This document shows, one piece after another, positions 1-28,957 of a stretch of DNA of 28,957 bases. The number at the start of each line of letters is the position of its first letter. The first letter of the stretch is position 1. The DNA lies in the IMG/VR virus record IMGVR_UViG_3300021139_000095, positions 1 through 28,957 of that record, one strand, 5' to 3'. The stretch is from a virus. The notes beneath the pieces are model-generated. The model was not told the DNA's origin. It ran no database searches and saw only the letters and a list, made by a program, of their open reading frames with translations. Position numbers and translations under genes: made by a program.

Positions 1-85
1 CGCTTGGATTTCCTGCTGTCGCATCAAGCATAGTGCAAATTTCTTGATAAACCTGTTCGTCTGTCATTAATGGTTCTTTACTCAT
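1..85 (-). CDS. Hypothetical protein, N-terminal part only (runs off left edge)
   Basis: An ATG on the minus strand at 85 opens a frame that stays open to the window edge. It encodes 28 residues beginning MSKEPLMTDEQVYQEICTML. The start is supported by a purine-rich ribosome binding site (GAAGGAGAAGG) ending a few bases upstream. The start codon overlaps the stop of the preceding gene as ATGA, a common sign of translational coupling in phage operons. It is the last visible gene of the leftward early operon. No family can be recognised from the short fragment, and its real length cannot be seen. Confidence 0.65.
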   Translation of the reverse strand, partial: MSKEPLMTDEQVYQEICTMLDATAGNPS

Positions 86-294
86 AATCCTTCTCCTTCA
101 TCACAATCTATCTCAATAAGGTGACATCCATTCCAAACATCGATAACATACTTACCTTCATTTACACTCCATTTACCATCAACCCAACGGCCCCACTTAC
201 TTTTATAATAACCATAAACTTCATCACCATAAATGAAGCTTAACTTAACTTCATAACCTTCTTCAGTGCGGTACTTTTTTTCAAGATCAATCAT
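82..294 (-). CDS. Hypothetical small early protein (70 aa)
   Basis: Seventy-residue protein, rich in Tyr, Trp and acidic residues, beginning MIDLEKKYRTEEGYEVKLSF and ending in an acidic tail (DCDEGEGL). The spacing of Trp, Gly and Tyr residues (WGRWVDGKWSV, YVIDVWNG) suggests a small beta-rich fold. This is inference only and I do not recognise the family. It overlaps the upstream gene by 8 bases and the downstream gene by 4 (ATGA). It therefore sits firmly inside the leftward operon with the YdaS-like regulator and the RusA-like resolvase. No signal peptide or membrane segment is visible. Confidence 0.7.
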   Translation of the reverse strand: MIDLEKKYRTEEGYEVKLSFIYGDEVYGYYKSKWGRWVDGKWSVNEGKYVIDVWNGCHLIEIDCDEGEGL

Positions 295-490
295 TTTTTA
301 TCTCCTTCTCATCTAATTCTTCACGCATATCTTTTATGGTCTGCTCTAATACTTCAACTTCTTTCTTTAAATATTCATTCTCTGTATATGCCCTTAAAAT
401 GTCAGCAGTCATTTGTTCAACCGCATCCTTTTTAATAAGCACATACCCATCATTCATCATTTGCTGGTATGTTATTTGCCATTGCGCCAT
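287..490 (-). CDS. Small predicted coiled-coil protein
   Basis: This encodes 67 residues starting MAQWQITYQQ. The frame could open earlier, at GTG 499 or ATG 496, but the purine run AGAGAG sits about 8 bases before the ATG at 490, so I prefer that start. The second half is highly charged with a heptad-like pattern of Leu, Val and Ile (EYLKKEVEVLEQTIKDMREE), indicating a coiled coil. It overlaps the upstream gene by roughly 40 bases and the downstream gene by 8. The function is unknown. Its position in an early operon suggests a regulatory or host-interaction role, but nothing in the sequence shows this. Confidence 0.6.
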   Translation of the reverse strand: MAQWQITYQQMMNDGYVLIKKDAVEQMTADILRAYTENEYLKKEVEVLEQTIKDMREELDEKEIKND

Positions 491-719
491 GTTCATCACT
501 CTCTAACGTATAACTAATTAACTGGCGGGCATCACCTATGCGAATTGCCTCTGGTTTGGTTTCATCTCTAAGTATTCTATCAATTTCAATCATAATGAAC
601 TTAAAGATGCGGTTGCTGACATATAAACGTGCAATTTCTTCCTTTGCCAAGGGATAAGTGGCAAATGGGTCGCGCTTCATGTTCCTGAAAAGTTTATCTT
701 CATTCATCTCTATTTCCAT
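450..719 (-). CDS. Hypothetical early protein (89 aa)
   Basis: Eighty-nine residues beginning MEIEMNEDKLFRNMKRDPFA. A GGAG sequence lies 8 bases before the ATG at 719 and supports this start over the internal ATG at 707. The middle (ARLYVSNRIFKFIMIEIDRIL) is predicted helical, and the C-terminus is polar and acidic. Its 3' end overlaps the start of the next gene in the operon. I do not recognise a family and see no signal peptide or membrane segment. A 36-base gap separates it from the upstream gene, so it is probably co-transcribed with the resolvase and repressor-like genes. Confidence 0.65.
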   Translation of the reverse strand: MEIEMNEDKLFRNMKRDPFATYPLAKEEIARLYVSNRIFKFIMIEIDRILRDETKPEAIRIGDARQLISYTLESDEHGAMANNIPANDE

Positions 720-755
720 TTCGGTAACTCCAACAAGCGGAGATTTGATTAAGTG

Positions 756-983
756 TTATTTGATACGTTTTGTCAACCCAAATAATTCTATCAACTCTGT
801 TTCCGATAAATAGGATAAATAATCCTTTAATTCCTCGTAGCTTGGCTTTTGGTTTTTACGCATAAAAGCCATGATTTTGATTGGGTCCAACCCAGCCATT
901 TTAGTCAAGCTTTCTAATTCTTTAAGATCGTCTGTAACGGCTGATAATCTGTCAGCTAGGTCAGCTATTGTCGTAGCCTTCAT
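756..983 (-). CDS. Hypothetical helical early protein (75 aa)
   Basis: I place the start at ATG 983 (MKATTIADLADRLSAV) because GGAG lies 7 bases upstream. The longer frame from 998 adds only five residues and lacks a good site. The protein is almost entirely predicted helix with leucine-rich amphipathic stretches (LSAVTDDLKELESLTKMAG, LKDYLSYLSETELIELFG). It overlaps the end of the RusA-like gene by 23 bases. No known domain is evident. A protein-protein interaction or regulatory role is possible but unproven. Confidence 0.65.
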   Translation of the reverse strand: MKATTIADLADRLSAVTDDLKELESLTKMAGLDPIKIMAFMRKNQKPSYEELKDYLSYLSETELIELFGLTKRIK

Positions 984-1329
984 CAAGCGTCTCCACAATG
1001 ATCAAAAAGGGCGGGCCTTCCTCAACCCACTTCGCTTCAAGCCATTGGCATTGGCAATCATCTGCCACGACGCCTCCAGACTGTAATGCATCATTTACTG
1101 CTTTTGAGGATATGTTGTCTATATCTCTTTTGCGCTTATCTGGCTTTTTTGCCAAGACAGTCAATTTATAAAAGGATGTAATTGTTTTAACCCGTTCCAG
1201 GGAGAAAACTGCATGAGCCTGGGCAATCCAGTCAGTGTATTCTTTGGATCGGTAAAGACCTTTGCCCCGCCCCCTGCGCCAAAGCCTATTGATAGATGGC
1301 GGACGGGGAACTTCAAACTTTACTATCAA
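961..1329 (-). CDS. rusA: RusA-like Holliday junction resolvase
   Basis: This 122-residue protein matches the RusA family (about 120 aa), homodimeric Mg-dependent enzymes that cut four-way junctions during phage recombination and replication. The N-terminus has the family's proline-rich entry strand (VPRPPSINRLWR, residues 7-18). The active-site block is clear: D69 and D71 in RDIDN, K76, D80, and D90/D91 in VVADD. These match the aspartate and lysine positions conserved in E. coli RusA. The only plausible start is TTG at 1329, with AAGG about 10 bases upstream, and it overlaps the end of the YdaS-like gene by 17 bases. A junction resolvase fits with the ERF annealase and YqaJ exonuclease encoded on the other strand. 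Confidence 0.9.
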   Translation of the reverse strand: MIVKFEVPRPPSINRLWRRGRGKGLYRSKEYTDWIAQAHAVFSLERVKTITSFYKLTVLAKKPDKRKRDIDNISSKAVNDALQSGGVVADDCQCQWLEAKWVEEGPPFLIIVETLDEGYDNS

Positions 1330-1513
1330 AGATGTCTGGCCTTAATTCTTCAGGTGTCATTTTCGACATCTTGGCAATAACATGAACGTGTTCTACAGGA
1401 ATCTGTCTCCATTTGGATACAGCTTGCCGTGTAATGCCAAGCTTTCGGGCCAGATTGGACAAATTGCCGTTGCGGGCAAACACAGTGGTAAGGATCGGGT
1501 TTCTTTCTTTCAT
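1313..1513 (-). CDS. YdaS/Cro-like helix-turn-helix regulator
   Basis: This 66-residue protein resembles the YdaS-type Cro-like family of small DNA-binding phage regulators. The helix-turn-helix is at about residues 17-38 (LSNLARKLGITRQAVSKWRQ), followed by the family's IPVEHVHVIAKMSKM..EELRPDIF tail. It is the first gene of the leftward operon and sits beside the divergent control region, the usual place for a Cro or CI-type switch protein. It probably binds the inverted repeat at 1544-1560 to repress one or both early promoters. This is inference from position. The AGGAG site is only 1 base from the ATG, which is unusually close. No CI-like repressor partner is visible in the window. Confidence 0.85.
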   Translation of the reverse strand: MKERNPILTTVFARNGNLSNLARKLGITRQAVSKWRQIPVEHVHVIAKMSKMTPEELRPDIFDSKV

Positions 1514-1519
1514 TCTCCT

Positions 1520-1548
1520 AAAATGGCCAAGTATAAATAAATAGTCAA
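1520..1548 (-). promoter_or_regulatory. Putative leftward early promoter
   Basis: On the minus strand a TTGACT box (1548 to 1543) matches the -35 consensus at five of six positions. Seventeen bases further is a weak -10 (CATTTT, 1525 to 1520). A better-looking TATACT lies at 1535-1530, but at only 7 bases from the -35 box it would need a different -35. The region feeds the YdaS-like gene, whose start at 1513 would leave a very short leader. The exact -10 is uncertain. Confidence 0.35.
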
Positions 1549-1560
1549 CAGCTAATTGAC
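1544..1560. promoter_or_regulatory. Inverted repeat, candidate operator at divergent promoters
   Basis: GTCAA (1544-1548) and TTGAC (1556-1560) form a perfect 5-bp inverted repeat around a 7-bp centre. The 17-bp symmetrical site lies in the 100-base control region between two divergent operons, and a Cro-like protein is encoded next to it. Each arm is also part of a -35 hexamer facing outward. A dimer bound here would block both promoters. The symmetry may instead simply result from two back-to-back -35 boxes. Confidence 0.5.
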
Positions 1561-1584
1561 AGGGGGTGCAAAATAATTCATAGT
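1556..1584 (+). promoter_or_regulatory. Putative rightward early promoter
   Basis: A perfect -35 hexamer TTGACA (1556-1561) is followed after a 17-base spacer by CATAGT (1579-1584), which matches the -10 consensus at four of six positions. Transcription would begin near 1591 and give a short leader before the first rightward gene at 1614. The -35 overlaps the inverted repeat at 1544-1560, so it could be controlled by the YdaS-like protein. It would drive the whole 1614-6947 operon, as no other obvious promoter is seen before 6947. Confidence 0.6.
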
Positions 1585-1613
1585 CGCTTCATTGATTGAT
1601 ATGGAGAGACGAT

Positions 1614-1934
1614 ATGCAGAAGTTTTATCTACCTATATCCAGTAGTCACTTGCCACCCAAGTCACCACTTGGATTTATCTACGAACATGAAACATACCTT
1701 AGCATTAACAAGGTTGTATCTGATATTTATGACCAGCAGATCGAAAACATTATCCATGTTTATGAAATTGATCCTCAACGTGGGACTGTCCACGATGTGA
1801 TGGTTGACATCTGCGAACTTATACGTCAGAGATACATTATTGATTTGCCATACATCGAAGATGGCAAGTACGAAATTGAAGCATTATTAGATCAACACCA
1901 ACCAACATGGAGATACGATTATGAAAATGTCTGA
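1614..1934 (+). CDS. Hypothetical early protein (106 aa)
   Basis: First gene of the rightward early operon. I start it at ATG 1614 (MQKFYLPISSSHL) because GGAGAG lies about 6 bases upstream. The longer frame from TTG 1596 has no such site. The protein is acidic and rich in Ile and Tyr, with no signal peptide, membrane span or recognisable motif. Its last 14 bases overlap the start of the ERF annealase, and the annealase ribosome binding site (GGAG) lies inside it, so the two are probably coupled. The function is unknown. Being first in line after the promoter suggests very early expression, perhaps in host takeover or regulation, but this is only positional inference. Confidence 0.7.
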   Translation: MQKFYLPISSSHLPPKSPLGFIYEHETYLSINKVVSDIYDQQIENIIHVYEIDPQRGTVHDVMVDICELIRQRYIIDLPYIEDGKYEIEALLDQHQPTWRYDYENV

Positions 1935-2502
1935 AACAATCGCAGAACTTGCCACCGCATTATCTAAGGCACAAGGCCAGATTGAGGCTGCGTCTAAAGG
2001 TTCTGTAAATCCACACTTCAAAAGCAGATACGCTGATCTTAATTCACTGCGTGATGCAATCCGTGAACCATTGGCAGTCAATGACCTTTCAATCATTCAA
2101 CTTCCTCGTGTAGACGGCAATCATGTAGAAGTTGAGACAATGCTTCTTCATAAATCAGGAGAATACATTGCTGAAACATTACGAATGCCATTCGGACAAA
2201 ATAACGCACAGGCTATCGGGTCCGCTCTTACTTACTGCCGCCGTTATAGCTTGGGCAGTTTGCTTAACCTGTCTGCTGATGATGATGATGGTAATGCTGC
2301 CGTTGCGTTATCTGGGAAACAAGATAGCCAAGGAAGTTCTAAAGCTGAACATTCTAATATCAAGGATGAAGCAAAGAAAATAGCACAGGATGGCACAGAA
2401 GCTTTAACTGTGTGGTGGAATAACCTCACCAAAGAAAGCCGCGAATCATTCTCAAAAGATGATCTTGCAGAATTGAAAAAGATAGCTTCAAAGGCAATCT
2501 AA
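1921..2502 (+). CDS. erf: ERF-family single-strand annealing protein
   Basis: This 193-residue protein matches the ERF recombinase family, which coats single-stranded DNA and anneals complementary strands in phage recombination. Family motifs are visible: NPHFKSRYADLNSLRDAI (residues 30-47), the SGEYIAETLRMP strand, and the QAIGSALTYCRRYSL block followed by an acidic DDDDGN stretch. The C-terminal third is a charged, variable tail that probably binds a partner. The ATG at 1921 has GGAG 8 bases upstream. It is followed by a YqaJ-type exonuclease with a TAATG overlap, giving a classic two-gene annealase plus 5'-3' exonuclease pair as in lambda Red. Circularisation or concatemer formation of the phage genome is the likely use. 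Confidence 0.93.
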   Translation: MKMSETIAELATALSKAQGQIEAASKGSVNPHFKSRYADLNSLRDAIREPLAVNDLSIIQLPRVDGNHVEVETMLLHKSGEYIAETLRMPFGQNNAQAIGSALTYCRRYSLGSLLNLSADDDDGNAAVALSGKQDSQGSSKAEHSNIKDEAKKIAQDGTEALTVWWNNLTKESRESFSKDDLAELKKIASKAI

Positions 2503-3131
2503 TGTCTGGATTTAATGATCAGCGCACACCTGAGTGGTTTGCTCAACGATGCGGTAAAGTTACCGCCAGCCGTGTGGCTGACATTTGCGGAAAAACGAAG
2601 AGCGGGTATTCGTCTACTCGCGCTTCGTACATGGCAGAGTTATTGGCGGAGCGTTTGTCTGGTACACCTACGCAGAAGTTTCAATCTCAAGCCATGATGT
2701 GGGGGACAGAGTACGAGGATGAGGCGCGCAGTGAGTATGAAAAACGCACTGGGTGTCTTGTAGAGGGAATCGGCTTTGTCCCCCATCCATCCCTTCAGTG
2801 GGCTGGCGCATCGCCTGATGGATTGGTGGGTAAAAATGGTCTTATCGAAATTAAATGTCCTAATACCAGCACTCACCTTGCAACATTAGAAGATAATGAA
2901 ATACCATCTAAGTATGTGTTCCAGATTTTTTGGCAAATGGAATGTATGGGGGTAGATCGCCAATGGTGCGATTTTATCTCATATGACCCACGCTTGCCTG
3001 AAAACCTGCGTTTGTTTGTTAAGAGAATAGATCGAGACGACAATCGCATTACCGAAATTCGTAACGAAGTCATTCTATTTTTGGATGAGATTGAAGCGAA
3101 GATAACCAAACTAAATGCACTATTTAAATAG
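2502..3131 (+). CDS. YqaJ/lambda-exonuclease-type recombination nuclease
   Basis: This 209-residue protein belongs to the YqaJ family of PD-(D/E)xK alkaline exonucleases, which degrade one strand of duplex DNA 5'-3' to expose single strands for the annealase. Visible motifs in order are QRCGKVTASR (residues 15-24), WGTEYEDEAR with E70, HPSLQWAGASPDGL with catalytic D106, IEIKCP with catalytic E116 and K118, and the helix motif QIFWQMECMG (141-150). Length is typical for the family. The start overlaps the annealase stop as TAATG, so the two are translationally coupled. The next gene, 9 bases on, encodes a small protein with an SSB-like tail. Confidence 0.95.
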   Translation: MSGFNDQRTPEWFAQRCGKVTASRVADICGKTKSGYSSTRASYMAELLAERLSGTPTQKFQSQAMMWGTEYEDEARSEYEKRTGCLVEGIGFVPHPSLQWAGASPDGLVGKNGLIEIKCPNTSTHLATLEDNEIPSKYVFQIFWQMECMGVDRQWCDFISYDPRLPENLRLFVKRIDRDDNRITEIRNEVILFLDEIEAKITKLNALFK

Positions 3132-3140
3132 GAGAAAAGT

Positions 3141-3425
3141 ATGGCGTACGAAAGCAATCTTAACTGGATTAATGTTTTTCGAAATAAGTATAAGTCTGGC
3201 GATAAGCAGCCAGATTTTAAGGAAAACAACAAAAACAATAACCAGATTGAAGTTGAATGCCCGCATTGCAATAAGACATCAATTATGGATGTTGCTGTTG
3301 CTGTATGGGAGAAAACAACCAAGGTTGGAGAAACTTATTTTTCCATTAAGTTTGGCAAAAAATATGTAAAGCCAGACCAATTTCCACAGGAAAACAACGG
3401 CCCTGTCGATAGCATTCCATTCTGA
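3141..3425 (+). CDS. Small protein with SSB-like C-terminal tip, putative ssDNA-binding accessory
   Basis: This 94-residue protein follows the exonuclease and has a clear ribosome binding site (GGAG, 6 bases). The layout FRNKYKSGDKQPDF (residues 13-26) and VWEKTTKVGETYFSIKFGKK (55-74) resembles a small phage protein type often found beside recombination genes, with a beta-strand segment of the W-x-K-x(4)-G-x-x-Y-F-S pattern. A CPHC knuckle (C40, C43) is inserted between these blocks. The last residues, PVDSIPF, resemble the acidic DDIPF tip with which bacterial SSB recruits partner proteins. I infer a role in single-strand DNA handling together with the annealase and exonuclease. Homology to true SSB is not established. 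Confidence 0.6.
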   Translation: MAYESNLNWINVFRNKYKSGDKQPDFKENNKNNNQIEVECPHCNKTSIMDVAVAVWEKTTKVGETYFSIKFGKKYVKPDQFPQENNGPVDSIPF

Positions 3426-3426
3426 T

Positions 3427-3891
3427 ATGACAATACTTGAGACGCCAAAGGAAAAGCCAAAACGTGATCAGTCACGCGCATTTGATTTGTGGTTATCCAA
3501 ATATCCGCAACTTAAGCCAATCCAGACAAGCCAAAACGAATGGCTGTTTGGAGAAATGCGTAAAGACGGAAAAATTGTTAGCGCAATAAACTTTACCATG
3601 ATGCCAGATTTTATCGACCATAGCGGAGATGATAGCTGGGGTGGCATAGAGTGGGTCAGAAACATAGATGTAGAAACTTTTCTTATATCTATCCAGTTTG
3701 GCAGCCAGTACGGCGTTCCTTTGGTGCATCTCTTGTATTTTCCTTTTACTGATACTCTTATGTTTCAAACCATTTGGAAAGATGGCATTAAAACAGAAGT
3801 AAAGTTTGAGGAGAATAATAAGTATAAAAATGGGTTAGCTAAAGTTTACTTTACCTCTCCTAAACTTATTGAGGGGGACAATGAAGGATAG
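3427..3891 (+). CDS. Hypothetical early protein (154 aa)
   Basis: One base separates this ATG from the preceding stop and no good Shine-Dalgarno sequence is seen. Translation therefore probably depends on re-initiation after the upstream gene. The protein begins with a basic, proline-containing segment (MTILETPKEKPKRDQSRAFD) and continues as a mixed alpha/beta sequence with many aromatic residues (WLSKYPQL, DSWGGIEWVRN, LLYFPFTDTLMF). No catalytic motif, signal peptide or membrane segment is evident. The family is not recognised. Its position between recombination genes and an HNH nuclease suggests a DNA-related early function, without direct support. Confidence 0.7.
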   Translation: MTILETPKEKPKRDQSRAFDLWLSKYPQLKPIQTSQNEWLFGEMRKDGKIVSAINFTMMPDFIDHSGDDSWGGIEWVRNIDVETFLISIQFGSQYGVPLVHLLYFPFTDTLMFQTIWKDGIKTEVKFEENNKYKNGLAKVYFTSPKLIEGDNEG

Positions 3892-4201
3892 TAATAAACC
3901 ATTATCTGAGCAATTCAGGTTAATTGCTAAAAAGTGGGTTGATGCGGAAACAGCTGCATCACTTCTTGAGGAAACAAAGTCTGCTGTCCTATCCAAGATG
4001 ATGGCAGATCTTGGTGACATACCAGTCAGCAAGGCAGAAATGAGAATAAAAGCGACACAAGATTGGCGTGATTACATTGAGAAAATGGTTGAGGCTAGAT
4101 CGCAAGCATCTATGCTTAAGGTTCAAATGGAATACATAAGAATGCAATTCTCTGAATGGCAATCACACGAAGCTACAAAAAGAGCAGAAATGAAATTGTA
4201 G
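3881..4201 (+). CDS. Conserved-type helical phage protein (106 aa)
   Basis: The start is ATG 3881 (MKDSNKPLSEQF), with a strong GAGGGGG sequence just upstream. A longer frame from TTG 3869 is not needed. The 3' end of the previous gene overlaps by 11 bases. The protein is almost wholly helical and charged, with a C-terminal block DWRDYIEKMVEARSQ followed by LKVQMEYIRMQFSEWQSHEA. I recognise this pattern as a small protein type common in phage early regions, but its function is not known to me. The helical, charged character suggests a DNA-associated or oligomeric protein. No enzyme motif is visible. Confidence 0.72.
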   Translation: MKDSNKPLSEQFRLIAKKWVDAETAASLLEETKSAVLSKMMADLGDIPVSKAEMRIKATQDWRDYIEKMVEARSQASMLKVQMEYIRMQFSEWQSHEATKRAEMKL

Positions 4202-4210
4202 GAGTTAAAT

Positions 4211-4474
4211 ATGAATGATGCTAACCTATACCAGATAACACCTGATCAAATTGATGAACTTCGTGAAGTTGTTGTTCAAATGTCTGATGTGTTTGAGGGA
4301 CATGAACTTGATGTTGTTATGGTTGCTTTAAACACAATAGTTGTAAGCACTATAATGTCTCATGTGCCAGAAGCTTATCAAAGATATTCAGCGCAAACAT
4401 TTATGAACACATTTATGATTACAATGGCAAATTCAGGAGTTAACTTATATCCCGACAAGGAATATATAAATTGA
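4211..4474 (+). CDS. Hypothetical helical protein (87 aa)
   Basis: The ATG at 4211 follows GGAG with 6-base spacing. The protein has an acidic N-terminal half (ITPDQIDELREVVVQM) and a long, Met- and Thr-rich hydrophobic helical stretch (VVMVALNTIVVSTIMSHVPE). The stretch is not strongly enough apolar to call a membrane span. It overlaps the next gene at TTGA (its own stop is the TGA at 4472-4474). No family is recognised. It lies between two DNA-processing-type genes in a tightly packed operon. Confidence 0.68.
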   Translation: MNDANLYQITPDQIDELREVVVQMSDVFEGHELDVVMVALNTIVVSTIMSHVPEAYQRYSAQTFMNTFMITMANSGVNLYPDKEYIN

Positions 4475-4818
4475 AACGAGTTAAAATAACCACCTCTATG
4501 CGGGTGAAGATATTTGAGAAAGATAACGGCATCTGCCATATGTGTAAACTTAATGTAGATGCTGGTCAGGAATGGGATGTATCACATGAAATTCCTTTGG
4601 AAGCTGGCGGTAAGGACGATATTTCTAATTGGTTTGTGGCACATCGTAAATGTCATAGGCATCATACCGCCACTGTTGACATGCCACTCATAGCTAAAGT
4701 AAAGCGTATAAGGGCAAAGAATATGGGTGCTAAGAAGACAAGATCGCCCATGCCAATGGGTAAAAACTCCAAGTGGAAAAAGAAAATGGATGGAACTGTA
4801 GTTAAGAGAGATAAGTAG
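4471..4818 (+). CDS. HNH endonuclease
   Basis: This 115-residue protein has an HNH nuclease core in residues 22-65. A zinc knuckle is formed by C22 and C25 (ICHMC), with H58 and C61 (HRKC) as the likely second pair. The catalytic strand is WDVSHEIPLEAGG with H39, followed by N53 and H62. The C-terminus is a highly basic tail (residues 75-115) suited to DNA binding. It starts with TTG, whose last bases form the preceding gene's stop, and AAGGA lies 9 bases upstream. In phages such small HNH proteins act as packaging-associated nickases, homing nucleases or host-DNA nucleases. Its place in the early operon, away from terminase, argues against packaging but does not exclude it. Confidence 0.9.
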   Translation: MKRVKITTSMRVKIFEKDNGICHMCKLNVDAGQEWDVSHEIPLEAGGKDDISNWFVAHRKCHRHHTATVDMPLIAKVKRIRAKNMGAKKTRSPMPMGKNSKWKKKMDGTVVKRDK

Positions 4819-4827
4819 GGTGCGTTA

Positions 4828-4872
4828 ATGAAAGATAAAAAATTTGAATTAGTAGGAGAAATAAATGACTAA
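4828..4872 (+). CDS. Possible 14-codon leader peptide
   Basis: A 14-codon frame (MKDKKFELVGEIND) has a good ribosome binding site (AGGG, 7 bases from the ATG). Its stop overlaps the first codons of the next gene, which starts at 4865. The frame contains the AGGAG site used by that gene. This fits a coupling leader, but a frame this short can easily arise by chance. Confidence 0.3.
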   Translation: MKDKKFELVGEIND

Positions 4873-5188
4873 ATTTTTGTTCACCATGAATATGCCATCA
4901 GCAACGGATAATCTTGTTCACCAAATTATTGGCGACGTTGATGGTGCGACTAGCATTGATGATTTGAAATATATGTTGAACCATGCAGATTTTATCAAAA
5001 TCCGCCAATTCTACAGTCATCGCACACCCAACAATGAAAAGAGATTGGAGGATCGCGGCGACATGATCATCAATGTGCAACATATCGGTAAAACACAAGA
5101 GTATTTAGAGGGTAAAATACATGACGCCTACAATGATGCTGGAAGAAGCGGCCCGTATTCTGAAAGAGCGGAGCGAACAATACGGTAG
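4865..5188 (+). CDS. Hypothetical early protein (107 aa)
   Basis: The ATG at 4865 has GGAG 6 bases upstream. The sequence (MTKFLFTMNMPSATDNLVHQ) continues with an acidic segment and an LKYMLNHADFIKIRQFY helix, and ends in a charged, Arg- and Tyr-rich tail. The last 68 bases overlap the start of the next gene in a different frame, so the tail may be constrained by the downstream gene. No domain is recognised. The mixed charge and lack of export signals suggest a soluble cytoplasmic protein. Confidence 0.66.
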   Translation: MTKFLFTMNMPSATDNLVHQIIGDVDGATSIDDLKYMLNHADFIKIRQFYSHRTPNNEKRLEDRGDMIINVQHIGKTQEYLEGKIHDAYNDAGRSGPYSERAERTIR

Positions 5189-5543
5189 CGCAGACGAATG
5201 TTTTGACCGCATCAGTAAGTTAGCGTCAATTATTCTTAACAAAGAGATTACCAAGTACGATGTTGCTATGATCCACGTGGCAACAAAGCTTGGTCGGCTG
5301 CAAGAAACTCGGTGGCTGGACGACAACTATATTGATGGTGTAAACTACTTGGCTTTCGCGGCGCAATTCATAAATGCCCGTGGGAAGAACAGTAAACCTG
5401 ATAACGCAACGGAGGATGACGGCGTTATTGAAATGGCGCGGAAGCTAGCGCCAACACCTAGACGAGAGGAGAAACCTCGTGAGAAAAATAGTACCCCTAG
5501 CACTTTTGCTAGTGACGGCATCTACACAGGTGTCCAAAGCTGA
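5121..5543 (+). CDS. DUF6378-like phage protein
   Basis: This 140-residue protein resembles the DUF6378 type found in many phages, a helical protein with similarity to MazG-like nucleotide pyrophosphatase folds. The characteristic parts are AARILKERSEQYGSADECFD (residues 10-29), the ITKYDVAMIHVATKLGRLQE helix and the following WLDDNYIDGVNYLAFAAQF segment, which carries the acidic residues expected for a metal site. The C-terminal 40 residues are polar and probably disordered. GAGGG lies 8 bases before the ATG. Both ends overlap neighbours in other frames (68 and 65 bases). A role in nucleotide-pool control is plausible, but the domain's activity is not established. Confidence 0.75.
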   Translation: MTPTMMLEEAARILKERSEQYGSADECFDRISKLASIILNKEITKYDVAMIHVATKLGRLQETRWLDDNYIDGVNYLAFAAQFINARGKNSKPDNATEDDGVIEMARKLAPTPRREEKPREKNSTPSTFASDGIYTGVQS

Positions 5544-6075
5544 TGAAAGTGCGGCAGAATTCTTCGTCAAAGACAAAACCTATTGGTCGAAGGGTCTGAA
5601 AGCGCCAGATAAGCTTGAGTATAATGGATCTAATGTTGTGGCTGATGTTATAAAAGCTGGCGATTACCAAAAGCAAAAAGTCGTTCAGATGGTCACTGAG
5701 AAAGTACGCGCTGCGCTTGGATCGGAATGGGTCCCAACTGCATTACGTATTGCCAAGGTAGAATCTGGATTTAACTGTAACGCCGTGGGGCCACGTACAC
5801 GGGTAGGCAGAGGTAGAGGGGTATATCAACTCATGCCAGGATCTAGCGCCGCTCTAGGGTATTCCTATGGCCGTTTAAATGAGTGTTCCTATGGTATTGA
5901 TGCGGGCGTTGCCCATATGCAGAAGTGCCTAGAGTCAGCTGGGGGGCATATGAATCCAAACCAGATGGCAGCGTGTCACGTTAGCGGCTGGGGTGGCTGG
6001 AACCGCAAACTGAAGCGCCGTGATGAAAAATACCGCAAAAAATATATTCACATGGCCAGTCGCGCTAGAATATAA
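5479..6075 (+). CDS. Secreted lytic transglycosylase (SLT fold)
   Basis: This 198-residue protein has a Sec signal peptide: KR-type charge, a hydrophobic core LALLLVTAS, and a probable cleavage after SKA near residue 21. The mature part carries a GH23-like SLT domain: catalytic E95 in IAKVESGFNC, the GVYQLMPGSSAALGY motif (residues 114-128) and a C-terminal HVSGWGGWN segment. Four cysteines (C100, C136, C150, C166) fit two disulfides in the periplasm. Such enzymes cleave peptidoglycan with formation of 1,6-anhydro ends. The start is GTG with GAGGAG 7 bases upstream. It lies in the early operon, not in the lysis cassette, so its role may be cell-wall remodelling, exclusion of other phages or virion assembly rather than final lysis. 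Confidence 0.87.
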   Translation: MRKIVPLALLLVTASTQVSKADESAAEFFVKDKTYWSKGLKAPDKLEYNGSNVVADVIKAGDYQKQKVVQMVTEKVRAALGSEWVPTALRIAKVESGFNCNAVGPRTRVGRGRGVYQLMPGSSAALGYSYGRLNECSYGIDAGVAHMQKCLESAGGHMNPNQMAACHVSGWGGWNRKLKRRDEKYRKKYIHMASRARI

Positions 6076-6150
6076 GAGGGAACGGGTGGTTGCGTAATAG
6101 ACTCGCGTGGGTCCATGGTTAGCCCACACCTTAACAATATGGAGATTGAT

Positions 6151-6717
6151 ATGACTAAACCAATGAGTGTTCAAGAATTAAATGTCGTAGATAAAAGAAT
6201 GATCGAATTGTGGAACAGCGGTTTCACAGGTCAGATGCTTGCCGAGTATTTTGGTAAAACACGCAATGCAATTTTAGGTCGTTTATCAAGGTTAAGAGAT
6301 GCTGGTCACAACGTATCTGTAAAAGGCCAGTTAAACCCGAACAAAAATAAGCAAGAAAAACCAAAGCTTTATAATACAAGCGAAGAAAGAGCGATGACAA
6401 GGCGGGTCAAAGATGCGATCAAGAAGCTTGACAGTAGGAAGAAAAAAGACCTTACGCATGAAGATGATTTGATTCGAGTTGATAATTTTGACAGGTGCAA
6501 AGATACCCGTGTGCGTATTTATGACTTAAAAAGCCATCACTGCCGATATATAGTAGACAATAGAAACCCAGATAAGTCTTGGTATTGCGGTCATCCCAAG
6601 GAAGTTAATAGCTATTGCGGGTATCATGCCAAACTTTGCTACTTACCGCCAGACCGACAGCGATCAAAACAATCAGCAAGAAAATCCTCATTTGCCTATG
6701 GAAGAACGTCACGATGA
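6151..6717 (+). CDS. gcrA: GcrA-family transcriptional regulator
   Basis: This 188-residue protein matches GcrA, an alphaproteobacterial cell-cycle regulator that binds sigma-70 RNA polymerase and GANTC-methylated promoters. The N-terminal helix-turn-helix is at residues 11-50 (KRMIELWNSGFTGQMLAEYF, then GKTRNAILGRLSRL). A long charged linker follows. The C-terminal sigma-interacting domain shows the typical Cys/His pattern: C131, C146, C156, H159 in HHCRYIV, WYCGHP and SYCGYHA. I start it at ATG 6151 (GGAG, 6 bases) rather than 6115. A phage copy could redirect host polymerase to phage or cell-cycle promoters. No CcrM methyltransferase is visible here, so methylation would depend on the host or on genes outside the window. 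Confidence 0.88.
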   Translation: MTKPMSVQELNVVDKRMIELWNSGFTGQMLAEYFGKTRNAILGRLSRLRDAGHNVSVKGQLNPNKNKQEKPKLYNTSEERAMTRRVKDAIKKLDSRKKKDLTHEDDLIRVDNFDRCKDTRVRIYDLKSHHCRYIVDNRNPDKSWYCGHPKEVNSYCGYHAKLCYLPPDRQRSKQSARKSSFAYGRTSR

Positions 6718-6947
6718 TGCTGCAACTAGATCCTCCCATTCCAGTAGAAACGCCCCAAGGAAAGGCGATGGCTGTTGGTTGGTTGGATTATGGTGCGGAA
6801 CATCATCTGCTTTGGATTTGTTTTATTGACAAAACAGGCGAATGTTGGTCTTATCCTAATCCAGAGATTCGTGCGCAGAGCAATCCAAGCATGGGCAGAG
6901 TATACAACGAGACATTCCTAGGAGAACCTTGGAAAATCAAATCATAA
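6714..6947 (+). CDS. Hypothetical small phage protein (77 aa)
   Basis: The ATG at 6714 overlaps the GcrA-like stop as ATGA. A longer frame starting at 6615 would overlap the GcrA gene heavily and is unlikely. The protein begins MMLQLDPPIPVETPQGKAMA and continues with a hydrophobic, Trp-rich strand region (VGWLDYGAEHHLLWICFID) and a CWSYPNPEIRAQSN segment. I recognise the pattern as a recurrent small protein of phages, but its function is unknown to me. It is the last gene of the rightward operon, followed by the terminator at 7017. Confidence 0.72.
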   Translation: MMLQLDPPIPVETPQGKAMAVGWLDYGAEHHLLWICFIDKTGECWSYPNPEIRAQSNPSMGRVYNETFLGEPWKIKS

Positions 6948-7016
6948 GCATGAAGTAGTGGCGTAAACCATTGTTCATATAAGGGGCTAGTGGAACGAAA
7001 ACGTGCTTTGATAAAA

Positions 7017-7047
7017 GGGGAGTCTTTATTACGCCTAAAGATTCCCC
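7017..7047. terminator. Bidirectional rho-independent terminator between convergent operons
   Basis: GGGGAGTCTTTA (7017-7028) and TAAAGATTCCCC (7036-7047) form a 12-bp stem with one G-U pair around a 7-base loop. TTTT follows on the plus strand (7050-7053), and the minus-strand product ends in TTTTAT, so the hairpin can stop transcription from both sides. It sits in the 104-base gap between the rightward early operon and the leftward late operon. Both arms contain a GANTC sequence, a consequence of the pairing. Confidence 0.85.
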
Positions 7048-7051
7048 AATT

Positions 7052-8518
7052 TTATGAAAACTCCGCCCATTGTACAGCGTTTACGTTAGTGCCACCAATT
7101 GAATAAGTTGCACCAGCTGGAACTGGGAATGAAAGAGTTTCACCATATTTATAGCTTAAGTTACCACCACCTTGCGCAATAGCAGTCCCATTAACATAAA
7201 CAGCAAATCCGCCGTTATAACCAGTATAAACAAGTGAGGCAAATACAGTAATCGTATATGCCTTAGAATTTGTGTAAGTGTTGTTAATGGAGTTACTGGT
7301 GTTAGTCCACGAACTAGCTTGAGGTGTCGAGGTTGCAGCCGTTGTTTGGACTGTATTATCGGGGAATTTAAAACCACCAAAAGTGCTTTGAATAAGACTG
7401 TTTGATGTTATTGAACCATTTACACTAACCCGTCCAGCAACAGTTTGAGAGCCTGTTGTGGTATTAGCAAATGATACACTCCCTGCTGAGGATGCTGTAA
7501 CAGTGTAAATTCCGTTATAACCAGTTGGTGTCACACCAGTAACAACAACACTTTCTCCAACAGGAAAAACATAATTTCCAGCAAATGTTATGGTTGCTGT
7601 TGTTCCATTACCCGTGGCAGCCGTTGTAGACCCAATAATTACTCCAGTTGATATTCCACCTGAAAAATTAGCTAATTGATCAGTGTCACAATATAGTGTG
7701 AAATTACCAGTATTTGCTGAATTATAAAAAACTAAATCGCCACCATCCCTTAGTGCAAGTGCGGTGAATGGCGTACCTGTAAGTATAAGGGTGCCATTAC
7801 TTGCAATAACACCCGCAACAGTTTGTGAACCTGTTGTGGTATTGGCAAATGATACACTACCTGCCGAGGATGCTGTAACTGTGTAAGTGCCATTGTACCT
7901 AGTTGGAGTAACTCCATAAATTGTTATTTGAGAGCCAACAGGATAAACAAAAGTTCCAGAAAATGTTACGGTCGCCGTTGTTCCATTTCCAGATGTTCCA
8001 GTAGTATTAAATAAAGTAGCATTTACAGTTAATTTAGAAGTATCATAAGTTAAATTTGAACTTGCTGCAAAAAGACCACCATTATTATATTGTAATTGAT
8101 TAGTACTTCCAGCCGCATAAGTTGATACGTTTTTGATGTTTGTACCATCTGATACAATTTGCGTAATCACACCTTGGCTTACAACAACAGATGTTCCACC
8201 GCCTAATGAAGCAATAGTAACCGTATAAGAGCCAGATGCACCATTGGCTACAATCCATTGTCCACCAACACCAGATGGAATGGTAAACGTAACATTAGCT
8301 GTTAACGTACCTGAAATTGATAAGATAAGAGGACGATATTGAGTTGCTGTTAAATTAACTGGTGTTGAAGATTGGCCAGTGACGTTTAATGATGTCTGAC
8401 CACCAAAAGCTTGATCTATGTAATCCCAGTCATTATTAACTGGGGTACTCCATGTATTTACATAATCGCCATTTGCTGGTTTTTCGATGGACTTGTTTGT
8501 TGTAAATGTACTTGCCAT
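7052..8518 (-). CDS. Tail fibre / tail appendage protein with duplicated beta module
   Basis: This 488-residue protein is the last gene of the late operon. The N-terminus (MASTFTTNKSIEKPANGDYV, then NTWSTPVNNDWDYIDQAFGG) resembles a common phage fibre attachment leader. The rest is Thr-, Ser-, Gly- and Asn-rich beta sequence, typical of fibres. Two 62-residue modules at about residues 177-238 and 303-364 are near-identical in their second halves. The C-terminal 100 residues (TVQTT.., AYTITVFASL.., GETLSFPVPAGATYSIGG) look like a compact beta domain that could be the receptor-contacting tip. RBS GGGG lies 6 bases before ATG 8518. Its separation from the main fibre cluster suggests a distinct appendage or a virion decoration. 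Confidence 0.8.
   Translation of the reverse strand: MASTFTTNKSIEKPANGDYVNTWSTPVNNDWDYIDQAFGGQTSLNVTGQSSTPVNLTATQYRPLILSISGTLTANVTFTIPSGVGGQWIVANGASGSYTVTIASLGGGTSVVVSQGVITQIVSDGTNIKNVSTYAAGSTNQLQYNNGGLFAASSNLTYDTSKLTVNATLFNTTGTSGNGTTATVTFSGTFVYPVGSQITIYGVTPTRYNGTYTVTASSAGSVSFANTTTGSQTVAGVIASNGTLILTGTPFTALALRDGGDLVFYNSANTGNFTLYCDTDQLANFSGGISTGVIIGSTTAATGNGTTATITFAGNYVFPVGESVVVTGVTPTGYNGIYTVTASSAGSVSFANTTTGSQTVAGRVSVNGSITSNSLIQSTFGGFKFPDNTVQTTAATSTPQASSWTNTSNSINNTYTNSKAYTITVFASLVYTGYNGGFAVYVNGTAIAQGGGNLSYKYGETLSFPVPAGATYSIGGTNVNAVQWAEFS
7427..7612 (-). repeat. Fibre module repeat, copy 2
   Basis: Residues 303-364 of the fibre gene. The repeat reads GNGTTATITFAGNYVFPVGE, then VTGVTPTGYNGIYTVTASSA and a segment identical to copy 1 (GSVSFANTTTGSQTVAG). 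DNA identity to copy 1 is also clearly high. It resembles the FCCH-like beta module found in phage structural proteins. Confidence 0.8.
7805..7990 (-). repeat. Fibre module repeat, copy 1
   Basis: Residues 177-238 of the fibre gene. It is homologous to the copy at 7427-7612, with the strongest match in the last 24 residues and in the DNA near 7806-7880. Copy 1 differs in the first half (FVYPVGSQITIYGVTPTRYN), so the halves have drifted at different rates. Confidence 0.8.
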
Positions 8519-8527
8519 TGGTTACCC

Positions 8528-10882
8528 CTAAATCTTCTCGTTGGCGATGGCCAATGCTTTTGTGATTGCTTCGTCTGGAACGGTTAATAGTGGTTCCGTT
8601 CCTTTATTGATGCGATTCTTAGCACGTTCTGCGTCCCGAACCAAGGTTTGCGCATCCATTACTTTGCCACCCATGGCGCGGCCCACACGTCCGCCTGAAG
8701 CATGAGATGTAGCCGTTCCAGCCGTAGCCGCGACAGCAGCAGTCATGCCAGTTTTAAGCTTTTGCATAATCTCTCTTGATTGCGCATCGCTTTGCAGCAT
8801 TCTTTGCAACAATTGAAAGTCTTCTGGTTTTTGTGATGTTGCTAGACGAACAATCGCATTTGCCTTACGTGCCGCAACAGCCTCAACACCCTTTTTAGCA
8901 CCATATCCCAAACCAGCGACAGCAAGCGCTTTAGGGTTGGTTAAGAGGGCTGGGTTTTCAATTAAAGCTAAACCCATTGCCCCTAAGCCAACTTGATTAA
9001 TAGTGTTTGATGGAAGCTTGGGCGTAATAGTATTTGCAACAGCAGCAAGATGCGCCGTATCGGTGGCGTTCTTTACCGAATCAAATGTGCCAGGTCCAAT
9101 ACCAGTATCTAAAACAGTTTTGTAGCGACCAAGCGTTGTGTTATCCGCTGCGTTAAATACGCGAATAGCTTGTTGAGGATTCTCTTTAATAAACGACAAC
9201 AACCCATTAGCCATGCTTTGTTTTTCTGCGGGCGTGTACTCCGTAGAAAACGCATTCATCATCTGGTCTGGCAACTCTGGTGTTGATGTTTTTGATGCAA
9301 TATTGCCAACATCAAAGAATTTCTGACCAGCTTCATAAGCGTTATCATTTTGAAAATAACGGCGAGCAGTATCAACGGCATTACCATAAAGCGGAACACC
9401 ATTTTCATCTTTTACAGTATCACTCAAATAATCTCTTAATGAAGACGCATCATCGCTTATTCTATTGCCAAGGTTTTTTTCACCATTTTTATAAGCAGCA
9501 GCTGCTTGATCATTTAAACCCTGTTTGAATTTATCCCAATATTCTAATGGCAACGGCGCATTTTTAACAAAATCACCTTCATCATCTTTCATAAAGGGTA
9601 CATTTTTATTAACTTGGAAACTAGGGCCATATTTAGTGCGCATTTCCATATTTGCGAACTTCATCGCAGATTGGCCATGCGGTGTATTGATAAGAAAATC
9701 AATATTATCTGGTGTTATGTTTTGCGCCGATGGATGATTATAAGCAGCTTGGTATAAAGGGTCTAATGCTTCATTTTTAGCTTTATCAGCTAATTGTTGT
9801 TGCGCGGCTGAATTTATTGGCTTTCCAGCTGCCTGATCTATAGCTGATTGGAACACGCCAGTGCTGTCGGAATAACGGTTGTTTAAATCCGACACAAGAT
9901 TATCGACGGCGGTTGTGTCGCTTGCCTTACCAGCAGCCTTTTCAACAATACCCTTTGCACCAGATATATCTATGGGCATAGCGCTTTGGTCTTCAGCTAA
10001 ACCTTTTTGAATTATAGAAGGTGCAGCCTCCCCAGCGGCGGTAGGTGATTGCCCAGATAAAAGTGAACGAGCAGCGGCAGATTGGGTATCAAATAAATTT
10101 TCAAATGTATTACGCGCAGCCCCAGCCAAAGAGCCAGCACCACGAGCAACTAAATTACCCGCTGGGCCAGCTATAGTACCCATTTCAGCGCCTGTTAAAG
10201 CGTTTTTACCAATATCTGACCAAGTAGATCCTGGAGCGGATGAAGCGGCACTTGATGCGGCACCTGTTAAAGCACCCAGTCCAGCTGCGCCAGCTAATGT
10301 AGCACCAGCTTCAGGTGCAAGAACTGCGGCAGGTATAGCAGATGCTATGTTTGTGGCTACGTGACCAGCGCCATAGGCCCAAGGATGCTGTTGCCAACGA
10401 GCATTATTATAAGCTTCTTGCTCTGCTAAAATGTTTTTATAACGCTCGTCTTCGGTATCACCATAGCTTGCGTAATCATCAGATTTAGCTTTTGATGCAG
10501 CAATTGTTTTTGCGACCAATGGGCCGACTATAGGAACACTTGATTCTGTTGGCGTAGTAAATGCTTTCATTGCTCCTTCTTTAGCAACGGCGGCATCTGC
10601 TATTGGTTGGTATCTTGCTACTCTTGCTTGATGCTCTTCTTCAGCTGATTGTGGCCCAGCCTGTTGTTGCTGACCGCCAGATGCAATTTTCATTAGATCT
10701 TGATCGGACATTTGTGCATATGGATTGTCTTTTGGTGCAGAACCAACAATCGACATCAATTTGTCATTTGACATATCTTGGAATGAAGGCGTTTGTTGTT
10801 GATCCTGTGATTGCTGGCCACCAGATACAATTGATTGTAAATCAGCATCAGACATTTGGGAAAAATCAGGAGTATCAGCCAT
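8528..10882 (-). CDS. Large internal virion / DNA-ejection-type protein (784 aa)
   Basis: This 784-residue protein has three tandem N-terminal motifs, FSQMSDADLQSIVS (7-20), FQDMSNDKLMSIVG (34-47) and YAQMSDQDLMKIAS (55-68), separated by Gln-rich linkers. An Ala- and Gly-rich stretch (170-258) and another apolar stretch near 640-680 could interact with membranes. The C-terminus carries ASGGRVGRAMGGKVMD and an amphipathic helix ending ALAIANEKI. It overlaps the previous large gene as TAATG. The size, low complexity and location resemble ejection (pilot) proteins of podoviruses, which leave the virion and form a conduit across the cell envelope. I see no enzyme motif. The assignment rests on composition and context. 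Confidence 0.7.
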   Translation of the reverse strand: MADTPDFSQMSDADLQSIVSGGQQSQDQQQTPSFQDMSNDKLMSIVGSAPKDNPYAQMSDQDLMKIASGGQQQQAGPQSAEEEHQARVARYQPIADAAVAKEGAMKAFTTPTESSVPIVGPLVAKTIAASKAKSDDYASYGDTEDERYKNILAEQEAYNNARWQQHPWAYGAGHVATNIASAIPAAVLAPEAGATLAGAAGLGALTGAASSAASSAPGSTWSDIGKNALTGAEMGTIAGPAGNLVARGAGSLAGAARNTFENLFDTQSAAARSLLSGQSPTAAGEAAPSIIQKGLAEDQSAMPIDISGAKGIVEKAAGKASDTTAVDNLVSDLNNRYSDSTGVFQSAIDQAAGKPINSAAQQQLADKAKNEALDPLYQAAYNHPSAQNITPDNIDFLINTPHGQSAMKFANMEMRTKYGPSFQVNKNVPFMKDDEGDFVKNAPLPLEYWDKFKQGLNDQAAAAYKNGEKNLGNRISDDASSLRDYLSDTVKDENGVPLYGNAVDTARRYFQNDNAYEAGQKFFDVGNIASKTSTPELPDQMMNAFSTEYTPAEKQSMANGLLSFIKENPQQAIRVFNAADNTTLGRYKTVLDTGIGPGTFDSVKNATDTAHLAAVANTITPKLPSNTINQVGLGAMGLALIENPALLTNPKALAVAGLGYGAKKGVEAVAARKANAIVRLATSQKPEDFQLLQRMLQSDAQSREIMQKLKTGMTAAVAATAGTATSHASGGRVGRAMGGKVMDAQTLVRDAERAKNRINKGTEPLLTVPDEAITKALAIANEKI

Positions 10883-13800
10883 TATTGATTCCCACTTGCT
10901 GCTTGACGGCGCGCTAATTCAGCAGCAGCTTGCCTCCGAATTAACTCGCTTTGCGCTTGTTGTTGAACCTGTGTATTGGGTGTACTTTGCGTTGATTTTT
11001 GCGCTTCCGTACCAGCGGGTGGAATATAGAAAGGATTAGCTTTATCAAAATCCTTAGCAGCCTTAATTATATTATGTTTTGCAGGGTCCATTCCACCTAA
11101 ATAGTCACCCTTTTGGATAATTTTATCAGCCTGAGGTACAATAGCATTTTGGATCATAAATTTAATTGCCCTCGCATCAACGCTTGCAGGATCGGGAGAG
11201 CCGTCTTGTAACATTGCTTTAAATTGCGAAACCCTCTGCTGGTCGCCACCAAGCGCAGCTTTTACGTTTTCAATGGCAAGCGGTGTAACGCCTTTTTTAA
11301 TTTCATCATAAATAGCTGGATTTGTTATAAATTTATCGGTCCAACTAGAATCAACACCAGCACTATTTAAAACTTTAGCTACATTAGCTTTCCATTCAGC
11401 AATTCCACCAGTTTGAATACGGGGATTACCATCTTGGTCAAAGAGCGTATTTAATAATTGTTGTGCTGTGGCTTTTCTACTTACAGCTTCAGTTGATGCA
11501 TGCATAGCATCATTTTGTGTTGTTAAGTTAGCTGTTTGTTGTTGTTTTCTGTTATCAGCATAAAGATCAGCCAATTTACTGACGTCAGCATTTTCAGTGG
11601 TATTTGCGGTTAACCTAAGTTGAGCGGCCTGACTTTCTTTTTGATTGGCAGCATCTTTATTACCAGATAATCTAAATTGATACGCTTGATTAGATGCATC
11701 ATCGGCAGCGCGATTTAATTGTGCCGCCTGAGATGATGGATTTGAAGCGTAAGTTGAACGTAATTGTTGTATGTCAGAAATAGGATTTGACATAAGATAA
11801 TCTTGATATGGGTCTTTAGGCTGACCATTAGTAGTGGGTTGTTGCCCAGAAGAAGGTTGTGCTTGCGCCTGTTGCGGCCCTTGCGCTTGTTGTTGTCCTT
11901 GTGCTGGAACTGGTTTTGTTTGCTGCGGCGTACCCCCAACTGGAGTGGGTGCAGAAGGTGCAGACGGCGCTTGAGGACCAGCCAAAGAACCTAAGTTTGA
12001 TGTACCACCCTTTAAAACATTTGGTAGGTTGGCATAAAATTGGTCAGATGGTATGGGATGATTAGGATCAAATTTACTTACTGTCAAAAATTTCCCAGGA
12101 TTTTTAGGATCTGGAACTGTTGTATAAGTGTTATTTATTAAATCAAATGTATTTTTCGCAATTTGGCTTTGCTGCAATTGCTGACGTTGTGAAGCTTGAG
12201 CAGCGCCGCCAATACCTTGCAATATAGCCGCACCAAGATAACGACTTGGCGATGAAGCCATAGTACCCAAGCCAGTAGCCAGCGGAACAAGCCAATTTTG
12301 GTTTCGATCATACCAGTTTCCGACACTATCAGCGGCACTTCCAATTTGACCGAATATTCCTTGTGATTCTTGACCGCCAGCAAGACCTGGAGCAACCCGC
12401 GCTGTTTTTGGACTAGCGCCTGTTTGAGCCATAGATTGTGATGCCCAATTAATCAAATCCGAATTAGTATTCATCTTAGCTAAAAATGGATTTGATTCAA
12501 TAGCTTTAGGGCTAACAGTGTCTTTTATATTAGCGTCTGGATCTGAAAGAACTTTTTTAGCACCCTCTGCACCAAGGAAATGAGCAAGATATGTATTTGT
12601 CAAATTTGGTTCAAAACCAGCATTTTGAAGTGAAGTTTGATTGTCTTTAATAAATCTTGCACCAGCTTGTGCATTGGCAACTGGATCAAATTTATCCTGT
12701 CCACTGCCGTATCTCTTCCATGTTCCATCAGTAAATTGGAAAAGACCACCCGCAGACGAATTTTGATTTTGTGCATTTGGCGAAAATTGGCTTTCGTGCG
12801 CTGCTATGTGCAACCCAATTTGTGGATCAACCCCTTCTTTATTAAAAGCATCAGTGATAACATTTGGAATATATGTCTGAGCATTATCGCTGCTGTCGTC
12901 AGGTGGGTTTCCGACAACATTCCCTTCAGATCCATCGTGATGTTCACGCTGCGGAACAACACCACCATCCTTGAATGGTAAAAACATTGCAGCTGGGCCA
13001 AGAGATGAAAAAAATGAACCTAAACCACTTCCAATGCTACCCATTAAACCCGTACCAGCAGCGGAAGCACCACCAGCACCAAGGCCAATATTTTCAGCTG
13101 TAAAACCAGAACCAAGAACAGAATCCAGTGTTCCCGCATTTGTTGCTGCATTAAATCCACCAGCTAAATTTCCAAGTCCACCAGCTACATCAGAACCAAG
13201 TCCATAAAGACCTTTTAATGTGCTTGCTGCACCAAGAAGATTACCAACTGTTGAACCTTGGCCGCCAGCCTGTGCTGTCTGCGCAGCTTTTAGCATTTGA
13301 GGTGATTTTTCGCCTTCTTTAGCTACTTCTCCAACTATGCTGTCCCCACCATAAGGAATAGCATGGTCTTTATTATCATCAACTTCACCGCCATCATCAT
13401 AATGATGACGGCCTATTACACCACCTCTTGCATTCCCAGAAGGTTGTTGTTGCGAACTATCTAACCAACTTTTAGCTTGGCTAATCAAACCAGGTTGTGC
13501 TGGAGTTGTATATGTTGACCCATCTTTTGTATATGATTGGGCTGGTGTACCCATAAGACCTTGCTTGGCCCAATTAAAATCACTAACACCTTCTTTTAAA
13601 TCACCTATGTCGGACATTATTTGTTTTCCGACAGGCGCTTGTTGTGTGCTTGGCGTAGATGCTGTTACAAGCTTTGGTGTTGGCAAATTACCAGATGGGA
13701 CCACACCCTTAGCGCCAGGCGTTGAACTGTTTTGCTGACCATACAGGCCGCCAGATGCGTAAGGTGCATACATCTGCGCACGGGCAGCAACAAGTTGTTG

Positions 13801-14955
13801 AAGATCCATAGGATCAACTAAACCGCCACCCGCAAAACCCAACCCAGCGTGTTCTGGGCCTACTGCCCCTCCTTGCGAATTAGCAACAAGGCCGCCAGCA
13901 TAATAATGACCACGGCGAGCCGCTTCATCTGTGGCTTTGTCATAGTCAACGGTTTTGTACCCGTTTTGTTCCCCAACGGCTTCTGGGTGATGCTTCTCGA
14001 CATCTTGTGCGACAAGACCAATTTGTTTAGGACCATGTTGCCCCTTATAACGGAATTTAACAATCTTCTGACCATCAAAGGTCTTACCAATTGTTTCTAC
14101 ATCATCTTTGAGTCGCTCATCAGAGAAGAATGATGAAGGGCCAGTATTTGTTGTAGTCGAACCAGATAAAGCACCAGTACCTTCTGCAATGTTTGCGAGG
14201 AATTGTGTTGTCTGGAATGGGTAACCCTGTTGTTGCAGGAATTGATTGTAGAGGGCTGTAAGGCCAGCCTGTTGTGTTTGCTGTGGTACCGTACCAGCGG
14301 TAAGCGCAGCCTGACCACCAGTGATAGCAGCGTTTTGTGCGGCTGTGCCAAGACCGCCAATGGCCTGACCTGCTTGCGTTAACCGAGCAAGGTTTGCCTG
14401 TTGTGCGGCTAAATCAGCACCCTGTTGTTGTGCAGCAACATTTTGTGCTTGGGTATATCCAGATTGTAATTGACCAGCTAATGCTTGCTGGTTAGCAAGA
14501 TTTTGCTGATAAGCCAAATTAGAAAGGCCAATATTACCACGATCACCGCCAAATGCTCCCTGTGTAGCTTGCTGACCTTGTAATTGCGAAGCTTGTTGCG
14601 CATTTTGCATTTGTTGCGCGGCGAGAGTTGTACCCACCACATTTTGCAAATATGGCGACATATATTGATTTGTATTTAATTGACCCAAATTAGCGGGGCC
14701 AGCACCAGCCATTGTTAATTGGGTTGCTGTATCGTAATAAGGCTGTGCGCTTCCCATATTAGACTGGATCTGATTAATGCCAGCCTGTTGAGTTTGATTA
14801 ATTGGCGCAACGAAAGCGTTAGGATCAGTGGAATATTGCTGGAACGGAGTTTGGGCGACCTGTTCAGCTTGGGCGTTAACTGCATTATATCTCGCTAATA
14901 CTTCTGGGGGTATACTCACAGTTGACGATGAGGTACTCGTTTTGCCGCCGCCCAT
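10882..14955 (-). CDS. Giant virion protein with internal S74-type chaperone and SLT transglycosylase domain
   Basis: This 1357-residue protein has several parts. Residues 1-275 are a Gln- and Ala-rich helical segment. Residues 275-345 carry a peptidase-S74 (intramolecular chaperone) signature: FFSDERLKDDVE with candidate Ser278/Lys283, FRYKG, then QIGLVAQDVEKHHPEAVG and KTVDYDKA. Residues 345-690 are Gly-rich with repeated Gly-Gly motifs. Residues 695-845 form an SLT domain with catalytic E721 (IAAHESQFSPNAQ), a GGLFQFTDGTWKRYG motif and an LAHFLGA segment. The C-terminal 500 residues are Gln-rich and helical. The SLT domain suggests local peptidoglycan cutting during DNA ejection. GGAG lies 6 bases before ATG 14955. 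Whether the S74 segment cleaves the chain is unknown. Confidence 0.82.
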   Translation of the reverse strand: MGGGKTSTSSSTVSIPPEVLARYNAVNAQAEQVAQTPFQQYSTDPNAFVAPINQTQQAGINQIQSNMGSAQPYYDTATQLTMAGAGPANLGQLNTNQYMSPYLQNVVGTTLAAQQMQNAQQASQLQGQQATQGAFGGDRGNIGLSNLAYQQNLANQQALAGQLQSGYTQAQNVAAQQQGADLAAQQANLARLTQAGQAIGGLGTAAQNAAITGGQAALTAGTVPQQTQQAGLTALYNQFLQQQGYPFQTTQFLANIAEGTGALSGSTTTNTGPSSFFSDERLKDDVETIGKTFDGQKIVKFRYKGQHGPKQIGLVAQDVEKHHPEAVGEQNGYKTVDYDKATDEAARRGHYYAGGLVANSQGGAVGPEHAGLGFAGGGLVDPMDLQQLVAARAQMYAPYASGGLYGQQNSSTPGAKGVVPSGNLPTPKLVTASTPSTQQAPVGKQIMSDIGDLKEGVSDFNWAKQGLMGTPAQSYTKDGSTYTTPAQPGLISQAKSWLDSSQQQPSGNARGGVIGRHHYDDGGEVDDNKDHAIPYGGDSIVGEVAKEGEKSPQMLKAAQTAQAGGQGSTVGNLLGAASTLKGLYGLGSDVAGGLGNLAGGFNAATNAGTLDSVLGSGFTAENIGLGAGGASAAGTGLMGSIGSGLGSFFSSLGPAAMFLPFKDGGVVPQREHHDGSEGNVVGNPPDDSSDNAQTYIPNVITDAFNKEGVDPQIGLHIAAHESQFSPNAQNQNSSAGGLFQFTDGTWKRYGSGQDKFDPVANAQAGARFIKDNQTSLQNAGFEPNLTNTYLAHFLGAEGAKKVLSDPDANIKDTVSPKAIESNPFLAKMNTNSDLINWASQSMAQTGASPKTARVAPGLAGGQESQGIFGQIGSAADSVGNWYDRNQNWLVPLATGLGTMASSPSRYLGAAILQGIGGAAQASQRQQLQQSQIAKNTFDLINNTYTTVPDPKNPGKFLTVSKFDPNHPIPSDQFYANLPNVLKGGTSNLGSLAGPQAPSAPSAPTPVGGTPQQTKPVPAQGQQQAQGPQQAQAQPSSGQQPTTNGQPKDPYQDYLMSNPISDIQQLRSTYASNPSSQAAQLNRAADDASNQAYQFRLSGNKDAANQKESQAAQLRLTANTTENADVSKLADLYADNRKQQQTANLTTQNDAMHASTEAVSRKATAQQLLNTLFDQDGNPRIQTGGIAEWKANVAKVLNSAGVDSSWTDKFITNPAIYDEIKKGVTPLAIENVKAALGGDQQRVSQFKAMLQDGSPDPASVDARAIKFMIQNAIVPQADKIIQKGDYLGGMDPAKHNIIKAAKDFDKANPFYIPPAGTEAQKSTQSTPNTQVQQQAQSELIRRQAAAELARRQAASGNQ

Positions 14956-14978
14956 ATTAAACTCCTAATTTCCGCTGA

Positions 14979-15473
14979 TTATACAGCAGATTTATCCTTC
15001 CAACCACCAGTTTTAGCGCCATAGATCCAATACGCTCCATGTGCCTCGCCAAACTGGCGTTCATACAGTCGGACTTTACTTTCAGCCCGATTAGAACTTA
15101 AGATTCCAATTACCAAGGGGATGCCAAGCTTATCGGCAGCGGCCTTAGCAAACTCACACATTTTACGTGCACGACCACCCTTGGCGCTGCGGTAATCTGG
15201 ATGGACGAAAATGGCCCGTTCAATCAGGGTCAGATCATCCGAATACCACATTGGTTCTGTGCGAAGAAGGATTGCCGATTCGAATTGTTTACCTGGCGCA
15301 CCAATGATTCCAACAATTCCCCGTTCCAGATTAAGTGCTGCCCAAATCTCAGCAAGCAACTTGGTTGGATTCGGGTTAGTCAAACCATTCTCCTCACACG
15401 CAGCCAACGCTAATTGCATCATGCCATCAACGTCGTCTTTAGTGCCAACACGCACTTTTACTTCATCACTCAT
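14979..15473 (-). CDS. GNAT-family acetyltransferase
   Basis: This 164-residue protein has the GCN5-related N-acetyltransferase layout: an N-terminal strand with DVDGMMQLALAACEENGL, central strands and the coenzyme-A-binding motif A region (IFVHPDYRSAKGGRARKMCE, followed by FAKAAADKLGIPLVIGI). A C-terminal strand and loop (RLYERQFGEAHGAYWIYG) completes the fold. The R/Q-x-x-G-x-G/A loop is represented by SAKGGRAR. It lies inside the virion gene cluster, as similar acetyltransferase genes do in many short-tailed phages. The target is unknown and could be a virion protein or a host factor. GAGAGGG lies 4 bases before ATG 15473. Confidence 0.85.
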   Translation of the reverse strand: MSDEVKVRVGTKDDVDGMMQLALAACEENGLTNPNPTKLLAEIWAALNLERGIVGIIGAPGKQFESAILLRTEPMWYSDDLTLIERAIFVHPDYRSAKGGRARKMCEFAKAAADKLGIPLVIGILSSNRAESKVRLYERQFGEAHGAYWIYGAKTGGWKDKSAV

Positions 15474-15491
15474 AGACCCTCTCTCTATGGG

Positions 15492-16208
15492 TTAGTTCTT
15501 TTTTGGTCCTGGAAGATTTTTGAGTGTCTTCACAGTTTTCTTGCGTTGTTCACGCACGAATTTGTCTAATGTGTCATGGCCCTTGTTAATGTCGCCACCA
15601 CCAATCCAAGTAACGTCATTGGGGTGAATAACAAATTCCCCGCCAGCAGCCACAATCGGCACAGGCGAATCACTTGTTAATGCCCCGCCTTTTGCTTTTT
15701 TGACTTGGGGTTGTCCGTAAGGTGTGCCAGGCGCGCCATATGGCATTGAACCACCGCCATAAAGTGGACGATTAAAGATGCTTTTAGCGACCTTAAAACC
15801 AGCTATTGTATTACCTTCACCCATTGAGGAAATAATATCGGCAGGAATAACATAAGATCCGCTTGCGACATGGATGGGTAGATGATCTGTACGGCCAGCA
15901 ACTTGGCTATGAATAGGGCCAACATGAATGCGGTTGGTTGTAACCTTAGCTTCTGGTGGCTTAACAGGCTTTGGAGATGCTGGTTTAGGCATTGGTGCAG
16001 AATGAAACATACCAGCTTGCGGCTTGGTTGTTTGCATAATGAAATTGGGTGTATGGCCGCCAAAAGCACGATGGGGACGCTTTTTAGACACTTCACGGGC
16101 TGTGCTAAGGGCAGCGGCTATCGCTTGCTTAATCGGATGGCCCGAATGAACAAGTTCGGAAATATTGCTGGATATAGCCTTACGCGAAGACCCTTTGATC
16201 AGCGGCAT
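15492..16208 (-). CDS. Virion-associated phage protein with duplicated VI-P module (238 aa)
   Basis: The N-terminus MPLIKGSSRKAISSNISELV followed by HSGHPIKQAIAAALSTAREV is a pattern frequent in phage structural clusters. A proline-rich linker (70-90) follows. Two related segments occur: HLPIHVASGSYVIPADIISS (residues 109-128) and PVPIVAAGGEFVIHPNDVTW (182-201), each followed by a short G-x-G turn. Gly-Gly motifs (RAFGG, KKAKGG) resemble those in the two large ejection-type proteins. The C-terminus is strongly basic (REQRKKTVKTLKNLPGPKKN). I infer a virion component, perhaps DNA-binding or ejection-related. GGGGA lies 6 bases upstream of ATG 16208. Confidence 0.72.
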   Translation of the reverse strand: MPLIKGSSRKAISSNISELVHSGHPIKQAIAAALSTAREVSKKRPHRAFGGHTPNFIMQTTKPQAGMFHSAPMPKPASPKPVKPPEAKVTTNRIHVGPIHSQVAGRTDHLPIHVASGSYVIPADIISSMGEGNTIAGFKVAKSIFNRPLYGGGSMPYGAPGTPYGQPQVKKAKGGALTSDSPVPIVAAGGEFVIHPNDVTWIGGGDINKGHDTLDKFVREQRKKTVKTLKNLPGPKKN

Positions 16209-16251
16209 ATTAATTCCCCAAATGTTCCAGCATAATACACGATTTTTCCGC

Positions 16252-16599
16252 TTAAGAATAGATAAGTGTGAGGACTTGTGAAGTTCCAGGCGTTACGACA
16301 ATTCCATTAACCACGGGGATATTAAATTCATATACCCCAATAGCTTCTGGTATGGATGCTATAATAGATGCTGATGTGGCTGTTGTTGTATTGGCGGCAT
16401 CATAAATGGCACCATTTGTTGAACCAGCTGTTGTTACGCTTACCCTAACCACACGGGCTGCGCCTTGGACAACAACATTTTGGGCAGATACCGCAACGGC
16501 TGTTTTATTGCCGTTTAAAGCCAAGCTTGTTTGGGACGACGTGTTTAATGCCGTAACAATGTTTTTGGAGGTGGTAAAAATATCGTCTAAACTTGCCAT
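16252..16599 (-). CDS. Small virion-type protein (115 aa)
   Basis: This 115-residue protein, MASLDDIFTTSKNIVTALNT onward, has a helical N-terminal 25 residues. The rest is beta-rich, Ala/Val/Ser/Thr-dominated sequence (VVRVSVTTAGSTNGAIYDAA, then IPEAIGVYEFNIPVVNGIVV). I recognise it as a recurrent small protein of short-tailed phage virion clusters, with an MASLDD start and a PGT/S-Q terminal strand. Its function is unknown, and a minor decoration or neck component is likely. The start overlaps the stop of the large nozzle-type gene as TAATG. The frame has no cysteine. Confidence 0.75.
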   Translation of the reverse strand: MASLDDIFTTSKNIVTALNTSSQTSLALNGNKTAVAVSAQNVVVQGAARVVRVSVTTAGSTNGAIYDAANTTTATSASIIASIPEAIGVYEFNIPVVNGIVVTPGTSQVLTLIYS

Positions 16600-18716
16600 T
16601 AGTACCGTCCATCTGGTTGGAAGCGATACCTAATACCGCCAAGCCGCCACCACGAACCAACGTCATTGCTGTTTATTTGTATAGAAACCAAACGGCCACG
16701 GAACCGAGGACTTATAAATTCTGTCCCTTGAGTTAACGTGTAAGGTCCGTAAGAACGAGGCGTATCGCCTGGATAATCCGTAACATAGAATGTTAATTGG
16801 ACTGTGGCAGTCGGGTTTTGGTACACCGCGCCGCCATTAACATTCCCGTTGTAATAACCCCATTTCATATCAGGCCATACCTGATCTATGAAGTTTTTCA
16901 CATTAGCTTCTGATAGGGCGAAATAACCTGTTTGGAAGCTTGATTGCATTGGTTGGTTATTAACGCCATTATAAGCTGCGTCTGGAGATGTTTCGTGCTG
17001 GTAAATATATTGATCAGAAGATGCGCCAATGGGTGGTCCAAGCACACTTTGATTGATCCAAGCGGTGCGAGATAACGTACCAAAATCCCATTGTTGCATA
17101 TATACGTTGTATTTAACGTAAGCGTTCACCTCACCGCCATCAGAAATGTTGGGATAAAACCAAGAAATTTCGCCAAAGTTTGAGTTGACCGCAACTCTTA
17201 TTTTACTAAGGTTTGTCTCATCCAAATCTTGGAATATCACGTCCCAAATTGGGCATGGCAGTGGGACAACACCCGCTGATGAATAAGTCCAGAACTGACT
17301 TTGCCCCATCCAGTAGACGACATTATTTAGCGATGCAGCAGCTTTTCTAGAAATTAACCCGCAGCCAGTGCCTAATTCGTTAAATGAATAAATATATGGC
17401 TGATTAATATATTGCATCGACCAAAGGCCGATGTCGGTCCAAATTAAACCTTGTTGTTGGGCCTGAATTGCGCCAACAATCTTAGAGCCTTTCGGAATGC
17501 GATAAGAACCAGCCTGATTCGTAGTCAACGCAATCCAGCTTGTTGTGCTGGTGAAGTCATTAATATCACACCAACGTACAAGCAGTGGGTCTTGTATTCC
17601 ATTTAATGTGCTGCCCCACGCTACAATTTGGCGCTGAGGCATTGCCACAAAAATACCGTCATTAACAACAGGACCAGCATTATCAACTGTCGCAACTGGA
17701 TTGCCCGATGTTGAGTCCCAATAATAAATAGCGCCACTAACTGGGCAAGCTATAAGGATTTGGCCCCAGTTGTCCATCGTCCAATCTGTTGGTTGGATTG
17801 GATTACCTGTGGTAGGAGTAATAGCTGTACCAGTCCCATACCCACCAGAACCATAACCACCGATGCCATAACCCGTACCAGCAGGAACTGGACCAATTCC
17901 AATATAATAATCATATTGTGCTTGATTGCCGTTTAAATATCCGTTTGTTGTTGACGATGCTGTTGTCGATCCAGTAATAACAAAATTATTAGCGTCTGTT
18001 ATGCTCTGGACGATATAGTTACCAAAGAATGTAATGCCGCCAACAGTTGTTGAAACAAGTACGGGAAATGTATTTCCAGCTACATAACCATGATTATTTA
18101 GAGTTACGGTGACTGATGCACTTCCGCTCGTCACTGAAAACTGAGGTACAGAACCGCCATTTGTGACTGTGCTTGTGGCATATGCGGGGCCACCAAGGGC
18201 ATTTGTCGCTAGAATATCAAATGTACCCGTTCCAACGGTAATAGCTGGATAAAATCCATAAAGTATTAATCCGCCGACAGATATTTGTGTTTTAATAAAT
18301 ACAGAATCGTAACTGGTAATTGTTGAACCAGAGTCATTAATCGTAACAACATTGCTGCCAGATGTCGTTGAGACGGAGACTGGCATCACATTATCTTCTA
18401 TTGTTCTGGGCGTTATATTTATTCTAGTTCCGTTATTAATAACGCTTAATGTATTTGTATTTCCTGCGCCATACTCCGCGCCAACGGCAAGCCAAGCTTT
18501 TGAATTTGTATCTTCCCACGCCCATAAAGCGCGAACAATTGAACCTATTTTATTGGGAAAATAAGTCAGCCAACCGCCAAGCTTTTGAACCAAACCAAAG
18601 CCATTTCGATCTGGAACAAAACGCACAAGGTTAGTAAATGAAAGGCCCGCTTGATTTAATGCAGGGGTTTCATTTTGATCGACACCAGGAGTAATTTTTA
18701 CCTGTGCGTGGGGCAT
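16599..18716 (-). CDS. P22 gp10-like / nozzle-type tail protein (705 aa)
   Basis: This 705-residue protein begins MPHAQVKITPGVDQNETPAL and then NLVRFVPDRNGFGLVQKLGGW, a start typical of phage packaged-DNA stabilisation (P22 gp10-like) or nozzle proteins. Short WLAVGAEYG-type strands, WGQILIACPVSGAIYYWDS and later QIVAWGS, LLVRWCDINDF, YSFNELGTGCGLIS and FWTYSSAGVVP indicate a repeated beta-propeller. Residues about 110-260 are inserted Thr/Ser-rich beta modules of the Ig-like or FCCH-like kind. The C-terminus (RGRLVSIQINSNDVGSWWRL, then GGIRYRFQPDGRY) is typical of the family. It probably closes the tail channel. A weakness is that only pattern similarity is used. Confidence 0.78.
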   Translation of the reverse strand: MPHAQVKITPGVDQNETPALNQAGLSFTNLVRFVPDRNGFGLVQKLGGWLTYFPNKIGSIVRALWAWEDTNSKAWLAVGAEYGAGNTNTLSVINNGTRINITPRTIEDNVMPVSVSTTSGSNVVTINDSGSTITSYDSVFIKTQISVGGLILYGFYPAITVGTGTFDILATNALGGPAYATSTVTNGGSVPQFSVTSGSASVTVTLNNHGYVAGNTFPVLVSTTVGGITFFGNYIVQSITDANNFVITGSTTASSTTNGYLNGNQAQYDYYIGIGPVPAGTGYGIGGYGSGGYGTGTAITPTTGNPIQPTDWTMDNWGQILIACPVSGAIYYWDSTSGNPVATVDNAGPVVNDGIFVAMPQRQIVAWGSTLNGIQDPLLVRWCDINDFTSTTSWIALTTNQAGSYRIPKGSKIVGAIQAQQQGLIWTDIGLWSMQYINQPYIYSFNELGTGCGLISRKAAASLNNVVYWMGQSQFWTYSSAGVVPLPCPIWDVIFQDLDETNLSKIRVAVNSNFGEISWFYPNISDGGEVNAYVKYNVYMQQWDFGTLSRTAWINQSVLGPPIGASSDQYIYQHETSPDAAYNGVNNQPMQSSFQTGYFALSEANVKNFIDQVWPDMKWGYYNGNVNGGAVYQNPTATVQLTFYVTDYPGDTPRSYGPYTLTQGTEFISPRFRGRLVSIQINSNDVGSWWRLGGIRYRFQPDGRY

Positions 18717-18720
18717 TTAA

Positions 18721-19545
18721 TTACCTTGTCGGTGTAGCAGCAACTGGAGAAGATAAAGAAGTCCACGCAGATGCAGCAAACTTCTTACGAAATTCTTCTT
18801 CAATTGCCTTTTGTTTAAGTGCCTGATATTGACCCTCATAGCTTTGCGCCATTGCAGGATCATCAGACTCACGCCCAAAATTGCGTTGGTATGCAGAAAT
18901 GTAGACCATTGACGCCATAATCAAAAGATCTGGCAAATATGTGCTGATGAAAGTAGTGTTTGTCGCAGCTGAACCAGTTGACGCAAATTGATAAAGCGAC
19001 TGTGTGCGAATTGTACCCGTTAATAAAACAGGATACGATGAATTGGGGTATGGTCCGACAATAATATTTTGTGACGTATTTCCACTAGATGCAGCGTCTC
19101 CACCATAAATTGCAAAAACAGTCGGAACGGCAGTGTAAGAACTGTCATTATAAACATTTTGAATATATTCCTTAGATGTAGGGGTAAGGGGCAATGTTGC
19201 AGTGCCAGATACCACACTTACGGTCTGAAGGGTAACAAAATCGTTAACAGATACAGAAAGAATGTTATTTCCTGAAGAAAATGTATAGTTTGGGTTGCTA
19301 GTTACGGATTGCGATAGATCCAAATCACGTTGAATGCGTAATTCAGCGTAATTTAGCATTTGAGGAATTAAATTATTAAAATTAGTGTCAGGCTGCGATA
19401 ATGTGCCGCCATAAGCCACATTTGCTAAATAAGTAATACCATTAATTGTTGTGTTTGTTGTAGGTGTAAAGGTATCAACAATGGCCATCGTACCGATCTG
19501 GTTAATGTACCCATTGTACGTTAGCGCATTTGTTGGAACTGACAT
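18721..19545 (-). CDS. Neck adaptor-like structural protein (274 aa)
   Basis: This 274-residue protein has helical blocks that resemble phage adaptor or tail-tubular proteins: NFNNLIPQMLNYAELRIQRD (near residue 55), then strands with LPLTPTSKEYIQNVYND, and a helical C-terminal end (PDLLIMASMVYISAYQRNFG, SYEGQYQALKQKAIEEEF). The order, just before the nozzle-type gene, fits a ring that joins portal and nozzle. It starts TAATG-coupled to the o-spanin stop, so it follows the lysis cassette directly. A second, unrelated-looking adaptor (gp4-like) lies at 28126-28821. Which of the two binds the portal cannot be told. Confidence 0.72.
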   Translation of the reverse strand: MSVPTNALTYNGYINQIGTMAIVDTFTPTTNTTINGITYLANVAYGGTLSQPDTNFNNLIPQMLNYAELRIQRDLDLSQSVTSNPNYTFSSGNNILSVSVNDFVTLQTVSVVSGTATLPLTPTSKEYIQNVYNDSSYTAVPTVFAIYGGDAASSGNTSQNIIVGPYPNSSYPVLLTGTIRTQSLYQFASTGSAATNTTFISTYLPDLLIMASMVYISAYQRNFGRESDDPAMAQSYEGQYQALKQKAIEEEFRKKFAASAWTSLSSPVAATPTR

Positions 19546-19748
19546 TACTTAATACCTTTGCAATAAGCTTGGCGACGAGCATTGTTTTCTTTTACGCCAC
19601 GTATTGTCTCGTCAGTGTCCTTTGGCGACCAGCTGATACCAGTCCAGACAGTGCAAGCACTACTTCCGTTCAAAGGAATCTGGGTCGCGCAACCTTGCAG
19701 AATTAGCGTCAACGGAATCAATAGCATCCCCAGCTTTAATGGCTTCAT
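19545..19748 (-). CDS. Rz1: o-spanin (Rz1-like lipoprotein)
   Basis: This encodes 67 residues from ATG 19748 (GGAG, 7 bases). The longer frame from 19802 lacks a good site. It has an MKPLKLGMLLIPLTLILQGC lipoprotein signal with a lipobox LQGC, giving lipidated C20. The mature protein is about 48 residues with Cys near its middle (SSACTVW) and near its end (AYCKG), and a helical charged C-terminus. The first 89 bases overlap the i-spanin gene in another frame, the classic Rz/Rz1 arrangement. The protein would sit in the outer membrane and pair with the i-spanin to fuse or disrupt membranes after peptidoglycan breakdown. Confidence 0.83.
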   Translation of the reverse strand: MKPLKLGMLLIPLTLILQGCATQIPLNGSSACTVWTGISWSPKDTDETIRGVKENNARRQAYCKGIK

Positions 19749-19899
19749 CGACTTTCTCCAAAGATTGCGTGTTTTCCTTGTTAATGTATGCGTTAACAGC
19801 ATCGGTGCTAATTTTATAATACACCCCCGTCAACACTAGCACAACAATAATTGCTGCGCCTACATATCTCCCTATCGGTGTCAGGAAAAAGGCAAACAT
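19660..19899 (-). CDS. Rz: i-spanin (Rz-like membrane protein)
   Basis: This 79-residue protein has one N-terminal transmembrane segment (YVGAAIIVVLVLTGVYYKI, residues 12-30) and a charged, helical periplasmic domain (AVNAYINKENTQSLEKVDEA). It overlaps the o-spanin lipoprotein gene and directly follows the muramidase (1-base gap). This suits the inner-membrane half of a two-component spanin. GGAG lies 6 bases before ATG 19899. The periplasmic part is short compared with lambda Rz, so the complex would span a narrow distance. No other gene in the window fits this role better. Confidence 0.78.
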   Translation of the reverse strand: MFAFFLTPIGRYVGAAIIVVLVLTGVYYKISTDAVNAYINKENTQSLEKVDEAIKAGDAIDSVDANSARLRDPDSFERK

Positions 19900-19900
19900 C

Positions 19901-20650
19901 TTAAACTCCGTGTTCCTCTAAATGCTTTGATCTAAAGTACCAGATGGCGACTCCGCACAAGACGATAATTGCGAACATGTCGAAAGTCGTATTGGAAAGA
20001 AGGCTTTGTATCTGGGTAAATAGATCGTTTGCTGATTGCGCCTGACCAACATAGTCTTGCGCATTACTGGTAAGGGTTTTAGCTGCACCAGCCACGCCAA
20101 GCGCAGAAGTTGCCAAGGCTGTATTCCCCTGTTTACTGTCCGCCATTGTCTTGGTTGGCGGTGTGTCAGGGGTAGCGCGATGTTCCTGCTCTTCAATGGG
20201 TTTGCCACCCGTTGTCCACCATTCCGATTCTGCGTTGCGGCGGCGTACCAAGCCTGGGAGGACTTTCCCACCACCCCGTGTCCATTTTTGTAATTCTGTT
20301 GGGACTTTTTCAAACTGACCTGCATTGACGCATTTTAAAAGAGTTGAAGATGCAAGGTTTCCCTTACCAGCATTATAGCAAAAATCGACCAAAACATCGA
20401 ACTGATGCTGTGTTAATTCAACCTTCACCAAAGATTTAACATCGTTCTCGAACTTAACCATGTCAGCGGCTAGGATACGATTAGCATCCTCTTGGGTAAT
20501 CGTCATGCCTTCCTTAACTTCAGGCGCACCTGCCGCAGAAGTGTGTCCATAGCCGATGGTTAGGATACCAGCTGGACAGCGGTAGGCAGTCAACTTGCAG
20601 CCTTCAAATGGCTTTGTGAGGGCGTTTAAACCACCTTCGGACATTTGCAT
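19901..20650 (-). CDS. GH24 muramidase (endolysin) with C-terminal membrane anchor
   Basis: This 249-residue protein has an N-terminal GH24 (T4-lysozyme-type, RrrD-like) domain, residues 1-145. The catalytic triad is visible as E16, C25 and T31, with the spacing E-x8-C-x5-T (FEGCKLTAYRCPAGILTIGY). Other motifs are VLVDFCYNAGKGN, LLKCVNAGQF, and GLVRRRNAESEWW. A flexible linker (150-190) follows. Residues 223-239 (FDMFAIIVLCGVAIWYF) form a single apolar helix followed by RSKHLEEHGV. The anchor is at the C-terminus, unlike the N-terminal SAR endolysins. It cuts the glycan backbone of peptidoglycan at lysis. ATG 20650 has AAGG 8 bases upstream. Confidence 0.88.
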   Translation of the reverse strand: MQMSEGGLNALTKPFEGCKLTAYRCPAGILTIGYGHTSAAGAPEVKEGMTITQEDANRILAADMVKFENDVKSLVKVELTQHQFDVLVDFCYNAGKGNLASSTLLKCVNAGQFEKVPTELQKWTRGGGKVLPGLVRRRNAESEWWTTGGKPIEEQEHRATPDTPPTKTMADSKQGNTALATSALGVAGAAKTLTSNAQDYVGQAQSANDLFTQIQSLLSNTTFDMFAIIVLCGVAIWYFRSKHLEEHGV

Positions 20651-20654
20651 GGAA

Positions 20655-21125
20655 TTAGCCTTTCACAGTGAAGAGGTAAGCTACGAAAAACACAACTATA
20701 ATTACCACAAATATGAGGATAAAAACACTCCCCCATACTGCCAAGCCACGTAAAAACTCAGCTTTTTCTCTAGCTGCTTTTTCGGCGTCGAGTCGGTCTG
20801 CCTTCTTGATTCGGGTAATCTCTTCTTGAAGGCGTATCCACTCACCATAACCATATTGTGACACAAAAAGGTTCTGCGCTTCCTGCATCCATTGGTTAAT
20901 TTGCTGCTTGGCGGCATAGGCATCCATTGCCCTTTTTTCGGCGCTTTCCTTGGATTGGAAAAGACTTTTAGGTGGATCTGCCACCATACGGGTAATTTCA
21001 CCAACGCTCCCCATTAATGAGGAAACGTCCTGCATCATACCCTGAATTTCCTTACCAGCGGCAATACCTGATTTAATAGCGCCGTATGCCGTTTGCGCTA
21101 ATGCGAGGATTGTTAACGGGTCCAA
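20655..21125 (-). CDS. Tail-anchored membrane protein in lysis cassette (156 aa)
   Basis: This 156-residue protein starts at TTG 21125 (MDPLTILALAQTAYGAIKSG). The first 45 residues are a small-residue-rich segment, the middle is a charged helix (AMDAYAAKQQINQWMQEAQN, LQEEITRIKKADRLDAEKA), and residues 127-153 form a transmembrane helix (LAVWGSVFILIFVVIIVVFF). The family is a recurrent phage one, and the placement between a small membrane protein and the muramidase suggests a holin or lysis-timing role. GGGG lies about 8 bases upstream of the TTG. An ATG at 21138 with a stronger site opens a different, 21-codon frame, so the start is not certain. Confidence 0.7.
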   Translation of the reverse strand: MDPLTILALAQTAYGAIKSGIAAGKEIQGMMQDVSSLMGSVGEITRMVADPPKSLFQSKESAEKRAMDAYAAKQQINQWMQEAQNLFVSQYGYGEWIRLQEEITRIKKADRLDAEKAAREKAEFLRGLAVWGSVFILIFVVIIVVFFVAYLFTVKG

Positions 21126-21177
21126 TTTGTTTCCCCATAGTAATCCCCTCTTGTTGAGAATGAATGATATATATCAG

Positions 21178-21411
21178 TTATTTGTCTGCTTTGGCATCTA
21201 ATTTATCAAATATCTTAGCTAACATGTCTTTAATTTCACGCATTGCTTCTGAAAATTCATCTTTTCTAATATAGTTTGAAGGAAGATCCACTTCTAGTCG
21301 GTGGATGTCTTCCTTCATTTTTTGTACCGCATCCCATACTTGTCGGCCTAGCCAACCACCCACCGCAAACCCCGCTCCTATAGCTGTGTCAATTAGGGTC
21401 TGCATTTCCAT
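21178..21411 (-). CDS. Small membrane-associated protein, holin candidate (77 aa)
   Basis: This 77-residue protein has a short glycine-rich apolar segment near the N-terminus (LIDTAIGAGFAVGGWLGRQV, residues 5-24). A helical charged part follows (VQKMKEDIHRLEVDLPSNYI, KDEFSEAMREIKDMLAKIFD). AGGAG lies 6 bases before ATG 21411. The pattern, an N-terminal membrane helix with a helical soluble tail, is common in small phage proteins encoded next to endolysins. It is a plausible holin or lysis accessory, but it has only one likely membrane segment and no known holin motif. Confidence 0.7.
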   Translation of the reverse strand: MEMQTLIDTAIGAGFAVGGWLGRQVWDAVQKMKEDIHRLEVDLPSNYIRKDEFSEAMREIKDMLAKIFDKLDAKADK

Positions 21412-21420
21412 GGTTAACTC

Positions 21421-21600
21421 CTACGAGGCTGGCGCGTCAACCGTTGTTGGCGCTTCTGGTGTGGGTGCGGCAGCCAATTGGCTTTCTGCATCCTGTTTGA
21501 TCTTGAAAATAAGCTGTTGAACCTCGGCAAATGGACGGCTGCCCAATGCACCAAGGATATAGTTAACCTCATCTACTGTTAAGCTTAATGTTACGTTCAT
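21421..21600 (-). CDS. Small conserved-type phage protein (59 aa)
   Basis: Fifty-nine residues starting MNVTLSLTVDEVNYILGALG, with GAGGG about 8 bases upstream of ATG 21600. The first half is one amphipathic helix-rich unit (EVNYILGALGSRPFAEVQQL, IFKIKQDAESQL), and the tail is Ala/Pro/Thr-rich and probably disordered. I recognise the SRPFAEV..L..KIK pattern as a recurrent small phage protein with no assigned function. It lies just downstream of the hairpin at 21620 and starts the group of lysis-related genes. Confidence 0.75.
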   Translation of the reverse strand: MNVTLSLTVDEVNYILGALGSRPFAEVQQLIFKIKQDAESQLAAAPTPEAPTTVDAPAS

Positions 21601-21619
21601 CTCATTTTCCCTCTGTTTA

Positions 21620-21648
21620 ATAGCAGTTATTAGCTGCTATATTTTTTT
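21620..21648. promoter_or_regulatory. Hairpin in the intergenic gap between fibre and lysis genes
   Basis: ATAGCAG (21620-21626) and CTGCTAT (21634-21640) pair as a 7-bp stem around a 7-base loop. On the plus strand a run of seven T follows (21642-21648), making a weak terminator shape. On the minus strand, where the genes lie, no T run follows, but AT-rich -10-like sequences lie nearby. The gap at 21601-21675 is the largest noncoding gap inside the late operon. Confidence 0.4.
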
Positions 21649-21675
21649 ACACTAAAATTCGACCAAATCCAAGAC

Positions 21676-21996
21676 CTATGCAGACCAAGGTAATGGCAAT
21701 GATGTATTTTGAGGAGAAATTTTAGCTGCTATTTCCGCATCTAACTGTGCCTCAAGAGCCGAAACTTGAGTGGCCCCTAATGCAGCCTGCACCCATCCAA
21801 TGACTTCAGCCTGAGTAAGTTGATTATAGGCCGTAAAGGGTGAGCCAGCTGTGTATGTTACATCAGTTTCGCCGTTGGTTGCAATTGCAACTGCGTTTGT
21901 TGTCGGAAGATAAATTCCGTTGGTAGGGGCAGAGGAACCTGATGGAACAAGTGTTGCCGCCGTTACGCCGTTTGTACCATCAATAATTGCCGACAT
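21676..21996 (-). CDS. Short tail-fibre leader fused to a small tail-associated domain (106 aa)
   Basis: This 106-residue protein has two parts. The N-terminus MSAIIDGTNGVTAATLVPSG, continuing to VAIATNG, resembles the leaders of the neighbouring fibre genes. From about residue 58 a small helical domain follows (LTQAEVIGWVQAALGATQVS, ALEAQLDAEIAAKISPQNTS), ending LPLPWSA. That C-terminal domain is a type often seen as a small protein near phage tail-fibre genes. AAGGA lies about 8 bases before ATG 21996. A fibre assembly or connector role is likely but not proven. Confidence 0.72.
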   Translation of the reverse strand: MSAIIDGTNGVTAATLVPSGSSAPTNGIYLPTTNAVAIATNGETDVTYTAGSPFTAYNQLTQAEVIGWVQAALGATQVSALEAQLDAEIAAKISPQNTSLPLPWSA

Positions 21997-22007
21997 AGTT
22001 CAGTTCC

Positions 22008-22187
22008 TTAGCTTGCAGGAGCAATAGTTAATTGCCCTTCTTGCACTAATTTCATAATGTTGATGTAGTCTGTGTTGGAAGGATCAAGAGGAACACATGA
22101 TTCAAAACCATTTATTTCTACTTTAATTCCACAATTTATAGTTGTGTTTGGTATGTAATAATATTGAGCGTTTGTGTAAACTTTCAT
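22008..22187 (-). CDS. Small tail-associated protein (59 aa)
   Basis: Fifty-nine residues (MKVYTNAQYYYIPNTTINCG to EGQLTIAPAS) with GGAG 7 bases before ATG 22187. The start follows the preceding fibre gene's stop by a single base. The pattern PLDPSNTDYINIMKLVQEGQ matches a recurrent motif (xPxDPxNxDYxxxxxxxxEG) in phage tail-fibre assembly-type and other small tail proteins. Two cysteines are present (NCG, SCV). I infer a fibre chaperone or tip-associated role. Confidence 0.72.
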   Translation of the reverse strand: MKVYTNAQYYYIPNTTINCGIKVEINGFESCVPLDPSNTDYINIMKLVQEGQLTIAPAS

Positions 22188-22188
22188 T

Positions 22189-23316
22189 TTACAACTCCGC
22201 AGAGAAGTCTAAATAGACAAGCGTTGATACGTTGGCAGCAGCAAGCGCAAATGCCCCGCCATTTGTAAATGATCCAGTCGCCCCAATTGATATGTTATTA
22301 TTGGAGTTTGATCCATTAGAGGGATAACCGCTAATGTTCAACGCACTCACAGAATAATCAAAATTTCCAGAAACTGGAGTTGTATAGCCAAAAGTAGGCT
22401 GCGTTCTCATTGGTACAGGAAAATAAAGATTGGCCGATCCGCCCGTGGTTGAATAACACCTGCCAATAGCAAATTGAACGTAAGGAAGGCTGTTATTTGT
22501 GTATTTAACATAATACCTTTGACACTGCGATAATTGATCGCTGTAGGTATTAAATTGATATGGTGTTGCTACAGAGCCAACTTCTAATTGTACGCCTGTT
22601 ATGTAGAAAGTAGCGCCATTTGTTGAAACAATGTTTTGTGCGCCTGATGTTGAATAATAATTTGATGAAGTCCAAGATCCTGCCGTGGTTTGATAATTTG
22701 AACCGCAACCCAAATTAAAACATAAAGCTAATCCCTGACCATTTGTCGTATTATAAGAAAAAGTTGTTGTGTCACCTGGTATTGTAACAGTTATGTATGT
22801 CCATGTATTTGCAGAAGCGATGCTAAATGTAAAAACATAAGATCTAAATGTTGATCCATTTGTTCCAATAACAGAACCAGCAAATGTTCCAGTTAATGAA
22901 CTATACGCCCAAAACGAAAGAGTTATAGTTTTAGCGTTTGCCGTACCAAAATTAAGGTCAGCCACATTATAGCCTTCAATCCCCTGCAAAGTAGTAATAA
23001 GATCAGTTGAGGTTACAGTATATGAAGAGCTAGAAGTAAATCCCAAATATTTATTAAATCCAGAAGGAGGTGTTACTGAACCTGCATTTTGCTGAATAGT
23101 AAATTTTGATGCTTGAGTTGTATAATATGACCAACGATCAATTGTATAAGTTGTTGCACCAGTTGTTGAGGCTGTAACACTTCCGCCGTTATTTCTTTGG
23201 TCAACTGCCATATTACCATTGATAATACGATTGCGTGGCCCAAGGCTCGCAGCAGTACCCATATTGGTATTGTCGTTGAAGGTAATGCCTGTGGTTCCGT
23301 TAACTGCGAATGACAT
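22189..23316 (-). CDS. Tail spike/fibre protein with jelly-roll carbohydrate-binding-like domain (375 aa)
   Basis: This 375-residue protein starts MSFAVNGTTGITFNDNTNMG, a short fibre leader, then NRIINGNMAVDQRNNGGSVT. A large beta domain with TIDRWSYYTTQASKFTIQQN, NKYLGFTSSSSYTVTSTDLI and LQGIEGYNVADLNFGTANAK follows, with the YITGVQLEVGSVATPYQFNT closing strands. This layout matches a common phage appendage domain related to carbohydrate-binding, galactose-binding-like jelly rolls. It would bind sugar receptors. The last 120 residues (SQCQRYYVKY.., RTQPTFGYTT.., YLDFSAEL) are a separate beta tip. TAATG-coupled to the preceding stop. Confidence 0.82.
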   Translation of the reverse strand: MSFAVNGTTGITFNDNTNMGTAASLGPRNRIINGNMAVDQRNNGGSVTASTTGATTYTIDRWSYYTTQASKFTIQQNAGSVTPPSGFNKYLGFTSSSSYTVTSTDLITTLQGIEGYNVADLNFGTANAKTITLSFWAYSSLTGTFAGSVIGTNGSTFRSYVFTFSIASANTWTYITVTIPGDTTTFSYNTTNGQGLALCFNLGCGSNYQTTAGSWTSSNYYSTSGAQNIVSTNGATFYITGVQLEVGSVATPYQFNTYSDQLSQCQRYYVKYTNNSLPYVQFAIGRCYSTTGGSANLYFPVPMRTQPTFGYTTPVSGNFDYSVSALNISGYPSNGSNSNNNISIGATGSFTNGGAFALAAANVSTLVYLDFSAEL

Positions 23317-23489
23317 TATTGCACCGCCGCAAGTTGTTGTGCTGTAGGTTCAGCAAGTGTGGGATGATTCCAAGATTTTATGTAATCACCATCTCCATCA
23401 TTCTGTAAAACAATGGTTCCCGTTCCAAGAGCAAAATCTGCCGTTGTTAATGTTGAATATATTTTAATTATCTTTTCATAAAGAGACAT
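23316..23489 (-). CDS. Small tail-associated protein (57 aa)
   Basis: Fifty-seven residues from ATG 23489 (MSLYEKIIKIYSTLTTADFA), with GAGAGG 8 bases upstream. A GTG at 23498 gives three more residues. The pattern TGTIVLQNDGDGDYIKSWNH followed by PTLAEPTAQQL resembles the small XkdW/YorD-like proteins found near fibre genes of tailed phages. It starts one base after the preceding gene's stop. The function is unknown, and a fibre assembly role is only inferred. Confidence 0.75.
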   Translation of the reverse strand: MSLYEKIIKIYSTLTTADFALGTGTIVLQNDGDGDYIKSWNHPTLAEPTAQQLAAVQ

Positions 23490-23490
23490 A

Positions 23491-24126
23491 TTATGCACCT
23501 CTCAACATGCAACCTTGGAAATACTGGACAAAAGGCCAATCGGCAGATAGCCCATCAGTATTTTGAGAAGATCCACTTCCTTGGTATGTATAAAGTTGAA
23601 CATAATCACCAGTTCCATTTAAATAGAACATAGCAGCTACGCTTGTACCAGAAGTACTTCCGCCATTACTATATGTTCCTCTTTTTTGAGTTGAACCGCC
23701 ATTTTTGTATAATTGAACCAAAGCAGCGGTAACTGTAGATGCATACTGGACTGCTCCAGTAAACATATAATATCCTGCAACATTGGGGCAAAAAGCATAG
23801 GCTGGAACAGATAAGCCATTAAGTGTTACTGTTGAACCTGTATTATTATAACAAGTGTTTGTGTCGTATTCTTTTACTTGGTTTGCGACAAGTGTAAATG
23901 TTGTATTTGATATGGTTTGTTGTGCATTTGGATAACAACTAAATGCAGGTCCATTGGTTGCTTGATTGCTGCCGATCGATAAAGACTGTCCCGATGGAAT
24001 TGTTAAAGATCCAGCAGTCGTAATTCCAACAGTATTGGTTCCATTGGATTGGAATTGAACGGCACCTGAATTATCAGGTGTCATTGTCATACCATTTGAT
24101 GTTGTAGCGTTAAGAATAACTGACAT
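23491..24126 (-). CDS. Tail fibre tip protein with C1q-like domain (211 aa)
   Basis: This encodes 211 residues from ATG 24126, which overlaps the big fibre gene's stop as TAATG. The frame is open a little upstream, but the overlap and GGTGGT site favour this start. The leader MSVILNATTSNGMTMTPDNS and a short repeat-rich stalk (SLTIPSGQSLSIGSNQATNG) are followed by a globular C1q/TNF-like beta sandwich: GPAFSCYPNAQ, EYDTNTCYNNTG, NVAGYYMFTGAVQY, LVQLYKNGG, FYLNGTGDYVQLYTYQ and FQGCMLRGA. C1q-like tips trimerise, and phage versions cap fibres. Its place next to the 1090-residue fibre suggests it caps or replaces that fibre's tip. Confidence 0.83.
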   Translation of the reverse strand: MSVILNATTSNGMTMTPDNSGAVQFQSNGTNTVGITTAGSLTIPSGQSLSIGSNQATNGPAFSCYPNAQQTISNTTFTLVANQVKEYDTNTCYNNTGSTVTLNGLSVPAYAFCPNVAGYYMFTGAVQYASTVTAALVQLYKNGGSTQKRGTYSNGGSTSGTSVAAMFYLNGTGDYVQLYTYQGSGSSQNTDGLSADWPFVQYFQGCMLRGA

Positions 24127-27100
24127 TATAAGACCACCCATCTGCTTCCGCTGGGGACTGTTACTGTTACACCCGACGACACTGTAATTGGACCTGTTGA
24201 CATAGCATTTTGCCCTGATGGTATGGAGTAACTTGTCGTTACAGTCTGACCATTGAGATAAAAGACCTGATCAGCACCACCACCAGTTGCGCCGCCACCA
24301 ATGCTACCCCAAGCAGTTCCATTATAACCTTCAAATGCGCTTGTTGTTGTATTATAGCGGAAATAACCCTGCACACCAGTAGGACGTTGCGATGTTGTAC
24401 CAACGGGGACTAAAACAGCATCTGTTGCAGAAATATATAAGCTGCTTGCAGGGGATGCCGTTCCAATGCCGAGGCGAAAGTTTGTGTTATCCCAAAATAA
24501 CTTAGAGTTATTTTGCGTATAAACACCAGAAGAACCAGCAAAGACTACCGAACCAGCGGTAAATGCGGTTGCCGTTCCTGTGCCGCCATTGCCAACGGGC
24601 AAAGTACCCGTCACACCTGTTGTCAGAGGAAGGCCCGTAGCATTGGTTAGAACAGCCGCTGATGGCGTTCCCAATGCAGGTGTCACCAATGTTGGTGAGG
24701 TGGAAAGAACAACAGATCCTGAACCTGTCGATGTCGTAACACCCGTACCGCCAGCAAGAACAGGCAATGTTCCAGCCGTTAAAGCCGATGATGATGTCGA
24801 GTAAAGCGCATTATTGGGGGCGGTAAAATTGGTTAATCCAGTGCCACCATAGCCGACACCAATTGTTGTTCCCTGCCAAGTTCCTGTGCTGACAGTGCCG
24901 AGATTTGATGTCGTTGCCGTCAGGGTTGTGAACGTACCAGCGGCAGCCGTTGAGCCGCCAATTGTCGTGCCATTGATTGTGCCGCCAGTAATAGCCACGC
25001 TGTTGGCGTTTTGCGTGGACATCGTGCCAAGGCCAGAAATAGCCGTATTTGGTATTGTGGTCGATGCCGTCATCGGCGATGTGCCGTTGCCGTACACATA
25101 ACCAGTCAATGTAGACGCACCTGTGCCGCCATAAGGCACTGTAATTGTGTTGGCGTTCCAAGTACCAGCCGTAAGCGTCCCAACGCCTGTAATGCCCGTA
25201 TATGACCCGCTAATGAGGGATGAGCCAATAGTTCCTGATGTAATTTGTGAAGCGGCAATCGCAATTGATGTATTAGAAGCAGCCGTTAATTGGCCCTGCG
25301 CATTGACTGTATATGTTGGCACAGATGAAGCGGAACCATAAGATCCTGATGTGACCGCTGTGTTTGTAATGCTGAATTGCGAACCTGAAAGGGTAAGGCC
25401 CGTTCCAGCGGTATAAGTCGGCACTTGGCTAAATTGCGTTAAAGTAATCGCAGTTGTGCCAATAATAATATTGCCTTGCGTTGTAATAACGTAGGCTTCG
25501 CCAGCATCGCCGCCGCCTGTGACAAGGAAATAAGAGCCAGCTGAAATACCAGATGTGCTATTGGGTATGTATTTATTGCCATCCGTGGCACGAGTTAGCA
25601 CCCAATTTGTCGATGCTGAACCTTGGTTTGTGCAGGTATAAATGCCGTTTTGGTAAGCATTTGTTTGACCTGTTACAAGAACACGATCATTTAATTGAAC
25701 AGTATAACCTTCAAGAACAAGGGCAGCCTGTGTTCCAGCATTTGTTAATGTCGCACCAACACCAGAATTAGCACGAGTTGTAATGCTTAATCCTGTGCCA
25801 TTGGTAAATGTGGTAATCTCTGGACCATAATAATCCAAAGATAATGTGAATGTATTAGCGTCAATAACAGACCAAACAAAGTATGGCGTTCCCGACACCA
25901 ATCCATTTGCGGTTACAGATGGCACCACCATATTGCCAACAGACAACCCGTGGCTTGCGCTGGTAAGGTTTGAACCTGATGCAATGGCCGTAATCGTTGG
26001 TGTTGTGCCACCCTGCACATAAGTTGCTGTCAGATTGTTATCAACATCCGCCGCAGCTGGTGTGTGAATATCAATACCAGTTGTAGATTGGTCATCGACA
26101 TATTGCTTTGTTGCAAGTTGTAATGCTGATGTTGGATTTTGTGTAACAGTGACAGATGTTAAACCAGCCAGTGTTGATGCAGTTGCACCAAGGGCAACAT
26201 TTGTTGTGCCAATTGTAACACTGCTGTTGGTCAAACCTGAATTAGGTATTGTTGAAACGGCAGTAAATGCGCTGGTTCCATTGCCAACCAAATAGCCAGT
26301 TAAAGAAGTAGCGCCTGTGCCACCTTGACTAACTTGAACAGTGCCAGTTGTTATTGCCGACGCATCAATGGCTATTGAGGCGTTAGAAGCCGCAGTCAAT
26401 TGACCTTGAGCATTAACTGTAAATGTCGGAACAGTAGATGCCGAGCCATAAGATCCAGCGCCAACAGTTGTATTGGCAATGCTTAATGTGCCTGAAGCTG
26501 TAATTGGGTTTGTGGTGCTGCTTTGAAGACCAGTTCCAGCACCAATACTTGTAACAGTACCCGTACCAGTAATTGAATACCAAGTAGGATCTGAACCAGA
26601 TCCATTTGTTTTCAAAACTTGACCAGAAACACCAGCCGATAATTGTGTCCAGCCAGAAGCGCCATAATACATAATAGCGCCACGAACCGCTGGTATGGCA
26701 GTATTTAAAGCATTAACAATAGTTGGTGAGTAAATTGCGTAAGCCAATTGACCTGATACAATATTTGTAGCATTTGTTGTATCAACGTGGGCCGATGTAG
26801 CAAGGCCAGTTACTTGAGTATATGGGATATTGATTGTCGTGTTGGTCGCTGATGTTATTGTGCCATATGAATTAACAGTAAACACAGGCACAACAGATGC
26901 TGAACCATAAGTTCCCGCTGTGACTCCTGTTGTTGGCTGTGTAGGAGTTGACCAATATGGTGTCGTGCCATTAGATGTAACAACCTGACCATTTGTGCCA
27001 ATACCAAGTGTCTGCCAACCAGTTGAACCACGATAAAGAATATTTCCTTGAGTATTGCCAAATGTGTCGAGAATAGCACTCGGTGTTACATCAGATGGAG

Positions 27101-27398
27101 ATGCCGAACCGCCAGTTAAATTAGCTTTGACAGTACCTGCCGACATTTGTGCAAGGTAAGTATTTGTAATCGCAGCCGTTGGAAGCGTAATAGTAACAGC
27201 ACCAGAAACTGTTGTGCTGGAAAGAGGCGAACTGGCCGTTACGCTACTAATGCCAGGCGCAGGGTAAGTTGTGGCTACGTATTGGCCAATTTGTGCAGTT
27301 GTTACCTTAACCGATGAACCAGATTGAACAGCTTCAAGTTGTTCCGAACCAGACAGGGATGTTGCCGATGTTAAATTCGGTATTTGCACATTGCTCAT
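24126..27398 (-). CDS. Major tail fibre protein (1090 aa)
   Basis: This 1090-residue protein is the largest fibre. The N-terminal 60 residues (MSNVQIPNLTSATSLSGSEQ, then LEAVQSGSSVKVTTAQIGQY) resemble a virion-attachment leader. The shaft carries three A-type repeats (residues 159-191, 312-344, 682-714; core SYGSASTVPTFTVNAQGQLT) and five GGTG-centred B-type repeats (near 359, 757, 851, 883, 938). A central region (430-680) has ATKQYVDDQS and an FCCH-like beta module. The C-terminal part (965-1090) has FWDNTNFRLGIGTASPASSL and VQGYFRYNTTTSAFEGYNGT. A trimeric shaft is likely. The protein overlaps the Zn-ribbon gene as ATGA and has only AGGG about 8 bases upstream. Confidence 0.87.
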   Translation of the reverse strand: MSNVQIPNLTSATSLSGSEQLEAVQSGSSVKVTTAQIGQYVATTYPAPGISSVTASSPLSSTTVSGAVTITLPTAAITNTYLAQMSAGTVKANLTGGSASPSDVTPSAILDTFGNTQGNILYRGSTGWQTLGIGTNGQVVTSNGTTPYWSTPTQPTTGVTAGTYGSASVVPVFTVNSYGTITSATNTTINIPYTQVTGLATSAHVDTTNATNIVSGQLAYAIYSPTIVNALNTAIPAVRGAIMYYGASGWTQLSAGVSGQVLKTNGSGSDPTWYSITGTGTVTSIGAGTGLQSSTTNPITASGTLSIANTTVGAGSYGSASTVPTFTVNAQGQLTAASNASIAIDASAITTGTVQVSQGGTGATSLTGYLVGNGTSAFTAVSTIPNSGLTNSSVTIGTTNVALGATASTLAGLTSVTVTQNPTSALQLATKQYVDDQSTTGIDIHTPAAADVDNNLTATYVQGGTTPTITAIASGSNLTSASHGLSVGNMVVPSVTANGLVSGTPYFVWSVIDANTFTLSLDYYGPEITTFTNGTGLSITTRANSGVGATLTNAGTQAALVLEGYTVQLNDRVLVTGQTNAYQNGIYTCTNQGSASTNWVLTRATDGNKYIPNSTSGISAGSYFLVTGGGDAGEAYVITTQGNIIIGTTAITLTQFSQVPTYTAGTGLTLSGSQFSITNTAVTSGSYGSASSVPTYTVNAQGQLTAASNTSIAIAASQITSGTIGSSLISGSYTGITGVGTLTAGTWNANTITVPYGGTGASTLTGYVYGNGTSPMTASTTIPNTAISGLGTMSTQNANSVAITGGTINGTTIGGSTAAAGTFTTLTATTSNLGTVSTGTWQGTTIGVGYGGTGLTNFTAPNNALYSTSSSALTAGTLPVLAGGTGVTTSTGSGSVVLSTSPTLVTPALGTPSAAVLTNATGLPLTTGVTGTLPVGNGGTGTATAFTAGSVVFAGSSGVYTQNNSKLFWDNTNFRLGIGTASPASSLYISATDAVLVPVGTTSQRPTGVQGYFRYNTTTSAFEGYNGTAWGSIGGGATGGGADQVFYLNGQTVTTSYSIPSGQNAMSTGPITVSSGVTVTVPSGSRWVVL
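25257..25355 (-). repeat. Fibre A-type repeat, copy 3
   Basis: Residues 682-714 of the fibre. Protein core VTSGSYGSASSVPTYTVNAQ followed by GQLTAASNTSIAI. Close to copy 2 at the protein level, with synonymous differences in the DNA. Confidence 0.75.
26367..26465 (-). repeat. Fibre A-type repeat, copy 2
   Basis: Residues 312-344 of the fibre. Protein core VGAGSYGSASTVPTFTVNAQ followed by GQLTAASNASIAI. It shares over three quarters of its residues with copy 3. Confidence 0.75.
26826..26924 (-). repeat. Fibre A-type repeat, copy 1 (most diverged)
   Basis: Residues 159-191 of the fibre. Protein core VTAGTYGSASVVPVFTVNSY followed by GTITSATNTTINI. Aligns with copies 2 and 3 through the GSASxVPxxTVN block but is the most diverged. 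Confidence 0.7.
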
Positions 27399-28117
27399 TT
27401 AAGCGACCCTGTATTTGGAACTTGGCTAAAGTTGTATGGCAAGCTTGGGTTATTTATAACATATCCCCCTGAAATATAAAAACCCGTAAATGATGATCCT
27501 TGCAGATCAATTTGCGTTGGACTGACAACTGTTACAATCCAATTCCCATTGGCATTTGGAACGCCATTGACCATTTGGACTATTACACTCTGGCCAGAAA
27601 TAATGCCATTTGTAGTTGCCATGCTTAATCTGATTAATCCAGACCCATTATTAACAGCACCCGTCACATTGCGGTAAGTAACTGCATTTGGGTCCGTACC
27701 AGGCAATTGATTAAGGCCTAAAGGCGGCTCGCCAGTTTCCTGTGTGACGCGATTGTTATTATCCTGCGTAATGCGGTTGTTGCCGCCCTGGACGGGAATA
27801 CCCGTCGGATAATTAATGCTGTTTTGACCAGATGTGACACGATAATCTGTCTCATCATCAACAAAGTATTCAATACGTGGATTCTCGATTGGCACTGGAT
27901 CAGCAGGAACAACAATAGCCCGCAACTGTTGCTGAGGTTCGTCATAGCATCTGTCGCAAACCAATATGCGTTTATTGATTAATGATGCGCCAGCCCAGTC
28001 AAATTGCCATTGCAAATCAACTCTGTTAACACGCGCACCACACCTATCGCAAATAGCATGAGCCTGTGGTGCGCGTGGGTTAGTCCTTGCCCGTCCTGAC
28101 TGAGATGCGTATGCCAC
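27395..28117 (-). CDS. Phage structural protein with N-terminal zinc ribbon (240 aa)
   Basis: This 240-residue protein starts with GTG at 28117, with AGGAGG about 4 bases upstream. Residues 20-60 form a zinc-ribbon-like module with C23-x2-C26 (AICDRCGARVNRVDLQWQFD) and C54-x2-C57 (ILVCDRCYDEPQQQLRAIVV). The N-terminal SGRARTNPRAPQAHAICDRC pattern is a recurrent one in short-tailed phage structural clusters. The C-terminal 110 residues (NGIISGQSVIVQMVNGVPNA, then NGNWIVTVVSPTQIDL) look like the FCCH-like beta module of the fibre proteins. It is likely a virion protein at the base of the neck or fibres. It overlaps the large fibre as ATGA. Confidence 0.8.
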   Translation of the reverse strand: MAYASQSGRARTNPRAPQAHAICDRCGARVNRVDLQWQFDWAGASLINKRILVCDRCYDEPQQQLRAIVVPADPVPIENPRIEYFVDDETDYRVTSGQNSINYPTGIPVQGGNNRITQDNNNRVTQETGEPPLGLNQLPGTDPNAVTYRNVTGAVNNGSGLIRLSMATTNGIISGQSVIVQMVNGVPNANGNWIVTVVSPTQIDLQGSSFTGFYISGGYVINNPSLPYNFSQVPNTGSLK

Positions 28118-28125
28118 TAGCCCTC

Positions 28126-28821
28126 CTACGGCCTATAATAGCCTATGATTTGAGGACTGATGTATTGCGAAGCTTGTTCCACGTTTTGTGCAGCGACTAC
28201 ATTATATGCATCATCAGCGGCTGCTTTTAGCATAACAGTAGCTTGCGGATTCCAAATCATTGATAGACGTTCAGCCAATCCAAAGGCAAAAGCTTCCAGC
28301 CAAAGATATGGAATATCCACCTGCTGCCCACTGGTAAAGTTTGAGTCTTGGATTTGCTTAACTCGATAATAGTTAAGATATTGCGCGCTTGTGCCATCAG
28401 GGACAGGCCACAAAGTAACGGTTGGCGACAGTAAGCGGTCAAACCAATAAACAGTGGTAAATCCCTGCTGCTCTTTGTTTGGATAGGAAGAATATTCTGT
28501 GCGGCTGATGGGCAGGATATAACGATCAATAGGCTGCGTATTTCCTGTAGTCGTTGTAACATACGCATCAAGGATCATCACAGTGCTTGGATCAACACTA
28601 TAGGTTGTTTGACCCTGAACCAAGGGAACCTGGACAAGATCAACCTGCCAAAGATTAACACCTTGGTTTGACCAACGAGACAGCAACATATTTGCCGCAG
28701 TCTGCGCGGAAGACATATGCTCCTGAGTCAGCGCGGTGTTACGCACCCCAGCCAAATTAAAGGCGTATAGGGTTATTTCGCCTAAGCTGGGGTTGTAGTT
28801 ATATGTGCCGCTTGTGGCCAT
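28126..28821 (-). CDS. P22 gp4-like neck / adaptor protein (231 aa)
   Basis: This 231-residue protein resembles the tail accessory factor (P22 gp4-like) family that closes the portal. Features in order are NPSLGEITLYAFNLAGVRNT (residues 10-29), a helix with SSAQTAANMLLSRWSNQGVN, LWQVDLVQVPLVQGQTTYSV and a beta region ending TVTLWPVPDGTSAQYLNYYR, then a C-terminal helix LEAFAFGLAERLSMIWNPQA. AAGGG lies 6 bases before ATG 28821. Its presence supports a podovirus-type virion. It is followed by the Zn-ribbon protein and the fibre. Confidence 0.82.
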   Translation of the reverse strand: MATSGTYNYNPSLGEITLYAFNLAGVRNTALTQEHMSSAQTAANMLLSRWSNQGVNLWQVDLVQVPLVQGQTTYSVDPSTVMILDAYVTTTTGNTQPIDRYILPISRTEYSSYPNKEQQGFTTVYWFDRLLSPTVTLWPVPDGTSAQYLNYYRVKQIQDSNFTSGQQVDIPYLWLEAFAFGLAERLSMIWNPQATVMLKAAADDAYNVVAAQNVEQASQYISPQIIGYYRP

Positions 28822-28830
28822 TAGTCACCC

Positions 28831-28957
28831 TTAGAAGGTGGTAGCTGTAGCATTATTAATCAAATAACCACCAGCAAAGATTGACGCAATATATGGTCCG
28901 CCTGTGCTTGATTTAATTTGATATTGAATGTCCGTTCCAGCGGGATGAGCGACAGGA
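28831..28957 (-). CDS. Hypothetical late protein, C-terminal end only (runs off right edge)
   Basis: The minus-strand frame enters from the right edge and ends at a TAA at 28833-28831. The visible 41 residues are PVAHPAGTDIQYQIKSSTGG followed by PYIASIFAGGYLINNATATTF. The stop is 9 bases before the ATG of the gp4-like gene, and the ribosome binding site AAGGG of that gene overlaps this gene's stop. It is probably a virion or head-neck gene, but no family can be assigned from this fragment. Confidence 0.6.
   Translation of the reverse strand, partial: PVAHPAGTDIQYQIKSSTGGPYIASIFAGGYLINNATATTF

Follow-up and report, generated by a model that had tools for sequence, protein, structure and literature searches.

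Gene Organization around gcrA

The window, i.e., the whole stretch of 28,957 nucleotides of the virus record IMGVR_UViG_3300021139_000095 that was analyzed, carries on its forward strand an uninterrupted open reading frame at positions 6151–6717, which codes for a GcrA-family protein of 188 amino acids (P0001 in what follows). A GGAG sequence at 6141–6144 is found six bases 5' of its ATG. According to the gene list and Pfam matches, the gene belongs to a set of rightward early genes (1596–6947, forward strand) that includes those for an ERF protein (1921–2502), a YqaJ protein (2502–3131), an HNH protein (4471–4818), a DUF6378 protein (5121–5543) and an SLT transglycosylase (5479–6075), all of them on the forward strand, and whose last members are gcrA and a small frame that we call orfX (6714–6947, forward strand, 77 amino acids). 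The start codon of orfX overlaps the stop codon of gcrA. Upstream of the rightward early genes, a motif scan gave a promoter-like site at 1556–1584 on the same strand (TTGACA and CATAGT separated by 17 bases, 10 of 12 positions), although sites of this kind are not above chance in the window as a whole (17 found versus 23.0 in shuffles).

The hairpin search located a terminator-like hairpin of 12 pairs at 7017–7047, where the early and late operons converge, with GANTC at 7020 and 7040 in its stem. Hence, gcrA closes the early genes and stands tail-to-tail with the end, not the promoter, of the leftward late operon. The earlier note on this DNA had placed the gene late in the early operon and just before the late one; its terminal position among the early genes holds, but it is the end of the late operon that adjoins it, so that no hint of a late switch can be drawn from the arrangement. 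Scanning the window for Rfam families and tRNAs gave no hits. Hairpin-like inverted repeats, perhaps terminators or leader structures, can be recognized by eye in the stretch that separates gcrA from the gene before it, both in the window (6100–6130) and in six relatives (L177, L181, L185, L195, L201 and L202).

The same phage, about 96–98% identical in early-region pieces, was recovered in contigs of 41.8, 33.5, 8.4 and 6.4 kb. All four give GcrA matches, two of which are partial and below the cut-off. The stretches 7013–8376, 9391–9776 and 21621–27056 of the window had no blastn match (E 1e-10) in the compared pieces of close contigs, and tail-fibre-like and neighboring late genes seem to have been replaced between close relatives.

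Family Assignment and Domain Architecture

P0001 scored 59.2 bits against the Pfam GcrA family (PF07750; cut-off 26.9, E 8e-16), and a phmmer search of the PDB returned Caulobacter GcrA (7ye1) at E 1.3e-6, together with weak matches to the single-domain entries 5yix (E 0.0055) and 5yiu (E 0.15). The membership of the GcrA family proposed in the earlier note is therefore borne out by a profile search far above its cut-off. Two PHROG profiles of unknown function, phrog_16311 and phrog_12262, match members of the phage lineage described below as well as cellular GcrA, so GcrA-like phage families are present in that library. Among the control genomes, PF07750 was also above its cut-off in Sulfolobus acidocaldarius, which lies outside the Alphaproteobacteria.

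An AlphaFold2 model of P0001 was built from 11 aligned phage sequences. The N-terminal helix-turn-helix (HTH) DNA-binding domain (residues 12–50; positions 6184–6300, forward strand) is confidently modeled, with helices at residues 12–22, 27–34 and 38–50, the C-terminal domain (residues 121–166; positions 6511–6648, forward strand) is modeled with fair confidence, and the middle of the protein with low confidence. Foldseek ranked 7ye1, 7ye2 and 5yix at the top with no E-value under 0.08; the sigma-interacting domain 5yix_B was superposed with a probability of 1.00, a target TM of 0.76 and an rmsd of 1.8 over 43 columns (E 0.18). The C-terminal domain is thus predicted by the model to have the fold of the GcrA sigma-interacting type. 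A VIA-align search with the same model gave 50 rows, nearly all of them HTH proteins and none of them GcrA.

The conservation of alignment columns agrees with this two-domain plan. Across 28 proteins of the phage lineage and 30 cellular GcrAs, G43, R47, C131, C146, C156 and H159 do not vary in either group, and the recognition-helix residues T37, R38, N39, G43 and R47 (motif TRNAxxGxxxR) are retained in most or all rows. The preserved HTH and the Cys/His pattern of C131, C146, C156 and H159 that had been read from this sequence alone both stood up to the comparison. Taken together, the profile and column comparisons confirm that positions 6151–6717 encode a GcrA-type protein of a phage lineage with both domains retained.

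The linker from R47 to C131 (positions 6292–6540, forward strand) had been regarded as a sign of rewiring for being charged and roughly 80 residues long. Its length of 83 residues is ordinary, since the same interval measures 52–119 residues in cellular proteins (median 67) and 50–91 in the lineage (median 67.5), and linker length as a sign of rewiring was discarded. Only its composition is unusual: 43% of its residues are charged, which is the top of the lineage range (0.25–0.43; 17–38% in cellular proteins), and 2% are proline, compared with a median of 12% in the lineage and in the cellular group. In Caulobacter GcrA an unstructured linker is described at residues 46–107 (PMC7403470).

A Phage Lineage with Its Own Signature

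The virion structural protein encoded at 16602–18716 has at least 597 relatives in viral contigs and the ERF protein has 129. Fifty records were chosen by hand, mostly by length, for a GcrA search: 11 seeded by the structural gene, 38 seeded by ERF and one GenBank phage, the seeds being drawn from 80 loci per search, some of which share a record. A GcrA match was obtained in 36 of the 50 (6/11 structural-seeded, 30/38 ERF-seeded and 0/1 GenBank phage), a count in which the ERF-seeded share favors gcrA because ERF lies near it; three of these matches contain stops and one is a short fragment. The 14 records that gave no GcrA match include long ones (G009, 52 kb; G012, 60 kb; W01, 61 kb) and the ERF-seeded G049 and G050. 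Therefore, the gene is not indispensable.

For the tree and column comparison, one of the 30 phage loci (L174–L203) was left out (L203), as were four near-copies from the tree (L183, L187, L189 and L193) and two of the 35 bacterial-genome loci (L238 and L290). Two loci on contigs of a Beijerinckiaceae metagenome-assembled genome (MAG), L241 and L243, were assigned to the phage lineage ahead of tree building, the contig of L241 being probably one that carries the structural gene, and L237 was treated as other phage. The cellular set favors canonical sequences, as 29 of its 30 members (L235 included) come from the 30 top-scoring matches of a search that gave a match in 86 of 142 genomes, and one (L236) comes from another search. 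The lineage forms one side of a branch against the 30 cellular GcrAs with support of 87/98, which rises to 100/100 upon removal of three long outgroup branches, in a tree whose bootstrap had not fully settled. P0001 is placed inside the 28-row lineage and not with chromosomal GcrA. Match scores of the lineage are 31–86 bits, versus 134–187 for the best 30 cellular loci, weaker cellular matches also existing, some of them split at the linker.

The C-terminal domain bears the signature of the lineage, which is to be read as a contrast with canonical GcrA, the cellular rows being the best-scoring ones. Position 163 is Cys in 28/28 lineage rows and Ala in 30/30 cellular rows; position 133 is Tyr or Phe in 28/28 versus Trp in 30/30; position 134 is Val or Ile in 27/28 versus Pro in 30/30. 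G136 and P138, invariant in the 30 cellular rows, are not retained as a motif in the lineage, and neither is W9. P0001 itself has none of the cellular residues W133, P134, G136, P138 and A163, presenting Y133, I134 and C163 instead, and it also lacks W9. Thus, P0001 shares with cellular GcrA (PF07750; Caulobacter crescentus; 7ye1, 5yix and 5yiu) the two-domain plan, the HTH motif, the Cys/His pattern and an ordinary linker length, but differs from it in this set of residues and in belonging to a separate clade.

Substitutions in gcrA show it to be under purifying selection. Compared with a 98% identical copy (L001), there are 14 synonymous and 3 non-synonymous changes (dN/dS 0.05); nine pairs were tried, three of which had synonymous saturation and six of which gave a dN/dS value, five of them at 0.05–0.22 and one close pair at 0.66 on ten changes.

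Phage-encoded GcrA has been in print since 2012, when it was reported for phiCbK-like phages (PMC3556154), and later sources mention it in Agrobacterium phage Atu_ph08, as a probably host-derived gene (PMC6630229), in a coral-associated phage (PMC11309003), in a table row on phiLM21-like prophages (PMC12429752) and in brucellaphage Y17 (PMC11836647). The gp222 protein of phiCbK and its relatives in Caulobacter phages are proposed to alter the state of the host (PMC3556154). Unlike the lineage, the phiCbK protein keeps the cellular CRWPYGDP motif and Ala in place of C163; it groups with cellular GcrAs in trees, although the AU test does not reject a tree in which it joins the lineage (p-AU 0.24). 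The GcrA-like proteins gp5 of Atu_ph08 (PMC6630229) and gp103 of Agrobacterium phage 7-7-1 show 18% and 26% identity, respectively, in the alignment, and fall outside the lineage on long branches. In tblastn searches of 50,697 phage records, two lineage members had no match at E 1e-3, a cellular GcrA matched 35 records, of which 26 are Caulobacter phages, and P0001 at E 0.01 matched only phage 7-7-1 (two records, E 8e-4). Two Synechococcus phage records (PP438432.1 and OM868079.1) contain a GcrA of the cellular type with 46.6% identity to the cellular query, which is odd for phages whose listed host is a cyanobacterium. Among the papers listed, none describes a phage-specific GcrA subfamily in its title or the beginning of its abstract, most subscription journals lying outside the coverage. 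As far as these searches show, a phage-specific GcrA branch with its own signature, common in uncultured relatives and often beside orfX, looks new.

The Neighboring Gene orfX

Relatives of orfX were searched for in the same 50 records, using as the query a 70-residue relative of the downstream frame. They appear in 27 records: 26 of the 36 with GcrA and only one, a weak match, of the 14 lacking it (Fisher p 5.5e-5, uncorrected for relatedness). Among records of at least 25 kb the figures are 17/21 versus 0/8 (p 1.2e-4, also uncorrected for relatedness). In 22 of the 26, i.e., in 22 of the 36 GcrA-bearing records, orfX lies within about 520 bases downstream of gcrA on the same strand, and in several relatives its start overlaps the gcrA stop as it does in the window.

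The product of orfX would be a small beta protein according to its AlphaFold2 model, which has four strands and a mean pLDDT of 76.5. Its weak structural matches are small beta barrels such as Cren7 and, lower down, CarD (all with E > 0.4), while uncharacterized phage proteins give a best E of 1.2e-6. The orfX protein of the window and two relatives had no match in Pfam and one weak match in PHROGs. An obligate partnership with GcrA was ruled out, as orfX is also present in the sewage phage MW091528, whose inspected annotated stretch names no GcrA.

GANTC Sites, Methyltransferase and Host

The earlier note remarked that no CcrM partner is visible, and this proved correct for the records available: a methyltransferase of the PF01555 (N6_N4) family is found in 0/4 same-phage records, which are fragments or of unknown completeness. 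In the 50 relatives there are two such enzymes, one in a record with GcrA (G044) and the other in one that lacks it (G050), and one of the two also has a ParB domain. CcrM bears a RAMA domain; neither of these two enzymes has a Pfam match to it. Regarding the host, the structural gene occurs in 11 genome contigs, labeled as beta proteobacterium, Beijerinckiaceae, Gammaproteobacteria, Paceibacterota, Acidithiobacillales, Chloroflexi, Alphaproteobacteria, Opitutae (two), Sphingomonadaceae and Methylococcales. The binning looks unreliable, and we claim no host from MAG contigs.

GANTC is depleted in the window (44 sites versus 69.3 expected). Coding sites number 41 versus 61.3 in synonymous shuffles that keep protein and codons (z −4.0), whereas intergenic ones are not raised (3 versus 5.1 expected); in the 41.8 kb relative the values are 55 versus 85.1 and 6 versus 13.2, respectively. 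CTNAG is depleted to the same degree in the window, so GANTC depletion alone is not specific. With such counts, GANTC promoters in general are not supported for this phage, and its site pattern gives no clear sign that N6-methylated GANTC would still be needed. It should be considered that the window and the 41.8 kb relative may not include the late promoter.

The intergenic GANTC sites of this phage give a single weak lead. Two of the three intergenic sites are those in the terminator stem, while the third, a GACTC found by motif scan at 6100–6104 (forward strand), precedes the gcrA start by 51 bases and might serve autoregulation. Of 29 extracted relatives, 7 have a GANTC in the 150 bases that precede gcrA (at distances of 24, 24, 49, 51, 52, 139 and 147). 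In a set of 26 rows, which includes the window and omits four near-copies, 4 of 8 sites lie at 49–52 bases upstream, and 15 of 5000 random placements scored as high, in a test made after the clustering had been noticed. The sites at 49–52 bases in L175, L179 and L199 lie inside upstream reading frames, so they are not evidently the same site as the GACTC of the window, and the assigned gcrA start of L199 looks too early. Autoregulation through this GACTC is kept as a lead and is not counted as support.

In 12 pooled GcrA-bearing records intergenic GANTC is at expectation (137 versus 137.2) and coding GANTC at 0.51 of it. Under an improved null model, in which the 20 bases preceding each start are excluded, intergenic sites are raised in G042 (z +5.7), G030 (+3.3), G044 (+2.6) and G039 (+1.8). 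The remaining nine GcrA-bearing records, two of them from the present phage, show no such rise. G042 and G039 are closely related, and two control motifs are raised as well in G030. Many intergenic GAGTC in these four records are GGAGTC ribosome-binding sites near starts, where the methylation motif overlaps translation signals. No shared −10 or promoter position appeared around 100 intergenic site-gene pairs. GANTC as a promoter mark across the lineage was not retained, part of the sites being GGAGTC and no common promoter position having emerged; a GANTC regulon may exist, above all in some relatives. In the whole of phage record MW202675.1 (L014, L015), which has no GcrA or PF01555 match, GANTC is nearly absent, with 2 coding sites versus 100.4 expected from synonymous shuffles and 0 intergenic versus 20.6, an extreme avoidance.

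Proposed Function

We think that the best explanation for this protein is that of a sigma-70 cofactor that steers the host polymerase to phage promoters, a reading that we hold to be somewhat better than an even bet. The C-terminal domain would probably dock on domain 2 of the main sigma factor of the host within the RNA polymerase holoenzyme, the HTH would touch promoter DNA, and the opening of DNA by the polymerase would thereby be eased at a selected set of promoters. Since the gene is widespread in the lineage, forms its own clade and is often beside orfX, these promoters would most likely be middle or late ones of the phage itself. Sigma binding, activation, DNA preference and the targeting of phage promoters are inferred by analogy with the family. 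The Pfam and PDB matches, the retained recognition helix, the mostly low dN/dS and the fold match of the predicted model to the GcrA sigma-interacting domain, which was solved with sigma-70 domain 2, argue for the cofactor; the 14 of 50 records that give no match, the absence of a shared promoter position and the single dN/dS of 0.66 count against it. Also counted against it is a scan of phage genomes for predicted GcrA sites, which found no positional asymmetry (PMC9437464). The loss of W133, P134, G136 and P138 means that sigma binding may have changed.

The main rival is that the protein mimics the host cell-cycle regulator, as was suggested for phiCbK, switching on host S-phase promoters methylated at GANTC by means of host CcrM marks and so raising replication capacity. 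We consider it rather unlikely. It draws on cellular GcrA orthologues, which act at methylated GANTC, as stated in PMC3667746, where binding to sequences that have no methylation sites is also described, and on the role proposed in the phiCbK paper (PMC3556154). Moreover, the recognition helix is largely conserved, and the phage records show no methyltransferase of the CcrM class, so the marks would be those of the host. However, the match scores set the protein of the lineage well apart from canonical GcrA (31–86 bits as compared with the best 30 cellular loci) and it forms its own clade, while a host mimic might be expected to stay closer.

A competitor that occupies sigma-70 domain 2 or host GcrA sites, thereby shutting GcrA-dependent host genes and freeing polymerase, would fit with the retained sigma-interacting-type fold of a domain that is altered in places, but the recognition helix is conserved, not decayed, and a pure sigma competitor would not need it; we see it as quite improbable. 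Least probable of all is a DNA-binding protein with no remaining role through sigma-70 that acts, e.g., in phage replication or packaging, as the place of gcrA at the close of a gene set with recombination genes and the loss of W133, P134, G136 and P138 might suggest, since the protein keeps both the predicted domain fold and all four of its Cys/His positions.

Returning to the sigma-70 cofactor, a bolder form of it, which we regard as speculative and doubtful, is that the lineage has made GcrA its own promoter selector, with a sigma domain reshaped by an extra Cys and the lost Trp/Pro motif, independent of GANTC methylation and perhaps acting with the co-translated orfX product. If this were true, it would be a phage sigma appropriator on domain 2 instead of domain 4. 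T4 AsiA and P23-45 gp39 are likewise small phage proteins, with an expected action on host sigma or polymerase, but they target sigma domain 4, whereas GcrA targets domain 2 and binds DNA (PMC7403470).

The gcrA of this lineage looks like a long-standing and common phage gene with its own signature and a frequent neighbor. It makes testable both a possible phage hijack of sigma-70 domain 2 and a possible capture or loss by viruses of epigenetic promoter reading through GANTC.
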